From Tardiphaga robiniae (GTDB lineage Bacteria > Pseudomonadota > Alphaproteobacteria > Rhizobiales > Xanthobacteraceae), in NCBI RefSeq assembly GCF_013359755.1, contig NZ_JABMCJ010000089.1, forward strand, positions 1 to 64,000: DNA of 64,000 bases, written 5' to 3'. Positions 1 through 64,000 of this stretch are shown here, one piece after another. The notes beneath the pieces were generated by a model. That model was not told the DNA's origin. It ran no database searches and saw only the letters and a program-made list of their open reading frames with translations. Position numbers and translations under genes: made by a program. Numbering within the stretch: the first letter of the stretch is position 1; each line of letters opens with the position of its first letter.

Positions 1-12
1 AAAAAACACCGC

Positions 13-126
13 ATGCGGAACGCCGGGCACTTGCTCGGGGCCTCCGAAAGTCCTGATGCACACTAACCTGCGGAAGACCGCATTCGCATCAGGCCCAAGG
101 GTGCAACGGGCACCCGGCGTTCCGCA
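13..126. repeat. Long inverted repeat, intergenic
   Basis: Two perfectly complementary 14-base arms (14-27, TGCGGAACGCCGGG, and 113-126) enclose about 85 bases. No credible gene lies here. The sequence style resembles dispersed intergenic repeats of Bradyrhizobium-type genomes; that resemblance is from memory and was not checked by a search. The whole stretch 1-558 holds only this and two further repeat-like blocks. Confidence 0.5.
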
Positions 127-270
127 CGCCCTCTCACAGGGGGCGGGAATGCAAGCAACGACGGCGCCCCCGCGCCGCAAACAATGGGGGCGATGACGCA
201 TGTCTGAAGAGCAGTGGCTGTTTGACAGTTGAATCTGAAATAACGTGACGCGCGAACGTCCAAACCAGAC

Positions 271-360
271 GCCGTCATGCCCGGCGCATGCCGGGTATCC
301 ACGCCTTGGCGACGTCCACAGCAAGGCGTGGATGGCCGGAACAAGTCCGGCCATGACGTG
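271..360. repeat. REP-like palindromic element
   Basis: The block starts GCCGTCATGCCCGGCGCATG and ends in the complementary style with ...CCGGCCATGACGTG. Internal palindromes are visible: CCCGGC-GCAT-GCCGGG near the left end, AAGGCGTGG against CCACGCCTT in the middle, and GGCCGG-AACAAGT-CCGGCC at the right. This is the typical build of the GTCATGCCCGG-type repeats scattered in gaps of Bradyrhizobiaceae. A related element lies at 43024-43120. Confidence 0.65.
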
Positions 361-431
361 TGCAGAAGCCTGGGATCATTGCGAAGCTCGCTTCGCGTAG
401 TCGGGCCACGACGACCGAGAGCATCACGCGG

Positions 432-545
432 GATCGCAGGATGGGTGGAGTGCAGGCGCATCGCGCAGGAGCGAAACCCATCAACCACACAAGCTCAGAA
501 AAGCGATGGTTTCGCGAGGACGCTCTACCCATCCTACGATTGCGG
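432..545. repeat. Nested inverted-repeat element
   Basis: Outer arms CGCAGGATGGGT (435-446) and ACCCATCCTACG (527-538) are complementary with one mismatch. Inner arms GCGAAACCCATC (471-482) and GATGGTTTCGC (505-515) are nearly complementary. The element abuts the 3' end of the DUF2927 gene and could contribute to its transcript end, but no T-tract is visible. Confidence 0.5.
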
Positions 546-558
546 ACGACGCTCGCCG

Positions 559-1377
559 CTAATCCTGCAGCTCGTTCACCTTGCTCACCCAGATACGCAC
601 GTCAGTGAGCACCTGCGGCAGCACGTCCTTGACCTCCTGCACGGTCATGCCGGCCTTGATGCGGGGATCGTAGAGGATGTTGAGGATGTACTGGTCGTAG
701 ACGTCGAAGAAGCCCATCTGGACGTTGTCGTTGAACATCGTCCACGGCACCGTACTGGTATCGTTGATCGGGCCCAGCGACTGCAGCAATTCCTCATAGG
801 CGCAATCGAGAAAGACGAAGTCGCCATTGTCTACGGTGAGGATCACGTCGGAGCGTTCGATCTCGAAGGCCTCGTTCTTGCGGAAGCCGGACAGGCATTG
901 CGGGTCCAGGGAGTCGCGGATCTCGTTGGCCCGGTCGGTGCCATAGAAGGTCGAGATGGTGCGATAGAGATCGCGGTCGCGCACCAGCTTCACCAGCACA
1001 TTGGCGTCGTCGCGGTTGTCCGCCATGGCGATGTTGAGATGCTGCACCCGGCGCGCGATGTCGGTCACAACCTTGGCGATTTGAGCCTTGCGGTCGGCAC
1101 GGCCTTCGGCGAAGACCCGCACCGGAAGCTCATATTTGCGAATGCGGTCGACGCGGCCGGCGAGGTGATATTCGGCGCCAAAGGCGGTCTTGAAAAAACC
1201 GTCGATGATCTCGCTGTCGGTAAAGGTTTTCTTCTCGGTGCGCTGGCGCGCCGTAACGGCGGGCGGCTCGCTCGCGCCGGCATAAGACGGCTGCGGCACA
1301 AAGGCGGTCAAAGACGCTAGCGCCAGCAGCGCGGCAATCGTCCGGACGATGAATCGATCTGGTGTCGGGGCGGGCAT
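559..1377 (-). CDS. DUF2927 domain protein, exported
   Basis: A 272-residue protein with a Sec-type signal peptide: hydrophobic residues about 10-25, then SYA-GA as likely cleavage site. The rest matches what I know of the DUF2927 family: an acidic, aromatic-rich C-terminal part with the signature region LGPINDTSTVPWTMFND followed by FFDVYDQYILNILYDPRI. Two mature cysteines (LDPQC and FLDCA) could form a disulfide. The family is common in alphaproteobacteria and has no assigned reaction. It is transcribed in the same direction as the L,D-transpeptidase upstream, so an envelope role is plausible but is inference. The start is the ATG at 1377; the long plus-strand frame over it is a GC-rich shadow. 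Confidence 0.85.
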   Translation of the reverse strand: MPAPTPDRFIVRTIAALLALASLTAFVPQPSYAGASEPPAVTARQRTEKKTFTDSEIIDGFFKTAFGAEYHLAGRVDRIRKYELPVRVFAEGRADRKAQIAKVVTDIARRVQHLNIAMADNRDDANVLVKLVRDRDLYRTISTFYGTDRANEIRDSLDPQCLSGFRKNEAFEIERSDVILTVDNGDFVFLDCAYEELLQSLGPINDTSTVPWTMFNDNVQMGFFDVYDQYILNILYDPRIKAGMTVQEVKDVLPQVLTDVRIWVSKVNELQD

Positions 1378-1442
1378 TATTACTCAAGTTCTCGCAATGC
1401 GCGTATTTGCGCAAGCGTTCAGTGCCGCCCCCGCGGACTATT

Positions 1443-1468
1443 CGAAGGCTTCCCGCAGGAAGCCTTCG
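1443..1468 (-). terminator. Hairpin, likely terminator of the L,D-transpeptidase
   Basis: Perfect 11-bp stem CGAAGGCTTCC (1443-1453) and its complement (1458-1468) with a four-base loop, 15 bases beyond the transpeptidase stop. The T-run is weak in both directions, so termination efficiency is uncertain. Confidence 0.5.
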
Positions 1469-1482
1469 TTCTCAGGTCAAGC

Positions 1483-2097
1483 TCAGTTCTTGACGATGAC
1501 CGTCGCGCCGACCGAGACGCGGTTATAGAGATCGGTGACATCGTCATTGGTCATGCGGAAGCATCCCGAGGACACGGCCTGCCCGATGGTCTCCGGCTCG
1601 TTCGAGCCGTGGATGCGGTACAGCGTCGAGCCGAGATACATGGCGCGGGCGCCGAGCGGGTTGTCGATGCCGCCGGGCATGTGGCGGGGCAGGTCGGGCC
1701 GGCGGGCGAGCATCTGGGCCGGCGGGGTCCAGCTCGGCCATTCCTTCTTGGCGGTGACGCGGTGGACGCCGCCCCAGCGGAAGCCATCGCGGCCGACGCC
1801 GATGCCATAGCGCAGCGCCTGGCCGCCCGGCTGCACCAGATAGAGCCGGCGCTCGGCGGTGTTCACGACGATGGTCCCAGGGGCGTAATTGCTGTGGAAG
1901 CCGACGGTCTGGCGCTGGATCGGGCCGGAGCTGTTGCCGCCGCCATTGCCGAAATTGGAGAAGAAGTTGGAGAGCGACGGGCCGTCGTCGACCTCGAAGT
2001 CCTGCGCCGGCGGCTGGTTGCGAACGCGTGCATCGGCAGGAAACGCAATTGTGGTGAACGCGGCTGCGGCAAAAAAGAGAGCAAAAAGGCGCTTCAT
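1483..2097 (-). CDS. L,D-transpeptidase (YkuD/ErfK family)
   Basis: A 204-residue exported cell-wall enzyme that would make 3-3 cross-links in peptidoglycan or attach proteins to it. The signal peptide (MKRLFALFFAAAAF, cleavage near PADA) is followed by a short disordered Gly/Asn/Ser segment and the YkuD domain. The catalytic pattern is visible: His163 in IHGSN and Cys179 in the SSGCFRM motif, 16 residues apart, as in the family. I chose the ATG at 2097, preceded by GAGGA at suitable distance; ATG 2100 is adjacent and equally readable. An upstream in-frame extension to 2229 lacks signal-peptide character and was dropped. A hairpin follows the stop. Confidence 0.9.
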   Translation of the reverse strand: MKRLFALFFAAAAFTTIAFPADARVRNQPPAQDFEVDDGPSLSNFFSNFGNGGGNSSGPIQRQTVGFHSNYAPGTIVVNTAERRLYLVQPGGQALRYGIGVGRDGFRWGGVHRVTAKKEWPSWTPPAQMLARRPDLPRHMPGGIDNPLGARAMYLGSTLYRIHGSNEPETIGQAVSSGCFRMTNDDVTDLYNRVSVGATVIVKN

Positions 2098-2336
2098 CAT
2101 GGTCCTCGCCAGAAAAAATTGAGGCCCAAGACAGGCCATAAATCGCCCCGATCCGCAACCCACGGCCGTGTGAGGACAGCCCGGATGGAGCGATAATAAC
2201 CGGCGTTCAGCCCGCCCCGCGGCCCTCACAACGAAGCCTTGCGTTCCGACCCTTTGACGGGCCCTCCGAACAATGGTTCATCAGCCCCCGAGATCAAGAA
2301 ACCGAGATACGACCCTGAATCAAACGGAGTGAGACG

Positions 2337-3878
2337 ATGAACGGTGCGGAAAGCCTGGTGCGGACATTGGTGGCGGGCAATGTGGATGTCTGCTTTGCCA
2401 ATCCGGGAACGTCGGAAATGCATTTCGTTGCGGCGCTCGACCGCGTCGAAGGCATGCGCTGCGTGCTCGGCCTGTTCGAAGGCGTCGTCACCGGCGCGGC
2501 CGATGGCTACTTCCGCATGAAGGGCACCCCGGCCTCGACGCTGCTGCATCTCGGCCCCGGCCTCGCCAATGGCCTCGCCAACCTGCACAATGCCAAGAAG
2601 GCCAATTCGGGCATCGTCAACATCGTCGGCCAGCATGCCGTCTATCACATCGAATACAACGCGCCGCTGACCTCGGACATCGAGGGCCTCGCCCGTCCGA
2701 TGTCGCAGTGGGTGCACACCTCGCCGGATTCCAAGTCGGTGGCCAAGGACGGCGCCGCAGCAATTGCCGCCGCCAAGGATCGCCAGATCGCGACGCTGAT
2801 CCTGCCCGCTGACACCGCATGGGGCGCGGCTGACGGTGTGGCGCCGGTGCCGGCCGAGAAGCAGAGCGCCGGCTATTCGGCGCAGGCCGTCGAGACCGCC
2901 GCCAGGATCATGAAGGACGGTGGCGCCTCGACGCTGCTGCTGATGACCGGCCAGGGGCTGACCGAGAAGGGCCTGGCGCTGGCCGAGCAGATCGCCGGCA
3001 AGACCGGCTGCAAGGTGATGGGCCAGACCTACAATCCGCGCATGGCGCGCGGCCGCGGCCGGTTCTCCATCGACCGCATTCCCTATGTGATCGAAGCCGC
3101 ACTTCCGCTGCTGAAGGATTTCAAGAACATCGTGTTGGTGGAAGCCAACGATCCCGTGGCCTTCTTCGCTTATCCGAACAAGCCGAGCATGCTGAAGCCG
3201 GAAGGCTGCGAAGTGCATCGCATCACCGCCGGCGGCGAGAACTCGATCGCTGCGCTCGAAGCACTGGCCGGCGCGCTCGGCGCCAAGCCGTCGGATGTGA
3301 AGCCGCAGAAGCTCGCCGAACTGGTGAAGCCGACCGGCGCGCTGAACCACACCACGATTGCGCAGGCGATTGCCTATGCGATCCCGGAAAACGCCATCAT
3401 GGTCGATGAGTCGTTGACCACCGGTCGCGGATTCTTCCCGCCGACCGCAGCGGCTGCGCCGCATGACTGGCTGCAGAACATGGGCGGCTCGATCGGCTTC
3501 TCGACCCCGGTCGCCACCGGCGCCGCCGTGGCCTGCCCGGACCGCAAGGTGATCTGCATGGTTGGTGACGGCAGCGCGATGTACACGCTGCAGTCGCTGT
3601 GGACCCAGGCCCGCGAAGAGCTCGACATCACCACTATCGTGTTCGCCAACCGCAAGTATCAAATCCTGCTCGGTGAATTCGCCGGCGTCGATGCCGGCGA
3701 GCCGGGCCAGCGCGCCCTCGATATGCTCAACCTCGACCGTCCGACGCTCGACTGGGTGTCGCTCGCCAAGGGCATGGGCGTCCCCGGCGTTTCGGTGTCC
3801 AACGTCGACGACTTCAACAAGGCGCTCGCCAACGCGATCGCTGCGAAAGGTCCGAAGCTGATCGAAGTGGTGATGTAA
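2337..3878 (+). CDS. ThDP-dependent enzyme, acetolactate synthase large-subunit family
   Basis: 513 residues in the three-domain layout of ThDP enzymes. The N-terminal PYR domain carries the activating glutamate E48 (GLFEG). A central domain is followed by the C-terminal PP domain with the GDG motif at 410-412 (VGDGSAMYT) and a downstream N at about 438 (ANRKY) that closes the Mg-ThDP motif. The protein is shorter than biosynthetic IlvB (about 570-590) and has no small subunit beside it. A catabolic decarboxylase or carboligase (benzoylformate decarboxylase or oxalyl-CoA decarboxylase-like) is therefore as likely as true acetolactate synthase. It stands alone, with two hairpins behind it. Confidence is high for the family and low for the substrate. 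Confidence 0.85.
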   Translation: MNGAESLVRTLVAGNVDVCFANPGTSEMHFVAALDRVEGMRCVLGLFEGVVTGAADGYFRMKGTPASTLLHLGPGLANGLANLHNAKKANSGIVNIVGQHAVYHIEYNAPLTSDIEGLARPMSQWVHTSPDSKSVAKDGAAAIAAAKDRQIATLILPADTAWGAADGVAPVPAEKQSAGYSAQAVETAARIMKDGGASTLLLMTGQGLTEKGLALAEQIAGKTGCKVMGQTYNPRMARGRGRFSIDRIPYVIEAALPLLKDFKNIVLVEANDPVAFFAYPNKPSMLKPEGCEVHRITAGGENSIAALEALAGALGAKPSDVKPQKLAELVKPTGALNHTTIAQAIAYAIPENAIMVDESLTTGRGFFPPTAAAAPHDWLQNMGGSIGFSTPVATGAAVACPDRKVICMVGDGSAMYTLQSLWTQAREELDITTIVFANRKYQILLGEFAGVDAGEPGQRALDMLNLDRPTLDWVSLAKGMGVPGVSVSNVDDFNKALANAIAAKGPKLIEVVM

Positions 3879-3906
3879 GCGGCGGGTATCGCCGCAGCTG
3901 CCAAAT

Positions 3907-3971
3907 ACCCCGCTACCAAGCGGGGTGCCTGCCAAATAGAGAAAGGCTCCGGATCACTCCGGAGCCTTTTC
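3907..3971 (+). terminator. Tandem hairpins, rho-independent terminator
   Basis: A first 7-bp hairpin (ACCCCGC, 3907-3913, with 3920-3926) is followed by a perfect 12-bp stem AAAGGCTCCGGA / TCCGGAGCCTTT (3942-3953 and 3958-3969) ending in a run of T. It terminates the ThDP-enzyme transcript. Confidence 0.85.
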
Positions 3972-4166
3972 AGTACTGTTCCCTGCTGGCGAAACGATTT
4001 CAATTGAAACACGTTCCGATTTTTCGGCGCAATTCCACGCAGCGCTTTCTCCGGCAGGGATTGTGTTCTGCAACCTGGGCGCATCGGGAACAATAGTTGT
4101 GAACATCGCGTTGCAAAGGGACAGCTACCGTACAGACAAGTTATTTCAGCGCACTCATAAGATCAG

Positions 4167-4385
4167 ATGGCAAAAAATCGTTGGGACGAGGAACAGATTG
4201 AAATTTTGAAAGGGCTTATCGCGCGTAAAGTATCGCTGGCCAGAGCCGCGGTGATCATGAAACGACCGCAGAGTTCCGTACAGATCCAGGCGCGCCGACT
4301 GGGAGCACCGTTCCCCGGTGTTCGAGCGACCAAAGCGCGGTTGAAGGCCCAAATCGATGAAGCCGAGAAGAAAGCGTTGCGGTGA
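4167..4385 (+). CDS. Small HTH-like protein (GcrA/Myb-like)
   Basis: A 72-residue basic protein. The pattern W-D-E-E-Q-I-E-I-L-K followed by ARKVSLARAAVIMKRPQSSVQIQARRLG looks like a tri-helical DNA-binding unit of the GcrA/SANT kind: acidic start, 'L-A-R-A-A' turn, then a recognition-helix-like segment ending in ARRLG. This is pattern recognition only and no residue proves it. The 3' end overlaps the next gene by four bases (GTGA), so the two are probably translated together. No strong Shine-Dalgarno is visible before ATG 4167. Function unknown. Confidence 0.65.
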   Translation: MAKNRWDEEQIEILKGLIARKVSLARAAVIMKRPQSSVQIQARRLGAPFPGVRATKARLKAQIDEAEKKALR

Positions 4386-4612
4386 AAAGCGCGATTGAGC
4401 TTGTGGTTGCCGCCTATGTCGATACGAACCAGCTAAGTGCGTTGCAAGATCTCAAGGTGCATCGCGAAACGCTGGCGGCGTCCGTCCGCAACAGAATGGA
4501 CTTCAATTTCGGGGTGCTGCTCGGGCAGCTCGACGACGACATCCGCGAGATCGAAGCCGGTATTCGCCGATTGCGTGCTTCGATGGAAGCGCGGCCAGCG
4601 GTCGAGTCCTAA
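4382..4612 (+). CDS. Small helical protein, coupled to the gene before
   Basis: A 76-residue protein that starts with GTG at 4382, overlapping the upstream stop as GTGA. The sequence is rich in Leu, Ala, Arg and Asp/Glu with no predicted membrane segment. The second half (LGQLDDDIREIEAGIRRLRASME) has heptad spacing compatible with a coiled coil. I do not recognise a family. Its tight coupling to the HTH-like gene suggests the products work together, for example as regulator and partner, but that is inference. Confidence 0.6.
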   Translation: MKSAIELVVAAYVDTNQLSALQDLKVHRETLAASVRNRMDFNFGVLLGQLDDDIREIEAGIRRLRASMEARPAVES

Positions 4613-4627
4613 GCTGGTGCGCGTCGG

Positions 4628-5506
4628 TCACGTTGCCAAGTCCTCCGTCTGTTCGCTCCAGCGCAGATAGTCGCGTGGTGAAATTCCCATCGAGCGACGG
4701 AACATAGCGCTGAAGGCACTTGGACTATCATAGCCGAGATCGAGCGCCACATTGGTCACCGGCTCGCGCATGGTCAGGCGCGACAATGCTTCCATCAATC
4801 GCACCTGCTGGCGCCATTCGGCGAAGCTCATGCCGGTCTCGCGGCGAAACAGCCGCGTCAGCGTCCGTCGGCCGAGGCCGCCGATCTGCGACCAGGATTC
4901 CAGATCCTGATTGTTGCCGGGCTCGCGCAGGATCGCTTCACAGATACGCGCGAGGCGGCGGTCCTGCGGCATCGGCGCGCGCAGCGGCACGGCCGGCATG
5001 CGGCCGATTTCAGCGAGCATCAAATTCATGATCTGGCCTTCGCGGCCGTCCATATCGTATTCGGTCGGGAAGGTGACGGCCTCGTTGAGCAGCGCGCGTA
5101 CCAGCGACGACACTTCCATCAGCTGGCACGAGGTCGGCAGGCCGACCGTCGCGTCGGGTTCGACGTAAAGCGTACGGAGCTGCACGGTGCCCCAGCAGCG
5201 GCTTTGATGGACGACGCCGGGCGGGATCCACAGCGCATGCTGCGGCGATACGGTCCAGCTGCCGGTCTCGGTGATCACGGTCATGACCCCGGTCAGGCCG
5301 TGGAGAAATTGCGCGCGGCGGTGGCTGTGCCGGACTCCGACGCCGCCCGAGGAGAATTCGGCAGCCATCGCAACCACCGGGCGTTGTGCGGCCTGGAGTG
5401 CATCGGCGCGGCGGCCGCTGGCCTCGAAGCCGGAAAAACTCACCATGGCCGGCGGCGCGACGCGCTGGCGCGGCGTGTTGCACGAAATTGAAGAGATATG
5501 GCCCAT
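4628..5506 (-). CDS. AraC family transcriptional regulator
   Basis: About 292 residues. An N-terminal cupin sensor domain (RHSHRRAQFLHGLTG..., then WIPPGVVHQ) is followed by the C-terminal double helix-turn-helix of AraC/XylS proteins: GGLGRRTLTRLFRRETGMS as first HTH and the ALDLGYDSPSAFSAMFRRSMG signature as second. The ATG at 5506 is preferred, with AGGA upstream; a TTG nine bases earlier is possible. It is divergent from the 2-hydroxyacid dehydrogenase and the ABC operon behind it, which are its likely targets (inference). The 245-base gap holds a repeat element and the promoters. Confidence 0.9.
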   Translation of the reverse strand: MGHISSISCNTPRQRVAPPAMVSFSGFEASGRRADALQAAQRPVVAMAAEFSSGGVGVRHSHRRAQFLHGLTGVMTVITETGSWTVSPQHALWIPPGVVHQSRCWGTVQLRTLYVEPDATVGLPTSCQLMEVSSLVRALLNEAVTFPTEYDMDGREGQIMNLMLAEIGRMPAVPLRAPMPQDRRLARICEAILREPGNNQDLESWSQIGGLGRRTLTRLFRRETGMSFAEWRQQVRLMEALSRLTMREPVTNVALDLGYDSPSAFSAMFRRSMGISPRDYLRWSEQTEDLAT

Positions 5507-5621
5507 ACGCGACAAATCCTGACCCTGTGAAGACGGAGATGATGCGCCGACATCGTACCCTAGGATAGAGGTTTTGGGCGCATCGTTCCGGACGTTGCCA
5601 TTCTCAAAGCAGGCTTCATGC

Positions 5622-5727
5622 CACTAGCGCGTTTTCCAGCGAAGTGGGTACCGGTTCGCATTAAGAAAACGCGTAAAACGACAATCCTGAGCCCCGTTCC
5701 GATTCAATCGGAACGGAAAAGGCTCGG
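5622..5727. repeat. Intergenic repeat with two hairpins
   Basis: Arms CGCGTTTTC (5628-5636) and GAAAACGCG (5665-5673) form one hairpin. CGTTCCGATT (5695-5704) and AATCGGAACG (5706-5715) form a second, perfect one, bracketed by GAGCC and GGCTC. This build recurs in Bradyrhizobium-type gaps as far as I recall. A fragment of similar sequence appears around 3990-4025. Confidence 0.55.
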
Positions 5728-5750
5728 GCAGAAACAAACGCAGGAATTCG

Positions 5751-6680
5751 ATGACCCGCATTACTCTCATGACAACCCTGTCCAACACCATGGGCTTTCT
5801 GGAGGACCATCTGAAGCGGGTGGTTCCCGGCGCGCTCGTGACCACTTGGCCGGAAGAGGGGGCGCTCGATGGGGAGGTTGTGGTCTGCTGGAAACCACCC
5901 GCGGGCGTGATGGCGACTATGCCGAATTTGCGGCTGATCCATTCCATCGCCGCCGGTGTGGACAATGTGTTGTCCGACACGGCACTGCCGGACCTGCCGC
6001 TCTGCCGGATCGTGGATCCGCTGCTGGGTAGAGCGATGGCCGAATATGTGCTGTGGGGCACGCTGTATTTTCATCGCGAATTTGATCGCGTCTCCACCAA
6101 TGCCCGCAATGGGCACTGGCATCGCTACGATCAGGTCGCGGCCGCTGACAAGCGCGTCGGCATCCTCGGTCTCGGCACCCTCGGAATCCAGGCTGCCACG
6201 CTGCTGAAATCGGTTGGCTACGAGGTCTCCGGCTGGTCGCGCTCCGCAAAACAGGTCGAGGGTGTGGACGTCTTCGCCGGCGACGCCGCGCTCGACGATT
6301 TCCTGGTGCAGACCGACATCCTGGTCTGTCTGCTGCCGCTAACGCAGAGCACGGTGGGAATTCTGAATGCTGACCGTTTCGCCCGCCTGCCGAAAGGGGC
6401 GGCGCTTATCCTCTGCAGCCGTGGCGAGCACCTGAACGTTCCAGACCTCGTTGCCTCATTGCGATCGGGCCATCTGCGCGGCGCAATTCTAGATGTGTTC
6501 GACAAAGAGCCGCTGCAGCCCGACAATCCGCTGTGGACGGAGCCGGGTATTCTGGTGACGCCGCATATGGCCGGATTGGCCAAACCGCGCGTCATTGCCG
6601 ACCAGATTGCCGAGAATATCCGCCGTCTCAAGACTGGAGAGATTCTACTCAACCGCGTCGATCCGGCACGGGGATACTGA
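5751..6680 (+). CDS. D-2-hydroxyacid dehydrogenase, glyoxylate/hydroxypyruvate reductase type
   Basis: 309 residues, the usual length for GhrA-like reductases. It reduces 2-oxoacids (glyoxylate, hydroxypyruvate) with NAD(P)H or runs the reverse reaction. The Rossmann motif GLGTLG is at 140-145. The catalytic set of the family is intact: R224 (SRGEH), E253 (DKEPL) and H272 (TPHMAG). The N-terminal catalytic domain contains the AAGVDN motif. It lies 161 bases upstream of the first binding protein of an ABC operon, in the same direction and divergent from the AraC regulator, so it may process what the transporter brings in. The exact 2-oxoacid cannot be read from sequence. Confidence 0.85.
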   Translation: MTRITLMTTLSNTMGFLEDHLKRVVPGALVTTWPEEGALDGEVVVCWKPPAGVMATMPNLRLIHSIAAGVDNVLSDTALPDLPLCRIVDPLLGRAMAEYVLWGTLYFHREFDRVSTNARNGHWHRYDQVAAADKRVGILGLGTLGIQAATLLKSVGYEVSGWSRSAKQVEGVDVFAGDAALDDFLVQTDILVCLLPLTQSTVGILNADRFARLPKGAALILCSRGEHLNVPDLVASLRSGHLRGAILDVFDKEPLQPDNPLWTEPGILVTPHMAGLAKPRVIADQIAENIRRLKTGEILLNRVDPARGY

Positions 6681-6841
6681 AATCCCGCTCATTCACGGAG
6701 CAGGCTCGGTTCTCAGACAACGCGGGCCCGATCGCGACAATGATCGGCCCGGCGACAGCGGCGGCTTGAATTTTGCAAGCTCATCCTTGCGCGTCAGTGC
6801 AACCCTGACGTTCAACCCTCTGTGTCTATCGGGAGAGCTGA

Positions 6842-8428
6842 ATGAATCGACGTGAGTTCGCGAAATTGCTGGGTCTGAGCGCTACGGCGCTGTCGGGCGT
6901 CCCGCTCGGCATCGCCCGCGCCACGGGGCAGACCAGAGGCGGTACGCTCAATACGATCATTCAACCTGAACCGCCGATCCTGGTCACGGCGATCAATCAG
7001 CAACAGCCGACCCTCACCGTCGGCGGCAAACTCTATGAGAGCCTGCTGCGTTACGATTTCGATCTCAAGCCGATTCCCGGCCTCGCCAAATCCTGGGAGG
7101 TTTCGCCGGACGGGCTGACCTATACGTTCAAGCTGTTCCCGAACATCACGTTTCACGACGGCAAGCCGCTGACCTCGGAAGACGTGATCTTCACCATGAC
7201 CAAGGTGCTGATGGAAACCCATGCGCGCGGTCGCGTGACATTTGCGCGCATCGCAAAGGCGGAGGCGCCCGATCCGCTGACGGTGATCTTCACGCTGAAG
7301 TCGCCCTTCGCACCGTTCCTGACGTCGCTGGATTGCACCACGGCGCCGATCCTGCCGAAGCACATCTATGAGGGGACCGACTATCGCAAGAATCCCGCCA
7401 ATGCGCAGGCAATCGGCTGTGGTCCGTTCAAGCTCAAGGAATGGGTCAAGGGATCGCACATCCATTTTGTCCGGCACGAAGGATACCATCGGCCCGGCGA
7501 GCCCTATCTCGACGAAATCATCTACCGTGCGATCCCCGATGGTGCGTCGCGTACCGTGGCGGTCGAGCAGGGCAAGGTGCAGCTGACGCAGTGGGGCGAT
7601 ATCGAATTCTTCGAGGTGCCGCGGCTGTCGAAACTGCCGAATTACGAGGTGTCCACCAAGGGCTACGAGTTCTTTGCGCCGCATCAATGGATCGAACTCA
7701 ATAATCGCATCAAGCCGATGGACGACAAGCGTTTTCGTCAGGCCGTGATGCATGCGATCGACCGCAAGGCGATGCTGCAGCGAATCTATTTCGGGCTTGG
7801 CAAGCTGGCGACCGGCCCGATCTCGTCGAAGACACGGTTCTACGACAAGAACGTCAAAACTTACGACTACTCCGTCGACAAGGCGAAAGCGCTGCTCGAC
7901 GAGATGGGCCTGAAGCCGGGTCCGGACGGCAAGCGCGTCACGCTGCGCTATCTGATCTCGCCGGTCAGCGAGGCCAATACGCGGGCCGCCGAATTCCTGC
8001 GCCAGTCACTCGGGCGCGTTGGCATCGATCTGCAATTGCAGACCACCGATATCGCCGGCTGGGCGCAAAAGTTCGCCGATTGGGATTACGATATGACTGC
8101 CAACCTGGTTTACCAGTTCGGCGATCCCGCGCTCGGTGTGGCACGCACCTACATCTCGTCGAATATCAAGAAGGGCATCCTGTTTTCGAACACCGCCGGC
8201 TATTCCAATCCGGAAGTTGATCGCCTGTTCGAAGAAGCAGCCGTGGCGACATCCGATGACAAGCGGCAGGAGCTCTATAGTCAGGTCCAGAGAATTCTCG
8301 TTGAGGACGTTCCAGTGGTCTGGACGTTCGAGCAGGACTATCCGAACTTCATCGACAAGCGGCTGAAGAACGTGTTGTCGACGGCGATCGGGGTGCACGA
8401 GACATTCGGGGCGGTGAGTTTCGGATGA
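6842..8428 (+). CDS. Peptide-type ABC binding protein, tandem copy 1 (SBP family 5)
   Basis: 528 residues. The Tat signal peptide has RR at residues 3-4 (NRREFAK) and a hydrophobic stretch to about residue 23, followed by ARA. The body is a DppA/OppA-type cluster C binding protein, with the standard blocks Y-E-S-L-L near residue 65, FHDGKPLTSEDV and GCGPFKLKEW. Such proteins capture di- or oligopeptides, nickel chelates, opines or other solutes in the periplasm. It is the first of three homologous copies before a single set of permease and ATPase genes. It differs from the other copies at many third positions and at some residues (GCGPF where the others have GSGPF), so the duplication is not recent. 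The specific solute is unknown. Confidence 0.92.
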   Translation: MNRREFAKLLGLSATALSGVPLGIARATGQTRGGTLNTIIQPEPPILVTAINQQQPTLTVGGKLYESLLRYDFDLKPIPGLAKSWEVSPDGLTYTFKLFPNITFHDGKPLTSEDVIFTMTKVLMETHARGRVTFARIAKAEAPDPLTVIFTLKSPFAPFLTSLDCTTAPILPKHIYEGTDYRKNPANAQAIGCGPFKLKEWVKGSHIHFVRHEGYHRPGEPYLDEIIYRAIPDGASRTVAVEQGKVQLTQWGDIEFFEVPRLSKLPNYEVSTKGYEFFAPHQWIELNNRIKPMDDKRFRQAVMHAIDRKAMLQRIYFGLGKLATGPISSKTRFYDKNVKTYDYSVDKAKALLDEMGLKPGPDGKRVTLRYLISPVSEANTRAAEFLRQSLGRVGIDLQLQTTDIAGWAQKFADWDYDMTANLVYQFGDPALGVARTYISSNIKKGILFSNTAGYSNPEVDRLFEEAAVATSDDKRQELYSQVQRILVEDVPVVWTFEQDYPNFIDKRLKNVLSTAIGVHETFGAVSFG

Positions 8429-8468
8429 CGTTGAACGTTTCAAATATCTTTGCTACAAAGGAATTAAG

Positions 8469-10055
8469 ATGAATAGACGTGAATTCGCGAAACTATTGGG
8501 TTTGAGTGCGACTGCGCTTTCGGGAATTCCTCTCGGCGTCACCCGCGCCGTCGGTCAGACCAAGGGCGGTACTCTCAACACGATCATCCAGCCCGAGCCG
8601 CCAATCCTGGTGACCGCGCTCAACCAGCAGCAGCCGACGTTGACGCTGGGCGGCAAGATCTATGAGAGCCTGCTCCGCTACGGCGCCGATCTCAAGCCGC
8701 TGCCCGGTCTCGCTGAGTCCTGGACCGTTTCACCCGATGGCCTCGTCTATACGTTCAAGCTGTTTCCAGGCATCACCTTCCATGACGGCAAGCCGTTGAC
8801 GTCGGAAGACGTGGTGTTCTCGGTGACCAAGGTCCTCGTCGAAACCCATGCGCGTGCACGCGGCACCTTCCTGCGCATCGAAAAGGCTGAAGCGCCCGAT
8901 CCACTCACGGTCGTGTTCACGCTGAAGGCGCCGTTCGCGCCGTTCCTCAATTCGTTCGATTGCACGACAGCGCCGATCGTGCCGAAGCATATCTATGACG
9001 GCACCGATTTCCGCAAGAACCCTGCCAATGCGCAGGCGATCGGCTCGGGCCCGTTCAAGCTCAAGGAATGGGTCAAGGGCTCGCATGTCCATCTCGTCAA
9101 ACACGAGGGCTATTACCGCAAGGGCGAGCCGCATCTCGACGAGATCATCTATCGCGTGATTCCGGACGGCGCATCGCGCGCCGTCGCGCTCGAACAGGGC
9201 AAAGTCCAATTGACGCAGTGGACTGACGTCGAACTGTTCGACGTCGCGCGTCTATCGAAGCTGCCCAATGTCGAAATGACCACCAAGGGCTACGAGTTCT
9301 TCGCGCCGCATTTCTGGCTGGAGTTCAATCTTCGCGTCAAGCCGATGGACGACAAGCGTTTTCGTCAGGCGGTCATGTTCGCGGTCGATCGCAAGGCGCT
9401 GCTGCAACGCGTGTTCTTCAATCTCGGGAAGGTGGCGACCGGACCAGTTTCGTCGAAGACCCGGTTCTACGAAAAAGATGTCAAGCAGTACGACTACTCG
9501 CTGGACAAGGCGAAAGCCCTGCTCGACGAGATGGGCCTGAAGCCCGGTGCTGACGGCAAGCGTGTCAGCATCAAATTCCTGGTTCCGCCCTATGGCGAAA
9601 TCTGGCAGCGCTCGGCCGAATTCTTCAAGCAATCGCTCGGTCGTGTCGGCATCGATCTGCAACTGGAAAATCTCGATCTCGCCGGCTGGGCCGAGCGCAC
9701 CAGCAACTGGAATTACGAGATCACCTGCAATCTGCTTTACCAGTTCGGCGATCCGGCGCTGGGCGTGTCGCGCAGTTACATCACGGCGAATATCCGTAAG
9801 GGTATTCTGTTCTCAAATATCGCGGGCTATTCCAATCCGGAAGTAGACCGGCTATTCGAGGAAGCCGCCGTGGCGACCTCTGACGCAAAACGTCAGGAAC
9901 TCTACACGGCCGTGCAGAAAATTGTCGTAGAAGAAGTCCCGATCGCATGGATGGTCGAGCAAGACTTCCCCAACTTCATCGACAAGCGGTTGAAGAACGT
10001 CATCACCACCGGCATCGGTGTGCACGAGACTTTTGGAGCCGTGACGCTCGGTTGA
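8469..10055 (+). CDS. Peptide-type ABC binding protein, tandem copy 2 (SBP family 5)
   Basis: 528 residues, collinear with the copies on either side without visible insertions or deletions. The twin-arginine leader (NRREFAK) is the same, showing export of a folded protein. The ligand region around residues 270-300 (FFAPHFWLEFNLRVKPMDD) and the segment 375-395 (FLVPPYGEIWQRSAEFF) differ from copy 1, where the selectivity of such proteins usually lies. It starts 40 bases after copy 1 and is followed by a strong hairpin before copy 3. It probably widens the solute range of the shared transporter (inference). Confidence 0.92.
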   Translation: MNRREFAKLLGLSATALSGIPLGVTRAVGQTKGGTLNTIIQPEPPILVTALNQQQPTLTLGGKIYESLLRYGADLKPLPGLAESWTVSPDGLVYTFKLFPGITFHDGKPLTSEDVVFSVTKVLVETHARARGTFLRIEKAEAPDPLTVVFTLKAPFAPFLNSFDCTTAPIVPKHIYDGTDFRKNPANAQAIGSGPFKLKEWVKGSHVHLVKHEGYYRKGEPHLDEIIYRVIPDGASRAVALEQGKVQLTQWTDVELFDVARLSKLPNVEMTTKGYEFFAPHFWLEFNLRVKPMDDKRFRQAVMFAVDRKALLQRVFFNLGKVATGPVSSKTRFYEKDVKQYDYSLDKAKALLDEMGLKPGADGKRVSIKFLVPPYGEIWQRSAEFFKQSLGRVGIDLQLENLDLAGWAERTSNWNYEITCNLLYQFGDPALGVSRSYITANIRKGILFSNIAGYSNPEVDRLFEEAAVATSDAKRQELYTAVQKIVVEEVPIAWMVEQDFPNFIDKRLKNVITTGIGVHETFGAVTLG

Positions 10056-10087
10056 AGATAGGGTCACTCAAAGTCACTTGATGACTC

Positions 10088-10123
10088 GGCTGCAGCCAGA
10101 TGTGCAAGCGTCTGGCTGCAGCC
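10088..10123 (+). other. Intergenic hairpin between binding-protein copies 2 and 3
   Basis: Perfect 13-bp stem (GGCTGCAGCCAGA, 10088-10100, with 10111-10123) and a ten-base loop, 32 bases behind copy 2. No T-tract follows, so it is better read as an mRNA 3'-end stabiliser or processing point than as a terminator. Similar hairpins follow other binding-protein genes in this window. Confidence 0.7.
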
Positions 10124-10154
10124 ACTGTTAGATGCACTGTTAAAGGACTAGGTT

Positions 10155-11741
10155 ATGAATAGACGTGAATTCGCAAAGCTGATGGGCGTGAGTGCGGTTG
10201 CGCTCTCGGGTATCCCCCTCGGCATCACTCGTGCCGCTGGTCAGACCAAGGGCGGCACGCTGAACACGATCATTCAGCCAGAGCCTCCGATTCTCGTCAC
10301 TGCACTTAACCAGCAGCAGCCAACGCTGACCCTGGGTGGCAAGATCTATGAGAGCCTGCTGCGTTACAGCCCTGACCTCAAGCCGCTTCCCGGTCTCGCA
10401 CAGTCGTGGGAAGTGTCGCCGGACGGCCTGACCTATACGTTCAAGCTGTTTCCGGGCATCACCTTCCACGACGGCAAGCCGCTGACGGCGGACGATGTCA
10501 TCTTCTCGATGACCAAGCTGCTGCCGGAGACCCATGCACGTGCGCGCGGGATTTACTCGCGTATCGAAAAGGCAGACGCGCCGGATCCGCTCACCGTGGT
10601 GTTCAAGCTGAAGTCGACCTTTGCCCCGTTCCTGACCGCGCTCGACTGCACGACGGGTCCGATCGTGCCGAAGCATATCTATGACGGCACGGAATATCGC
10701 AAGAATCCGGCCAATGCGCAGGCGATCGGTTCGGGCCCGTTCAAACTCAAGGAATGGGTGAAGGGCTCGCACGTTCATCTCGTCAAACACGAAGGCTATT
10801 ACCGCAAGGATCAGCCGTATCTCGACGAAATCATCTACCGCATCATTCCCGACTCGGCGTCACGCGCCGTTGCGCTGGAGCAGGGCAAGATCCAGCTGAC
10901 GCAGTGGAACGACATCGAAATGTTCGATGTGGCGCGGCTGTCGAAGCTGCCGAATTTCGAGATGACCACCAAGGGCTACGAATATTTCGCACCGCATCAG
11001 TGGCTCGAGCTCAACAACCGCATCAAGCCGATGGACGACAAACGTTTCCGTCAGGCTATTGCCTATGCGCTCGATCTGAAATCGATGGCACAGCGCGTTT
11101 ACTTTGGTCTGCCCAAGGTTGCGACCGGTCCGGTGTCGTCGGCGACCAGGTTCTACGAGAAGGACGTCAAGCGTTACGATTACTCGTTGGACAAGGCGAA
11201 GGCGCTGCTCGACGAGATGGGGCTTAAGCCGGGTGCCGGCGGCAAACGCGTTACCATCAAGTATCTCACCCCGCCTTATGGTGAAATCTATCAGCGCGCG
11301 GCCGAGTTCATTCGCCAGTCGCTCGGCCGCGTCGGCATCGACGTGCAGATCGAGAACACCGATGTCGGTGGCTGGGCGGAGAAGTTCAGCAACTGGGACT
11401 ACGAGATGACCGGCAATCTGGTCTATCAGTTCGGCGATCCCGCGCTCGGCGTGTCGCGCACCTACATCTCGTCGAATATCAAGAAGGGCATCCTGTTCTC
11501 GAATACGGCAGGCTATTCCAATCCGGAAGTCGACCGTCTGTTCGAAGAGGCTGCAACATCGACCTCCGAGGCCAAGCGTCAGGAACTGTACAGTCAGGTG
11601 CAGAAGATCCTGGTCGAGGACGTGCCGGTGGTCTGGATGTTCGAGCAGGCTTATCCGACGTTCATCGACAAGCGCCTCAAGAACGTGACTACAACAGCGA
11701 TCGGCGTGCATGAATCGTTCAGCGACGTGAGCTTCGGATGA
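10155..11741 (+). CDS. Peptide-type ABC binding protein, tandem copy 3 (SBP family 5)
   Basis: 528 residues, again with the NRREFAK Tat leader and the same domain order as the two preceding copies. By eye it shares features of both: GSGPFKLKEW as in copy 2, and APHQWLELNNRIKPMDD close to copy 1, so it may be an intermediate or a gene-conversion product. Its stop overlaps the permease start as ATGA at 11738-11741, tying its translation directly to the membrane component. Copies 1 and 2 are separated from the permease genes. This copy may set the stoichiometric baseline of the transporter; that is inference. Confidence 0.92.
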   Translation: MNRREFAKLMGVSAVALSGIPLGITRAAGQTKGGTLNTIIQPEPPILVTALNQQQPTLTLGGKIYESLLRYSPDLKPLPGLAQSWEVSPDGLTYTFKLFPGITFHDGKPLTADDVIFSMTKLLPETHARARGIYSRIEKADAPDPLTVVFKLKSTFAPFLTALDCTTGPIVPKHIYDGTEYRKNPANAQAIGSGPFKLKEWVKGSHVHLVKHEGYYRKDQPYLDEIIYRIIPDSASRAVALEQGKIQLTQWNDIEMFDVARLSKLPNFEMTTKGYEYFAPHQWLELNNRIKPMDDKRFRQAIAYALDLKSMAQRVYFGLPKVATGPVSSATRFYEKDVKRYDYSLDKAKALLDEMGLKPGAGGKRVTIKYLTPPYGEIYQRAAEFIRQSLGRVGIDVQIENTDVGGWAEKFSNWDYEMTGNLVYQFGDPALGVSRTYISSNIKKGILFSNTAGYSNPEVDRLFEEAATSTSEAKRQELYSQVQKILVEDVPVVWMFEQAYPTFIDKRLKNVTTTAIGVHESFSDVSFG

Positions 11742-12760
11742 CGGCGGTGTCGGTCGATGCAAAAGGCGATCGCGTGTTCGCGATCGCTCTCGCGCTCGCG
11801 GGATGGGTTATCAAATTCATCGCGGTCGTTCTGGTCATTGCGACCTTCAACTTCATTCTGGTGCACGCCGCACCCGGCGATCCCGCGCAGGTCATCGCCG
11901 GCCAGAGCGGCGCCTCCGACGAAAAGCTTCTGGCGCAGCTGCGCGCTGAATACGGCCTCGACAAGCCCTATCCGATTCAGCTCGCCACCTATCTGAAGCG
12001 CGTCGTGACGCTCGACCTTGGTTATTCCTATCGCCAGCAGCGGACCGTGGCGTCGCTCATTCTCGAGCGCTTGCCAGCGACGCTGCTGCTGACGGCGACG
12101 GCTTTCAGCCTCGCGCTTCTGTCAGGCATCATTCTTGGCACGCTGGCCGGTGTCCGCGCCGGCAAGTGGTCCGACACGGTGCTGACCGTCGTGTCGTTGC
12201 TGCTTTATGCAACGCCGGTGTTCTGGCTTGGCCTGATGCTGGTGTTGCTGTTTTCGGTGCAACTCGATTGGCTGCCGGCGTTTGGCTATGTCACCATCGG
12301 TGTGCCGATGACCGCACTGCAGCGCATGGTCGATATCGGCTGGCATTTGATCCTGCCCGCCGTGTCGCTCGCAGCGGTGTATCTCGCGATCTACACGCGT
12401 CTGATGCGCTCTTCGGTGCTGGACGTTACCCATCAGGACTTTATCAAGACCGCCAAGGCCAAGGGCCTGAAGCAGGGCCGTATCATCATTCGACATATCC
12501 TGCGCAATGCGATGCTGCCGATCGTGACTGTCGCCGGCATGCAGGCCGGTGCGCTGGTTGGCGGTGCGGTGGTGATCGAGACTGTGTTTGCGTGGCCGGG
12601 TCTCGGACGTCTGATTTATGACGCTCTATTGCAGCGCGACTATCCGGTGCTGCTGGGCGTGTTCCTGGTGATGTCGGTGATCGTGATCGCGCTCAACCTT
12701 CTTACCGATGCGATCTACCGGGTGATCGATCCGCGCGTGTCCGTGCGTGCGGCATCGTGA
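11738..12760 (+). CDS. ABC transporter permease, DppB type
   Basis: 340 residues with six predicted membrane helices and the BPD_transp_1 fold. The first helix (GWVIKFIAVVLVIATFNFILVHAAPGDPA) is followed by the periplasmic loop typical of DppB/OppB. The cytoplasmic EAA-like coupling loop is visible as AKAKGLKQGRIIIRHILRNA near residue 240. It forms the membrane channel with the next gene product. The start overlaps the preceding stop by four bases. The N-terminus is about 20 residues longer than typical DppB and begins MTAVSVDAKGDRVF. Confidence 0.93.
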   Translation: MTAVSVDAKGDRVFAIALALAGWVIKFIAVVLVIATFNFILVHAAPGDPAQVIAGQSGASDEKLLAQLRAEYGLDKPYPIQLATYLKRVVTLDLGYSYRQQRTVASLILERLPATLLLTATAFSLALLSGIILGTLAGVRAGKWSDTVLTVVSLLLYATPVFWLGLMLVLLFSVQLDWLPAFGYVTIGVPMTALQRMVDIGWHLILPAVSLAAVYLAIYTRLMRSSVLDVTHQDFIKTAKAKGLKQGRIIIRHILRNAMLPIVTVAGMQAGALVGGAVVIETVFAWPGLGRLIYDALLQRDYPVLLGVFLVMSVIVIALNLLTDAIYRVIDPRVSVRAAS

Positions 12761-12770
12761 ACGGGATTAT

Positions 12771-13604
12771 ATGATGTCTACGCTCAAATCGTTTCTCCGC
12801 CATCCCACCGGGATGATTGGTCTAATCGTCCTCCTCGCGGTGGTCCTCCTCGCGGTGACGGCTCCGTGGCTGTTCCCCGACGACCCCTGGGATATGGTCG
12901 GCGCGCCGTTCCAGCCGCCGTTCAGCGAAGGGCTCTGGCTCGGCTCCGACATGCTTGGCCGTGACGTGGCTGCCGGCATCGCGCATGGCGCCCGCATCTC
13001 GCTGATCATCGGCGTCATCTCGACGCTAACCTCCCTGGTCATCGGTGTCACCATCGGCGCAACCGCCGGCTATTTCGGCGGCAAGGTTGATGAGGTGATG
13101 ATGCGTATCACCGAGCTGTTCCAGACCATTCCGGGCTTCATTCTCGCAATCCTGCTGGTCGCGACCATCGGGCCGAAAATCTCCAATATCATCTTCGCGA
13201 TCGGCATCGTCAGCTGGCCGCCACTGGCACGCCTGACGCGCGCCGAGTTCATGCGGCTGCGTGGGCGTGAATTCGTCCAGGCTGCGGTGTGTCAGGGCCA
13301 GCGTCCGCTGACCGTAGTGCTGCGTCGCATTCTGCCGAACGCGATCTCGCCGATCATCGTCACCGGATCGCTGGCGGTCGCCAGCGCCATCCTGATCGAG
13401 AGCGCGCTGAGCTTCATGGGTCTTGGCGATCCCAATCTGATGTCATGGGGCTTCATGATCGGCGCCGCGCGCACCGTGATCCGTCAGGCATGGTGGATGA
13501 GCGTATTTCCCGGTCTCGCCATCCTGCTCACCGTGCTCGCCATCAATCTCGTGGGTGAAGGTCTCAACGACACGCTGAACCCCCGTATCTCACGCAAGCG
13601 ATAG
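12771..13604 (+). CDS. ABC transporter permease, DppC type
   Basis: About 277 residues, the second membrane subunit of the same importer. The N-terminal OppC-type helix (MIGLIVLLAVVLLAVTAPWLF) is followed by the DMLGRDV motif found in this subunit family, five further helices, and an EAA-like coupling loop (FVQAAVCQGQRPLTVVLRRILPNA). ATG 12771 or 12774 lies 10-13 bases after the stop of the DppB-type gene; the upstream in-frame GTG at 12747 would overlap that gene by 14 bases and adds no conserved residues. Confidence 0.92.
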   Translation: MMSTLKSFLRHPTGMIGLIVLLAVVLLAVTAPWLFPDDPWDMVGAPFQPPFSEGLWLGSDMLGRDVAAGIAHGARISLIIGVISTLTSLVIGVTIGATAGYFGGKVDEVMMRITELFQTIPGFILAILLVATIGPKISNIIFAIGIVSWPPLARLTRAEFMRLRGREFVQAAVCQGQRPLTVVLRRILPNAISPIIVTGSLAVASAILIESALSFMGLGDPNLMSWGFMIGAARTVIRQAWWMSVFPGLAILLTVLAINLVGEGLNDTLNPRISRKR

Positions 13605-13609
13605 CATTC

Positions 13610-15265
13610 ATGATAGACAAAACACTGCTTGCCATCGAGAACGTCTCTATCAGCCTGCCGCCGGGTGCTGATCGTCCTTTCGCCATCGAAGACGTATCGC
13701 TCACCGTCAATCGCAACGAAATCGTATGTCTGGTCGGTGAGTCCGGCTCCGGCAAGTCGATGACTGCGCATGCGATCCTGCGACTGCTGCCCGACCGAAC
13801 GGGCGTTGCGCAAGGCAGCATCAGCTTCAACGGCAATGACATCGCCAAGGCGGACGAGCCGACAATGCGCAAGCTGCGCGGCGGCGCCATTTCGATGATC
13901 TTCCAGGAGCCGCTCAGCGCGCTCAATCCGCTGGCCCGTGTCGGCCAGCAGATTGCGGAATCGATCATCACACACACCAAGCCGACGCCGTCCAAAGAGG
14001 CGGTGGATGCGCGTGTGCAGGAGTTGATCCGGGACGTTGGCCTGCCGGATCCGGTGGCGCTCGCGCGCAGCTTTCCGTTCCAGCTCTCGGGCGGCCAGCG
14101 TCAGCGCATCATGATCGCGATGGCGATGGCGAATAATCCGGCGCTGCTTCTTGCAGACGAGCCGACCACCGCGCTCGACGTGACCACGCAGAAGCAGATT
14201 CTGGCGCTGGTGAAGAAGCTCCAGTCGGAGCGCGGTATGGGCGTGCTGCTGATCACCCACGATTTTGGCGTCGTTGCCGATGTCGCTGATCGCGTCGTGG
14301 TCATGCGCAACGGCCGTGTCGTTGAGCAGGGCACCGTCGACGAGGTCCTGCGTAATCCGAAGGACGATTACACCAAGAGCCTGATCGCCGCCGTCCCCGG
14401 CGCGCGCTCGCTGACCAAAGCCGATCGCAAGATCACCGGTGAGCCGTTGCTCGATGCGGTCGGGCTGAACAAGACCTTCATCACCAAGCAGGGCATGTTC
14501 CTGCCGCCGCGCCGGACCGATGCGGTGCAGAACATCTCGCTCGGCCTGAAGGCGCGCGAGACGGTGGCCATCGTCGGCGAGTCCGGGTCAGGCAAGTCCA
14601 CGCTGGGGCGGTTGATCATGCGGCTGATCGAGCCTGACACGGGCTCAGTTCATTTCGATGGCAAGGATCTGCTGTCACAGCGTGGCGAACGATTGCGCCA
14701 GATGCGCCGCAAGATTCAGATCGTGTTCCAGGATCCCTTCGCGGCGCTCGATCCGCGCCAGAAGGTCGGCGACGCGATTGCCGGCGGCCCGATTGCCTAT
14801 GGCACGCCCTCCAAGGAAGCCATGGCCGATGCCAAGCGCCTTCTGGCCCGCGTCGGCCTGCAGGAGAGTGCGGCCAATCGCTATCCGCACGAATTCTCCG
14901 GCGGTCAGCGCCAGCGTATCTGTATCGCCCGTGCACTGGCCCTGAAGCCTTCGGTGCTGGTCGCGGACGAAGCCGTCTCGGCGCTCGACGTGTCGGTGCA
15001 GGCGCAGGTGCTGCAGCTTCTCGCAGAACTGCGCGAGGAGATGAACCTCGCCATGATCTTCATCACCCATGACTTGCGTGTCGCCGCTGAAATTGCCGAC
15101 CGCATCGTGGTGATGCGGCGCGGCGAGATCGTCGAGCAGGGCGAGACGCAGAAGATCTTCCAGAATCCCACCGACGCCTATACCCGCGCGCTGCTGGATG
15201 CGATTCCCGGCCGTGCGATGTTTGCCGGTCCAGGTGCCAGGCAGGCAGAAGTCGCTTCCGCATAA
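13610..15265 (+). CDS. Fused double ABC ATPase, DppD-DppF type
   Basis: 551 residues that carry both nucleotide-binding domains of a peptide-type importer in one chain. Domain 1: Walker A GESGSGKS near residue 43, signature LSGGQRQR, Walker [13 protein letters not shown]. Domain 2: Walker [10 protein letters not shown] near 325, signature FSGGQRQR, Walker B VLVADEAVSALD. In the second Walker B, Ala replaces the usual Pro after the catalytic Glu; the Glu itself is retained. It energises the permease pair just upstream (five-base gap). The same fused design is used by the 16476 transporter, whereas the 47209 system has two separate ATPases. Confidence 0.93.
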   Translation: MIDKTLLAIENVSISLPPGADRPFAIEDVSLTVNRNEIVCLVGESGSGKSMTAHAILRLLPDRTGVAQGSISFNGNDIAKADEPTMRKLRGGAISMIFQEPLSALNPLARVGQQIAESIITHTKPTPSKEAVDARVQELIRDVGLPDPVALARSFPFQLSGGQRQRIMIAMAMANNPALLLADEPTTALDVTTQKQILALVKKLQSERGMGVLLITHDFGVVADVADRVVVMRNGRVVEQGTVDEVLRNPKDDYTKSLIAAVPGARSLTKADRKITGEPLLDAVGLNKTFITKQGMFLPPRRTDAVQNISLGLKARETVAIVGESGSGKSTLGRLIMRLIEPDTGSVHFDGKDLLSQRGERLRQMRRKIQIVFQDPFAALDPRQKVGDAIAGGPIAYGTPSKEAMADAKRLLARVGLQESAANRYPHEFSGGQRQRICIARALALKPSVLVADEAVSALDVSVQAQVLQLLAELREEMNLAMIFITHDLRVAAEIADRIVVMRRGEIVEQGETQKIFQNPTDAYTRALLDAIPGRAMFAGPGARQAEVASA

Positions 15266-15306
15266 AAAAGCCCACCAGACGCAGGTTACCGCGTCCGGTG
15301 GGCTTT
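15264..15306. terminator. Bidirectional rho-independent terminator
   Basis: A 13-bp stem with one mismatch (GCCCACCAGACGC, 15270-15282, with 15291-15303) is flanked by six A on the left and TTT on the right. It lies between the convergent ends of the ABC operon and the TctC-type gene and can stop transcription from both sides. Confidence 0.9.
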
Positions 15307-15322
15307 CGTGTGTTCGCTCGGA

Positions 15323-16300
15323 TCAATCCAGCTTGACGTTGGCCTCGGTCACGACCTTGCGCCAGCGCGCCACCTCGGCCGACACCATCTTGCCGAAGTC
15401 GGCGCCGGCCACATCAGGCACGTCGGAGCCATTGCGCTCCCACGCTTCCTTGATCGCCGGCACCTGCAATGCAGTTTTCAATTCCTTCGCCATGCGCTCG
15501 ACCACGTCGGGCGGTGTGCCCTTGGGGGCGAACAGCCCGTACCAGGTGGCGACTTCATAATTCGGCAAACCGGCTTCCGCCGCGGTCGGCAGATCGGGGA
15601 AGGCTGCCACGCGCTTCGGAGCGGCAATCGCTAGCGCGCGGAGTTGCCCCGCGCGGATTGGCGCGGCGGACGAGCCGAGACCGTCGAACACGACGGGCAC
15701 GTGACCGGCGATCAGGTCCTGCATTGCCGGTCCGGCGCCGCGATAGGGCACGTGCTGGATCTTCGTCTGGGTCAGGATCTTGAACAGCTCGCCGGCTAGG
15801 TGATGCGTCGTGCCGGCGCCGGCCGATCCATAAGAGAGCTTGTCCGGGTTGGCCTTCGCATAGGCGATGAATTCACCCAGTGTCTTGGCGGCGACCTTGT
15901 CTGGATTGACCACGATAACCTGTGGCGGCCGTGCGATCAGCGCCACCGGGATGAAGTCTTTCTCGATGTCATAATCGAGGGTGGGATAGAGCGACGGGGC
16001 GATCGCGTGATGCGCGGCACCCATGAAGAAGGTATAGCCGTCAGGCGCCGCCTTGGCAGCCGCCGAAGCGCCGACCGTGCCCCCGGCACCGGCGCGGTTT
16101 TCGATGATGACGCGCTTGCCAAGCTGGGTATCGAGCTGCGCCGCCAGTGGCCGCGCAAAGGCATCGGTGCCGCCGCCGGCAGCGAAGGGAACGATGAAGG
16201 TGACTTGTTTCTGCGGCCACTGGGCGTGCGCGCCGGTCGTGATCGCAGAACAGCTCGCCATGACGGCAAGCAAGGCAACGTGAACGGCTTTGATCCGCAC
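15323..16300 (-). CDS. TctC/Bug-type periplasmic binding protein
   Basis: 325 residues with a Sec signal peptide (cleavage near TGAHA-QW). The fold signature of tripartite tricarboxylate transporter receptors is clear: VTFIVPFAAGGGTDAFARPLA at the mature N-terminus, VIENRAGAGGTVGA, and LSYGSAGAGTTHHLAGELF in the middle. Such proteins bind carboxylates or other small acids. No TctA or TctB membrane gene is present in the window, so it is an orphan, as many Bug proteins are. The GTG start at 16300 is supported by GGGAGGA at good distance. It is followed by a shared terminator. Confidence 0.9.
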   Translation of the reverse strand: MRIKAVHVALLAVMASCSAITTGAHAQWPQKQVTFIVPFAAGGGTDAFARPLAAQLDTQLGKRVIIENRAGAGGTVGASAAAKAAPDGYTFFMGAAHHAIAPSLYPTLDYDIEKDFIPVALIARPPQVIVVNPDKVAAKTLGEFIAYAKANPDKLSYGSAGAGTTHHLAGELFKILTQTKIQHVPYRGAGPAMQDLIAGHVPVVFDGLGSSAAPIRAGQLRALAIAAPKRVAAFPDLPTAAEAGLPNYEVATWYGLFAPKGTPPDVVERMAKELKTALQVPAIKEAWERNGSDVPDVAGADFGKMVSAEVARWRKVVTEANVKLD

Positions 16301-16475
16301 GGAATCCTCCCGATTTTATTGCGTCATTGGGGACGCTTAGTCTTATGTTCTGCGAGATAAGGCGCGGATGCAAGGTATCCGGCACCGGTATAACTCACAC
16401 TATAGTCGGTATGGTTACGCCAATGGAACCGGACAAGGCTGTCCGTTGAGGCGTTTAGCCGCTAGCCACCCGCGG

Positions 16476-18161
16476 CTAGGCGCCGGCGGCCATTTTTTCT
16501 GCGGCGATCATCTCGATATGCGGAACTGCATCGACGAGCTCGCGGGTGTAGTCGGTCTTCGGGCTGTCGAACAACTGGTGACTCTCGCCTTCTTCGACGA
16601 TGGCGCCGTTGCGCAGCACGATGGTCCGCTGGCACATCATGCGCACGACGTTGAGATCGTGGCTGACGAACAGGAAGGCGAGATTGTCTTCGCGGCGCAA
16701 ACGATCGAGGAGCTGCAACACCACGGCCTGAACGGAAACGTCGAGCGCGGCCGTCGGCTCGTCCAGCACCAGAAGCTTCGGCCGGCAGGCAATCGCGCGC
16801 GCGATGCCGATACGGGCCTTCTGGCCACCCGAGAGCTGGTGCGGAAACCGTTCCAGCAGATTGGCGGGGAGGCCGACGCGATGAGCACATTCGCCGACGC
16901 GCCGGCGCAGCGCCGCCCCATTGCGCATGCCGAGCAGGCGGATCAGCGGATGCGCGATACAGTCGAAGGCGTTGAAGCGCGGATTGAGGCTGTCGTTCGG
17001 ATCCTGGAAGACAATCTGGATCTCGCGGCGCTGCGGCGCCTGGTGGAATTCGCGCGCGGGAATATGGCTGATTGACTGCCCATTGAAATTGATGACGCCT
17101 TCGGTCTGATCGAGCAAACGGCAGATCATGCGCGAGGTCGTACTCTTGCCGGAGCCGGATTCGCCGACAAGTCCAACGCTTTCGCCAGGCGCAATCGCCA
17201 TCGAGAAATTCTCGACGCCAACAGTGCCGTCGTCGAAACGTTTGACGAGATCGAGAACTTCCAGCAGCGGCGGCGTGCCATGCGCCGGCTTTGGCGGCGG
17301 AGCGAGGGGGACGGCCGGTACCAGCAGCTTCTCGTCGTCGGTCACGAGATCCTCGACCCGCGAGGTTGCGGTTGGCGACGCTGCGACGAGCCGCTTGGTG
17401 TAGGGATGCTGCGGCGACCGGAACAGCGTCAGGGCGTCGGCCTCCTCGACCAGTCTGCCCTGTTCCATCACCACGACGCGGCGGCAATAGCGGGCGGCGA
17501 GGCCGAGATCGTGGGTGATGAGGATCGTCGCCATACCCCGCTCGGCGGCGATGCTGGCGAGGAGATCCATCACTACCTTTTGCGTGGTGACATCGAGGCC
17601 GGTGGTCGGCTCGTCGGCGATCAGCAGCGCCGGATTGCTGGAGATCGCCATGGCGATCATGACGCGTTGGCACATGCCGCCAGAGAGCTCGTGCGGATAC
17701 GCGTTCATCCGCTTCTCTGGATCGCGGATTTTCACCGCCCGCAGCAGTTCGAGGGACTCTGCGCGGGCCTCGGAGGCGGAGATCTTGCGATGCGCGAGAA
17801 TGGCATCGGCGATCTGCTGGCCGATGGCGCGGATCGGGTTCAGCGCGCCGCGCGGATTCTGGAAGATCATGGCCATCGCCGAGCCGTGCATCTCGCGCAG
17901 GCTGGCGCTCGTCATCTTGGTAATGTCGCGATCACGGAAACTGATGCGGCCGCCGGAAATTTTACCCGATGCATCCAGCAGGCGCGTCATCGCAAAACCC
18001 GTGACGGATTTTCCGGAGCCGCTCTCACCGACGATCCCCAGCGTTTCTCCCTCGGCAAGCGACAACGAAATTCCGCGCACGGCCTCAACCGGGCCGCGGC
18101 GCGTTGAAAAGGTGACCTGAAGATTCTCGATATCGAGCAGCGGTTTTGGTGTCGTCATCAC
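16476..18161 (-). CDS. Fused double ABC ATPase, second peptide-type transporter
   Basis: 561 residues with two complete ATPase domains. Domain 1: [39 protein letters not shown]. Domain 2: [40 protein letters not shown]. The linker carries a Pro-rich stretch ([15 protein letters not shown]). All catalytic residues are kept. Translation can begin at GTG 18161 or ATG 18158, both overlapping the stop of the preceding permease. It is the last gene of the transporter part of the leftward operon. A 7-bp hairpin overlaps its stop codon (16456-16478). Confidence 0.92.
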
Positions 18162-19006
18162 GTTCGCTGTCTCGGATCAAGAATATCACGCAGCCCGTCG
18201 CCGAGCAGATTGAAGCAAAGCACGGCGAGCATCAGCGCCAGGCCGGGAAACGCGACCAGCCACCATTTGCCGGTGGAGATGAAACGCGCGCCTTCCGCGA
18301 CCATGATGCCCCATTCCGGCGTCGGTGGTTTCACGCCAAGGCCAATGAACGAGAGACCGGCGGCATTGATGATGGCCCAGCCGAGATTGAGCGACATCTG
18401 CACCACCATTGCCGGCAGCACGTTCGGCAGCAAAAAGCGCAGTACGACGGAGATATGGCTGTCGCCGCAGGCGCGCGCGGCCTCGACCCAGCCGAGGTTG
18501 CGGCGGACGTTCACTTCGGCACGTGCAAAGCGAATGTAGAACGGCAGGTTGATGATGGCGGTGGCGATGACAATGTTCTCGACGCGATTGCCGAGGGCAG
18601 CGACCATGGCCATGGCCAGTACGAACAGCGGGAAGGCCATCAGCACGTCGACGAAGCGACCTACGGCGCGATCGAGCTTGCCGCCCGAATAGCCGCAGAG
18701 GGCACCGATGACGGCGCCCAGCGCGAAGGAGATGCCGACCGCAGAGACGGCGATGGCGAGGTCGAGCTGTGCGGCGACGATGATGCGGCTGAACACATCA
18801 CGGCCGAGCTGGTCGGTGCCGGCCCAATGCGCGGCACTCGGCGGCATCAGGGCGTTTTGAACGTTCGATGCGATGGGATCATAGGGTACGATCCACGGAC
18901 CGAAGATGCCGACAAAGATCAGCAGCGCGGCGCCGATGGCGGCGATGCCGGTGATGGGGTTGCCACGCAGGATGAAGGCGGCGTGTTGAAGTGTTGCGCT
19001 GCTCAT
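18158..19006 (-). CDS. ABC transporter permease, DppC type
   Basis: 282 residues. The OppC-type first helix (ITGIAAIGAALLIFVGIFGPWIV) precedes the GTDQLGRDVFSR motif typical of the subunit. About six membrane helices and an EAA-like loop (WVEAARACGDSHISVVLRFLLPN) follow. Its start overlaps the stop of the DppB-type gene by four bases and its stop overlaps the ATPase start, so three genes form one coupled translation unit. Confidence 0.92.
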   Translation of the reverse strand: MSSATLQHAAFILRGNPITGIAAIGAALLIFVGIFGPWIVPYDPIASNVQNALMPPSAAHWAGTDQLGRDVFSRIIVAAQLDLAIAVSAVGISFALGAVIGALCGYSGGKLDRAVGRFVDVLMAFPLFVLAMAMVAALGNRVENIVIATAIINLPFYIRFARAEVNVRRNLGWVEAARACGDSHISVVLRFLLPNVLPAMVVQMSLNLGWAIINAAGLSFIGLGVKPPTPEWGIMVAEGARFISTGKWWLVAFPGLALMLAVLCFNLLGDGLRDILDPRQRT

Positions 19007-20034
19007 CCGATGGAAATCCTGGGATCGGCAATGCCATAGAGCACATCGACGACGAGATTGACGATAACGAAGACCGACGCCATTAACAGCACGAAGCCCT
19101 GCACCGGTGCATAGTCCGACGACAGCAGCGCATCGAGCGCGTAGGAGGCGACGCCGGGCCAGGAAAACACTTTCTCCACCAGCACATTGGCGCCGAGCAT
19201 GGTCGAGAACACGATGCCGGCAATGGTGATGACAGGCAGGATCGCATTACGCAGCGCATAGGTGACGATGATGCGCCACCATGACAGGCCGACAGAACGC
19301 GCGGTGCGAACGAAGTCGCTGCCGAGCGAGGCCAGCATCGAGGCGCGGGTGATACGCGCCAACGGGGCGATCACAAACAGCGCCATGGTGCAGGCCGGCA
19401 GGATCAATTGCTTGAACGCGGCCCACCAGCCATCGAAGTCGCCGGCGAGCGCAAAGTCGATCAACAGGAAGCCGGTATGTGCTGGCGGCAGGGTCGTGAA
19501 GATATCGACGCGCCCGGTCGGATCGGGCGACACGCCGAACAGATAATAGAATATATAGATCAGCAGCAGGCCCGACACGAAGGTCGGGACACAGACCCCG
19601 AGCGCGCAGAAGAGCCTCACGCCATGATCGACCAGCGATCCTGGTTTCAGCGCTGCAAGGACACCCAGCGGGATTGCGAGAACAAGTGCGATCAGAAGTG
19701 CCGAGAAGGTGAGTTCGAGGGAGGCCGGCAGGCGCTCACGCAAGTCCTTTGTGACGTTCTGGCCTGTCATCAGCGAACGGCCAAGATTGCCGCGGCCGAC
19801 GTCATACAGATAAAGGAACAGTTGCTGTGGCACGGGCTTGTCGAGACCCATCTGTTTGCGGATGGTCTCGATCTCTTCCTTGCCGGAGTTGGGTCCCGAG
19901 GCAAAGAACACGGCGGGATCACCCGGCAATACGCGCATCAACAGGAAGGTGAAGATCAGCACGCCGAACAACGCAGGCAAGGAGGATGCGAAGCGTCGCG
20001 CTGCACGGATGGCCGTTGCGCCGAGAGTCGTCAT
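19003..20034 (-). CDS. ABC transporter permease, DppB type
   Basis: 343 residues. The first helix (FASSLPALFGVLIFTFLLMRVLPGDPA) with its LPGDPA end is diagnostic of DppB/OppB subunits, and the large periplasmic loop and EAA-like region (RTARSVGLSWWRIIVTYALRNA) are in place. It forms the channel with the DppC-type subunit. Its start is 112 bases behind the binding-protein stop; the gap contains a hairpin that may separate the expression levels of the two. Confidence 0.92.
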   Translation of the reverse strand: MTTLGATAIRAARRFASSLPALFGVLIFTFLLMRVLPGDPAVFFASGPNSGKEEIETIRKQMGLDKPVPQQLFLYLYDVGRGNLGRSLMTGQNVTKDLRERLPASLELTFSALLIALVLAIPLGVLAALKPGSLVDHGVRLFCALGVCVPTFVSGLLLIYIFYYLFGVSPDPTGRVDIFTTLPPAHTGFLLIDFALAGDFDGWWAAFKQLILPACTMALFVIAPLARITRASMLASLGSDFVRTARSVGLSWWRIIVTYALRNAILPVITIAGIVFSTMLGANVLVEKVFSWPGVASYALDALLSSDYAPVQGFVLLMASVFVIVNLVVDVLYGIADPRISIG

Positions 20035-20093
20035 GATCGGTTACTCGTAGTCATGGGCAGCTCGCTGAAGTTAAGTTCGCAAGCTGCGTAGAT

Positions 20094-20120
20094 CCGAAGC
20101 GCCGCTGAGGGGCGCTTCGG
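20094..20120 (-). other. Intergenic hairpin behind binding-protein gene
   Basis: Perfect 10-bp stem CCGAAGCGCC (20094-20103) with 20111-20120 and a seven-base loop, 27 bases 3' of the binding-protein stop and before the permease genes. No T-tract in the direction of transcription. Likely an mRNA stabiliser or partial attenuator. Confidence 0.65.
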
Positions 20121-20146
20121 GATTCGCTCGCATGGTGCTCGGATGA

Positions 20147-21763
20147 TCACTTCCGGCTGAGGTCGCGGTAATCGACCTGGCGATGGAACTGATAGGTGTA
20201 GCCCGTCAGGTTCGAGGCCATCACCGCGTCCTGGCTCGGCTGCCACAACGGAATCTGGGGCATCAGGTCGAAGTTCATCGCGTTCAGCACCTTGCCGTCG
20301 GCTTCGTACTTGGCCTTGTCAGCCTCGAAACGAGCCTTTTGCGCGACCGCGGTCAGCTCGGCATTGTCGATAGAGCTGTAGTTCCAGCGCTGGTTGCCAG
20401 TGTAGAAGTTGCGGTAGAAGTAGTCGGTCGACGGCAGCCAGGCAACGATGCCTTCGGTGAAGAAGGGCAGCTTCTTCTCGGTGATCTGCGTCGACATCTG
20501 TGCGTCCGGCAGCTTCTGGATATCGACCTTGATGCCGATCTTGGCGAGCGATTCCTTCAGCAGCGCAGCCATCGGCTCAGCCGTCGCCGACTGGCCGACA
20601 TTGAAGCTGAACGTGGTCGAGAAACCGTCCGGATAGCCTGCGGCCTTCAGATAGGCCTTGGCCTTTTCGAGGTCGAGCTTGATCGGCTGCTTGATCGGAA
20701 ATGCACCGCTCGGCGGCTTGCCATCGGCCCATGTAGCGCCGGCCAGCAAATCACCGCGGCTGAAGAGTGCCGCCTTGAACATGTCGTCATAAGGCAGCGC
20801 ATAGGCCACGGCACGGCGCACGTCCGGCTTGTCGAAGGGCGGCATCTGGTTGTTCATCGAGATGAAGGTGATGGCGTTATACTGCGGCGTCGAGATCACC
20901 TGCAGCTTGCCCTTGGCCTCTAACGCCTGCGCGTCGCTGGCCTGCAGATCGATGACGATATCGGCGTCACCCTTTTCAACCAGGTTGGCGCGCGTTGCCG
21001 GCTCCGGCACCGACTGGATGATCAGGCGCTTGAAGAAGGCCTGCTTGTCGCCGGCGGCACGATTCCATGCGTCATTACGCTTGAGGATGACCTGCTCGCC
21101 GGGCTTGAAGGTCTCGACGATATAGGCGCCGGACCCGGCGGTGTTTTCCTTCAGCCAAGCCTGTGCCCACGGATCTTCTTCGGTGGCGTGGGCCTTGGCG
21201 AGTTTCGAATTGATGATGATCGGATAGACCGTGGCGAGGTTCGGCAGCGCCAGTTTGTCCGGCTGCGGCAGTGTTACTTCGAATGTCGTGGGATCGATCA
21301 CCTTGAACTGGCTGGCATCGGTAAGCGATCCGGTCAGCAGCTGCGCCTTGCCAAGGATCTTGGCGGTGACGGCGCGGTCGAGCGACCACTTCACGTCCTC
21401 GGCCGTGACCGGCGAGCCGTCCTGGAATTTCGCGTCGTTGCGCAGCTTGAAGGTGATCTTCAGGCCATCCGGGCTGACAGAGTAGGACTCTGCGAGTTCG
21501 CCGCGGATCGTGTCGAGATCGAACACCCATTTGCCATTCAGCTGCTTGCGGCCGAACGAGACGAGACGGTCATAGGTCGAGAGGCTGACGGCGAAGGCTT
21601 CGCGGGTCGAGCCGGGAATATTGGGATCGAGCGTGTTGACGGCGGCGCCGGTCACGTAACGCAGCGTCTCGGCGCGGGTCTGCGCCTTGGCAGGAACGGC
21701 AGCGGTGAAAAATGCCAGCGCTGCGGCGGCGCCGAGCATCTGCTTGGAATAGATCAGTCCCAT
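20147..21763 (-). CDS. Peptide-type ABC binding protein (SBP family 5)
   Basis: 538 residues with a Sec signal peptide (hydrophobic residues 9-22, cleavage AKA-Q28), unlike the Tat leaders of the 6842-11741 copies. Family blocks: NTLDPNIPGS near the start, FKLRNDAKFQDGSPVTAEDVKWS, and KPDVRRAVAYALPYDD. It delivers the solute to the two permeases downstream. Its neighbours upstream are an FAD oxidoreductase, an SDR and an epimerase, which suggests a small organic substrate rather than a peptide; that is inference. Confidence 0.92.
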   Translation of the reverse strand: MGLIYSKQMLGAAAALAFFTAAVPAKAQTRAETLRYVTGAAVNTLDPNIPGSTREAFAVSLSTYDRLVSFGRKQLNGKWVFDLDTIRGELAESYSVSPDGLKITFKLRNDAKFQDGSPVTAEDVKWSLDRAVTAKILGKAQLLTGSLTDASQFKVIDPTTFEVTLPQPDKLALPNLATVYPIIINSKLAKAHATEEDPWAQAWLKENTAGSGAYIVETFKPGEQVILKRNDAWNRAAGDKQAFFKRLIIQSVPEPATRANLVEKGDADIVIDLQASDAQALEAKGKLQVISTPQYNAITFISMNNQMPPFDKPDVRRAVAYALPYDDMFKAALFSRGDLLAGATWADGKPPSGAFPIKQPIKLDLEKAKAYLKAAGYPDGFSTTFSFNVGQSATAEPMAALLKESLAKIGIKVDIQKLPDAQMSTQITEKKLPFFTEGIVAWLPSTDYFYRNFYTGNQRWNYSSIDNAELTAVAQKARFEADKAKYEADGKVLNAMNFDLMPQIPLWQPSQDAVMASNLTGYTYQFHRQVDYRDLSRK

Positions 21764-21913
21764 AACCCTATCCTCTGAATTCGACGGAAACTCTGAACGG
21801 ACTCGTCAGTGCCTGACCTGTCGAGCGACTCATCCACTGAAGCAAGGAACGCGCCAAACGATGGTCGATAGGTGCCAAGCGGAGAACTTTCCCCGTCGGG
21901 ATAATTTGGTCCT

Positions 21914-23344
21914 TTAGCTTTTTGCCGCAGCTTCCGTCGCCCTTGCAATGGTCACTTGTGGAACGTCGTAGGCCTCGAACGCGGTCCAGTATCGCTCGAT
22001 ATCCGCGCGGAACAAGCCGCGCGTCAGACCATGCACCAGTTTCGGGATCGCGGTGGTCATCGCATTGATCGATGACCCCGACGGACCGAAGCTCATGGTG
22101 GACGCAATTGCGAAAAGATGGATGTCGGCGATCCACGGCGTGGTGCCGGGAACGCGTTCCATCAGCGCGTAATCATCGCCGAGATATGGAAAACGGCCGA
22201 GGCGCGGGCTGAACTCGGTATCCGGCGGCTGGTAGCGATCAGACCAGATCGCGATATTGCCGGCGCAGCTCTGTAGCTCACGACGGCCTGCGAAATCCAT
22301 GTCGATTCCGGTTCCGCAGATCACGAAGTCTGCGGTGAAGGTACCCTGTGGCGTCTGCAATGTAACTTGGTTGCCTATTTTTTGTGCCGACTGAACGGGC
22401 GCGTTTTCGTGGAGATGGAAGCCGGCATGCCGTGCACAGCGATCCCAGGTCGGCTGTGGGAAGCCTTCGCGCAAATCCATGAGCCGGCGCATGAAGCGCC
22501 AGCGCCAGGCATCGTCGAGTTCGCTGAAGTGACGCAGCAACCCGCGGAAGGTTAGCCAGTGGTAGGGCTGCACGATCTGGATTTCCGCGCGGCGGCACAA
22601 CAGGTGCACCTCAGCGCCGGCTTCGAGCGCGGTTGCCGCATTGTCGAAGGCGGATGCGCCGGCGCCGATCACGGCGACGGTCTTGCCACGCAGGGCTTCG
22701 AAATCGATATCCGCGGATGCATTCACGCAAAGCGACGATGGCAGGTGCTGGAGTTGCCCCGGGATCATCCAGTTGCCCATGCCTTCCTGTCCGGTCGCCA
22801 GCAGCACCTTGCGCGCATGGATGATTTCGATGCCGTCGACGCCTTGTACGGTTGCTGCAAGCAAGCCGTTCGCGGCAGGTCCAATGTCCAGGATTTCGCA
22901 GCCATTGCGTACAGGCACGCCGGTGATGCGCCTGAACCACAGCAGATAGTCCGCCCAGTGTCCGCGCGGGATGCGATCGAGCGCCTGCCAGTGATCCTTC
23001 CCGAACATGGCTTCGTGCCATGACTGATAGGTGAGAGCGGGGATATCGAGATCGGGGCCGGTGAAGTGTTTGGGGCTGCGCAGCGTCGGCATGCGGGCGT
23101 AGGTGAGCCAGGGGCCTTCGCGGCCTTCGGCGCTTTTGTCGACAACGAGTATATTGGTGACCTGCGATCGTAGCAGGCCAAAGGCCGCTGTGACGCCGCC
23201 CTGGCCGGCGCCGACGATCAGCACGTCCAGCGCGGCTGTGCCGTCCGGCGCGGATTTCGGCTGCAGCCACGGCATGTTCGGATGGGCGATCTTGTGGAGA
23301 TCGTCGCGGACCTGCGCTTCCAGCGCTGAGAGTGCGTCGTTCAT
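21914..23344 (-). CDS. FAD/NAD(P)-dependent oxidoreductase, flavin monooxygenase-like
   Basis: About 476 residues. The FAD-binding GAGQGG motif sits near residue 47 (LIVGAGQGGVTAAFGL), and a second Rossmann motif GAGASAFDNAATALEAG around 230 binds NAD(P)H. The order FAD site, then NADPH site, then a C-terminal ATG-like motif (FVICGTGIDMDF) is that of flavin monooxygenases and related dehydrogenases. The canonical FxGxxxHxxxY fingerprint appears only in loose form (HFTGPDLDIPALTY). The start is either ATG 23344, which overlaps the SDR stop as ATGA, or ATG 23356; I chose the overlap. It probably oxidises the transported substrate or a breakdown product. Confidence 0.82.
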   Translation of the reverse strand: MNDALSALEAQVRDDLHKIAHPNMPWLQPKSAPDGTAALDVLIVGAGQGGVTAAFGLLRSQVTNILVVDKSAEGREGPWLTYARMPTLRSPKHFTGPDLDIPALTYQSWHEAMFGKDHWQALDRIPRGHWADYLLWFRRITGVPVRNGCEILDIGPAANGLLAATVQGVDGIEIIHARKVLLATGQEGMGNWMIPGQLQHLPSSLCVNASADIDFEALRGKTVAVIGAGASAFDNAATALEAGAEVHLLCRRAEIQIVQPYHWLTFRGLLRHFSELDDAWRWRFMRRLMDLREGFPQPTWDRCARHAGFHLHENAPVQSAQKIGNQVTLQTPQGTFTADFVICGTGIDMDFAGRRELQSCAGNIAIWSDRYQPPDTEFSPRLGRFPYLGDDYALMERVPGTTPWIADIHLFAIASTMSFGPSGSSINAMTTAIPKLVHGLTRGLFRADIERYWTAFEAYDVPQVTIARATEAAAKS

Positions 23345-24099
23345 GCTGCAAGCCATCCGCCGTCGACCGCCATCACGGTGCCGGTGGTGAAGGAGGATGC
23401 ATCGCTCGCCAGATGCAGCGCGGTCTGCGCGACTTCTTCGGCCAGACCGAACCGCTTCATGGCGTGACGATTGCGCGAAGCGTCGCGCACGGGTTCGGGG
23501 TCCGCATGGCGCGCGAAACTGCGGCGCAGCAGGGGCGTGTCGATCGCGCCCGGCGCGATGGCATTGACGCGAATGCCATCAGTCGCGAAATCCACCGCCA
23601 TGGTGCGTGTCAGGCTGATGATCGCGCCTTTAGCTGCGATATAGGCGCTATTGCCCTTGCCGCCGGCAATGGCCAATTGCGAGGCCAGCGTGATGATCGA
23701 TCCCTTGCCCTGCTTCTGCATCTGCGGAATGGCCGCACGCGCCCACAGCCAGGTGCCGCCGACATTGGTGTGAAACACGGCGTCCCAATCTTCTGGCGCT
23801 GTAGTCACCACGGTGCCGCCGCAGGAAAAGCCAGCCGAGGTCATCAACACGTCGAGCTGACCGCGCCGGGCGACGATCTCCCCGACCACGGTCTGCGCAA
23901 AATCGCCGTCGCCGACATCACCGAGATGCATCGACGCCTTGGTTGCATTGGGCAGTGTCGCCAGCGTTTCTTTCAGGCCGGCCTCGTCGCGATCGACCAG
24001 TGCGACAAACGCGCCTTCCTGTGCGAACAGCCTGGCACTGGCCTGGCCGATGCCAGAGCCTCCGCCGGTGATGATTGCCGTACGCCCCTGAAGTCTCAT
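23341..24099 (-). CDS. SDR family dehydrogenase/reductase
   Basis: 252 residues, the classical short-chain dehydrogenase length. Cofactor motif GGGSGIG at about 12-18, then the 'TSAGF' equivalent of NNAG, then the catalytic Ser in LASQLAIAGG and the Y-x3-K pair in SAYIAAKG. The Asp after the second strand (LVDRD) suggests NAD(H) preference. It lies between the epimerase (four-base gap) and the FAD oxidoreductase (overlap), all in one leftward operon. The substrate is unknown; an alcohol or sugar-like compound fits the neighbours. Confidence 0.9.
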   Translation of the reverse strand: MRLQGRTAIITGGGSGIGQASARLFAQEGAFVALVDRDEAGLKETLATLPNATKASMHLGDVGDGDFAQTVVGEIVARRGQLDVLMTSAGFSCGGTVVTTAPEDWDAVFHTNVGGTWLWARAAIPQMQKQGKGSIITLASQLAIAGGKGNSAYIAAKGAIISLTRTMAVDFATDGIRVNAIAPGAIDTPLLRRSFARHADPEPVRDASRNRHAMKRFGLAEEVAQTALHLASDASSFTTGTVMAVDGGWLAA

Positions 24100-24103
24100 G
24101 TCA

Positions 24104-25078
24104 TCATCCTATGCTGTGCCGCGCCGACCAGTCGATCAGATCCGCGGCTGAGTCGGCGCAGCCGAATTTGGCGCGCCATCCGAATTCCTGCTCCAATCGC
24201 GCGACCGATAGCGGTGCCCTGTCGCTGTCACTGTGCAGATCGATGGTTGGGGTTTCGCCGGTGCTGGCCAGGCGGCAAACAAAGCCCGGATGGGATTCCG
24301 CCAATTGCTGCCCCCATTCCAGCGCTGACCACGGCGTGGCGGTTGAGATGTTGTAGAGGCGATGCTGCGTCTTCGGCGCCTCGATCAGCAAAGTCATGGC
24401 ATCGGCGACATCGGGCGCATAGATCCAGTCCCGCACGCCGGAACGGACCAGAATGGCGGCGCTCTGCTTTGCGTGCGCCGCGAAAATCTGCATCAGCGGG
24501 CTGAGCGTATCCCGTACGCCTGTTGCGCGCTCCCATGGTCCAAACACGGCGCTGAGCCGCACGCTGATGAAATCGGTCTGCCAGAGCGCGGCGAGGCGCG
24601 CGGCGACTTTTTCCGATGCAAATTTGGTGATCGCGTAGAGCGAGACGGGATCGCAGGGCAGCTCTTCATCGAGCAGGGGATATTTGAACGCGGACGTGCC
24701 GTATGCACCGGCAGACGACAGATTGATCACGCGTTTGACGCCATGGCGGCGTGCTGCCGCGAGGATCGGCGTTTGCGCCATCAGGTTGACTTGCAGGATG
24801 CTTTCCGGATCGGCGGCATCGCGCTCTGTGCTTGCCGTGATCGCAGCGCCGAGAACAATGGCATCGAAGCCCGTGGTGATGACACTGTCGATCAATGTCC
24901 GGTCGAGCACATCGCCGATGATCACCGAAAGCCTGTCGCCATAGTCAGCGAAGGCAAGCTGCGCCGCCGGTGGCAGGCCCGAACGGTCGAACAGGGTCAC
25001 CACATGGCCGCGCTTCAACAGGGCTTCCGCGATATTCAGCCCGACAAAGCCGGTGCCGCCAAAAACGAGAATCTTCAT
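24104..25078 (-). CDS. NAD(P)-dependent epimerase/dehydratase (extended SDR)
   Basis: 324 residues of the extended SDR class. The N-terminal cofactor motif GGTGFVG is at 7-13; the active-site Ser-Tyr-Lys set is seen as NLSSAGAYG, then Y-A-I-T-K about 25 residues later. Members work on nucleotide sugars or on free sugar acids such as uronates and denotable lactones. There is no glycan cluster around it; together with a transporter and an SDR this points to catabolism (inference). It is the first enzyme gene of the operon behind the GntR regulator, after a 145-base gap in which no further gene is seen. Confidence 0.85.
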   Translation of the reverse strand: MKILVFGGTGFVGLNIAEALLKRGHVVTLFDRSGLPPAAQLAFADYGDRLSVIIGDVLDRTLIDSVITTGFDAIVLGAAITASTERDAADPESILQVNLMAQTPILAAARRHGVKRVINLSSAGAYGTSAFKYPLLDEELPCDPVSLYAITKFASEKVAARLAALWQTDFISVRLSAVFGPWERATGVRDTLSPLMQIFAAHAKQSAAILVRSGVRDWIYAPDVADAMTLLIEAPKTQHRLYNISTATPWSALEWGQQLAESHPGFVCRLASTGETPTIDLHSDSDRAPLSVARLEQEFGWRAKFGCADSAADLIDWSARHSIG

Positions 25079-25223
25079 CGATCAGCCTATGAACCGCGGA
25101 GCGGTCCTTCGCCCCTGTTTGGACCATTGCGCTCCATGCCCCAAGCACGTTTTGCAGGCGCTTGGCGATTATGCGGTGTGCAGCGATACGGGCCCAGGCT
25201 TTATTCGTCGTGATAGAGGCCTG

Positions 25224-25970
25224 CTAGGTCTTCGCGTCGGTCGCAATCTTCAATGTCGCAAGAACGGCATCGCCCGTCTTGCGCGTATGCGCACTGAGGG
25301 AGGCTGCAAATCCTTGCGCGTCGCGCGCGCGAAGCAGAGCCATGAAAGCCTCGTGTTCCTTTACGGATTCCGTCCACCGTGCCGCATCATAATTGGCGGT
25401 GGCCCGTGCCCGATAGATATTCGCGTTCAACGTCGTCCAGATATTGAGGAGCACGGGATTTTTGGCGAGCCTGGTAATCTCGATATGGATGTCCTGGTTC
25501 AGCCTGAAATAGGCCGGGCGCGATGCTTCGCGATGAAGGGTAACAAGCTGGTCGTGCATCGCACTGAGCCGGGCAATATCTTCATCCGTCGCGCGCATTG
25601 CGGCCTCGGCGCCGGCAACGCCGTCCAGTGCGACCATGATCGCAAAGCTGTTTGCGATTTCTTCCCTGTCGACCGGGGTGACGACAGGGGTGCGGTGAGG
25701 GCGCAGTTCGATCAGCCCTTCGGAGGCCAGTATCTTGAATGCTTCGCGCAAGGGTGTGCGCGATACGCCGAACGTTTCGCACAACATCTTTTCTGGCAAA
25801 GGGGCTCCGGCCTGGAGTTCGCCATCGACAATCATTTCGCGCACCTTCGCGACGAGTTGATCGTGCAGCGACATACGGTCCAGCGGCCGTTTTGAATGAT
25901 CCGAGGAGAGTTTCAGCCGTGTCGGCTTGAAGCGCGTCCGAAGCTTCGCGCGTGGGGCAATCTCACTCAT
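25224..25970 (-). CDS. GntR family regulator, FadR/FCD type
   Basis: 248 residues. The N-terminal winged helix (LHDQLVAKVREMIVDGELQAG, then LCETFGVSRTPLREAFKILASEGLI) is followed by an all-helical FCD effector domain with the metal-ligand pattern D-x3-H (NQDIHIEI) and a C-terminal HEAFMALLRARD block. Regulators of this class respond to carboxylic acids and repress catabolic operons. It is divergent from the 26176 transporter operon and is also first in the leftward operon, so it could control both. A perfect 6-5-6 palindrome in the divergent gap (26084-26100) is a candidate operator. Confidence 0.92.
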   Translation of the reverse strand: MSEIAPRAKLRTRFKPTRLKLSSDHSKRPLDRMSLHDQLVAKVREMIVDGELQAGAPLPEKMLCETFGVSRTPLREAFKILASEGLIELRPHRTPVVTPVDREEIANSFAIMVALDGVAGAEAAMRATDEDIARLSAMHDQLVTLHREASRPAYFRLNQDIHIEITRLAKNPVLLNIWTTLNANIYRARATANYDAARWTESVKEHEAFMALLRARDAQGFAASLSAHTRKTGDAVLATLKIATDAKT

Positions 25971-26044
25971 GGTTCAGTCTCTCGGGTGGCGAGGTTGCCT
26001 CCAAACGACATCCTTCGCCCAAAAATGCAGCATCGAAATCGAGA

Positions 26045-26100
26045 TGACAATAATTAATAGTAATTGATATTACTATATAATTTTACGATTGTATATCGTA
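26045..26100. promoter_or_regulatory. AT-rich divergent promoter region with palindromic operator
   Basis: An unusually AT-rich stretch in this GC-rich window. It ends in the perfect inverted repeat TACGAT-TGTAT-ATCGTA (26084-26100), 75 bases before the ATG of the binding protein and 114 bases from the GntR start. The size and symmetry suit a GntR/FCD dimer. No -35/-10 assignment is made. Confidence 0.6.
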
Positions 26101-26175
26101 TCCGGATTGGCATGAGGCTTGCTGAGTGGTGGACGTATCGTGAATTCACCGCCACCCGCTCCGGAGATTGCGACG

Positions 26176-27180
26176 ATGAAGAAAAATCTGCTCGGCATTC
26201 TGATCGCGCTTTGTTTGGCATCGATTGCCCCGGCCGCCATGGCCCAGTCCGAGTCGGTGATCAAGCTCGGCTATGCGAAATGTGCGCATTGCACACCGAT
26301 GTCACTCACCCCGCAATACGCCAAGGGCGTTCAGATCGATGCGGTTGGATTTAACACAGGCACGGATGCGCTGACTGCGCTTGTCTCGAAGAATATCGAC
26401 GTCGCCCAGGTGACCTATCTTCATTATGCGATCGCGCTCGACAAGGGTTTCGACGTGGTCGCCATTTCCGGGCAGGTCAATGGCGGTTCGGCAATGTTGG
26501 TCGGTAATGATCTGTCGATCGTTCCGAATGACTGGGCTTCGCTCAAGAAAGTCATCGCTGACTACAAGACAGCGGGAAAGCCATTCCGCGTCGCGGCGTC
26601 CCGCGGCAACGCGCAGGACATTCATATGCGCGGCGCCTTTGCCAAGCAGGGCATCGACATCAACAAGGATGTGCAGTTCGTCAACATTCCCAATCCCTCC
26701 GATCACCTTCAGGCGCTGCGTCGCGGTGAAATCGAGCTGATTTGCACCGTGGAGCCGTTCGCCACGCAGATCCTTCAGGCCAAGGCCGCCAAGATGTTTG
26801 GCCTTCCCTACGATCAGGCGGCGGGAAAGCTCACTAACCTGATCCTGACGCGATCCGATGTCGTCAAGGATAAGCCGAAGCAGCTCGAAGAGACCGTGCG
26901 TGCGGTTGTGAAAGTCGATGAATTCGTCGCGGCGGACAAGGGTGCCCTGATCGACGTGATTTCCAAGATCACCGGCCTCGACAAGGCCATCGCCACAGGC
27001 GCTGTCGAAAACCTCGATCCGGATCCGAAGATGTACCGCGCATCGGCGCTCGCCATCGCAGCGATGATGCGCGACCTGAAATATATCAATTCCGACGTTT
27101 CGGCGGCCGTCGAGAAGAACATGGACTACCGCTTCCTGGAGGAAGCCACCGGCAAGCCGAAATCCGAACTCGGTTACTGA
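26176..27180 (+). CDS. NitT/TauT-type ABC binding protein (NMT1/THI5-like)
   Basis: 334 residues with a Sec signal peptide (MKKNLLGILIALCLAS, cleavage AMA-Q24). The fold marks of the SsuA/ThiY/NMT1 group are present: DALTALVSKNIDVAQVTYLHYAIALDKG, and later DHLQALRRGEIELICTVEPFAT. Known ligands of the group are sulfonates, nitrate, thiamine precursors and pyrimidine precursors. The mature N-terminus carries a Cys pair C36-x2-C39 (KCAHC), unusual for this group. ATG 26176 is chosen because the signal peptide starts there and GGAG stands upstream. With the dihydropyrimidinase five genes on, a hydantoin- or pyrimidine-like ligand is a reasonable guess. Confidence 0.88.
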   Translation: MKKNLLGILIALCLASIAPAAMAQSESVIKLGYAKCAHCTPMSLTPQYAKGVQIDAVGFNTGTDALTALVSKNIDVAQVTYLHYAIALDKGFDVVAISGQVNGGSAMLVGNDLSIVPNDWASLKKVIADYKTAGKPFRVAASRGNAQDIHMRGAFAKQGIDINKDVQFVNIPNPSDHLQALRRGEIELICTVEPFATQILQAKAAKMFGLPYDQAAGKLTNLILTRSDVVKDKPKQLEETVRAVVKVDEFVAADKGALIDVISKITGLDKAIATGAVENLDPDPKMYRASALAIAAMMRDLKYINSDVSAAVEKNMDYRFLEEATGKPKSELGY

Positions 27181-27188
27181 GTCCGGTG

Positions 27189-28004
27189 ATGCGCCAAATC
27201 GTCGCGATGTTGAGACGGCTGGATCGGTATGTCGTGCCGGTCCTGATCCTGGCGGGCTGGGAAGCGTTTTCCCGATCCGGCGCACTGCCGGCGGCGCTGT
27301 TGCCGGCGCCTTCCACCGTGGCCTGGGCCTGGGCGGATTGGGTGTTCGGCACCGACGGCAATACCCAGACCTATAGCGGCCACTGGCTGTTCGACATGCT
27401 CGCCAGTCTGTCGCGCGTTCTCGCGGGCTTTGCCATCGCCACGGCGCTGGCCGTGTCGGTCGGGGTCGCCATCGGGTGGTCCCGCACTGTCGAGGTGATC
27501 ATCGAGCCGACGCTGCAGACGCTCCGGCCGATCCCGCCGGTGTCGTGGATTCCGCTCGCCATCATCTGGTTCGGCATCGCCAACAAGCCGGCGATCTTCC
27601 TGGTGTTTCTCGGCGCCTTCTTCCCGATCCTCCTCAATACGATCCACGGCGTGAAGACCTGCGATCGCAATCTGATCCGCGCCGGAGCCATGGTCGGCGG
27701 CGGCAATCGCCAACTGTTGCGCTTCATCGTGCTGCCGGCGGCACTGCCCAGCATCTTTGCCGGTCTGCGGATCGGCATCGGCTCGGCCTGGATGCTGACG
27801 GTGACGGCGGAGATGGTCGCTGTGAAAAGCGGCCTTGGCTATGTGCTGTGGGATTCCTATTATTTCCTTCGCTATGACCTCGTCCTCGCTGCGATGGCCA
27901 GCATCGGCCTGCTCGGTTTTCTCAGCGATTTCGGCATCCGTCTCGTGATGGCGCGCGTGCTGCACTGGCAGCGCAACACGACGATCCAGAGCGGGGAGAG
28001 CTAG
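27189..28004 (+). CDS. ABC transporter permease, SsuC/TauC type
   Basis: About 271 residues with six predicted helices. It starts eight bases after the binding-protein stop (GTG 27186 or ATG 27189). Typical blocks: LPAPSTVAWAWADW in the N-terminal periplasmic part, PTLQTLRPIPPVSWIPLAIIWFG in the middle, and an EAA-like coupling loop AGAMVGGGNRQLLRFIVLPAALPSI. It probably forms a homodimeric channel with the ATPase encoded just after. Confidence 0.92.
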   Translation: MRQIVAMLRRLDRYVVPVLILAGWEAFSRSGALPAALLPAPSTVAWAWADWVFGTDGNTQTYSGHWLFDMLASLSRVLAGFAIATALAVSVGVAIGWSRTVEVIIEPTLQTLRPIPPVSWIPLAIIWFGIANKPAIFLVFLGAFFPILLNTIHGVKTCDRNLIRAGAMVGGGNRQLLRFIVLPAALPSIFAGLRIGIGSAWMLTVTAEMVAVKSGLGYVLWDSYYFLRYDLVLAAMASIGLLGFLSDFGIRLVMARVLHWQRNTTIQSGES

Positions 28005-28007
28005 GTC

Positions 28008-28796
28008 ATGGCGACGATCGAAATCTCCGGTGTCTCCAAAATCTTCAAGGACGCGAAACGCAAGGCCGATGTCACGGCTCTCGACGACATCAATATCAAG
28101 GTGGAGAAGAACCAGTTTCTCTGTCTGCTCGGCCCCAGCGGATGCGGCAAGTCCACGCTTCTCAATATGATCGCAGGCTTCGAGAAGCCGTCATCCGGCA
28201 CCGTCACCGTCGATGGTCAATTGATCACGGCGCCCGGTTCGGAGCGCGGCGTGGTGTTTCAGCAGGCCAACCTGATGCCGTGGCTCCCGGTCTGGGAGAA
28301 TGTCGGCTTCCACCTGCTGCTGCGCGGTGGCCAGAAGGCCGTGCGCCGCGAAACAGCACAGCGCTATATCGACATGGTCGGGCTCACGGGATTTGAAAAT
28401 CATTATCCGTCCGAACTGTCAGGCGGCATGAATCAGCGTGTCGGCATCGCCCGTGCATTGCTGATGAATCCGCAGGTCATCCTGATGGATGAGCCGTTCG
28501 GCGCGCTCGATGAGCAGACCCGGATGGATATGCAGAATGAACTCGTCCGGATCTGGCAGGAACACCAGGGCACGATCGTTTTCGTCACGCATGGCATCGA
28601 CGAAGCACTGACGCTGGGCACGCATGTTGCCGTGATGAGCGCCCGTCCGGGGCGTATCCGCGAAATCATCCCGTTGGACCTGCCGCGGCCACGCGACATC
28701 ACTAGCCCGCAGTTCAACGAAATCAAACGTCACGTTCTCGATCTGCTTCGATCTGAACGGACGAAACCATCCCTCGAAACTCTGGATCATTCATGA
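28008..28796 (+). CDS. ABC transporter ATPase, SsuB/TauB type
   Basis: 262 residues, a single nucleotide-binding domain. Walker A GPSGCGKST near 45, Q-loop FQQANLMPWL, signature LSGGMNQRVGIARAL, Walker B VILMDEPFGALD and H-loop FVTHGIDEA are all intact. It powers the NitT/TauT-type permease upstream. Its last codons overlap the start of the racemase-superfamily gene as ATGA (28793-28796), linking transport and enzyme expression. Confidence 0.93.
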   Translation: MATIEISGVSKIFKDAKRKADVTALDDINIKVEKNQFLCLLGPSGCGKSTLLNMIAGFEKPSSGTVTVDGQLITAPGSERGVVFQQANLMPWLPVWENVGFHLLLRGGQKAVRRETAQRYIDMVGLTGFENHYPSELSGGMNQRVGIARALLMNPQVILMDEPFGALDEQTRMDMQNELVRIWQEHQGTIVFVTHGIDEALTLGTHVAVMSARPGRIREIIPLDLPRPRDITSPQFNEIKRHVLDLLRSERTKPSLETLDHS

Positions 28797-29518
28797 CCAA
28801 ACGTGTGCTTCTCGGAATGCTGACGCCTTCGTCGAACACGGCGCTGGAGCCGATCACGACTGCTATGCTTGGCGAATTGCCCGAAGTCTCGGCGCATTTC
28901 TCGCGTTTCAAGGTCACGGAGATCGCGCTGTCGAACAAGGCGCTCGCCCAATTCGACAATTCGGAAATCCTGCGGGCCGCAGAATTGCTGGCTCATGCGA
29001 AGGTCGATGTCATCGGCTGGAATGGAACATCCTCTGGCTGGCTCGGCTTTGAGGCGGATGTCCGCCTGTGTGAGCAGATCACCGCAGCAACCGGGATTCC
29101 TGCGACGACGTCGATGTTGGCTCTCAATGAGATTCTTGAACATCAAAAGGTGAAGCGTCTGGGGTACGTGACGCCATATCTGGACGACGTTCAGGCCAGG
29201 ATTCTGGAGAATTATGAAAAGCTGGGCTTTGCGTGCCAGGGTGAACGCCATCTCGGCCTGCAGGATAATTTCTCGTTCTCCGAAGTGCCCGTTGTGCAAC
29301 TTGAGGATATGACGCGGGACGTGGCCAAGGAAAAGCCAGACGCTATCACGATCATCTGCACCAATTTGAGAGTTGCACCATCCGCGGCGAAACTGGAAAG
29401 GGAGACGGGCATTCCGGTCTATGACACCATTGCCACGGTGGTCTGGAAATGCCTGAAGATGGCTGGCGTCGATACCAAACGCGTCACCCAATGGGGATCG
29501 CTGTTTCAGCAAGTCTAG
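28793..29518 (+). CDS. Asp/Glu racemase superfamily enzyme, arylmalonate decarboxylase/maleate isomerase-like
   Basis: 241 residues. The N-terminal GMLTPSSNTALEP block is that of maleate cis-trans isomerase and arylmalonate decarboxylase (AMDase). At the first catalytic position, where racemases and isomerases have Cys, this protein has Gly78 followed by Thr79-Ser80 (NGTSSG). The second catalytic Cys is present as C189 (IICTN), with Y129 between. AMDase as I know it has G74, T75, S76, Y126 and C188, an almost exact match in residues and spacing, so a decarboxylase is more likely than a two-Cys racemase. It lies in an operon with an importer and a dihydropyrimidinase. The substrate is not known. 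Confidence 0.8.
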   Translation: MTKRVLLGMLTPSSNTALEPITTAMLGELPEVSAHFSRFKVTEIALSNKALAQFDNSEILRAAELLAHAKVDVIGWNGTSSGWLGFEADVRLCEQITAATGIPATTSMLALNEILEHQKVKRLGYVTPYLDDVQARILENYEKLGFACQGERHLGLQDNFSFSEVPVVQLEDMTRDVAKEKPDAITIICTNLRVAPSAAKLERETGIPVYDTIATVVWKCLKMAGVDTKRVTQWGSLFQQV

Positions 29519-29566
29519 TATTTGTCTGTATGCAACCTGCGTTGCTGAATTGATGAGGTTTTGCTC

Positions 29567-30991
29567 ATGACCGCTTTCGATACCGTCATTCGTCATGGCA
29601 CCATTGCAACCGCGAGCGAAACCTACAAAGCCGATGTCGGTATCAGGAACGGCCGCATCGTTGCCATCGGCGAAGCGCTGACCGACGCGAACGAGACGGT
29701 CGATGCAACCGGTCTGCTGGTGCTGCCCGGCGGTATCGACAGCCACGTTCATATTGCGCAACCATCCGGCCCCGGCATCGTGATGGCCGACGATTTCGAA
29801 AGCGCCACGCGCGCCGCAGCCTTCGGCGGCAACACTTTCGTGATGCCTTACTGTCTGCAGGCGAAGGGCCAACCGATCCGCGAGGCGTTGAAGAATTATC
29901 ACACGCTTGCCGATCAGAATTGCCATATCGATCATTCCTTCCACCTGATCATCGCCGATCCCAGTGAAGCGGTACTCGGGCAGGAGCTGCCAGCCTTGAT
30001 CGCCGATGGATACACCTCGCTCAAGGTCTTCATGACCTATGAAGACCTTGCACTGAGCGATCTGCAGATCCTGCAGGTACTGGCCGTGGCGCGTGAATCC
30101 GGTGCACTGGTTCAGGTTCATGCGGAGAATTACGACGCCATCCGCTTTCTGGTCGACAAGCTCGAACGCGACGGCAATGTCGGCCCGTATTTTCACGCCA
30201 AGTCGCGGCCTATCGTCGTTGAGCGCGAGGCCACGCACCGGGCTATCTCGCTGGCGGAACTGGTCGATGTGTCGATGGTGGTGGTTCATGTCTCCAATCG
30301 GGAGTCCATGGAAGAGATCCGCCGCGCTCAGATGCGCGGGTTGACGATCCATGGCGAGACCTGCCCGCAATATCTCGTGCTGACCGAAGAGGATCTGAAG
30401 GATCTGGGTATGGAGGGCGCGAAATATGTCTGCTCGCCGCCACCGCGCGATCTCGCCAGCCAGCAGGCATGCTGGGAAGGTTTGCAGCAGGGCGTATTCT
30501 CCCTGTTCTCGTCGGATCATTGCCCGTTTCGCTATGACGACGTGCAGGGCAAGCAACCACCCAACGCGCGTACCAGCTTCCGCTGGATTCCGAACGGCAT
30601 TCCCGGTGTCGAGACGCGCCTTCCGATCCTGTTCTCGGAAGGTGTCAGCAAGGGCCGCATCACGCTCAACCAGTTTGTGGCACTGACCTCGACCAATCAT
30701 GCGAAGACCTATGGCCTCACCGGCAAGGGCTCCATCGCCATCGGCTACGATGCCGATATCGCGCTGTGGGATCCGAAGCGCCAAGCAACGCTCACCCAGG
30801 CGAACCTGCATCACGGCGCCGATTACACACCTTATGAAGGTCTGGAGATCACGGGCTGGCCGGTGGCAACGACGCTGCGCGGGAAATTCGTGACGCGTGG
30901 CGGCAAGCTCGTCGGCGGAAAAGGCGAGGGACGCTATGTCAGTCGTGCGGCGCCATTTCCCGGAAAGGGTGCGACATCAACGGCCGCGTAG
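29567..30991 (+). CDS. hydA: Dihydropyrimidinase / D-hydantoinase
   Basis: 474 residues of the cyclic amidohydrolase family; it opens dihydropyrimidine or hydantoin rings to N-carbamoyl acids. All binuclear metal ligands can be placed: H60 and H62 (DSHVH), carboxylated K153 (SLKVFMTY), H185 (QVHAEN), H241 (VVHVSN) and D317 (SSDHCPF), at the spacing of characterised dihydropyrimidinases. The catalytic-loop Tyr is Y158. The ATG at 29567 is preceded by GATGAGG; a TTG six bases earlier was not chosen. It follows the racemase-superfamily gene by 48 bases. Its last 15 bases overlap the convergent LysR gene. Confidence 0.9.
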   Translation: MTAFDTVIRHGTIATASETYKADVGIRNGRIVAIGEALTDANETVDATGLLVLPGGIDSHVHIAQPSGPGIVMADDFESATRAAAFGGNTFVMPYCLQAKGQPIREALKNYHTLADQNCHIDHSFHLIIADPSEAVLGQELPALIADGYTSLKVFMTYEDLALSDLQILQVLAVARESGALVQVHAENYDAIRFLVDKLERDGNVGPYFHAKSRPIVVEREATHRAISLAELVDVSMVVVHVSNRESMEEIRRAQMRGLTIHGETCPQYLVLTEEDLKDLGMEGAKYVCSPPPRDLASQQACWEGLQQGVFSLFSSDHCPFRYDDVQGKQPPNARTSFRWIPNGIPGVETRLPILFSEGVSKGRITLNQFVALTSTNHAKTYGLTGKGSIAIGYDADIALWDPKRQATLTQANLHHGADYTPYEGLEITGWPVATTLRGKFVTRGGKLVGGKGEGRYVSRAAPFPGKGATSTAA

Positions 30992-31867
30992 CAGCGCGCG
31001 GTCGTCGCGCGCGCAGGCCGTGATGAATTCCAGCACGGCGCGCACCGACGGCTGATCGACGAGGTCCGGATGGGCCAGCAGCCAGATGTCTGAGAGGCTG
31101 GCCAGCTTCTGCGGTGCGACGCGGACCAGATCCGGATGGGCGTCGCCGACGATGCATGACAGCACGCAGATGCCGATCCCTGCGCGGACCGCTGCGAGCA
31201 TGTCGGCCTGCGACGAGCAGCGGATGGCGACGGTGGCGTCCTTGGTGATGTGGTCGCTCCAGCGTCCGAGTTCGGAATTCGACGATTTGTCGGCGAAGCC
31301 GATGACAGTGTGGTCCTTCCAAGCGGCCCGCTGTTCGGGCAGCGGGCATCGCGCTGCGTAATCGCGCGAGGCGTAGAAGCCAACGCCGAGCTTGGCAATT
31401 TTCCGCCCGGTGAGATTTTCGTCGCCGGTCTGATACAGCCGGAGCACGATGTCGGCCTCGCGCTTGCGCACGCTGACCGGGAAGGGATGCGTCACCAGCT
31501 GGATCTCGACATGCGGATGCTGGCGGATGAAGGCGCCGATATGCGGCATCAGCCAGAAATTCGCGAGCGTCGGCCCGATGGACACCTTGACCACGCCGCG
31601 TGCGTTCTGGCCCGACGCGCCGGCGGCGGCTTCCGCTTTCAGCGCCGCCTCGGCCATCGCTTTGGTGCTCTCATGAAAGCGCCGGCCACGCGCCGTCAGC
31701 ACCAGCCCTTCGTCGGAGCGCACAAACAGCTTGGTGCCAAGTTGCTTCTCCAGCGCCGCGACCTCGCGGCTGACGGTCGGGTGGCTGGTGCGCAACTGCC
31801 TGGACGCGCCGAGATAGCTTCCGGCGTCGACCACGGCATTGAAGGTGCGACAGAGATCCCAGTCCAT
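30977..31867 (-). CDS. LysR family transcriptional regulator
   Basis: 296 residues. The N-terminal HTH is in the GcvA-like style (DWDLCRTFNAVVDAGSYLGAS, then HPTVSREVAALEKQLGTKLFVR), followed by a linker helix and a two-lobed effector domain beginning VKVSIGPTLANFWL. The ATG at 31867 is preferred because the HTH begins directly after it; an upstream in-frame start at 31924 would read into the divergent promoter. It is divergent from the nitronate monooxygenase operon, with a palindromic LysR-box candidate between them. Confidence 0.9.
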   Translation of the reverse strand: MDWDLCRTFNAVVDAGSYLGASRQLRTSHPTVSREVAALEKQLGTKLFVRSDEGLVLTARGRRFHESTKAMAEAALKAEAAAGASGQNARGVVKVSIGPTLANFWLMPHIGAFIRQHPHVEIQLVTHPFPVSVRKREADIVLRLYQTGDENLTGRKIAKLGVGFYASRDYAARCPLPEQRAAWKDHTVIGFADKSSNSELGRWSDHITKDATVAIRCSSQADMLAAVRAGIGICVLSCIVGDAHPDLVRVAPQKLASLSDIWLLAHPDLVDQPSVRAVLEFITACARDDRALLRGR

Positions 31868-31889
31868 GTGATCAAATCCGGAAGGCTTA

Positions 31890-31907
31890 TTGTTCAAATT
31901 CGAACAA
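31890..31907. promoter_or_regulatory. Putative LysR operator
   Basis: Perfect inverted repeat TTGTTC-AAATTC-GAACAA, 22 bases from the LysR start and 55 bases before the nitronate monooxygenase ATG. It contains the T-N11-A layout of LysR boxes. Confidence 0.6.
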
Positions 31908-31962
31908 CACGCGCGGGCGGTCAACCCCTATAGTTCGATTATAAAAATATAAGGAAACGCCT

Positions 31963-32937
31963 ATGTCGCTCCCCAAAGCTCTCGATGGCACCCTCGAGCT
32001 GCCTGTGCTCGGTTCCCCGCTGTTCATCGTCTCCGGTCCTGAACTCGTCATTGCGCAATGCAAGGCCGGTATCGTCGGTTCGTTTCCAGCGCTGAATGCG
32101 CGGCCGGTGGAAGTGCTCGATCAGTGGCTGACGCGCATCGAGGATGAGCTCGGCGAATACAAAGCGAAGAATCCCGGCAAGAAGGTCGCGCCCTATGCGG
32201 TGAACCAGATCTGCCACACGTCCAACGACCGGTTGATGAAGGACATGGAAACCTGTGTGAAGCACAAGGTTCCGATCATCATCACCTCGTTGCGCCCGCC
32301 CTCGGAGATCGTCGAGGCCGCGCATTCCTATGGCGGCGTCGTGTTTCATGACGTTATCAACGTCAAGCATGCGCGCAAGGCAGCCGAGCAGGGCGTCGAT
32401 GGCCTGATCCTGGTCTGCGCCGGTGCGGGTGGCCATGCCGGCACGCTGTCGCCCTTTGCGCTGGTGCGCGAAGTGAAGCAGTGGTTCAAGGGGACTGTGC
32501 TGGTATCTGGTGCAATCTCCGACGGCTACGGGATTGCGTCGGCGCTCGCGCTCGGCGCAGACCTCGCTTATATGGGCACGCGCTTCATTGCGACCGAAGA
32601 AGCCAATGCCGACCCGGCCTACAAGAAGGCGCTGACCGAATTCGCCGCGCATGACACGGTCTACACCAACCTGTTCACCGGTATTCACGGCAACTATCTC
32701 GGCCCGTCCATCGCAGCCGCCGGCCTCGATCCCGACAATCTTCCGGTGGCTGACAAGACCAAGATGAACTTCGGCTCCGGCGGTAACATGAAGGTCAAGG
32801 CCTGGAAGGACATCTGGGGTTGCGGCCAGGGTATCGGCCAGATCGTTGATGCTCCCCCGGTGGCAGAACTCGTGGATCGCCTGAAGCGCGAATATGCGGA
32901 AGCGACCGGAGACTTTGCGAGACGGGCACGCGCATAA
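31963..32937 (+). CDS. Nitronate monooxygenase-like FMN protein
   Basis: 324 residues with the TIM-barrel pattern of 2-nitropropane dioxygenase/nitronate monooxygenase proteins. Visible blocks: LGSPLFIVSGPELVIAQCKAG at the N-terminus, the HDVINVKHARKAAEQGVDGLIL strand-helix, the phosphate-binding AGAGGHAGTLSPF, and GAISDGYGIASALALGADLAYMGTRF. The His of GGHAG is the catalytic base in characterised enzymes. Related sequences also act as FMN-dependent reductases, so oxidation of alkyl nitronates is likely but not certain. The start ATG follows AAGGAAACGCCT. It is the first gene of an operon with a LivJ-type binding protein and a CoA ligase. Confidence 0.87.
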   Translation: MSLPKALDGTLELPVLGSPLFIVSGPELVIAQCKAGIVGSFPALNARPVEVLDQWLTRIEDELGEYKAKNPGKKVAPYAVNQICHTSNDRLMKDMETCVKHKVPIIITSLRPPSEIVEAAHSYGGVVFHDVINVKHARKAAEQGVDGLILVCAGAGGHAGTLSPFALVREVKQWFKGTVLVSGAISDGYGIASALALGADLAYMGTRFIATEEANADPAYKKALTEFAAHDTVYTNLFTGIHGNYLGPSIAAAGLDPDNLPVADKTKMNFGSGGNMKVKAWKDIWGCGQGIGQIVDAPPVAELVDRLKREYAEATGDFARRARA

Positions 32938-32975
32938 GCGCGGCCCGATAAAAATATAACGGGGAGAAGACAATC

Positions 32976-34172
32976 ATGACATCAGTCATGCTGAGGACGC
33001 TTGGGCTGTTCGCTTTTGCCGTCTGCGTGAATGCGCCGACGCAAGCCGCGGCCAACAGCAAGGAAGAGATCAAGATCGGGCAGACGCTTCCCTATAGCGG
33101 TCCGCTCTCGGGCTTCGGCGTGATCGGCCGCGCGCAGGAAGCCTATTTTGCCAAGCTCAACGCCGAAGGCGGCATCAACGGGCGCAAGATCAAGTTCATC
33201 AGTCTCGATGACGCCTATTCGCCGCCGAAGACCGTGGAGCAAACCCGCAAACTGGTGGAGCAGGATGAGGTTCTGATGATGTTCGGGACGCTCGGCACCG
33301 CGACCAACAACGCGGTGCATCGCTATTTGAACAGCAAGAAAATCCCGCAGCTGTTCGTGCTATCAGGCGCGACCAAATGGGCGGATCCGAAAGGTTTTCC
33401 GTGGACCATGCCGGGCATGGCCGCCTATGAATCGGAAGGCGTTGTCTACGCCAAGCACGTGTTGAAGACCAAGCCGGATGCCAAGATCGCCATTCTCGCG
33501 CAGAACGACGATCTCGGCAAAGACTATGTGGCTGGCTTTAAACGTGCGCTGGGCGACAAGGCCGCCAGTATGATCGTATCCGAGGCGACCTATGAGACCA
33601 GTGCGCCGACGATCTCGTCGCAGCTTGCGGCGCTCAAATCGTCCGGCGCGAATGTGCTGTTTGGCGCGGTGGTCGGCAAATTCTCGTCGCAGATGATCAA
33701 GGGCGTTGCGGAAATCGGCTGGAAGCCGGACCTGATGTTCGTCCCCACGTCCGCTTCGTCGACCACCTTTCTGGAACCGGCAGGTCTGGACAACGCCACC
33801 GGTCTGATCACGTCGAGTTATCAGAAAGACATCAACGACGCGTCATGGGCCAACGATGAGGACGTGAAGGCCTATTTCGCTTTCATGAAAGAGAGTCTGC
33901 CGTCAGCCGATCCGCGCAACACCAATTATGCGACCGGCTTCCTGAATGCGCATCTCATCACGCATATCCTGAAAGCGTGCGGCGATGACGTCAGCCGGGA
34001 GAATATCCTGCGTCAGGCGACGTCGATGAAGAACGTCAAGCTGCCGCTGTTGCTGTCGGGCGTCACGGTCAATACCGACAAGGATGACTATCTTTCGTTC
34101 CAGCAACTGCGGCTGCGCCGTTTCAACGGCAAGAATTGGGAAGGCTTTGGCGAACTGCTCGACGACCAGTGA
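32976..34172 (+). CDS. LivJ-type ABC binding protein (Peripla_BP_6)
   Basis: 398 residues with a Sec signal peptide (residues 1-26, TQA-AANS). The mature part starts EEIKIGQTLPYSGPLSGFG and continues with NAEGGINGRKIKFISLDDAY, both characteristic of branched-chain amino-acid/amide binding proteins, which also carry aromatic acids in soil bacteria. No LivHMGF genes are adjacent, so it must use permeases encoded elsewhere. GGGGAGA precedes the start. A perfect hairpin follows the stop. Confidence 0.9.
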   Translation: MTSVMLRTLGLFAFAVCVNAPTQAAANSKEEIKIGQTLPYSGPLSGFGVIGRAQEAYFAKLNAEGGINGRKIKFISLDDAYSPPKTVEQTRKLVEQDEVLMMFGTLGTATNNAVHRYLNSKKIPQLFVLSGATKWADPKGFPWTMPGMAAYESEGVVYAKHVLKTKPDAKIAILAQNDDLGKDYVAGFKRALGDKAASMIVSEATYETSAPTISSQLAALKSSGANVLFGAVVGKFSSQMIKGVAEIGWKPDLMFVPTSASSTTFLEPAGLDNATGLITSSYQKDINDASWANDEDVKAYFAFMKESLPSADPRNTNYATGFLNAHLITHILKACGDDVSRENILRQATSMKNVKLPLLLSGVTVNTDKDDYLSFQQLRLRRFNGKNWEGFGELLDDQ

Positions 34173-34202
34173 GCATCTGTACCATCACATCGACAGAACA
34201 AG

Positions 34203-34228
34203 GATCGAAGCCAGCGATGGCTTCGATC
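34203..34228 (+). other. Intergenic hairpin behind LivJ-type gene
   Basis: Perfect 10-bp stem GATCGAAGCC (34203-34212) with 34219-34228 and a six-base loop, 31 bases 3' of the binding-protein stop, before the CoA ligase. No T-tract, so it likely protects or tunes the upstream mRNA. Confidence 0.65.
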
Positions 34229-34255
34229 GATTCAAGAACAATATAAGGGCGGACA

Positions 34256-35773
34256 ATGATTATCAGCGGCGACCGGGCGATCAGCTATCCGGACATCATG
34301 CAGCGCATCGCCAAGGTGGCGACCGGGTTCAAGAGCCTCGGCGCAGGCGCCGATGCGCCGGTCGGCATGATGCTGCGCAACGATTTCGCGCTGTTCGAGA
34401 CTGCGTTCGGCGCAGGTGCGCTCGGCGCGCGTGTGGTCCCGATCAACTGGCATCTGAAAGGTGAAGAGGTCAGCTATATTCTTGCTGACAGTGGCGCGAA
34501 GCTGCTGGTCTGCCACGCCGACTTGTTGCCGCAGATCGCGGAAAACCTGCCAAAGGGGTTGCCGCTTCTGGTCGTCCGCACGCCGCCGGAAATCTCAGTC
34601 GCCTATGGTATTCCCGAGGCCGCGACCGAAGTGCGTGCCGGCTGTACCGACTTCGATATCTGGCGCGAGCAGCAGGTGCCGATGGAGAACGTTCCCAAGC
34701 GCGCGCTGACCATGTTCTACACGTCGGGCACCACGGGCCGTCCCAAGGGCGTGACCCGCGCGGCCATGACGCCGGAACAGGCTGCGGCATCCGAGCGCGT
34801 CGGCGGCATCGCCTATGGGCTGAAGCCGAACGAGGATCAGATCATCCTGATGAACGGGCCGATGTATCACTCGGCGCCAAGCTCCTACGGGCTGATGGCA
34901 TTCCGTCATGGCAGCACGATCGTGCTCGAACCGCGTTTCGATCCCGAGGATCTGCTGCAGCTCACCGAGAAGCACCGCATCACCAACATGCATATGGTGC
35001 CGACTATGTTCGTGCGGCTGCTGCGTCTGCCGGACGAGGTGAAGTCGCGCTACGACCTGTCGTCGCTACGCTTCATCATCCATGGCGCAGCGCCGTGCCC
35101 GATCCATGTGAAGCAGGCGATGATTGCGTGGTGGGGACCGGTGATCAACGAATATCTCGGCTCCACCGAAACCGGGGTGCCGATCTGGCATTCGTCGGAG
35201 GAGGCGCTGAGGAAGCCGGGCACTGTCGGTCGCACCATCGAGGGGGGCGTGGTCAAGATTTTCGATGTGGACGGCAAGGAATGTCCGGTCAATGTGCCCG
35301 GTGAAATCTTTATGCGGCAGACCTCGGTGCCGGATTTCGACTATCAGGGCCGCCCCGACGCACGGGCCGAAGCCGGCCGCGAGGGGCTGATCAGCGTCGG
35401 TGACGTCGGCTATCTCGACGAGGACGGCTATCTCTTCATGTGCGATCGCAAGCGCGACATGGTCATCTCCGGCGGCGTCAACATCTATCCCGCCGAGATC
35501 GAGAACACGCTGATCGGCATGGACGGCGTGCGGGACTGCGCGGTGTTCGGCGTGCCCGACGACGAATTCGGCGAACGACTGGTGGGCTGCGTCGAACTCG
35601 AAGATGATGCGCAGCTCTCCTCGTCCGAGATCCAAGCCTATCTCAAGCAGCGGTTGGCCAACTTCAAGGTGCCGAAGGAAATCCACTTCCACACGGCGCT
35701 GCCGCGCGAGTCGACCGGCAAGATCTTCAAGCGCAAGCTGCGCGATCGATACGGTGCCGCGCCGGCTGCTTAA
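34256..35773 (+). CDS. AMP-binding acyl-CoA synthetase
   Basis: 505 residues of the ANL superfamily; it converts a carboxylic acid, ATP and CoA to acyl-CoA. The P-loop FYTSGTTGRPKGV lies near 160, YLGSTETG is motif A5, GDVGYLDEDGYLFMCDRKRDMVISGG covers the hinge region, and the catalytic C-terminal Lys sits in STGKIFKRKL. The N-terminus starts right at IISGDRAISYPDIM, a little shorter than many ligases, but the family's first helix is present. It is the last gene of the LysR-linked operon. Substrate class (aromatic, fatty or branched acid) cannot be read. Confidence 0.9.
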   Translation: MIISGDRAISYPDIMQRIAKVATGFKSLGAGADAPVGMMLRNDFALFETAFGAGALGARVVPINWHLKGEEVSYILADSGAKLLVCHADLLPQIAENLPKGLPLLVVRTPPEISVAYGIPEAATEVRAGCTDFDIWREQQVPMENVPKRALTMFYTSGTTGRPKGVTRAAMTPEQAAASERVGGIAYGLKPNEDQIILMNGPMYHSAPSSYGLMAFRHGSTIVLEPRFDPEDLLQLTEKHRITNMHMVPTMFVRLLRLPDEVKSRYDLSSLRFIIHGAAPCPIHVKQAMIAWWGPVINEYLGSTETGVPIWHSSEEALRKPGTVGRTIEGGVVKIFDVDGKECPVNVPGEIFMRQTSVPDFDYQGRPDARAEAGREGLISVGDVGYLDEDGYLFMCDRKRDMVISGGVNIYPAEIENTLIGMDGVRDCAVFGVPDDEFGERLVGCVELEDDAQLSSSEIQAYLKQRLANFKVPKEIHFHTALPRESTGKIFKRKLRDRYGAAPAA

Positions 35774-35814
35774 TCGCCAATGTTCGTCGCAAGGGCTCCT
35801 TGCAATGACGGCGC

Positions 35815-35855
35815 AAAAAGAAGGCGCCGGGCTCGTTGCTCGGCGCCTTCTCTCT
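35815..35855. terminator. Bidirectional terminator
   Basis: Perfect 11-bp stem AGAAGGCGCCG (35819-35829) with 35841-35851, five A on the left and a T-rich right side. It lies between the convergent CoA ligase and aldehyde dehydrogenase genes. Confidence 0.85.
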
Positions 35856-35872
35856 TTCGAGGACAGCGGCGA

Positions 35873-37366
35873 TCAGGTGTTGATCCAGACCGCCTTGATG
35901 TTGAGATATTCGTCGACGTGGTGGACGCCGGACTCGCGTCCGTAGCCACTCATCTTGTAGCCGCCAAACGGCACGGCAGGATCCATCGCCTGATAGCAGT
36001 TGATCCAGACCGAGCCGGCCTGCAGGGACTTCGCGAGGCGATGCGCCTTGCTGACATCCCTGGTCCAGACGCCGCTGCCGAGGCCGAAGGTGGTGTTGTT
36101 GGCGCGCTGCACCAGTTCGTCCATGTCGGTGAAGGAGATCGCCGAAATCACCGGCCCGAAGATCTCTTCCTGCGCGATCTTCATGTTGTCCTGGACGTTG
36201 GCGAACACGGTCGGCTGCACGAAGAAGCCCTTCGACAATTCGCCGTCCATCAGGCGGCCACCGCCGGACAGCGCCTTGGCGCCTTCGCCGCTTCCGGTCG
36301 TGAGATAGCCGGTGACGCGGTCGAGTTGCTCCTTGGAGACCAGCGGCCCGAGCTGGATGCAGGGATCGACGCCGTTGCCGACCTTCAGCTTCTTGGCGAA
36401 TTCGGCGACGCGGCCGACGAATTCGTCATAGATCCTCTTTTCGACGAACAGGCGGGTGCCGGCGCTGCAGATCTGGCCGGAATTGGCGAACACCGCCATT
36501 GCGGCGCCTGGAACGGCGGCATCGAGGTCGGCGTCGGAGAACACGATGTTCGGCGACTTGCCGCCGAGTTCGAGCGAGACACGCTTGAGGTTGCCGGCCG
36601 AGGCGCGGATGATCGACTGGCCGGTGAAGTGGGAACCGGTGAAGGCGACCTTGTTGACGTCCATATGCGAGGCCAGCGCGGCGCCGGCGGTTTCGCCATA
36701 GCCCGGCACGACGTTGATGACGCCAGCCGGGAAGCCGGCTTCCAATGCGAGCTCTCCGAGGCGTAGCGAGGTCAGCGGGGCTTCTTCCGCCGGCTTCAGC
36801 ACAATGGTGCAGCCGGTGGCGATGGCAGGGCCGATCTTCCAGATGCTGGCCGACAGCGGCGAGTTCCACGGAATGATCGCGCCGACGACGCCGACGGGCT
36901 CCTTCAGCGTGTAGGAGAAGATTTCGCCCGGCAGTGAGTTTTCGATGGTCTCGCCGTAGATCAGCGTGGCCTGACCGGCATAGAAGCGGAGCATGCCGAG
37001 GATGCGCTGCTTGCCGGCGAAAGTGCGCATGACAGGCGCGCCCATATCGAGCGTATCGAGCAGAGCGAGTTCATCGAAATGCTTCTCGACAAGCTCGGCG
37101 AATTTCAGCAGCAGCGCCTGGCGCTCGTAAGGCTTGGCCTTGCTCCATGGGCCTTCGAAGGCGCGGCGGGCGGCGGCGACCGCAAGGTCGATATCCCCAG
37201 CGTCGCCTTCGGCAACGGTGGCAAGCAGTTCGCCGGTGGCTGGATTATGCGTTTCGAACTTCTTGCCGGATTGGGCGTCCTGCCATTTGCCGTCGATCAG
37301 CATCTGCTTGTAGGAGCCGTTCGCGTAGGGGTGCGCGGTGGCAGAGATTGGCTGCATCAAGCCCAT
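35873..37366 (-). CDS. Aldehyde dehydrogenase (NAD(P)+), paralog 1
   Basis: 497 residues, normal for the ALDH superfamily. The Glu of the LELGGKSPNIVF motif and catalytic Cys300 in NSGQICSAGTR are present, as is the cofactor-loop block PWNSPLSASIWKIGPAIATGCT. The C-terminal PFGGYKMSGYGRESG is typical of betaine-aldehyde or phenylacetaldehyde type enzymes. GGGAGGA stands before ATG 37366. It oxidises an aldehyde to an acid; the substrate is not known. It lies downstream of a class-I amidotransferase gene on the same strand; a second aldehyde dehydrogenase lies beyond that. Confidence 0.92.
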   Translation of the reverse strand: MGLMQPISATAHPYANGSYKQMLIDGKWQDAQSGKKFETHNPATGELLATVAEGDAGDIDLAVAAARRAFEGPWSKAKPYERQALLLKFAELVEKHFDELALLDTLDMGAPVMRTFAGKQRILGMLRFYAGQATLIYGETIENSLPGEIFSYTLKEPVGVVGAIIPWNSPLSASIWKIGPAIATGCTIVLKPAEEAPLTSLRLGELALEAGFPAGVINVVPGYGETAGAALASHMDVNKVAFTGSHFTGQSIIRASAGNLKRVSLELGGKSPNIVFSDADLDAAVPGAAMAVFANSGQICSAGTRLFVEKRIYDEFVGRVAEFAKKLKVGNGVDPCIQLGPLVSKEQLDRVTGYLTTGSGEGAKALSGGGRLMDGELSKGFFVQPTVFANVQDNMKIAQEEIFGPVISAISFTDMDELVQRANNTTFGLGSGVWTRDVSKAHRLAKSLQAGSVWINCYQAMDPAVPFGGYKMSGYGRESGVHHVDEYLNIKAVWINT

Positions 37367-37518
37367 AATGTGATCCTCCCGGACGTTTGATTGAAGTGTC
37401 GTTGTAGCGCGCGGAATATATCGTTTTCACGAAACGGGTAAAGGCGGGGAACCCGAAACGACTTGCATGGGAGGTCTTCGCGACCAATTCATGATCGTGA
37501 ATTGATGCTTGGAATCGT

Positions 37519-38232
37519 TCAACTGATCTCGTGGATCCAGCGCGTGAAAATGCGATCGGCCTGGGCTGGCAGTCGGTTGGCGACGGCAGCGGTGCTTGAA
37601 CGCAGTTGCGCGATGGGAATGCCGGCGGCGGCCAGTTCGACCGCGTGACCGACATACCATTCCTCGAGCTGCCGTGGATCGGCTTCGAGATGGAACTGCA
37701 GCGCCAGTGCATGGCGACCATAGGCAAAGGCCTGATTGTCATAGGCATCGTTCGAGGCCAGACGGATGGCACCCTCCGGCAGATCGAATGTGTCGCCATG
37801 CCAATGCAGAACGCTGGCGCCATCCTCCGCCAGTGGTGCAAGGCATGAGGCTGCGCCCTGCTTGGTCGGGGATACCTGGCCCCAGCCGATCTCCTTGATG
37901 TCGCCGGCATAGACGTGGGCGCCGAGTGCGCGGGCCATCAATTGTGCGCCAAGGCAGATGCCGAGCGTCGGGCGCTCCTGCGCGAGACGCCGTTCCAGCA
38001 GGGCGATCTCGCGCGTCAGGAACGGATAGGCGTCGGCCTCATAAACCCCGATGGGTCCGCCGAGGACGACGAGCAGATCGGCATCCACGATGGAGCGGTG
38101 CGACACATCGTCGATGGCGGCATCGCAGAACGAGACGTCCCATCCCTCACGATCCAGTACCGACGACAGCAGGCCCAGGTCCTCGAAAGCGACATGACGC
38201 AGGGCGACGGCAGAACGCCGGTGACGGTTCAT
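37519..38232 (-). CDS. Class-I glutamine amidotransferase-like protein
   Basis: 237 residues with the complete catalytic triad of the GATase class-I fold: nucleophile Cys93 (LGICLGAQLMA), His181 and Glu183 (LQFHLEADP). Stand-alone members include gamma-glutamyl-polyamine hydrolases and GMP-synthase-like proteins. With aldehyde dehydrogenases on both sides, a role in a polyamine route (gamma-glutamyl aminobutyraldehyde oxidation, then hydrolysis) is attractive; no gamma-glutamyl ligase is seen here. A strong palindrome lies 31 bases upstream (38263-38290). No classic Shine-Dalgarno is seen. Confidence 0.85.
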   Translation of the reverse strand: MNRHRRSAVALRHVAFEDLGLLSSVLDREGWDVSFCDAAIDDVSHRSIVDADLLVVLGGPIGVYEADAYPFLTREIALLERRLAQERPTLGICLGAQLMARALGAHVYAGDIKEIGWGQVSPTKQGAASCLAPLAEDGASVLHWHGDTFDLPEGAIRLASNDAYDNQAFAYGRHALALQFHLEADPRQLEEWYVGHAVELAAAGIPIAQLRSSTAAVANRLPAQADRIFTRWIHEIS

Positions 38233-38262
38233 GAAGAAGGACTCACACGCAATTGACCGGCA

Positions 38263-38290
38263 ATCGTTATATCCATAAGAATATAACGAT
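38263..38290. promoter_or_regulatory. Palindrome in the aldehyde dehydrogenase-amidotransferase gap
   Basis: Perfect 10-base arms ATCGTTATAT (38263-38272) and ATATAACGAT (38281-38290) with an eight-base spacer. It stands 31 bases before the amidotransferase start and 32 bases behind the aldehyde dehydrogenase stop. AT-rich arms and the spacing suit an operator better than a terminator. The half-site resembles ATATCGTT about 50 bases upstream of paralog 1. Confidence 0.6.
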
Positions 38291-38321
38291 CAACAACCAA
38301 TTGCGCGACGCACTACGCCCC

Positions 38322-39806
38322 TCAGACGTTGAGATTCATCCAGACGGCCTTGGGCTCGGTAAAGTTCTCCAGCGCGGCATCGCCATGCTCGCGGCCAAAG
38401 CCGGAATCGCGCGAGCCGCCCCAGGGGAGCCGGACATCCGTATAGCCATAGGTGTTGATCCAGACCGTGCCGGCCTTCACCTGTTTGGCGAAGCGCTGCA
38501 CACGGCCAATATCCGAGCTCCAGACTCCGGCGGCAAGGCTGTATTTGGTGCCATTGGCCTTGCTGATGGCATCGGCCTCGTCGAAGAACCTGATAATGCT
38601 GACGACCGGGCCGAAGATCTCCTCCTGCGAGACGCGCATTTCGTGGTCGACGTTGGCGAATACCGTAGGCGCGACGAAATAGCCGCGGTCGCCGATCCGG
38701 GTGCCGCCGGTCGTCACAGTCGCGCCTTCCTTGGTGCCGATATCGACATATTCCAGCACCCGCTTCATCTGCAGTTCGGAGACGATAGGTCCCATTGTCG
38801 TACCGGACAGCGCGGGATCGCCGACGCGGATGGCCTTGGCGCGGGTCGTCATGCGCTCCACGACCTCGTCATAGACCGACGCATGCGCGAGAATGCGCGA
38901 ACCGGCCGAGCAGACCTGGCCGGAATTGAAGAAGATGCCGGAAGCGGCCGCCTTGGTAGCGGAATCCAGGTCCGCGTCGTCGAAGATCACATTGGCCGAT
39001 TTGCCCCCGAGTTCGAGCGTGACGCGTTTCAGATTGCCGGCGGCGCCAGCGAGGATTTCGCGGCCGACGGTCGGCGATCCCGTGAAGGTGATCTTGTCAA
39101 TGTCGGGGTGATCGACCATGGCACGGCCGGCGGTCTTGCCAAATCCCGGCACGATATTCAGCGTGCCCGACGGCAGGCCGGCGTCCAGTGCCAGTTCGCC
39201 AATCCGCAGTGCCGAAAGCGGCGTGATCTCGGCCGGCTTCAGCACGACGGTGCAGCCACAGGCCAGCGCCGGTGCGATCTTCCACATCCCGATCATCAGC
39301 GGGAAATTCCATGGCACGATGGCGCCGACGACGCCGATCGGCTCACGCACCGTATAGGTCAGTGCGTCATGGCGCGCCGGGATCACCTGTCCGTTGATCT
39401 TGTCGGCCCAGCCCGCATAGTAGCGCAGCGTGTCGATGGCGGCAGGCAGGTCCTGGCGCTGCACGGCGGCGAGCGGCTTGCCGGTATCGAGACTTTCCAG
39501 CGCGATCAGTTCCTGCGCGTGATCTTCCAGCAGTTGTGCGAAACGCTGCAGCACGAGACCGCGATCGGCCGCGCGCATGCGGCCCCACGGACCCTCAAGC
39601 GCCTTGCGCGCCGCGCGGACCGCACGGTCGATATCGCCGCTGTCGGCTTGGGCGACAACGGCGATGATCTCGCCCGTCGCGGGATTGAGGACATCGAAAT
39701 ATCGGCCGGACAACGGCTCGACCTGCTGGCCGTCGATGAGGAGACGTTTGCGCGTCAGTTTCGACGATGCAGAAATGGCAAGATCGGCATGTGAGATCTC
39801 TGGCAT
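38322..39806 (-). CDS. Aldehyde dehydrogenase (NAD(P)+), paralog 2
   Basis: 494 residues. The LELGGKSANVIFDDAD motif with its general-base Glu and the catalytic Cys299 of NSGQVCSAGSR are in place. The N-terminal cofactor block PWNFPLMIGMWKIAPALACGCT matches betaine-aldehyde-type enzymes. ATG 39806 is preferred, as GGGAGGT precedes it at good spacing; an upstream in-frame start at 39851 would run into the promoter region of the divergent regulator. It is likely controlled by that ModE-like protein (inference). Confidence 0.92.
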   Translation of the reverse strand: MPEISHADLAISASSKLTRKRLLIDGQQVEPLSGRYFDVLNPATGEIIAVVAQADSGDIDRAVRAARKALEGPWGRMRAADRGLVLQRFAQLLEDHAQELIALESLDTGKPLAAVQRQDLPAAIDTLRYYAGWADKINGQVIPARHDALTYTVREPIGVVGAIVPWNFPLMIGMWKIAPALACGCTVVLKPAEITPLSALRIGELALDAGLPSGTLNIVPGFGKTAGRAMVDHPDIDKITFTGSPTVGREILAGAAGNLKRVTLELGGKSANVIFDDADLDSATKAAASGIFFNSGQVCSAGSRILAHASVYDEVVERMTTRAKAIRVGDPALSGTTMGPIVSELQMKRVLEYVDIGTKEGATVTTGGTRIGDRGYFVAPTVFANVDHEMRVSQEEIFGPVVSIIRFFDEADAISKANGTKYSLAAGVWSSDIGRVQRFAKQVKAGTVWINTYGYTDVRLPWGGSRDSGFGREHGDAALENFTEPKAVWMNLNV

Positions 39807-39935
39807 AGTGTATACCTCCCGATGTTTCGACGATCGGATCAGGAGGGGCATCGACAGTAAATATGAGAACGTGAGTCACGGCGCGGCGGCACATATGCAA
39901 TCGCGAACATAGGTGGCAGGGCGATAGGAAGCACG

Positions 39936-41012
39936 ATGCGCATCGATATCGAAACCATCTGGCGATTCCGCAAGCCGGGTTCGCGCCAGCCGACATCGGT
40001 GATGCTCGGCTTTCTCAAGGACATCAACGAAACCGGCAAGCTGACGCTCGCGGCCAGCCGCAACCAGCTGTCCTACCGCCATGCGTGGAGCCTGGTGAAT
40101 GACTGGTCGGCCTTCTTCGGCGTGCCGGTGGTCGAGCGGAGCAAGGGCAAGGGCACCAAGCTGACGGCATTTGGCGAGAAACTGGTCTGGGCCGGCGAAC
40201 GGCTGGAAGCGCGGCTCGGACCGCAGCTCGACAATCTGGCGCAGGAACTGGCGACCGAACTCAAGGAGCTGCTGCCCAACCATCCTGCGGTCATCCGCGT
40301 TCATGCCAGTCACGGTTTTGCCGTGTCGAAATTGCGCGAGATGCTGAACACCACGGCGGGCACGGGCATCGATCTGCGCTATGTCAGCAACCAGACCTCG
40401 CTGGTGTCGCTGGCGCATAACACCTGCGATCTCGCCGGCGTGCATCTGCCGCGCGGCGAATTGCGCAAGCGCAGCGTCAATGCCTGCAAGGAGTGGGTCG
40501 ACAACCGCGTCCATCGCGTTGTCGGTTTCGCGACCCGCGAAATGGGGCTGATGGTGAAGCCGGGTAATCCGCTGCGCATCACCTCCATGGAAGCGCTAAT
40601 CAATCCCGCGATCCGCTTCGTCAACCGCGATCAGGATTCCGGCACGGGATTGCTGTTCGATCAGCTGCTTCGTCAACACAAGATCGATCCCGAGCAGATC
40701 AACGGTTATCAGCAGGTGGAGTTCACCCATGCGGCCGTCGCCGCTTATGTCGCTAGCGACATGGCCGACGTCGCCTTCGGCGTCGAGGCTGCGGCGCGGC
40801 AATTCGGGCTGGATTTCGTGCGGTTGCTGACCGAGGATTATTATTTCGTTTGCCGCGAGACGCTGCTCGACCAGGAGCCGATGAAGCATATCCTCGCATT
40901 GCTGCGCAGCGCAGAGTTTCATGACGTGCTGGTCAAGCTGCCTGGCTATGCCGCGTCGGACACCGGCGCGATCAAGACCGTGAACGAGGTGTTTCACGGG
41001 AAGAAGTCGTAG
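39936..41012 (+). CDS. ModE-like HTH regulator with periplasmic-binding-fold sensor
   Basis: 358 residues in two parts. Residues 1-115 form a winged helix with the ModE/LysR-type motif GFLKDINETGKLTLAAS, then NQLSYRHAWSLVNDWSAFFGVPVVER and KGKGTKLTAFGEKLV. Residues about 125-345 form a binding-protein-like domain (HASHGFAVSKLREML, later NRDQDSGTGLLFDQLLRQ, DMADVAFGVEAAARQFGLDFV) of the kind found in archaeal-style molybdate or substrate binding proteins. It would thus be a one-component sensor. It is divergent from aldehyde dehydrogenase paralog 2. The natural ligand could be molybdate/tungstate or an organic compound; neither can be chosen from sequence. Confidence 0.82.
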   Translation: MRIDIETIWRFRKPGSRQPTSVMLGFLKDINETGKLTLAASRNQLSYRHAWSLVNDWSAFFGVPVVERSKGKGTKLTAFGEKLVWAGERLEARLGPQLDNLAQELATELKELLPNHPAVIRVHASHGFAVSKLREMLNTTAGTGIDLRYVSNQTSLVSLAHNTCDLAGVHLPRGELRKRSVNACKEWVDNRVHRVVGFATREMGLMVKPGNPLRITSMEALINPAIRFVNRDQDSGTGLLFDQLLRQHKIDPEQINGYQQVEFTHAAVAAYVASDMADVAFGVEAAARQFGLDFVRLLTEDYYFVCRETLLDQEPMKHILALLRSAEFHDVLVKLPGYAASDTGAIKTVNEVFHGKKS

Positions 41013-41119
41013 CCATGCGCGAACGGACGCCTGTCCATGCGTTAGCGCTGTTGTGAGATGCCAAGACGCGCGTTGATGCTATACGCATTTGCGCAAACCT
41101 CCCAGTTCTGGAGAACATC

Positions 41120-41971
41120 ATGTCCCATCCCGCTCTGTCCGCAGGTTCTGTTGCCGTCGTTACTGGAGGTGCGTCTGGCATCGGCTTGGCCGCAGCGACG
41201 GCGTTTGCGCGACTGGGAATGCGCATCTGCATCGTGGATCTTGGCGAGGATCGTTTGGCTGAGGCGGCTGGCAAGATCGCCGGTGCGGCGCGCGGTGAGC
41301 GTGACGATGTCATGACCGCCGCGGTCGATGTCAGTGACGTCGGCGTGATGACCAGACTCGCGGTCGATGTGCAGGCCCGTTTCGGCGGCTGCGATGTGCT
41401 GATGAACAATGCCGGCATTCAGGTGCCGACCTCGGCGCTCGGTCCGCGCGAGAATTGGGAGCGGCTGCTCGGCGTCAATCTGTGGGGCATCGTCAATGGT
41501 TGTCAGGCCTTCGCTGTGGACATGGTCGCGCGCAAGCGGCCGGGCCTGATCATCAATACGGGCTCCAAGCAGGGCATCACAACGCCGCCCGGCAATCCCG
41601 CCTACAATGTCTCCAAGGCCGGTGTGAAAGCCTATACCGAAGCGCTGGCGCACGAGCTGCGCAACACCGAGGGATGTCAGGTCTCCGCACATCTGCTGAT
41701 CCCCGGCTTTGTCTTCACGCCGCTCGCGGCTGGCGGGCGCAGCGAGAAGCCGGATGCAGCGTGGACAGCCGAGCAGACCGTGGACTTCATGATGCAACGG
41801 CTCGACGCCGGCGACTTCTATATCCTGTGCCCGGACAACGACGTGCCGCGCGCACTCGACGAACGCCGCATGTTGTGGGCCATCGGCGACGTCGTGGAAA
41901 ATCGACCGGCGCTGTCGCGCTGGCATCCCGATTATGCCGATGCCTTCGCCGAATTCGTGAAACGCAAATAG
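41120..41971 (+). CDS. SDR family oxidoreductase
   Basis: 283 residues. The cofactor motif GGASGIG, the NNAGIQ block and the active-site Tyr162 and Lys166 (AYNVSKAG) are intact; the catalytic Ser lies in INTGSKQG. Asp after the second beta strand (CIVDLGED) suggests NAD. It is followed after 20 bases by an aldo/keto reductase, so the pair probably acts on the same alcohol/carbonyl compound. The 107-base gap before it holds no clear regulatory motif. Confidence 0.9.
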   Translation: MSHPALSAGSVAVVTGGASGIGLAAATAFARLGMRICIVDLGEDRLAEAAGKIAGAARGERDDVMTAAVDVSDVGVMTRLAVDVQARFGGCDVLMNNAGIQVPTSALGPRENWERLLGVNLWGIVNGCQAFAVDMVARKRPGLIINTGSKQGITTPPGNPAYNVSKAGVKAYTEALAHELRNTEGCQVSAHLLIPGFVFTPLAAGGRSEKPDAAWTAEQTVDFMMQRLDAGDFYILCPDNDVPRALDERRMLWAIGDVVENRPALSRWHPDYADAFAEFVKRK

Positions 41972-41991
41972 AACAACAAGGGAGAAACGCA

Positions 41992-42972
41992 GTGGATTAC
42001 GTGAAATTTGGAAACACCGGCCTGGACGTCTCGCGTCTGTGTCTGGGCTGCATGACCTATGGCGTCTCCGATCGCGGCGCGCATGCATGGACGCTGGACG
42101 AGGACAAGAGCCGGCCGCTGATCAAGCAGGCGATTGAGCTCGGCATCAATTTCTTCGACACGGCGAATGTCTATTCGGATGGCACCTCGGAAGAGATCGT
42201 CGGTCGCGCGCTGAAGGACTTCACGCGCCGTGACGATGTGGTGCTGGCGACCAAGGTCTTCAACCGGATGCGGCCGGGACCGAACGGGGCAGGCCTGTCG
42301 CGCAAGGCGATCATGACCGAGGTCGATCACAGCCTGCGCCGGCTCGGCACCGATTATATCGATCTCTATCAGATCCATCGTCTCGACAAGAACACGCCCA
42401 TCGAGGAGACGCTGGAGGCGCTGCACGACCTCGTGAAAGCCGGCAAGGTTCGCTATATCGGTGCGTCCAGCATGTATGCGTGGCAATTCTCCAAGGCGCT
42501 GTATACGTCGCGGCTGAACGGCTGGACTGAATTTGTCAGCATGCAGAACCATGTCAATCTGCTGAACCGCGAGGAAGAGCGCGAGATGCTGCCGCTCTGC
42601 GCCGACCAGAAGATCGCGGTCATGCCGTGGAGCCCGCTGGCGCGCGGGCGCCTGACGCGGGCCTGGGACGAGACCAGCGAGCGTCAAAATACCGATGAAT
42701 TCGGCAAAACGCTCTATGTGCAGTCCGAGGAGTCCGATCGCAAGATCGTCGAGCAGGTTGCTGCCGTCGCCAAGGCGCGCGGCGTTCCGCAGGCGCAGGT
42801 CGCGATGGCCTGGCTGCTGCAGAAAAAAGGCATCACGTCACCGATCATCGGTGCATCGAAGCCGGCGCATCTGACGGATGCTGTGGCGGCGCTGTCGTTG
42901 AAGCTGACGAGTGAGGAGATCGCCTCGCTCGAAGCGCCCTATGTGCCGCATGCGGTGGCGGGGTTCGGTTAG
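41992..42972 (+). CDS. Aldo/keto reductase
   Basis: 326 residues of the AKR superfamily (YajO/Tas-like group). The catalytic tetrad is complete: D56 and Y61 (FFDTANVY), K88 (LATKVF) and H129 (YQIHRLD). The GTG start at 41992 is chosen because GGGAGA lies just before it and the first residues (DYVKFGNTGLDVSRLCLG) match the family's N-terminus; the open frame continues upstream only as a shadow of the SDR gene. It reduces aldehydes or ketones with NADPH. Behind it stands a REP-like element. Confidence 0.9.
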   Translation: MDYVKFGNTGLDVSRLCLGCMTYGVSDRGAHAWTLDEDKSRPLIKQAIELGINFFDTANVYSDGTSEEIVGRALKDFTRRDDVVLATKVFNRMRPGPNGAGLSRKAIMTEVDHSLRRLGTDYIDLYQIHRLDKNTPIEETLEALHDLVKAGKVRYIGASSMYAWQFSKALYTSRLNGWTEFVSMQNHVNLLNREEEREMLPLCADQKIAVMPWSPLARGRLTRAWDETSERQNTDEFGKTLYVQSEESDRKIVEQVAAVAKARGVPQAQVAMAWLLQKKGITSPIIGASKPAHLTDAVAALSLKLTSEEIASLEAPYVPHAVAGFG

Positions 42973-43023
42973 CGTTGGCTTTAGAAAGCTAGAATCGATG
43001 GTGATGCGCTCGCACCCCTCCTC

Positions 43024-43120
43024 ACGTCATTGCCGGGCTTGACCCGGCAATCCAACTTCAGGCCGCATGTTCGAGCGTTGGGCGAGGATGGATATGCGGG
43101 TCAAGCCCGCGTATGACGAC
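43024..43120. repeat. REP-like palindromic element
   Basis: CGTCATTGCCGGGCTTGACC at the left and GCGGGTCAAGCCCGCGTATG at the right carry palindromes (TTGCCGGG-CTTGA-CCCGGCAA; GCGGG-TCAA-GCCCGC). The style matches the 271-360 element. It fills the gap between the aldo/keto reductase and the convergent aldehyde dehydrogenase and may stop transcription of both. Confidence 0.65.
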
Positions 43121-43164
43121 CGAGTGGAGGGGCGCCTTGCCTGTCTAATGAAACGACGTTCGTC

Positions 43165-44667
43165 TCAGCTATACCGCTTCTCGTGCCCATCATCGGCATA
43201 CCAGTCGAACGGCTCGTCCGAGAGATTGACGATCACGTTCTGGATCTGGGTATATTCCTCATAGGCGACAATGCCGTTCTCGCGGCCGATGCCGCTCATC
43301 TTGAAGCCGCCCCAGGGCGAGCAGGGATCGATGCGGTGGTGGTCGTTGATCCAGACGATGCCACTCTCCAGCCGATGCGCCACACGGTGGGCGCGGGTGA
43401 CGTCACGAGTCCAGATCGAGGTGGCCAAACCAAATTCGGTGCCGTTGGACAGCGCGATCGCTTCCTCTTCGGTATCGAACGGAATGACGACGACCACCGG
43501 CCCGAAGATCTCTTCCTGCGCGATTCGCATATTGCCGGTCACGCCGGTGAAGATGGTCGGTTGATGATAATAGCCGCTTTCGAAGGCCTTGCCGTCCGGA
43601 CGTTTGCCGCCGGCGGCAAGCGTCGCGCCTTCCTCGAGTCCGATCTTGACGTAGCGTTCGGTCAGCTCGCGCTGCTTCGCCGAGACCAGCGGGCCCATCT
43701 GCGTCGCCATGTCCTGCGGATCGCCGATGCGGATCATATTGGTTCGGCGCACCAGCTCTGCGACGACGGCGTCATGCACCGAACGCTGCACCAGTAGCCG
43801 AGCACCCTGCACACAGGTCTGGCCGGTTGCGATGAAGGACGCGAACAGCGCGGCTGCGACGCCGCGCTCGATCGGCGTATCGTCGAACAGGATGACCGCT
43901 GCCTTGCCGCCAAGTTCGGCCGCGACCTTGGTGAGGTTCGCGCCCGCCAGTGATGCCACCATCTTGCCGGTCTCGGTGCCGCCGGTGAGGTCGATCTTCT
44001 TGATGCGCTTGCTGGTGGTCAGCGCCTTGCCGGCGGTCGCACCATAGCCGGGCACGACATTATAGACGCCGTCGGGCACGCCGGCTTCCTTGAAGATGTC
44101 GCCGAGCAGCAGCGGTGTAATCGGCGCCAGTTCGCTGGGCTTCACCACCATCGTATTGCCGGCCGCCATCGACGGCGCGATCTTCTTGGTGAGGATCAGG
44201 AGCGGATGATTCCATGGCGTCACATGGCCGACGACGCCGAGCGGGACCCGGCGGGTATAATTCAGGAAGTTGCCGCCGAACGGCGGCACGGTGTCCTCAT
44301 GAGTGCGCGCCAGAGCGCCGAAATAGCGAAACCATTCCGGCAGCCGGCCTAGCTGGGCGGTCATTTCGCGGCGGGCGCGGCCGATCTGGTCGACCTCGAT
44401 GGTCACCAGTTCGGGGAGCTTTTTGGCCAGAAGTTCGCCAGCCCGGTGCATGATGTCGCCGCGGACCGCGCCCGGTGTCGCCGCCCAGATTTTGCCGGCG
44501 CGTTCGGCGGCGTCGATGGCCAGATCGATATCCTTTTCGTCCCCCTCGGCGACATCGGCCAGATGGCTGCAGTCCTTCGGGTTCTCGATCTTGATGGTGC
44601 GGCCGGTCGAGGCTGGCTGAAACCGGCCATTGATATAAAGCCCGAACGGGCGACCATCGTTCATCAT
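43165..44667 (-). CDS. Aldehyde dehydrogenase (NAD(P)+), paralog 3
   Basis: About 500 residues, more divergent from paralogs 1 and 2 than they are from each other. The Glu sits in VAAELGGKAAVILFDD and the catalytic Cys285 in ATGQTCVQGARLL (LFASFIATG before it). The cofactor block reads PWNHPLLILTKKIAPSMAAGNT, as in aldehyde dehydrogenases for aromatic or hydroxylated substrates. The start may be ATG 44667 or 44664, with AAGGA upstream; ATG 44673 is too near the ribosome site. It is transcribed alone and convergent with the aldo/keto reductase. Confidence 0.9.
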   Translation of the reverse strand: MMNDGRPFGLYINGRFQPASTGRTIKIENPKDCSHLADVAEGDEKDIDLAIDAAERAGKIWAATPGAVRGDIMHRAGELLAKKLPELVTIEVDQIGRARREMTAQLGRLPEWFRYFGALARTHEDTVPPFGGNFLNYTRRVPLGVVGHVTPWNHPLLILTKKIAPSMAAGNTMVVKPSELAPITPLLLGDIFKEAGVPDGVYNVVPGYGATAGKALTTSKRIKKIDLTGGTETGKMVASLAGANLTKVAAELGGKAAVILFDDTPIERGVAAALFASFIATGQTCVQGARLLVQRSVHDAVVAELVRRTNMIRIGDPQDMATQMGPLVSAKQRELTERYVKIGLEEGATLAAGGKRPDGKAFESGYYHQPTIFTGVTGNMRIAQEEIFGPVVVVIPFDTEEEAIALSNGTEFGLATSIWTRDVTRAHRVAHRLESGIVWINDHHRIDPCSPWGGFKMSGIGRENGIVAYEEYTQIQNVIVNLSDEPFDWYADDGHEKRYS

Positions 44668-44967
44668 TGGCATGTCCTTGAATTTTCATCGTGATCGGCC
44701 TGACGGCGGTAGCCGGTTCGGCGGGCTATGACTAATCAGAAACAGGTGATTTTGCGATCAACGCGCGGTTGCAGCGCGGTGATTGAAACGGGTCGCTTAA
44801 ACCGATTGCAGAAAGTCGCTTGTGGATTCTTTGAGCCCGGAAAGGCGCTCTTAACCGGTACTCATGCACGTTGGCGACGACGCCGAGGACTCCGGTATCG
44901 TTTAATATTGACGCAACGCTTAGCCGATTATTGAAGGCAACCGAAAGCGCGGCAGGAGATTTTTTCA

Positions 44968-45147
44968 ATGACCAAGCTGGACGCAGAAGTCGACGATCTC
45001 ATCGCCGCCTGCCACGGCGACACCCGCGGCACCGTTGCTGCGCTCATTCTCGTCAACCAGCAGCTCGAGACCGAACTGGCCGAGCTGCGTGCGCAGATGG
45101 CCGCACGGCCGTTTGATGAGCAGATGGTGCACGCCGTTCTGCACTGA
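44968..45147 (+). CDS. Small acidic protein, 59 residues
   Basis: The frame starts MTKLDAEVDDLIAACHGDTR and runs to a stop at 45145-45147. AGGAG lies eight bases before the ATG. The sequence is acidic and mostly helical, with a likely amphipathic segment (VAALILVNQQLETELAELRAQMA) and one Cys. Codon use is strongly GC3-biased, as in neighbouring genes. I do not recognise a family. The 294 bases before it, back to the aldehyde dehydrogenase start, hold no convincing gene. Confidence 0.65.
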   Translation: MTKLDAEVDDLIAACHGDTRGTVAALILVNQQLETELAELRAQMAARPFDEQMVHAVLH

Positions 45148-45262
45148 TTGGTGACTTGATGCAGCGCAAGTGCGCCACAAGATTCGCGGTGTATAAATTC
45201 AATCTCGGCTGGGATTCGGAACGCCCTTTTGGCGTAATCGGAATTCCGGGATGGAGGTTTGA

Positions 45263-45484
45263 ATGCCCAGACAATTTGGATTGAAGGCGACATCGATTGC
45301 AGCGTCGACGCCCGCGACGGCGTGCAAAACGACGCTTGGCCTGATCGGATGGATGTTTGCGCCGAAGAACCGCGTGTCGCGTGGCGCCGCACCGGTGAGG
45401 CGCTCATCGGCATACACGGCGCTGCCCTATGCGCCAGCAAGCTGGCGCGGCTCCCGCGGCCGGCGATCGGTCTCGGTCAACTGA
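45263..45484 (+). CDS. Small basic protein, 73 residues (uncertain)
   Basis: An ATG six bases after GGAGG opens a frame for a basic, Ser/Ala/Arg-rich peptide with a hydrophobic patch (TLGLIGWMFAP) in the middle and a tail rich in Arg and Ser. Third codon positions are mostly G or C, in line with expression. No family is recognised. It could also be an overlapping shadow in a GC-rich gap, so the call rests mainly on the ribosome site. Confidence 0.4.
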   Translation: MPRQFGLKATSIAASTPATACKTTLGLIGWMFAPKNRVSRGAAPVRRSSAYTALPYAPASWRGSRGRRSVSVN

Positions 45485-45504
45485 AATCCGTGTGACGTCG
45501 CGCG

Positions 45505-45669
45505 CTAGCGTGTCGAGCGTTTGTCCGGTGTGGCTCGTTCCTTAATTGGTGGCTCTTCCAGAAATTTGTTGGTCGGGGATGGGTCGTCCGTCAGCCAGTC
45601 CGCGAAGTGGACGGCATTCTCGATCCAGTCCATCAATCTCGTCCAGGCGCGTGTCAGGGCATGTGGCAT
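45505..45669 (-). CDS. Small protein, 54 residues (uncertain)
   Basis: The frame reads MPHALTRAWTRLMDWIENAV at the start and continues with FADWLTDDP, PTNKFLEEPPIKER and a charged tail. The aromatic, helical first half and polar second half look protein-like rather than random. No Shine-Dalgarno precedes ATG 45669; the internal ATG at Met13 is an alternative. Function unknown. Confidence 0.35.
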   Translation of the reverse strand: MPHALTRAWTRLMDWIENAVHFADWLTDDPSPTNKFLEEPPIKERATPDKRSTR

Positions 45670-45733
45670 ACTGATTAGTCGCAGATAGCGCGGCTCGGGT
45701 TCAGTGGAGCAGCAAGAGCAGTGGATTGGGCTG

Positions 45734-45976
45734 TCAGGCGGCCTTCATCATTGTCGGCTTATCGTTTCCAGTTGTGCAGTCGGCAGCGATCTGATCGTCA
45801 CCCGGTTGCCTGCGACGCAGGGTGGAATGCATCTTGCCGAACACCTCGACGACAGTACGGAGCTCCCTGCGCAGCTCTTCGATCTGCGTCGGCTTCGGTC
45901 TCTCGTGATATCGCAAATACCTGGCCGCGGCGACGATCTCCGGCGAAAGCGGCGCCTTCGGCTTGACGGCGAGCAC
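45734..45976 (-). CDS. Small charged protein, 80 residues (uncertain)
   Basis: GTG start at 45976, preceded by GGAGAAGG. The central block (SPEIVAAARYLRYHERPKPT, then IEELRRELRTVVEVFGKM) looks like two amphipathic helices with many Arg and Glu. No motif or family is recognised. Together with the preceding short frames it occupies the otherwise gene-free stretch 45148-46058; no other feature is seen there. Confidence 0.35.
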   Translation of the reverse strand: MLAVKPKAPLSPEIVAAARYLRYHERPKPTQIEELRRELRTVVEVFGKMHSTLRRRQPGDDQIAADCTTGNDKPTMMKAA

Positions 45977-46058
45977 CAGCCCTTCTCCGATTGCCTGTTA
46001 CGTTTTGCGTTGATGAATTGCGAGGCGCTACCGTCTGAGCCTGCCGTCCGTCCGCATT

Positions 46059-46859
46059 TCACTCGCGCGGGGCGGGCGCAATGTCCGCCGGCATAATATT
46101 GTGCCCATCGCTATGTGTTAGCGCACTCAGGTCGAATGTCTCTCCGCGAATGCGCGATAGGGTGGACAAGGCGCGGTCGCGATCACTTTCCAGAAGCTGA
46201 CCGAGATGTGTGACAGCGGCATTCGGCTTGCGCTGCCGGATCGCCTTCAATGTCGACGCCATCAGGTCGGCGCTGAGCCCGCGAATGTCGCGGGTCTGAT
46301 AGTCCAGCGGTGTCTTCCATATGGTTTCCCATACGGTTTGGTTGGCAAGGTCGGTGAGCAATTCGACGAGCAGTTCGTTGCCCGAGCCGCGTGCAATGGT
46401 CTTGACTGCCCGCGTCGTGGTGCGTGCGAAAGCCATCGGATCATCGATCTCGACTCCGGCTCTCAACTCGTCGCAGCGGCGCGCCAATGTGTCGATGAAG
46501 CTTTCGACCGGCGTGGCCGCCATGGTGCGCACTGCCAGCATCGACAGTGCAGTACGGACATTAAATAGGTCGGCTACCGACTTGAGTGACAGCGGCCTGA
46601 TATAGGCGCCGCGCCGCGGAAAGATGTCGACCAGGCGCCGGCGCTCGAGAATGCGGATCGCTTCACGGATTGGTCCACGGCTGACGCCGAAATCGCGCGC
46701 CAGGTCGAGTTCAACAAGACGCTCGCCCGCTTTGCGACGGCCGGAGACGATTTCGGCACCGAGTTCCTCCGCAACCTGGTCGGGGATCGTGCGCGGCGCA
46801 AATCTCCGTTCGACGTCGTGCTCGTTATCATTGAACGGCTTGCGAAGTGCCGCTGCCAT
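46059..46859 (-). CDS. GntR family regulator, FCD type
   Basis: 266 residues starting at ATG 46859, with GGAGG five bases upstream. The winged helix (IPDQVAEELGAEIVSGRRKAG, then LARDFGVSRGPIREAIRILERRRL) is followed by a helical FCD-type effector domain whose metal-binding histidines are not obvious, so it may bind its ligand without metal. It is divergent from the 47051-58903 operon and probably controls it. A perfect 8-4-8 palindrome lies between them (46916-46935). Confidence 0.9.
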   Translation of the reverse strand: MAAALRKPFNDNEHDVERRFAPRTIPDQVAEELGAEIVSGRRKAGERLVELDLARDFGVSRGPIREAIRILERRRLVDIFPRRGAYIRPLSLKSVADLFNVRTALSMLAVRTMAATPVESFIDTLARRCDELRAGVEIDDPMAFARTTTRAVKTIARGSGNELLVELLTDLANQTVWETIWKTPLDYQTRDIRGLSADLMASTLKAIRQRKPNAAVTHLGQLLESDRDRALSTLSRIRGETFDLSALTHSDGHNIMPADIAPAPRE

Positions 46860-46915
46860 GGCCGCCTCCTGTCGATGCACGCTTGCAGCGTCATACGATC
46901 CTGTCTACCGCAGAA

Positions 46916-46935
46916 GTCAATTGTTGACAATTGAC
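46916..46935. promoter_or_regulatory. Putative GntR operator palindrome
   Basis: Perfect inverted repeat GTCAATTG-TTGA-CAATTGAC in the divergent gap, 57 bases from the GntR start. The length suits a GntR dimer and the AT-rich core stands out from the GC-rich surroundings. Confidence 0.65.
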
Positions 46936-47050
46936 AGTTGATGCTCCTTCATTGGGTTACTGTCGCTTCAATACATACCGGCACAAGCCGGACCGCGATG
47001 GAACGTCCCGATGCAAGATCTGCAGAACAGGGATGGCAAGGGAGGTGAAC

Positions 47051-47212
47051 ATGGCGGCTCTGTTCGCGTCGGCGCATGTCCGACTGAGAACACCCCAACA
47101 GACACGGGTCTGCGGCTTTCATCCGTATGTGCAAGTGAAGCACCGGCAACCGCTGCAGCAGTGGATGATGCGCGGCGTCATTGGTCGTGTTCTGGCTGGC
47201 GAAGCGCGATGA
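47051..47212 (+). CDS. Short leader ORF before ABC ATPase, 53 residues
   Basis: ATG 47051 follows GGGAGGTG at five bases, one of the strongest ribosome sites in the window. The frame (MAALFASAHVRLRTPQQTRV..., ending [11 protein letters not shown]) closes with TGA overlapping the ATPase ATG as ATGA (47209-47212). This is the hallmark of translational coupling. The peptide is basic and without known motif. It may be a leader that feeds ribosomes into the ATPase gene, or a small functional protein. Confidence 0.45.
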   Translation: MAALFASAHVRLRTPQQTRVCGFHPYVQVKHRQPLQQWMMRGVIGRVLAGEAR

Positions 47213-48270
47213 CAGGTGCGATCGACATCTCCGCTCCCACGGCAACGCGCGTTGCTGGAATGCCCGACGCGGGCGTTTCGCCGCAGCCGCCTTTGCTCGA
47301 AGTGCGCGATCTCTCGCTGTCATTCACGACGGCGCGCGGCGCATTGCCGATCACCCGGAATGTAAATTTCACCATCGCGCCGGGCGAGCGCGTCGGTCTG
47401 GTCGGCGAAAGCGGATGCGGCAAGACCGTCACTGGTCTGTCGCTGCTGCGGCTGTTGCCGCCGCAGTCAGCGCGCATTCAGGGCGATATCCTGTTCAATG
47501 GGACCAATCTGGCCACGCTGTCGCCGCGGCGAATGCGCGCCGTGCGCGGCCGTGAGATCGCAATGATTTTTCAGGAGCCGATGAGCGCGCTCGATCCGGT
47601 CTTCACCGTCGGTGATCAGATCAGCGAAGCCTATCGCATCCATTTTCCGGTCAGCCGTCTGGAAGGGCGCGAACGCGCCATCGCGGCGCTGCGTGAGGTT
47701 GGCATCCCCGCGCCGGAACGCCGCTGCGACGAATATCCGCATCAGCTGTCCGGTGGCATGCGCCAGCGCGTGATGATCGCGATGGCGTTGATCTGCAAGC
47801 CGAAGCTGCTGGTCGCCGACGAGCCGACCACCGCGCTCGATGTCACGGTGCAGGCGCAGATCACAGACCTCTTGCGTTCGTTGAGCGAGCGCACCGGGAC
47901 AGCGCTGATTTTCATCACCCATGATCTCGGCGTCGTCGCCGAAACCTGCACCCGCATGATCACGATGTATGCCGGTGAAGTCGTCGAGGACGCGCCGGTG
48001 GATGATGTGCTGACGCGGCCACGGCATCCTTACACGTCAGGGCTGCTGCGCTCGCTGCCTGGCCTCAGCAGGCGCCGCGGCGTGTTGGCCTCGATCCCCG
48101 GTCGTGTGCCGTCGCCGAGTGCGATGCCGGCCGGCTGCTGTTTCCGATCACGTTGCACGCATGCCGTGGCGGGCTGCGAGCAGAGCCAGCCGATGATCGA
48201 GATCGAAAGCGGACGTACTGCGCGCTGCTGGCGTGCCCCCGAGCTCGTGCTGCCGGGAGCGGTGAATTGA
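47209..48270 (+). CDS. ABC transporter ATPase, DppD/OppD type
   Basis: 353 residues. Walker A GESGCGKT near 66, signature [15 protein letters not shown], Walker [13 protein letters not shown], then the H-loop FITHDLGVV. The C-terminal extension has the oligopeptide-transporter Cys pattern ([14 protein letters not shown]), which in OppD/DppD-type subunits can hold an iron-sulfur cluster. Start at ATG 47209, overlapping the leader ORF; a far-upstream in-frame start was rejected. It is the first of two separate ATPase genes of this transporter. Confidence 0.92.
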
Positions 48271-49298
48271 TGTCTTCCGCGCAGAACCATAACAGCGATC
48301 GCGGCATTCTCGCGGTGCGTAACTTGCGCATTCTGTTTCCGACCCGCGATGGCCGCGACACGGTGAAGGCCATCGACGGCATGGACTTCGAGGTTCGCTC
48401 TGGCGAGACCTTCGGCATCATCGGCGAATCGGGTTCCGGCAAGACCACGCTCGGCCGCGCGCTGGTGTCGCTACTGCCGCCAACTCATGGCCAGATCCTG
48501 CATGACGGCACCGATCCTGTGACGCTTGGGACCGGCGCGTTCCGCAAGCATCGCCGCGACTATCAGATCATCTTCCAGGATCCGAATGCCGCGCTCAATC
48601 CCCGCATGACCATCATCGATAGCGTGGTCGAGCCGCTGGAGATTATGGGCCAGGGTGATCACGCGTCGCGCCGCCGCCGCGGCATCGAGGTGCTGGAACG
48701 CGTCGGGCTCGCTGCGGAAGCCGCCGACCGCTATCCGCACCAACTATCGGGTGGCCAGAAGCAGCGCGTCAATATCGCGCGCGTGCTGACGCTACGGCCA
48801 AAAGTTATTGTCTGCGATGAAGTGGTTGCGGCACTCGACGTCTCCATTCGCGGCGACGTGCTCAATCTCTTTGCGGATTTGCAGCGCGAATTCGGCCTGA
48901 CCTATGTGTTCATCACCCACGATATCTCGGTGGTCTCGCACATCTCCGACCGCATCGCCGTCACCTATCTCGGCAAGCTGATGGAGCTTGGTCCGGCCGA
49001 GGACGTGGTCGAGCACCCGCTGCATCCTTATACGCGCGCGCTGCTGTCGGCCGAGCCGGTGCCGCTGCCATCACATCTGCGTGTCGATCGCCGCATCATT
49101 CTCGAAGGCGAGATCCCGAGCCCGGTGGAGCCGCCGTCAGGCTGCCGATTCCGCACGCGCTGCCCGTCGGTGCAGCCGCGTTGCGCCAAAGAAGTGCCGG
49201 CCTGGCGTGACGTCAAGCCGGGCCACCGTGTCGCCTGCCATTTCGCGACGGCGAATGGACCACCACCAGACAATCAAAAAGCGCAACGCGCATCATAA
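48270..49298 (+). CDS. ABC transporter ATPase, DppF/OppF type
   Basis: 342 residues; its ATG shares a base with the stop of the first ATPase (TGATG). Walker A GESGSGKTT, signature LSGGQKQRVNIARVL, Walker B VIVCDEVVAALD, and H-loop FITHDISVV are present; V-V replaces P-x in the usual DEPxSALD, while the catalytic Glu is kept. The C-terminus has the Cys pattern GCRFRTRCPSVQPRC. It forms the heterodimer of ATPases for the transporter encoded downstream. Confidence 0.92.
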   Translation: MSSAQNHNSDRGILAVRNLRILFPTRDGRDTVKAIDGMDFEVRSGETFGIIGESGSGKTTLGRALVSLLPPTHGQILHDGTDPVTLGTGAFRKHRRDYQIIFQDPNAALNPRMTIIDSVVEPLEIMGQGDHASRRRRGIEVLERVGLAAEAADRYPHQLSGGQKQRVNIARVLTLRPKVIVCDEVVAALDVSIRGDVLNLFADLQREFGLTYVFITHDISVVSHISDRIAVTYLGKLMELGPAEDVVEHPLHPYTRALLSAEPVPLPSHLRVDRRIILEGEIPSPVEPPSGCRFRTRCPSVQPRCAKEVPAWRDVKPGHRVACHFATANGPPPDNQKAQRAS

Positions 49299-49317
49299 TC
49301 ATCGGGAGGAATTTCAA

Positions 49318-50871
49318 ATGACCACAATCGATTTGGGCAAGCGCGTGCTGCGTCGTCGTGACATTCTGGCTTTGATGGGCGGCGCCGCCGTGACCGGCGC
49401 GCTGGGCCTGCCGGCCTGGGCGCAGGATGCCAAGAAGGGTGGCGTGCTGAAAGTCGCCGCGCCCGCCAATCCATCGTCGCTCGATCCGGCCACCGGCGGC
49501 GCCGGCTCCGACCACAGCATTCTGTGGACCATGTATGACACGCTGGTGGAGTGGGACTATGAGACGCTGAAGCCGAAGCCGGGCATGGCGAAATGGGCGT
49601 TCCCGGATGCGAAGACCATGGTGCTCGATATCGCCACCGGCATCAAATTCCACGACGGCACACCGATGGATGCTGAGGCCGTCAAGTTCAATCTCGAACG
49701 CAATCGCACCGACCAGCGCTCCAATGTGAAGCCTGATCTCTCCAGCGTCGAAGCGGTTGAGGTGACCGGTCCGCTCCAGGTCACGCTGAAGCTGAAGAAT
49801 CCCGACACGGCGCTGCCGGCGATCCTGTCGGACCGTGCAGGAATGATGGTGTCTCCGACGAACATCAAGGCGCTCGGCAACGAGACCGATCGCAAGCCAG
49901 TGGGCGCGGGACCATGGAAGTTCGTGCGCTGGAACGACAACGAGATCATCGTCGTAGCGCGTCATGACCAGTACTGGCGCCAGGGTCGGCCTTATCTCGA
50001 TGGCATCGAGTTCAACATCATCCCGGAAAACGCCACGGCCCTGCGCTCGGTGGTCGCCGGCCAGAACGACATGGCTTTCCAGTTGCCCGCGCGTCTGAAG
50101 CCGGTGATCGAGCGCGCCAAGAATCTGGAGACGGTGACGTCACCGACGTTGTACTGCATCCAGCTCTATTTGAACTATGCGCGTTCGCCGCTCGATAACA
50201 TCAAGGTTCGTCAGGCGATCAATTTCGCGCTCGACCGCGATGCCTTCGTCAAGGCGGCGCTGAATGGGCTGGGCGAGCCGGCGCGTATGACGCTGCCGAG
50301 TTCGCACTGGGCGTTCAACAAGGACGTCGCCGGGATGTATCCGAACAATCCGGAAAAGGCGAAGCAGTTGCTCGCCGAAGCCGGCTACAAGGATGGCCTC
50401 GAATTGACCATCGGCGGTTACACGGACCAGGATTCGGTGCGGCGTGGCGAGGTGATTCAGGATCAGCTTGGCAAGGCTGGCATCCGCCTCAAATTCACCC
50501 GCGGCACCATCGCTGAAATCAGCGCGCAATTCTTCGCCACCGAGAAGAAGTTCGATCTGCTGGTGTCGGCCTGGACCGGTCGTCCGGATCCGAGCATGAC
50601 CTATGCGCTCGGCTTCGACAAAGGCGCTTACTACAATGCCGGCCGTACCGCGGATCCCGAGCTCTCCAAGCTGATCCAGGAGAGCCGCGTCAGCGAGGAT
50701 CTCACGAAGCGCGCCGAAGTGTTCGCCAAGATCCAGAAGTTCACGGTGGAGAATGCCCTGTCGGCACCGCTCGCGTTCCAGTTCGAACTCGATGCGCTGT
50801 CTGCCAAGGTGAAGGGCTTCAAGCCCAATCTGCTCGGCAAGCCGAAATTCGGAAACATATCGCTCGGTTAA
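49318..50871 (+). CDS. Peptide-type ABC binding protein (SBP family 5)
   Basis: 517 residues, preceded by GGGAGGA. The leader has R12-R13-R14-D before a hydrophobic stretch and an AWA cleavage site, so Tat export is likely. Family blocks: SSLDPATGGAGSDHSILWTMYDTLVEW, IKFHDGTPMDAEAVKFN, and DNIKVRQAINFALDRDAF. It feeds the two permeases that follow. As the operon also encodes a CoA ligase and a carboxylase, the ligand is probably an organic acid, ester or amide rather than a peptide (inference). Confidence 0.92.
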   Translation: MTTIDLGKRVLRRRDILALMGGAAVTGALGLPAWAQDAKKGGVLKVAAPANPSSLDPATGGAGSDHSILWTMYDTLVEWDYETLKPKPGMAKWAFPDAKTMVLDIATGIKFHDGTPMDAEAVKFNLERNRTDQRSNVKPDLSSVEAVEVTGPLQVTLKLKNPDTALPAILSDRAGMMVSPTNIKALGNETDRKPVGAGPWKFVRWNDNEIIVVARHDQYWRQGRPYLDGIEFNIIPENATALRSVVAGQNDMAFQLPARLKPVIERAKNLETVTSPTLYCIQLYLNYARSPLDNIKVRQAINFALDRDAFVKAALNGLGEPARMTLPSSHWAFNKDVAGMYPNNPEKAKQLLAEAGYKDGLELTIGGYTDQDSVRRGEVIQDQLGKAGIRLKFTRGTIAEISAQFFATEKKFDLLVSAWTGRPDPSMTYALGFDKGAYYNAGRTADPELSKLIQESRVSEDLTKRAEVFAKIQKFTVENALSAPLAFQFELDALSAKVKGFKPNLLGKPKFGNISLG

Positions 50872-50890
50872 GTCTCCGACACAACAACTG

Positions 50891-50911
50891 GCGCCGCGAT
50901 CATCGCGGCGC
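50891..50911 (+). other. Intergenic hairpin behind binding-protein gene
   Basis: Perfect 9-bp stem GCGCCGCGA (50891-50899) with 50903-50911 and a three-base loop, 20 bases 3' of the binding-protein stop and 23 before the permease start. No T-tract; read as mRNA stabiliser or attenuator. Confidence 0.7.
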
Positions 50912-50933
50912 GCTCAACTGGTGTGATGAACGC

Positions 50934-51890
50934 ATGTCTAATTCTGGACGTCTCCGCATCATCGGTCGTCGCCTGCTGCAGTCGATTCCGGTGGTGGTGC
51001 TGTCGACCTTCATCGTGTTCGGCCTGCTCAAGCTGGTACCGGGCGATGTGGCGGTGACGCTTGCCGGCGACAATGCGTCTGATCAGCGGATCGCCGAAAT
51101 CCGCGAGCTTTACGGCCTGAACCAGCCGTTCTTCCTGCAATACGGCTCGTGGCTCTGGAAAGCGGCGCATGGCGATCTCTCCAACTCGCTGATTTCCAAT
51201 GAAGCGGTGTTGACCTCGATCCAGCGCTGCTTGCCGCATACGCTGCTGATCGTTGTGCTCGCTTTGTTAACGGCCATGCTTGTCGGCATTCCCCTGGGCA
51301 TTGCTGCCGCAACCAAGCCCGGCTCGTGGATCGACGGTTTCGTCATGGCTATCGCCTCACTTGGTGTCGCCGTGCCGAACTTCTGGCTGGGAATGCTGCT
51401 GGTGGCGTTCTTCTCGCTGCAGCTGAATTGGTTGCCGGCCACCGGCGCGGTGTCGCTGATGAAAGACCCTTGGGCCTCGCTCAGCCATGCCATTCTGCCA
51501 GCCGTGGCACTTGCATCGGGCGGTATTGCCGAGGTCGCGCGGCAATTGCGGTCCTCGCTGGTCGAGATCCTGTCGTCGCAGCAGGTCCGCACATTGCATG
51601 CCAAGGGCTTGCCGCCGTCATCGATCCTGTGGCGGCACGGTTTGAAGAATGTCAGCGTCAATCTGCTCACCGTGGTCAGCCTGCTGGCGAACCGCATGTT
51701 GGCGGCGACTGTGGTGGTCGAGGCGGTATTCGCGATCCCCGGCATGGGCGGCCTGATCGTCAACGGCGCGATGAACCGCGATTTCCCGGTGGTGCAGGGC
51801 GTGGTGTTCACCATGGTCCTGATCGTGGTCACGCTCAATCTGCTCACGGACATTCTCTATAGCGTCCTCGATCCGAGGATCTCGTCATGA
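50934..51890 (+). CDS. ABC transporter permease, DppB type
   Basis: 318 residues, six predicted helices. It begins LRIIGRRLLQSIPVVVLSTFIVFGLLKLVPGDVA, the standard DppB/OppB first helix, and ends with the DILYSVLDPRIS block that recurs at the C-terminus of this subunit family. The EAA-like loop is VRTLHAKGLPPSSILWRHGLKN. Its stop overlaps the start of the DppC-type gene as ATGA. Confidence 0.93.
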   Translation: MSNSGRLRIIGRRLLQSIPVVVLSTFIVFGLLKLVPGDVAVTLAGDNASDQRIAEIRELYGLNQPFFLQYGSWLWKAAHGDLSNSLISNEAVLTSIQRCLPHTLLIVVLALLTAMLVGIPLGIAAATKPGSWIDGFVMAIASLGVAVPNFWLGMLLVAFFSLQLNWLPATGAVSLMKDPWASLSHAILPAVALASGGIAEVARQLRSSLVEILSSQQVRTLHAKGLPPSSILWRHGLKNVSVNLLTVVSLLANRMLAATVVVEAVFAIPGMGGLIVNGAMNRDFPVVQGVVFTMVLIVVTLNLLTDILYSVLDPRISS

Positions 51891-52762
51891 CCGATGCTGT
51901 GATGGCGCCCGAACGTCGGCCGGGACGTTTCTCGGGTTTTGTACGCTGGTTCGTCAGTGATCTACGCGGCGCGTTCAGCCTGACTTTCCTCGTCGCGTTG
52001 TTCGTGATCTCGGTCCTCGGCCCGTGGATCTCGCCATATGCGCCGGCAGCACAGGATCTCGACGCGGCGCTGGCGACCATGTCGACTCAACATTGGCTTG
52101 GTGCTGACGATCTCGGTCGCGATACGCTCAGCCGCCTGATCTATGGGGGCATGGCGTCGCTCTATGCGAGTTTCCTCGCGGTCACGATCGCCGTTCTGAT
52201 TGGCGTGCCGGTCGGCATCCTCGCCGGCTATCTCGGCGGCTGGGTCGATGCCGTGATCAGCCGCATCATTGACAGCTTCCTGTCATTTCCGGCCATCGTG
52301 CTGGCGATCGCTGTCACCGGCGCGCTCGGCATCGGTTTGACCAATGGCATGATCTCGGTCGGCATCGTGTTCGCGCCGCAGCTGGCACGATTGGTGCGCG
52401 CCCGCACGCTCGTGGTGCGCAACGAACTCTATGTCGATGCTGCCCGCTGCTTTGGCGGTTCCACCAAACGCATTCTATGGCGCCATGTGCTGCCGAATGC
52501 GATTCAGCCTGTGATCGTGCAGGTGACGCTGCTGCTCGCGGCAGCGTTGCTCGCCGAAGCGAGCCTTAGCTTCCTCGGCCTGGGTATCCAGCCGCCGGAT
52601 CCAAGCTGGGGCGGGATGCTGGCGCGGGCCTATCAGAATATGGAGATCGCGCCGGAGCAGATGTATCCGCCCGGCCTCGCGATCCTGTTCACCGCACTGG
52701 CTTTCAACACGCTGGGTGAATCGCTGCGCGTCGCGCTCGATCCGACCATGAAACGCAACTGA
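51887..52762 (+). CDS. ABC transporter permease, DppC type
   Basis: 291 residues with the OppC-type N-terminal helix (LRGAFSLTFLVALFVISVLGPWI) after a 25-residue cytoplasmic lead, then LGADDLGRDTLSRL, the subunit's marker motif. The coupling loop is YVDAARCFGGSTKRILWRHVLPNA. The C-terminal half carries GLGIQPPDPSWGGMLA, common in this group. It completes the membrane part of the transporter and is followed after 28 bases by the CoA ligase gene. Confidence 0.93.
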   Translation: MTDAVMAPERRPGRFSGFVRWFVSDLRGAFSLTFLVALFVISVLGPWISPYAPAAQDLDAALATMSTQHWLGADDLGRDTLSRLIYGGMASLYASFLAVTIAVLIGVPVGILAGYLGGWVDAVISRIIDSFLSFPAIVLAIAVTGALGIGLTNGMISVGIVFAPQLARLVRARTLVVRNELYVDAARCFGGSTKRILWRHVLPNAIQPVIVQVTLLLAAALLAEASLSFLGLGIQPPDPSWGGMLARAYQNMEIAPEQMYPPGLAILFTALAFNTLGESLRVALDPTMKRN

Positions 52763-52790
52763 CCAAGAAATAAGAACAAGGAAGACGGTA

Positions 52791-54518
52791 ATGACCGCAA
52801 ACGCCCAGGAAATTAAGGCCGAAACCGAATATCTCGCCAAGCTGCACGAGCTGTGGGCTAAGGCCTGGCCGAAGGGCACGCCGAACAAGCCGCAATATCT
52901 GCATGGCGAGGTGGCGCTGACCGAATATTTGCGTGTCTGGGCGAAGCGTAATCCAGAGAAGCCTGCGGTGATCTTCTATGGTCATATCACCACCTATGCC
53001 GAACTCGACGCGCAGAGTGATCGCTTCGCGGCGCTGCTGATGGAGAAGGGCGTCCGCAAGGGTGACCGTGTCGCGGTGTTCCTGCCGAACTGCCCGCAAT
53101 TCCATATCGTATTCTTCGGCATCCTCAAGCTTGGCGCGATTCACGTCCCCGTCAGCCCGCTGTCGCGCGCGTTCGAATTGTCCTACGAGCTGAACGACAC
53201 CGACACCGAGGTCATCGTAGCGCTGGATCAGCTGGCGCCGGTGGTCGATCAGGTGCGGGGCGAATCAAAGCTGCGGGAGGTGATCGTCACCAGTTTTGCG
53301 GATGTGCTTCCGGCAAAGCCGACCATTCCGGTTCCAGAATCGATCAGCGCTCCGCGCATTGCTATCCCCGGTGCGACCGATCTGTTACCGGCGCTGGCTG
53401 CGCTGCCCGCGCCAAAGCCGCTGCCGCCCGCCGGGCTCGATGATATTGCTGCGCTGAATTACACCGGTGGCACCACCGGCATGCCCAAAGGCTGCGTGCA
53501 CACCCAGCGCGATATGGTCTATACGGCCGCCGCCAATCACGGCATCTCCGTCGTCGCCAATGAAGACAGCGTCTTTCTGTCGTTCTTCCCGGAGTTCTGG
53601 ATTGCCGGCGAGAATTTCGGCCTGATCTTTCCGATGTTTACGGGCGCAACGCTTGTCCTGCTGGCCCGCTGGGATGCGATCGGGGCACTGTCGGCGATCG
53701 ATCACTATAAGGTCAATGTCACTGCAATGCCGGTTGATGGCGCCGTCGAGCTGATGGATCACCCGCGCTTCAAGGAATTCGACCTCTCGTCGCTCAGCCA
53801 GGTGCGCGTCGTATCCTTTGTGAAGAAGCTCAATCCGGCCTATCGCAAGCGCTGGAAGGATCTCACCGGCACGATCCTGACCGAAGCGTCGTGGGGAATG
53901 ACCGAAACCCATACATCCAACACCCTGACGGCCGGTTTCCAGGATGATGATTTCGATCTGCTATCGCAGCCGATCTTTGTTGGCCTTCCGGTGCCCGGAG
54001 CCGAGTTCAAAATCACAGATTTCGAAACCGGTGAACTGGTGCCGCTCGGGGGAGAGGGCGAGATACGTGTCCGCACGCCATCGTTGCTGAAGAGTTACTG
54101 GAACAAGCCGCAGGCGACGGAAGAGTCACTGGTCGATGGCTGGCTGCGCACCGGCGACATCGGCACCATCGATCCGCAGGGATTCCTGCACTTCCTCGGC
54201 CGCCGCAAGGAGATGCTCAAGGTCAAGGGCATGAGCGTATTCCCGCCGGAGATTGAGGCGCTGCTCGGACAACATCCGAAGGTGCTCGGCTCGGGTGTCG
54301 TCGGCCGCGACGATGCCAACAAGGGGCAAGTGCCCGTTGCCTTCATCCAGCTCAAGCCGGAAGAGATCGGTACTATTACGCCTGCCGAGCTGCAGGCGTG
54401 GTGTGCCGAACGGATGGCCGTCTACAAGGTACCGGAGGTTCGCATCATCGACGCGTTGCCGATGACTGCCACCGGCAAGGTGAAGAAGCAGGAACTCGAC
54501 GCCAACGCGCCGCAGTAA
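52791..54518 (+). CDS. AMP-binding acyl-CoA synthetase
   Basis: 575 residues, ANL superfamily. The P-loop is NYTGGTTGMPKGC near 223, a slight variant of YTSGTTG with Gly for Ser. Other motifs: EASWGMTETHT (A5), WLRTGDIG, GRRKEMLKVKGMSVFPPEIE (hinge) and the catalytic Lys region ATGKVKKQEL. The N-terminus has a longer helix (AQEIKAETEYLAKLHELWAKAW) than the ligase at 34256. It should activate the acid imported by the transporter or released from it, giving the CoA ester that the next gene product can carboxylate. Confidence 0.9.
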   Translation: MTANAQEIKAETEYLAKLHELWAKAWPKGTPNKPQYLHGEVALTEYLRVWAKRNPEKPAVIFYGHITTYAELDAQSDRFAALLMEKGVRKGDRVAVFLPNCPQFHIVFFGILKLGAIHVPVSPLSRAFELSYELNDTDTEVIVALDQLAPVVDQVRGESKLREVIVTSFADVLPAKPTIPVPESISAPRIAIPGATDLLPALAALPAPKPLPPAGLDDIAALNYTGGTTGMPKGCVHTQRDMVYTAAANHGISVVANEDSVFLSFFPEFWIAGENFGLIFPMFTGATLVLLARWDAIGALSAIDHYKVNVTAMPVDGAVELMDHPRFKEFDLSSLSQVRVVSFVKKLNPAYRKRWKDLTGTILTEASWGMTETHTSNTLTAGFQDDDFDLLSQPIFVGLPVPGAEFKITDFETGELVPLGGEGEIRVRTPSLLKSYWNKPQATEESLVDGWLRTGDIGTIDPQGFLHFLGRRKEMLKVKGMSVFPPEIEALLGQHPKVLGSGVVGRDDANKGQVPVAFIQLKPEEIGTITPAELQAWCAERMAVYKVPEVRIIDALPMTATGKVKKQELDANAPQ

Positions 54519-54590
54519 ATCGAAACGTTACATGGCCCCCGGTGTGGATGATGCCGCCCCGGATCGCGTCTGTTGTTCACGGAGAATTTG

Positions 54591-57500
54591 ATGCCCTTTC
54601 GCAAGTTGCTGATCGCCAATCGCGGCGAGATCGCCATTCGTATCGCGCGCGCCGCGGCGGACGCCGGCCTTGCCACCGTCGCCATGTATCCGGCCGATGA
54701 CGCGCTGTCGCTGCATGTACGGATCGCCGACGAGTCCACGGAAATCCCCGGCCGTGGTGCGCGTGCTTATCTCGACATCGAAGGCGTGGTTGGTGCCGCG
54801 AAAGCCGCCGGCTGCGATGCGCTGCATCCGGGCTACGGCTTTCTCAGCGAGAACGCCGATCTGGCCCGCCGCTGCGCCGAAGAGGGCATCACCTTTGTCG
54901 GCCCGTCACCCGCGGCACTGCAGCTGTTCGGCGACAAGGTCGCTGCCAAGCAACTCGCCAAGCGCTGTGGTGTGCCGATCATCGCAGGCACCACGGGCCC
55001 CTCGACGCTTGATGAGGTGAAAGCGTTTTTCACATCGCTGGGTAGCAATGCCGCCGTGATGATCAAGGCCATGGCTGGCGGCGGCGGCCGCGGCATGCGC
55101 GTGGTCGAGCGCGCGGAGGATCTCGACGACGCCTATGCGCGCTGCCAGTCAGAAGCCAAGGCGGCCTTCGGCAGCGACGGCGTCTATGTCGAGCGCCTCA
55201 TCCGCAATGCCCGTCATATCGAAGTGCAGATCATCGGCGATCGCCATGGGGATATCAGCCAGCTGTGGGAGCGTGAATGCACCATCCAGCGCCGTAATCA
55301 GAAGCTGGTGGAGGTCGCGCCGAGTCCTTCGCTGTCAGACAAATTGCGCAACCGCATCGTTGAAGCCGCCAAGTATCTCGCGGTAGAGGCGAAGTATGAC
55401 AGCCTCGGCACGTTCGAGTTTCTGGTCGATGGCGAGGCCGGCGAGGGCGAGGGCGCGTTTGCCTTCATCGAAGCCAATCCGCGGTTGCAGGTCGAGCATA
55501 CCGTGACCGAGGAAGTGCTCTCGGTCGATCTGGTGCAGTCGCAACTCGCGGTCGCCGGCGGTGCCACGCTGGCCTCGCTCGGCCTCGATCAGGCCTCGGT
55601 GCCGAAGCCGCGCGGCTTCGCCATGCAGCTCCGCATTAATATGGAAACCATGGATGCCACCGGTGCGACCAAGCCGACTGGCGGTACGCTGGCGGTTTTC
55701 GAGCCGCCATCGGGGCCGGGTGTGCGTGTCGATACGTTCGGTTATGCCGGTTACAGGACCAGCGCGGCTTTTGACTCGCTACTGGCCAAAGTCATCGTCC
55801 ACACACCGATGAAATGGCCGGACGTCATCGCAAAGGGCACGCGGGCGCTGCGCGAATTCCGCATCGAAGGTGTCGCCACCAATATTCCGTTCATGCAGGC
55901 GATCCTCGCCAATGCCGATTTCCAGGCCAATCGCATCAGCACCAGTTTCATTGATCGCAATGTTGCCGAGCTGGTCGGCGCTGCGCAGAACCCCGGAAAG
56001 CCGCTGTTCGACGCGCTCGGTCAGTCTGCGCAGTCGGCCACATCCGCCGGCATGGCGACACCAGTGCCGGAAGGATCGGTACCGGTCGCGGCGCCGCTGC
56101 AGGGTACCGTTGTGGCGATCCCGGTGGCCGAAGGCGACATTGTGCGTCCCGGCCAGCAGCTCGCCATCATCGAATCGATGAAGATGGAGCATCTGGTCAC
56201 AGCGGAGCAGGGCGGCCGCGTCACTCGTATCGCGGCGGCTGACGGCGTCACGCTGATGCAGGGCGAGCCCATTCTTTATATCGAGCCGCAAGACGTCGCT
56301 GGCGACGCAGCGGCGGAAGAAGCGGATGTCGATCTCGATCACATTCGTCCCGACCTTGCCGAACTGATCGCTCGCCAAGGCAACACCCTGGATGAAAACC
56401 GGCCATCCTCGGTCGAGCGCCGCCGCAAGACCAATCAGCGCACTGCGCGTGAGAACATCGCGCAGCTCGTCGATGACGGCTCCTTCATGGAATATGGCAG
56501 CCTCGCCATTGCCGGTCAGCGCCGGCGCCGCGCGCTCGACGATCTCATCAAGAACACGCCGGCCGATGGCCTCGTCGCCGGCACAGCCACGGTCAATGCT
56601 GCGAAATTCGACGATCACGAAGCGCGCTGCATGGTGATTTCCTATGATTACACCGTGCTGGCGGGCACCCAGGGCCATATGAACCACAAGAAGATCGACC
56701 GCATGCTGTCGCTGGTCGAGCAGTGGAAAATGCCGCTGGTGTTTTATGCCGAAGGCGGCGGCGGCCGTCCTGGCGATACCGACCGGCTCGGCATGACCGG
56801 ATTGGACGGTCCGTCCTTCGTACAATTCGCCAAGCTGTCCGGGCTGGTCCCCGTCATCGGTGTTGTGTCCGGCTATTGCTTTGCGGGCAACGCCGCGATG
56901 CTCGGTTGTTGTGACGTTATCATCGCCACGAAGAACGCCTCGATCGGCATGGGCGGTCCTGCGATGATCGAAGGCGGCGGTCTCGGCGTCTATCATCCCG
57001 CTGAAGTCGGTCCGGTGTCGTTTCAGTCGCCGAATGGCGTCGTCGATATCCTCGTCGAGGACGAAGAGGAAGCAACGACGGCTGCGCAAAAATACCTGTC
57101 CTATTTCCAGGGCGCCGTCACCGACTGGCGCGCGCCCGATCAACGGCTGCTGCGTCGCGCAATTCCGGAGAACCGGCTACGCGTCTATGACATTCGTGCT
57201 GTGATCGATCTGATTGCTGACGAGGACTCTGTATTGGAAATCCGCCGTGACTTCGGTGTCGGCATGATCACGGCCTTCATCCGCATAGAGGGTAAGCCGT
57301 TTGGCCTCATCGCCAACAACCCGAAACATCTCGGCGGCGCCATCGATGCTGCAGCCGGCGACAAGGCCGCGCGCTTCCTGCAGCTCTGCGATGCATTCGA
57401 CATTCCGATCGTATCGCTGTGCGACACGCCGGGCTTTATGGTCGGGCCGGAAGCCGAGAAGACCGCGATCGTGCGCCATGTCGCACGCATGTTCGTAACC

Positions 57501-57899
57501 GGTGCCAGCATCACGGTGCCGCTATTCGGCATCGTACTGCGCAAGGGCTATGGGCTCGGCGCGCAGTCGATGATCGGTGGCGGTTTTCACGCCTCGTTCT
57601 TCACGGCGGCATGGCCAACCGGCGAATTCGGTGGCATGGGCCTGGAAGGCTACGTCCGGCTCGGCTTCCGCAAAGAGATGGAGGCGATTGCCGATCCGGT
57701 CGAGCGCGAGACCTATTACAAGAACAAGGTCGCTGAGCTCTATGCCAACGGCAAGGCAACCTCGATCGCCTCGGTGTTCGAGATCGACAACGTCATCGAC
57801 CCCGCCGAGACGCGGCGCTGGGTGATGGCCGGCTTGCGATCAGTGCCAAAACCGCCGCAACGCGAGGGCCGCAAGCGTCCCTGTGTCGATACGTGGTAG
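54591..57899 (+). CDS. Single-chain biotin-dependent acyl-CoA carboxylase
   Basis: 1102 residues holding all three parts in one chain. Biotin carboxylase comes first (residues 1-450: KLLIANRGEIAIRIAR, ATP-grasp loop KAMAGGGGRGMRVV, EANPRLQVEHTVTEE). The biotin-carrier domain follows, with biotinylated Lys531 in ESMKMEH. The carboxyltransferase spans about 590-1090 (N-part with GGGGRPGDTDRLGMTG; C-part DTPGFMVGPEAEKTAIVRH and KGYGLGAQSMIGGGF). This layout is known for long-chain acyl-CoA carboxylases of about 1100 residues; usual bacterial enzymes have separate subunits. ATG 54591 is preferred over TTG 54573 (GGAG upstream). Substrate unknown; the CoA ligase before it suggests an imported acid. 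Confidence 0.92.
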   Translation: MPFRKLLIANRGEIAIRIARAAADAGLATVAMYPADDALSLHVRIADESTEIPGRGARAYLDIEGVVGAAKAAGCDALHPGYGFLSENADLARRCAEEGITFVGPSPAALQLFGDKVAAKQLAKRCGVPIIAGTTGPSTLDEVKAFFTSLGSNAAVMIKAMAGGGGRGMRVVERAEDLDDAYARCQSEAKAAFGSDGVYVERLIRNARHIEVQIIGDRHGDISQLWERECTIQRRNQKLVEVAPSPSLSDKLRNRIVEAAKYLAVEAKYDSLGTFEFLVDGEAGEGEGAFAFIEANPRLQVEHTVTEEVLSVDLVQSQLAVAGGATLASLGLDQASVPKPRGFAMQLRINMETMDATGATKPTGGTLAVFEPPSGPGVRVDTFGYAGYRTSAAFDSLLAKVIVHTPMKWPDVIAKGTRALREFRIEGVATNIPFMQAILANADFQANRISTSFIDRNVAELVGAAQNPGKPLFDALGQSAQSATSAGMATPVPEGSVPVAAPLQGTVVAIPVAEGDIVRPGQQLAIIESMKMEHLVTAEQGGRVTRIAAADGVTLMQGEPILYIEPQDVAGDAAAEEADVDLDHIRPDLAELIARQGNTLDENRPSSVERRRKTNQRTARENIAQLVDDGSFMEYGSLAIAGQRRRRALDDLIKNTPADGLVAGTATVNAAKFDDHEARCMVISYDYTVLAGTQGHMNHKKIDRMLSLVEQWKMPLVFYAEGGGGRPGDTDRLGMTGLDGPSFVQFAKLSGLVPVIGVVSGYCFAGNAAMLGCCDVIIATKNASIGMGGPAMIEGGGLGVYHPAEVGPVSFQSPNGVVDILVEDEEEATTAAQKYLSYFQGAVTDWRAPDQRLLRRAIPENRLRVYDIRAVIDLIADEDSVLEIRRDFGVGMITAFIRIEGKPFGLIANNPKHLGGAIDAAAGDKAARFLQLCDAFDIPIVSLCDTPGFMVGPEAEKTAIVRHVARMFVTGASITVPLFGIVLRKGYGLGAQSMIGGGFHASFFTAAWPTGEFGGMGLEGYVRLGFRKEMEAIADPVERETYYKNKVAELYANGKATSIASVFEIDNVIDPAETRRWVMAGLRSVPKPPQREGRKRPCVDTW

Positions 57900-57940
57900 C
57901 CACAACGAACCGACGGCTCACATTCCCGGAGGAGTTTCCA

Positions 57941-58903
57941 ATGATATCAAAAGCATTCGATACGGTGATTGAGGACAGCGGAAATGCGCTGATCGGCCCG
58001 TGGCGACAGCCCCGACAGATGCTCCATGCGCAGACTTACGACTCTCACGCATCCATCCATGACGATGCCACCGCGCAGAAGCTCGGCTTCAAGGGCGGGA
58101 CCATCGAGGGCCCGACCCATTTCAGCCAGTTTGCACCGCTCTGCGAACGACTGTGGGGCAAGGACTGGTTCGAGACGGGCTGTATCTCGGCGCATTACCG
58201 TGCTGCCGCCTTTGAGGGCGAGGAGGTACAGGCCATTGTCGAAAAGCCGATCGATGGCGGGCATTATTGCACGATCAGGATGGTGAAGCGTGATGGCACC
58301 GAAGTGTTGCGCGGCAGTGCGTCGATCGGCAGTGGCGCGCCGGCCTCCGCCCTGGATATCCGGCTCACTGAGCTGAAGCCGCTGAGTGATGCCGTAATCC
58401 TGCGCGACATCAAACTTGGCATGACCACCGCATCACAGACGGTTCGGATGGATTTCGATCAGAACATGGGCGAGCTCTATCCATTCTCGCTTGAACAGAA
58501 GCTCAAGGTTATCACCGAACCGTCGCCATATTACGCGCCCGAGAGCGCAGGCAACTCGCCATGGGGACGCGCGATCATTCCGATGGAAATGCTCAGCGTG
58601 TTATTTCAGCACGGTAGCAAGAAGGATCGTCTGCCGGTCAAGGGGCCGGCAGTTGGCCTGTTCGCTGATCAGGAGATCCGGTTGCTCTGCGGTCCGCTGT
58701 TCGTTGGAGAAGACTACCGCATAGACCGCAAGGTCGTCGCGATGTCCGGCAGTAAACGCACCGAGAGCCTGTGGGTGCGCACTGAAGTCTTCGATAGCTC
58801 GAACGCGCTGGTCGCGACGATGCTGCTCAATCTGGCGACGCTCAAGGAATCCTACGCCAGCTACGACCAAGAGTACGCTGCGCTTCCTCGAAGCCACGCG
58901 TAG
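57941..58903 (+). CDS. Hot-dog fold protein, MaoC/dehydratase-like
   Basis: 320 residues; ATG 57941 has GGAGGAG five bases upstream and is preferred over the long N-terminal extension. Segments such as QKLGFKGGTIEGPTHFSQF and CISAHYRAAAFEGEEVQAIVEK resemble the N-terminal region of MaoC-type hydratase/thioesterase proteins. The second half may be a degenerate second hot-dog (FSLEQKLKVITEP..., VGLFADQEIRLLCGPLFVGEDY). The canonical D-x4-H hydratase pair cannot be assigned by eye. It closes the operon after the carboxylase and may hydrate or hydrolyse the carboxylated CoA ester; this is a weak inference. Confidence 0.65.
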   Translation: MISKAFDTVIEDSGNALIGPWRQPRQMLHAQTYDSHASIHDDATAQKLGFKGGTIEGPTHFSQFAPLCERLWGKDWFETGCISAHYRAAAFEGEEVQAIVEKPIDGGHYCTIRMVKRDGTEVLRGSASIGSGAPASALDIRLTELKPLSDAVILRDIKLGMTTASQTVRMDFDQNMGELYPFSLEQKLKVITEPSPYYAPESAGNSPWGRAIIPMEMLSVLFQHGSKKDRLPVKGPAVGLFADQEIRLLCGPLFVGEDYRIDRKVVAMSGSKRTESLWVRTEVFDSSNALVATMLLNLATLKESYASYDQEYAALPRSHA

Positions 58904-58980
58904 CCTGATACGCCATCTTTTGGTTCAAGGGGCGGCGAGGCCGGGACAAGAGCATCGGCAATCAGACAAAATTATCTCGA

Positions 58981-59000
58981 GATGTGACGCTCGTCACATC
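58981..59000. promoter_or_regulatory. CRP/FNR-type operator candidate
   Basis: Perfect palindrome with the TGTGA-N6-TCACA core at 58983-58998 and symmetric flanks (GATGTGACG / CGTCACATC). This is the textbook CRP-binding consensus. It lies 50 bases before the small membrane-protein ATG and 534 bases before a nucleotidyl cyclase gene. Confidence 0.6.
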
Positions 59001-59049
59001 CACCTCCAGCGGGAAGCAGTAAGGCTATGTGCCTTATCTGGAGGCGATC

Positions 59050-59385
59050 ATGAGTGCATCGGAAGATGAACTGGAGCAATCCTATCGTCGATTATACCAC
59101 CGCTTGATGATCAGGGCCGGAGTGATTTGCGTCGTCCTCATCTGTGCGATCATGGTTGGGCAGACCGCCGCAGTCCCCGCCATCGTGAAGCAAATCGTTT
59201 CAGGCTTTAACGATATGCATCCATCCCCAGGGGCGGAGGCGCCATCGCTACGCGTAGGTCGTAGTTGCCGGCTGAAGAACTCCTGGTCTATGATCGGGAT
59301 AGCACAATTCGGTCCGGCGGCAGGTATTGAAGACAACGGCTGGCGTATCAAAGTCGAGTCGCGTGGCGACGTGGTTGCAATCTAG
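59050..59385 (+). CDS. Small membrane-anchored protein
   Basis: 111 residues from ATG 59050, which has GGAGG six bases upstream; the in-frame ATG at 59029 is less likely. A cytoplasmic charged N-terminus (SEDELEQSYRRLYHRLM) is followed by one membrane helix (about 23-42, AGVICVVLICAIMVGQTAAV) and a 60-residue outside part with one Cys (GRSCRLKNSW). It has no known domain. It sits between a CRP-like site and the cyclase gene. Confidence 0.6.
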   Translation: MSASEDELEQSYRRLYHRLMIRAGVICVVLICAIMVGQTAAVPAIVKQIVSGFNDMHPSPGAEAPSLRVGRSCRLKNSWSMIGIAQFGPAAGIEDNGWRIKVESRGDVVAI

Positions 59386-59533
59386 CCGTCAGGTGCGGCG
59401 TCCTGAAATCGCCGTTGTTCAAGTCTAGCTAACAAGTTCTTGCGGGAAAAATTGAGTGCGATCCGCCCGTGATACTGAGTTTGTGCGCATTAGTGCACAA
59501 GAGTGCAGATCAGAACAGTGACTAGCGTGGCTG

Positions 59534-61321
59534 ATGGCTAGATCAAGCGCTTCACTCGCATTCGAGAATCCGGAATGGGTGGTGCGAACACTGCTCTTCG
59601 TGGACGTGGTCGAGTCCGTGCGCTTGATGGAAGAGAACGAGGCCAGCACCGTACAGCGATGGCGTAAACTCGTTAAAACGATAGATGAAGATATCCTGCC
59701 GCGGTTCGAGGGGCGGCTTGTAAAGAGCCTTGGGGATGGGCTCCTGATGGAATTCCCTCAATCTCCCCTCGCGGTGAAAGCTGCCTTTGCAGTCCAGAAT
59801 GCGTGTGCGGTTATCAATGAAGGCGTTCCGCAAGATCAGTATATCCTCGTCCGTGAAGGAGCTCACGTCGGTCATCTTCTTGCCGACGAGCACGATGTTT
59901 ACGGGGCTGACGTTAACCTTGCAGCCCGACTCACAGGTTTAGCGGGGCCGGGGGAAATTGTTGTATCGGCCGATGTTCGCGACCAACTCGTGCCTGTATT
60001 GGATGCCGACGTCGAGGATTTGGGAGCTTGTTACCTTAAACATGTGCATGAACCCGTTCGAGCGTATCGTGTCGGCCCACCAGGGCCGCGACCCGTGATC
60101 GAGCCAGGTGCTGTATCAATGCCGAAGTTGCGCGCCACTGTCGCGGTCGTGCCTTTTACTGGGCTGGATGATGGTCCGGAACATCGGGTCATTGGCGAAG
60201 TGCTCGCCGACGAAGTCATATCCGCGCTTTCGCGTTCATCGGAGCTGAACGTCATCTCGCGCCTGTCGACGTCTGTCTTTCGCGGGCGGGATAGTTCGGT
60301 CGAGGAGATCAGTAGTTATTTGACGGCGAACTACGTTCTGTCGGGCTCTTACCGCAAGGCCGGAAGTAAGTTGCGGGTGAACCTCGAACTGGCATCTTCG
60401 TCGAATCTGACGATCGTTTGGTCTGATTCGTTTGTTTGTAGCGCGACAGCTTTGATCAGCGGAAAGGACGGTGCTGTCGCGGGTATTGTGACGGCGGTCA
60501 GCTTGGCGATCATGGCGCGCGAGCTTGAACGCGCGCAGTCGCAATCACTCCCGACCGTCGAGAGCTACACGTTGTTGATGGGGGCGATCGCGCTCATGCA
60601 TCGCCTTTCGGTGCAGGATTTTGACAGGTCGCGTCAGATGCTCCAGGTCCTGACCGAGCGTATGCCCCGCCAGGCCGTACCATGGGCATGGATGGCCAAG
60701 TGGCACATATTGCGGGTCCAGCAGGGATGGACCGATGACTGGAGTGCGGATACGCAACTGGCGCTCGATTGCGGGCGGCGAGCGCTGAGTGCCGATCCGC
60801 GCTGTTCCCTCGCGCTGGTGGTTATGGGCTTTGCTCATACCAATCTGCTGAAACAATTTGACGTCGCGCAGGAGCAGTATGACCTCGCGCTGCGCGTCAA
60901 TCCCAACGATGCGATGGCGTGGCTGCTAAAGGGAACGCTTCTTGCCTTCAAGGATGCAGGAAAGTCGGCAGTCGAACACACCGAGCACGCGCTGAAACTG
61001 TCGCCGCTGGACCCTCACAGATACTTCTACGATTCCCTGGCCGCAACGGCTGCTCTCTCCGCCGGGCAATACAAGCGCGCCATCGACCTTGCGAACCGTT
61101 CGTTGCGCGCAAATCGCACGCATACATCCACGTTTCGCGCGCTGGCGATCGCGCAATGGCAGCTCGGCCTTCAGCAAGAGGCGCGCAGGACGGTGACCGA
61201 ACTGATGAAACTCGAGCCGGGCCTGACGGTCGCGAAATATCGCGAGCGTCACCCCAGTGGGGGATATGAAACCGGCCGCATCTGGTCGAGCGCATTGCAG
61301 GGAGCTGGCGTACCGAATTAG
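59534..61321 (+). CDS. Class III nucleotidyl cyclase with TolB-like and TPR domains
   Basis: 595 residues. The cyclase homology domain spans about 15-180 with the residues for activity intact: metal-binding D24 (LFVDVVES) and D68 (SLGDGLL), purine-contacting K64 and D126, and transition-state N128 and R132 (DVNLAARL). Next (199-305) comes a FlgO/TolB-N-like domain (VAVVPFTGLDDGPEH..., DEVISALSRSSELNVISR). The C-terminal half (about 330-580) has TPR-like helical repeats (e.g. DVAQEQYDLALRVNPNDAMAW). The mix of cyclase, TolB-like and TPR modules occurs in many rhizobial cyclases. It has no membrane segment. The start ATG lacks a clear ribosome site. Product is probably cAMP. Confidence 0.88.
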   Translation: MARSSASLAFENPEWVVRTLLFVDVVESVRLMEENEASTVQRWRKLVKTIDEDILPRFEGRLVKSLGDGLLMEFPQSPLAVKAAFAVQNACAVINEGVPQDQYILVREGAHVGHLLADEHDVYGADVNLAARLTGLAGPGEIVVSADVRDQLVPVLDADVEDLGACYLKHVHEPVRAYRVGPPGPRPVIEPGAVSMPKLRATVAVVPFTGLDDGPEHRVIGEVLADEVISALSRSSELNVISRLSTSVFRGRDSSVEEISSYLTANYVLSGSYRKAGSKLRVNLELASSSNLTIVWSDSFVCSATALISGKDGAVAGIVTAVSLAIMARELERAQSQSLPTVESYTLLMGAIALMHRLSVQDFDRSRQMLQVLTERMPRQAVPWAWMAKWHILRVQQGWTDDWSADTQLALDCGRRALSADPRCSLALVVMGFAHTNLLKQFDVAQEQYDLALRVNPNDAMAWLLKGTLLAFKDAGKSAVEHTEHALKLSPLDPHRYFYDSLAATAALSAGQYKRAIDLANRSLRANRTHTSTFRALAIAQWQLGLQQEARRTVTELMKLEPGLTVAKYRERHPSGGYETGRIWSSALQGAGVPN

Positions 61322-61339
61322 CAGAACGGGAGCAAAAAC

Positions 61340-62524
61340 ATGTGCACGATGGGTCCTGAAGGCGGCGCAGGAGGTGCGGGCGGCGCAGGCGGCGCCGGTG
61401 GTGCTGGGGGAGCGGGCGGTGCCGGAGGTGCAGGCGGTGCTGGAGCTGGGCCCTACGGCAGTTATGGATCGCCGCTGGTTGCCGATGCACTCGTCAAGCA
61501 CCGCGACGGTATCGTCGGAAGCTGGCTCGGTCAGACCGTCAATCGGTCGCCACGTGCGCTGGACGACAAGAAGAACCTCGCGCTCTGGGAGCCGTGGGTG
61601 CGGGCGGCGGTCATAGACTTCGAACTGCTGTCGCACCTCCATTTTACAAGCCACTCAGAGAAATTCAGCTACAAGCATCAGGGCAAGAACGTCTCCCGGA
61701 CACCGAGCGAGAAGTCGGTCACGGTCTGGCAGTTCCACGTTCAAACCACAGCGACTGATCCGTCCCCCAAAGCGAAATCGAACCGAATTGCGACTTTGAT
61801 TCGCCCGCCGGTCGACACTTTCAAAGGCCAGCTGGATTTTCTGGATCAATACGCCGATCTTCGCGAGGATCGTGTTTCGGAAATCGTGACCCAGCTCGGC
61901 CCTCAATATGCGTTCTGGAGTTCGGTCGTGAACTTGCATCCGGATCGCACCAAGAAGACGATCGAGCTGCTCGATGCTGCGCTTCGGTTTGCGACCGCGG
62001 TGGAAATGCGCATCAAGCATGCTCTGGCGTGCTGGCGACCGTATGAGCTGTCGTCTCAGGTTCAACCAATCATTCTGACACCGGGCCACGGTACATTTCC
62101 GAGCGGTCATTCAACCGAAAATCACATGATTGCGCGCATCCTGTGGGAGCTGTACGGGCGCGAACCGAGACTAGGTGAGCAGTTGATGCGACAGGCGGCG
62201 CGCATCGCGGTCAACCGCACAGTGGCGGGTGTCCATTTCCCGGTCGACACTGCGGCCGGTCAGGTGCTTGGACTGTCACTTGCCCGCTATTTTATTCTGC
62301 GGGCGAAAGGTGGGCCGAGGTTCAACGCTTGGCGTTTTGACGGCGGGCGATACGGAGCTACTCAGGACTTCAATTTCCATGATTTCTATAATCCAGCAAA
62401 CGGACAGGAAAAGCTGAGCCCCCTGATTGATCCGCCCTATGTCGATTTTCTCGCCTCCACGCCGCCAGCTGTATCACCGATTATGAAGTGGCTGTGGGAC
62501 GCGGCGCTTGCAGAGGTGAAGTAG
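61340..62524 (+). CDS. PAP2/vanadium-haloperoxidase-fold protein with Gly-Gly-Ala tract
   Basis: 394 residues. Residues 8-34 are nine perfect Gly-Gly-Ala repeats. The C-terminal half has the acid phosphatase/vanadium haloperoxidase signature complete: K226-x6-R233-P234 (HALACWRP), P254-S-G-H257 (FPSGH), and R293-x5-H299-x3-D303 (RTVAGVHFPVD). The core lacks membrane helices, as in soluble haloperoxidase relatives rather than lipid phosphatases. There is no signal peptide; a Gly/Ala tract at the extreme N-terminus is unusual. GGGAG lies seven bases before ATG 61340. It is 18 bases after the cyclase gene and 47 bases before the protease gene, in one apparent operon. Confidence 0.85.
   Translation: MCTMGPEGGAGGAGGAGGAGGAGGAGGAGGAGGAGAGPYGSYGSPLVADALVKHRDGIVGSWLGQTVNRSPRALDDKKNLALWEPWVRAAVIDFELLSHLHFTSHSEKFSYKHQGKNVSRTPSEKSVTVWQFHVQTTATDPSPKAKSNRIATLIRPPVDTFKGQLDFLDQYADLREDRVSEIVTQLGPQYAFWSSVVNLHPDRTKKTIELLDAALRFATAVEMRIKHALACWRPYELSSQVQPIILTPGHGTFPSGHSTENHMIARILWELYGREPRLGEQLMRQAARIAVNRTVAGVHFPVDTAAGQVLGLSLARYFILRAKGGPRFNAWRFDGGRYGATQDFNFHDFYNPANGQEKLSPLIDPPYVDFLASTPPAVSPIMKWLWDAALAEVK
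61361..61441 (+). repeat. Coding Gly-Gly-Ala tract, nine units
   Basis: Nine consecutive GGA-encoding nine-base units, but with different synonymous codons in nearly all units (for example GGCGGCGCA, GGAGGTGCG, GGTGGTGCT, GGGGGAGCG); only the first and third are identical. The protein repeat is exact while the DNA repeat is not. Confidence 0.85.
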
Positions 62525-62571
62525 CTGCTGGGAAATGGCGGTAGGGCGATCGCATTCGCGAGGTGTGCGTT

Positions 62572-64000
62572 ATGGCAGAACAACGGAAGCGGGTTTCACC
62601 TTATCTCGAATGGGCGGTGCTGACGGAGTTCGCTTATCTCCCGGGTGAGTGGTTCTGGGTCTTGCTGGAGCTTGATGGACCAGCAGAAGCCCTTGCCCGT
62701 TCCGTTGTGCGCTCGGGGCTAGATCAGTTCCTTCGAATTCCCGCGGTCTATCAGGAGGCGCCACCGTCGCTGAGAGGTGCCGATCTAACATGCTGTATGG
62801 CGATTGCGAGACGCGAGGCTCTTTCCGCATTTGTTTCCGGCAAGGTATCGCGCGGCGACGCCAAACAGTTTGCGCCCCTGCTGTCCTCGATCAATCGAAT
62901 CGAGCTTGGAACGCCGACGACGAATCTGTTCGAGAAGACTGAACCGATCGAGCAGCAGTTGCTCGCCACGAGTCCGTCGCGGCGGGCAATTGTCGCGATC
63001 ATCGATGACGGATTGGCGTTCGCCCATGAGAGATTCCGCTTTCAGGATGGCCGATCGCGGGTGAAGTATTTCTGGAACCAGGACGATCACACAAATACAG
63101 GCATGCCGGCCGGCTTCGGCTGGGGGCGCGAGCTGCAGGAGAACGAGATCAATCAAATTCTGGCGTCCTGCACGCATACGGGATTGCTGGATGAGGATGA
63201 GTTCTATCGGTTGGCCGGTCAGAAGCTGGCTGCTCGCCGCGCCAAGCACGGTACGCACGTCATGGACATTGCTTGCGGGCTCGATCCGAAACATGCGGCT
63301 CCCGAAGATCCCAGCCTTCCCTATATCATCGGCGTTCAATTGCCGAAGTGGGTGACAGAAGAGACGTCGGGCGCATTCCTGACTCCGAATGTTTACGCCG
63401 CCATCTCCTATGTGCTCAGTCGTGCGGATCAGATCTCGGCCGCCGAAGGAACGGGGCCGATCCCTGTGGTCATCAATTTGAGTTATGGGACCATTGCCGG
63501 CCCGCACGATGGTACGTCACAGCTGGAAGCTGCGATCGATCAGTTGATAGCGTCACGCACCGCACCGCTCAGGGTCGTTCTGCCAGCCGGAAATCACTAT
63601 CTGGCGCGATGTCATGCCTTGGTCGAACTGTCTCAGGCATCAAGCCCTGGCCAATCGCCCAAGCGCTTGCGGTGGCGCGTGCAGCCCGACGATAAGGCCA
63701 ACAGCTTTATGGAGCTGTGGCTGCCCAAACAGGCAACAGAGAAGTCCCAGCCCGAAATCGCCATAAGGATTACCACTCCGACCAACCAGCGCAGTCCTTG
63801 GATTGGGGCTAACCAGAACTGGCAGTGGCGCATATCAGGCCAGCTCCGGTTTTTCGCGAAATACTACACTGCAGTCGGGGAGCGATCGCAGATATTCCTT
63901 GCTATGGCGCCCACGGCTGATCTCGCAATGCCCTCGCTGACTGCGCCGTCCGGGACATGGCTGATCGAACTCAAAAACAAAGGGGCAGCCACGACAGTCG
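62572..64000 (+). CDS. Subtilisin-like serine protease (S8), 3' end outside window
   Basis: An open frame of 476 codons from ATG 62572 (GAGG upstream) to the window end, no stop. The S8 catalytic residues visible are D145 (VAIIDDGLAF), H226 (KHGTHVMDIACG) and the oxyanion-hole N341 (VVLPAGNHY). INLSYGT near 301 is the strand before it. The Ser is not yet reached 135 residues after N341, whereas it lies about 66 on in subtilisin, so a domain is inserted (about 355-476, beta-rich sequence such as MELWLPKQ, APSGTWLIELKNK). The first 130 residues have no signal peptide and no known domain. It probably acts inside the cell or needs another partner. Confidence 0.85.
   Translation, partial: MAEQRKRVSPYLEWAVLTEFAYLPGEWFWVLLELDGPAEALARSVVRSGLDQFLRIPAVYQEAPPSLRGADLTCCMAIARREALSAFVSGKVSRGDAKQFAPLLSSINRIELGTPTTNLFEKTEPIEQQLLATSPSRRAIVAIIDDGLAFAHERFRFQDGRSRVKYFWNQDDHTNTGMPAGFGWGRELQENEINQILASCTHTGLLDEDEFYRLAGQKLAARRAKHGTHVMDIACGLDPKHAAPEDPSLPYIIGVQLPKWVTEETSGAFLTPNVYAAISYVLSRADQISAAEGTGPIPVVINLSYGTIAGPHDGTSQLEAAIDQLIASRTAPLRVVLPAGNHYLARCHALVELSQASSPGQSPKRLRWRVQPDDKANSFMELWLPKQATEKSQPEIAIRITTPTNQRSPWIGANQNWQWRISGQLRFFAKYYTAVGERSQIFLAMAPTADLAMPSLTAPSGTWLIELKNKGAATTV

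Follow-up and report, generated by a model that had tools for sequence, protein, structure and literature searches.

Three tandem binding-protein genes and a conserved stem-loop in front of a single Opp/Dpp/Nik-type importer in Tardiphaga robiniae

The 64,000-nucleotide stretch of Tardiphaga robiniae DNA analysed here (the window) carries three homologous binding-protein genes, S1, S2 and S3, in a row in front of one set of transporter genes. It is fairly probable that this array was built stepwise, that its three predicted exported binding proteins serve one Opp/Dpp/Nik-type importer, and that S1 and S2 are made in excess. All three proteins would dock on the same permease, and their ligands would belong to one class of small polar compound, in sets that overlap without being equal; the array would thereby tune range and affinity instead of adding unrelated substrates. 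In the course of its growth, S2-type and S1 genes would have been inserted in front of S3, and a conserved stem-loop behind S2 would protect the upstream S1-S2 message, leaving S1 and S2 in excess of S3, the permeases and the ATPase. The features of the locus are as follows:

4628..5515, minus strand: AraC-type regulator (Pfam HTH_18 and cupin; synteny)
5751..6680, plus strand: GhrA-like 2-hydroxyacid dehydrogenase, adjoining S1 upstream (Pfam 2-Hacid_dh_C; synteny)
6842..8428, plus strand: S1 binding protein, 528 aa (Pfam SBP_bac_5)
8469..10055, plus strand: S2 binding protein, 528 aa (Pfam SBP_bac_5)
10088..10123, plus strand: S2-S3 stem-loop, 16 bp, GCAA loop (fold; pair counts on 8 junctions)
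10155..11741, plus strand: S3 binding protein, 528 aa, stop overlapping the permease B start (Pfam SBP_bac_5)
11738..12760, plus strand: permease B, DppB/NikB-like (Pfam BPD_transp_1)
12747..13604, plus strand: permease C, DppC/NikC-like, start uncertain (Pfam BPD_transp_1, OppC_N)
13610..15265, plus strand: fused double ATPase (Pfam ABC_tran in two stretches, oligo_HPY)

The first-pass annotation had described three binding proteins of the same length in a row before one transporter set, and both the intact ORFs and their order were confirmed. The three proteins align over 528 columns with zero gaps and no internal stops, and their pairwise identity is 78% (S1-S2), 79% (S1-S3) and 81% (S2-S3). 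Each matches SBP_bac_5 with an E value of 3.5e-85 or better, and a twin-arginine motif was recognised by eye in the leader (MNRREFAKL...). With an SBP_bac_5 binding protein, a permease pair of the Dpp/Nik kind and a double ATPase, the locus has the parts of an importer of the Opp/Dpp/Nik type (profile searches of permease C used the in-frame first base at 12756), and several homologous binding proteins beside one transporter give it the layout of a multi-binding-protein importer. Pseudogenes and assembly repeats were ruled out, since the three ORFs are intact and their order recurs in four other genomes. The S3-permease overlap resembles the junction of the sole binding protein in the inspected single-copy relatives, where the spacing to permease B is 0 or 2 bases in all seven loci (L013, L014, L078, L081, L022, L016, L024). 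Promoter-like sites show no excess (2 found, 3.1 expected from shuffles), which speaks against the preferred reading.

The AraC-type regulator, divergent from the array, is a neighbour in the five triple arrays and in several single-copy loci. The best NCBIfam match of the dehydrogenase is GhrA, with a score below the GhrA cut-off, and a similar gene is a neighbour in the other four triple arrays, L081 and L024. It is whole upstream of S1 in the four triple arrays other than L010; in that locus (L010:5432-5953) it is shortened, only the first part matching and the end lying near the S1 start. The genome has, on a different contig, an importer with 50% identity to this one, and beside it stands a further 2-hydroxyacid dehydrogenase gene, 37% identical to that of the window (L083:11994-12902). 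A thiamine-pyrophosphate enzyme gene was seen upstream of the importer in the window (2337-3878), in L013 (7115-8701) and in L016 (8314-9924). Behind the array lies a TctC-type binding protein gene (window 15323-16300, minus strand), with no tctAB seen beside it, whose position is kept in ten compared loci (L009-L011, L013, L014, L019, L076-L078 and the window). Directly behind, on the opposite strand to the array, lies another importer of this class (window 16476-21763, minus strand), complete and equipped with a binding protein of its own; the gap between its binding-protein and permease genes folds as two stems. The same genome carries further neighbouring family-5 binding-protein genes at G000:C68:40959-44089 (L005, L006; 41% mutual identity) and G000:C69:19947-22877.

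Among 18 genomes of the genus (G000-G017), close relatives of the binding proteins, counted at E 1e-200 or better, occur in 13. Three copies are present in five of them (G000, G001, G002, G005, G016), with S1, S2 and S3 in the same order in the four loci besides the window (L009, L010, L011, L076); two adjacent copies in G013 and G015; in G014, two neighbouring copies and, on a separate contig, a partial one; and one copy in G007, G009, G010, G011 and G012. At this threshold no relative was found in G003, G004, G006, G008 and G017; G003, G004, G007, G008 and G015 are only 77-87% complete, hence absence from these carries little weight. A family-wide sample of 391 genomes, in which the genus is counted, gave matches in 31; of these, 18 lie outside the genus and carry one copy each (three candidates scored per genome). 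Outside the five triple arrays no S1-type copy was found, whereas the S2 clade also takes in the sole copy of G011, that of L019 and, from loci with two copies (L077, L021 and L079), the first. The adjacent pair of G014 consists of an S2-type and an S3-like gene; its two S3-like copies are 87% identical, and the genome is listed with 6% contamination. G014 was rejected as another triple, as two contigs each bear a permease B start and the two starts differ. In L019 (8074-8219; MAG PMG_244) an in-frame remnant joining the S3 start to the last S3 codons sits between the stem-loop and permease B; since the genome is a MAG, it could be an assembly error. Among the papers listed by literature searches none on this three-copy array was seen, and none of the ten listed by one of these searches mentions Tardiphaga.

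Nei-Gojobori counts (made by script, values of dS near 1 being rough) gave dS 0.92-1.01, dN 0.118-0.145 and dN/dS 0.12-0.14 among the window copies, and dS 0.86-1.46 and dN/dS 0.10-0.15 among those within the four sister arrays. The same S1 or S2 compared across the five triple genomes differs by dS of only 0.14-0.34 (dN 0.003-0.009, dN/dS 0.010-0.039), far below the distance between copies, so the copies predate these species. The many synonymous differences reported earlier were borne out (pS 0.53-0.56), as was an old duplication with the order before one transporter kept, in five genomes, under purifying selection. A protein tree of 56 rows resolves S1, S2-type and S3-type proteins as one clade each across genomes. 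Closer relatives of each copy outside the locus had been named as evidence against the duplication; such relatives do exist, but the nearest is the same copy at the same place in a sister species, which dates the duplication and does not refute it.

The annotation had further proposed that collinearity and equal length may be maintained by gene conversion. Continuing conversion among the three copies is highly improbable: synonymous divergence is high along the whole gene, even in codons 1-40 (pS 0.47-0.60), the three types stay in separate clades across genomes, and near-equal length is the norm of the family, full-length relatives being only a few columns off S3 (46 rows, 529 columns). What speaks for it is a leader in which 7 of 30 columns differ among the copies while 19 of 30 vary among single-copy relatives, the union of the copies by their N-terminal part in the tree, and shared polymorphic runs only slightly above shuffles (p 0.30 for S1-S2, 0.009 for S1-S3 and 0.025 for S2-S3; three tests, uncorrected). 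Recent conversion is hence disfavoured, but the N-terminal part may have undergone exchange at an earlier time. A second question of history is posed by S2, whose place in the tree fits poorly with one duplication in place and to that extent weakens the preferred reading. S2-type proteins join the only copy of G011 (97/27, not firm) and the first copy of G014 (100/99), while S1 and S3 pair (93/63) and, further out, are joined by ARR65-, G169- and Rhodopseudomonas-type proteins. It is conceivable, if on balance doubtful, that the origin is mixed, S2-type being resident and the S1/S3 ancestor having been acquired from a relative through recombination, or with the roles exchanged; in that case the three genes would not simply have arisen by duplication in place. 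Such an origin concerns history and is compatible with the preferred reading. Full-length sequences do part S2-type from S1/S3: in a tree of 43 rows, a constraint that keeps the 26 binding proteins of the genus in one group costs 18.7 log units (p-AU 0.033), or 48.9 without the protein of G011 (p-AU 0.014), although the tested group was picked once the tree had been seen. In the permease/ATPase tree the genus loci stay together (13 rows, 100/100; G011 outermost, long outgroup branch flagged). The two parts of the binding protein were also analysed separately: residues 1-290 unite all genus copies (97/90); for residues 291-529 a quick tree groups S2-type with L024 and Phreatobacter-type proteins (SH-aLRT 99), a grouping that receives 64/40 in a careful tree, where one genus clade is neither rejected (p 0.256) nor supported. 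Two histories within one binding protein are thus possible, no lateral origin being claimed, and an old duplication followed by losses accounts for the same pattern.

The copies had also been said to differ most in ligand-facing regions, a claim that proved weak. With domain limits set by hand from those of BbOppA4 (PMC5736914, as excerpted) and from predicted secondary structure, the third domain is indeed richer in columns that differ among the window copies (77/221, elsewhere 77/307; Fisher p 0.016). However, the single-copy relatives, too, are more variable there than in domains I and II (46% of columns as opposed to 34-35%; leader 63%), and per-column variability of copies and relatives is correlated (rho 0.49). 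Diversification of the ligand site is therefore unsupported, which tells against the preferred reading; the pattern of differences is mostly the family's own, and S1 is the most derived copy. The same tracking of ordinary variability, strong purifying selection and a stem-loop suited to raised S1-S2 output would fit copies that bind the same ligand and are kept for more binding protein alone, perhaps under different conditions. We judge this dosage-only explanation somewhat unlikely, as the copies are 19-22% different from each other while S1 and S2 are each 98-99% identical across five genomes, and as 41 copy-type changes (21 in S1, 7 in S2, 13 in S3) are fixed at columns where 18 or more of the 19 single-copy relatives agree. 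On the preferred reading, with unequal ligand sets, a substrate range widened by the three copies is plausible by analogy with precedents of multi-binding-protein importers.

The 99-base gap between S2 and S3 contains the 16-bp stem with its GCAA loop; no stable stem was found in the S1-S2 gap (-3.1 kcal/mol). Across 8 aligned junctions, including L019 with its S3 remnant, 99.2% of cells are paired, against 27-48% in slid controls. There are 18 double-sided pair changes (0 of 500 shuffles as high), changes on both sides in 8 of the 16 stem pairs (5 of 500) and a covariation score of 0.549 (0.317 in shuffles, sd 0.034; 0 of 500). One of five covariation measures, further pair types, is not above control (17; 135 of 500 shuffles as high) and weighs against the preferred reading. 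G014 has a shorter stem at this position, and upstream of S3 a less regular stem is present in three genomes that have no other copy. A repeat element or a known RNA family was discarded, as the stem-loop sequence matched only its own place in the genome and Rfam gave no match up to E 0.1 in window 5500-16400. Two other importers of the same genome have stems behind the binding-protein gene (z -3.3 and -3.0 with base shuffles, here -5.7), hence such stems are not peculiar to the array; its distinctive point is the position between two binding-protein genes. In Clostridium, operon stoichiometry is set by stem-loops (PMC8219983, as excerpted). The array shares with such selective RNA processing and stabilization operons a stable, conserved intergenic stem-loop inside the operon, behind genes perhaps needed in excess, and the S2-S3 stem-loop may set how much of each binding-protein version is made. 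The operons of that source are those of Clostridium and Bacillus.

The S3 slot behaves differently from its neighbours. Identity between the window and L009 or L011 is 92-98% over S1 and 90-98% over S2; from near position 10400 until S3 ends it drops to 81-86%, and it recovers to 86-93% in permease B. Accordingly, S3 shows dS of 0.60-0.70 and dN of 0.058-0.062, against 0.14-0.34 and 0.004-0.009 for S1 and S2; in the ATPase dS is also raised (0.42-0.48) but dN is not (0.011-0.013). By their S3 proteins, L009 and L011 cluster with genomes that have two copies or one (93/95); by permease C plus ATPase, in contrast, the five triple genomes cluster together (100/99.9), and forcing the S3 tree to agree with the latter grouping gives p-AU 0.071. 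These comparisons suggest, but do not prove, that S3 was replaced in some species. Conversion from S1 or S2 was rejected as the source of the two S3 alleles, as no clear donor appears among the 38 fixed differences: the S2 majority has the window-type state at 16 and the other state at 11, and S1 at 15 and 14. Outgroups make the window-type state the derived one at 13 of these differences and the other state at 22.

The predicted fold of S3 (mean pLDDT 74.1, pTM 0.77) resembles structures of cluster C (Z up to 36; 454 residues at rmsd 2.6), and sequence and fold together place S3 in this cluster, whose members have peptides, opines, nickel complexes and other small compounds as ligands. Each copy is matched by eleven NCBIfam models, but with scores far short of the cut-offs (at best 188.3 bits where 650 are required), and none of the three reaches the curated cut-off of a named subfamily (DppA, NikA, GsiB, CntA, Opp4A). 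In OppA an Asp docks the amino end of the ligand (PMC5736914, as excerpted). In HMMER alignments Gln425 stands opposite the Asp of 6ofq and 8are, both peptide complexes; the aligned residue is Glu in AgaA and Met in 5isu, both of cluster C. The position of the docking Asp of peptide-binding DppA/OppA proteins is taken by Gln425, which is invariant in 46 of 46 family rows (two of them at 47-51% identity) and argues weakly against ordinary free-amine peptides. Genes for gamma-glutamyltranspeptidase (L016, L030) and M20 peptidases (L016, L028, L030) lie near single-copy relatives (L016:15205-16782, L016:7040-8338, L030:15150-18713, L028:15125-16561) and are a possible hint at the importer substrate; a scan of 22 window proteins showed neither enzyme. 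Behind the L026 transporter, the two proteins tested were GGDEF and NTP_transf_5, and the one tested behind that of L024 was an alpha/beta hydrolase.

Importers with more than one binding unit have precedents. GlnPQ reportedly carries tandem substrate-binding domains fused to the permease, while the binding proteins of the array are separate and predicted to be exported. In Pseudomonas aeruginosa, DppA1-A5 share DppBCDF and have overlapping ligand profiles, DppA1 and DppA3 being 83% identical; as in the array, several family-5 binding proteins go with one permease/ATPase set, and DppA1-A4 lie near it (PMC4206461, as excerpted). There, as far as the excerpt describes it, the genes form no uninterrupted tandem row, DppA5 lies elsewhere and the ligands are known, whereas here all three are tandem. 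Closer in layout is Borrelia burgdorferi, in which OppA1-OppA3, differing in the binding cavity, are encoded by three tandem genes of one opp locus, with fewer copies in relatives and a history of duplication and loss (PMC5736914, as excerpted). According to the same excerpt, the Borrelia system departs from the array in that its proteins are lipid-modified and retain an Asp or Glu at the docking site, that their genes have promoters of their own, and that plasmids carry two more copies.

This kind of array is already known, and the understanding of such importers is unchanged in kind. A bolder and unlikely extension would make the locus a modular cassette, in which the permease-coupled, ancestral S3 slot could be swapped whole by recombination, genes before the stem-loop would be made in excess, abundant S1 and S2 would scavenge beside a scarce, coupled S3, and the ligand may lack a free amine, the docking position being an invariant Gln. 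If this were true, duplication would have given an importer that began with tight coupling an abundant layer of scavenging proteins, S1 and S2. Close relatives with one, two and three copies, together with a deletion remnant, form a series tracing the growth of a multi-binding-protein importer, and the stem-loop offers a testable RNA element for dosage.
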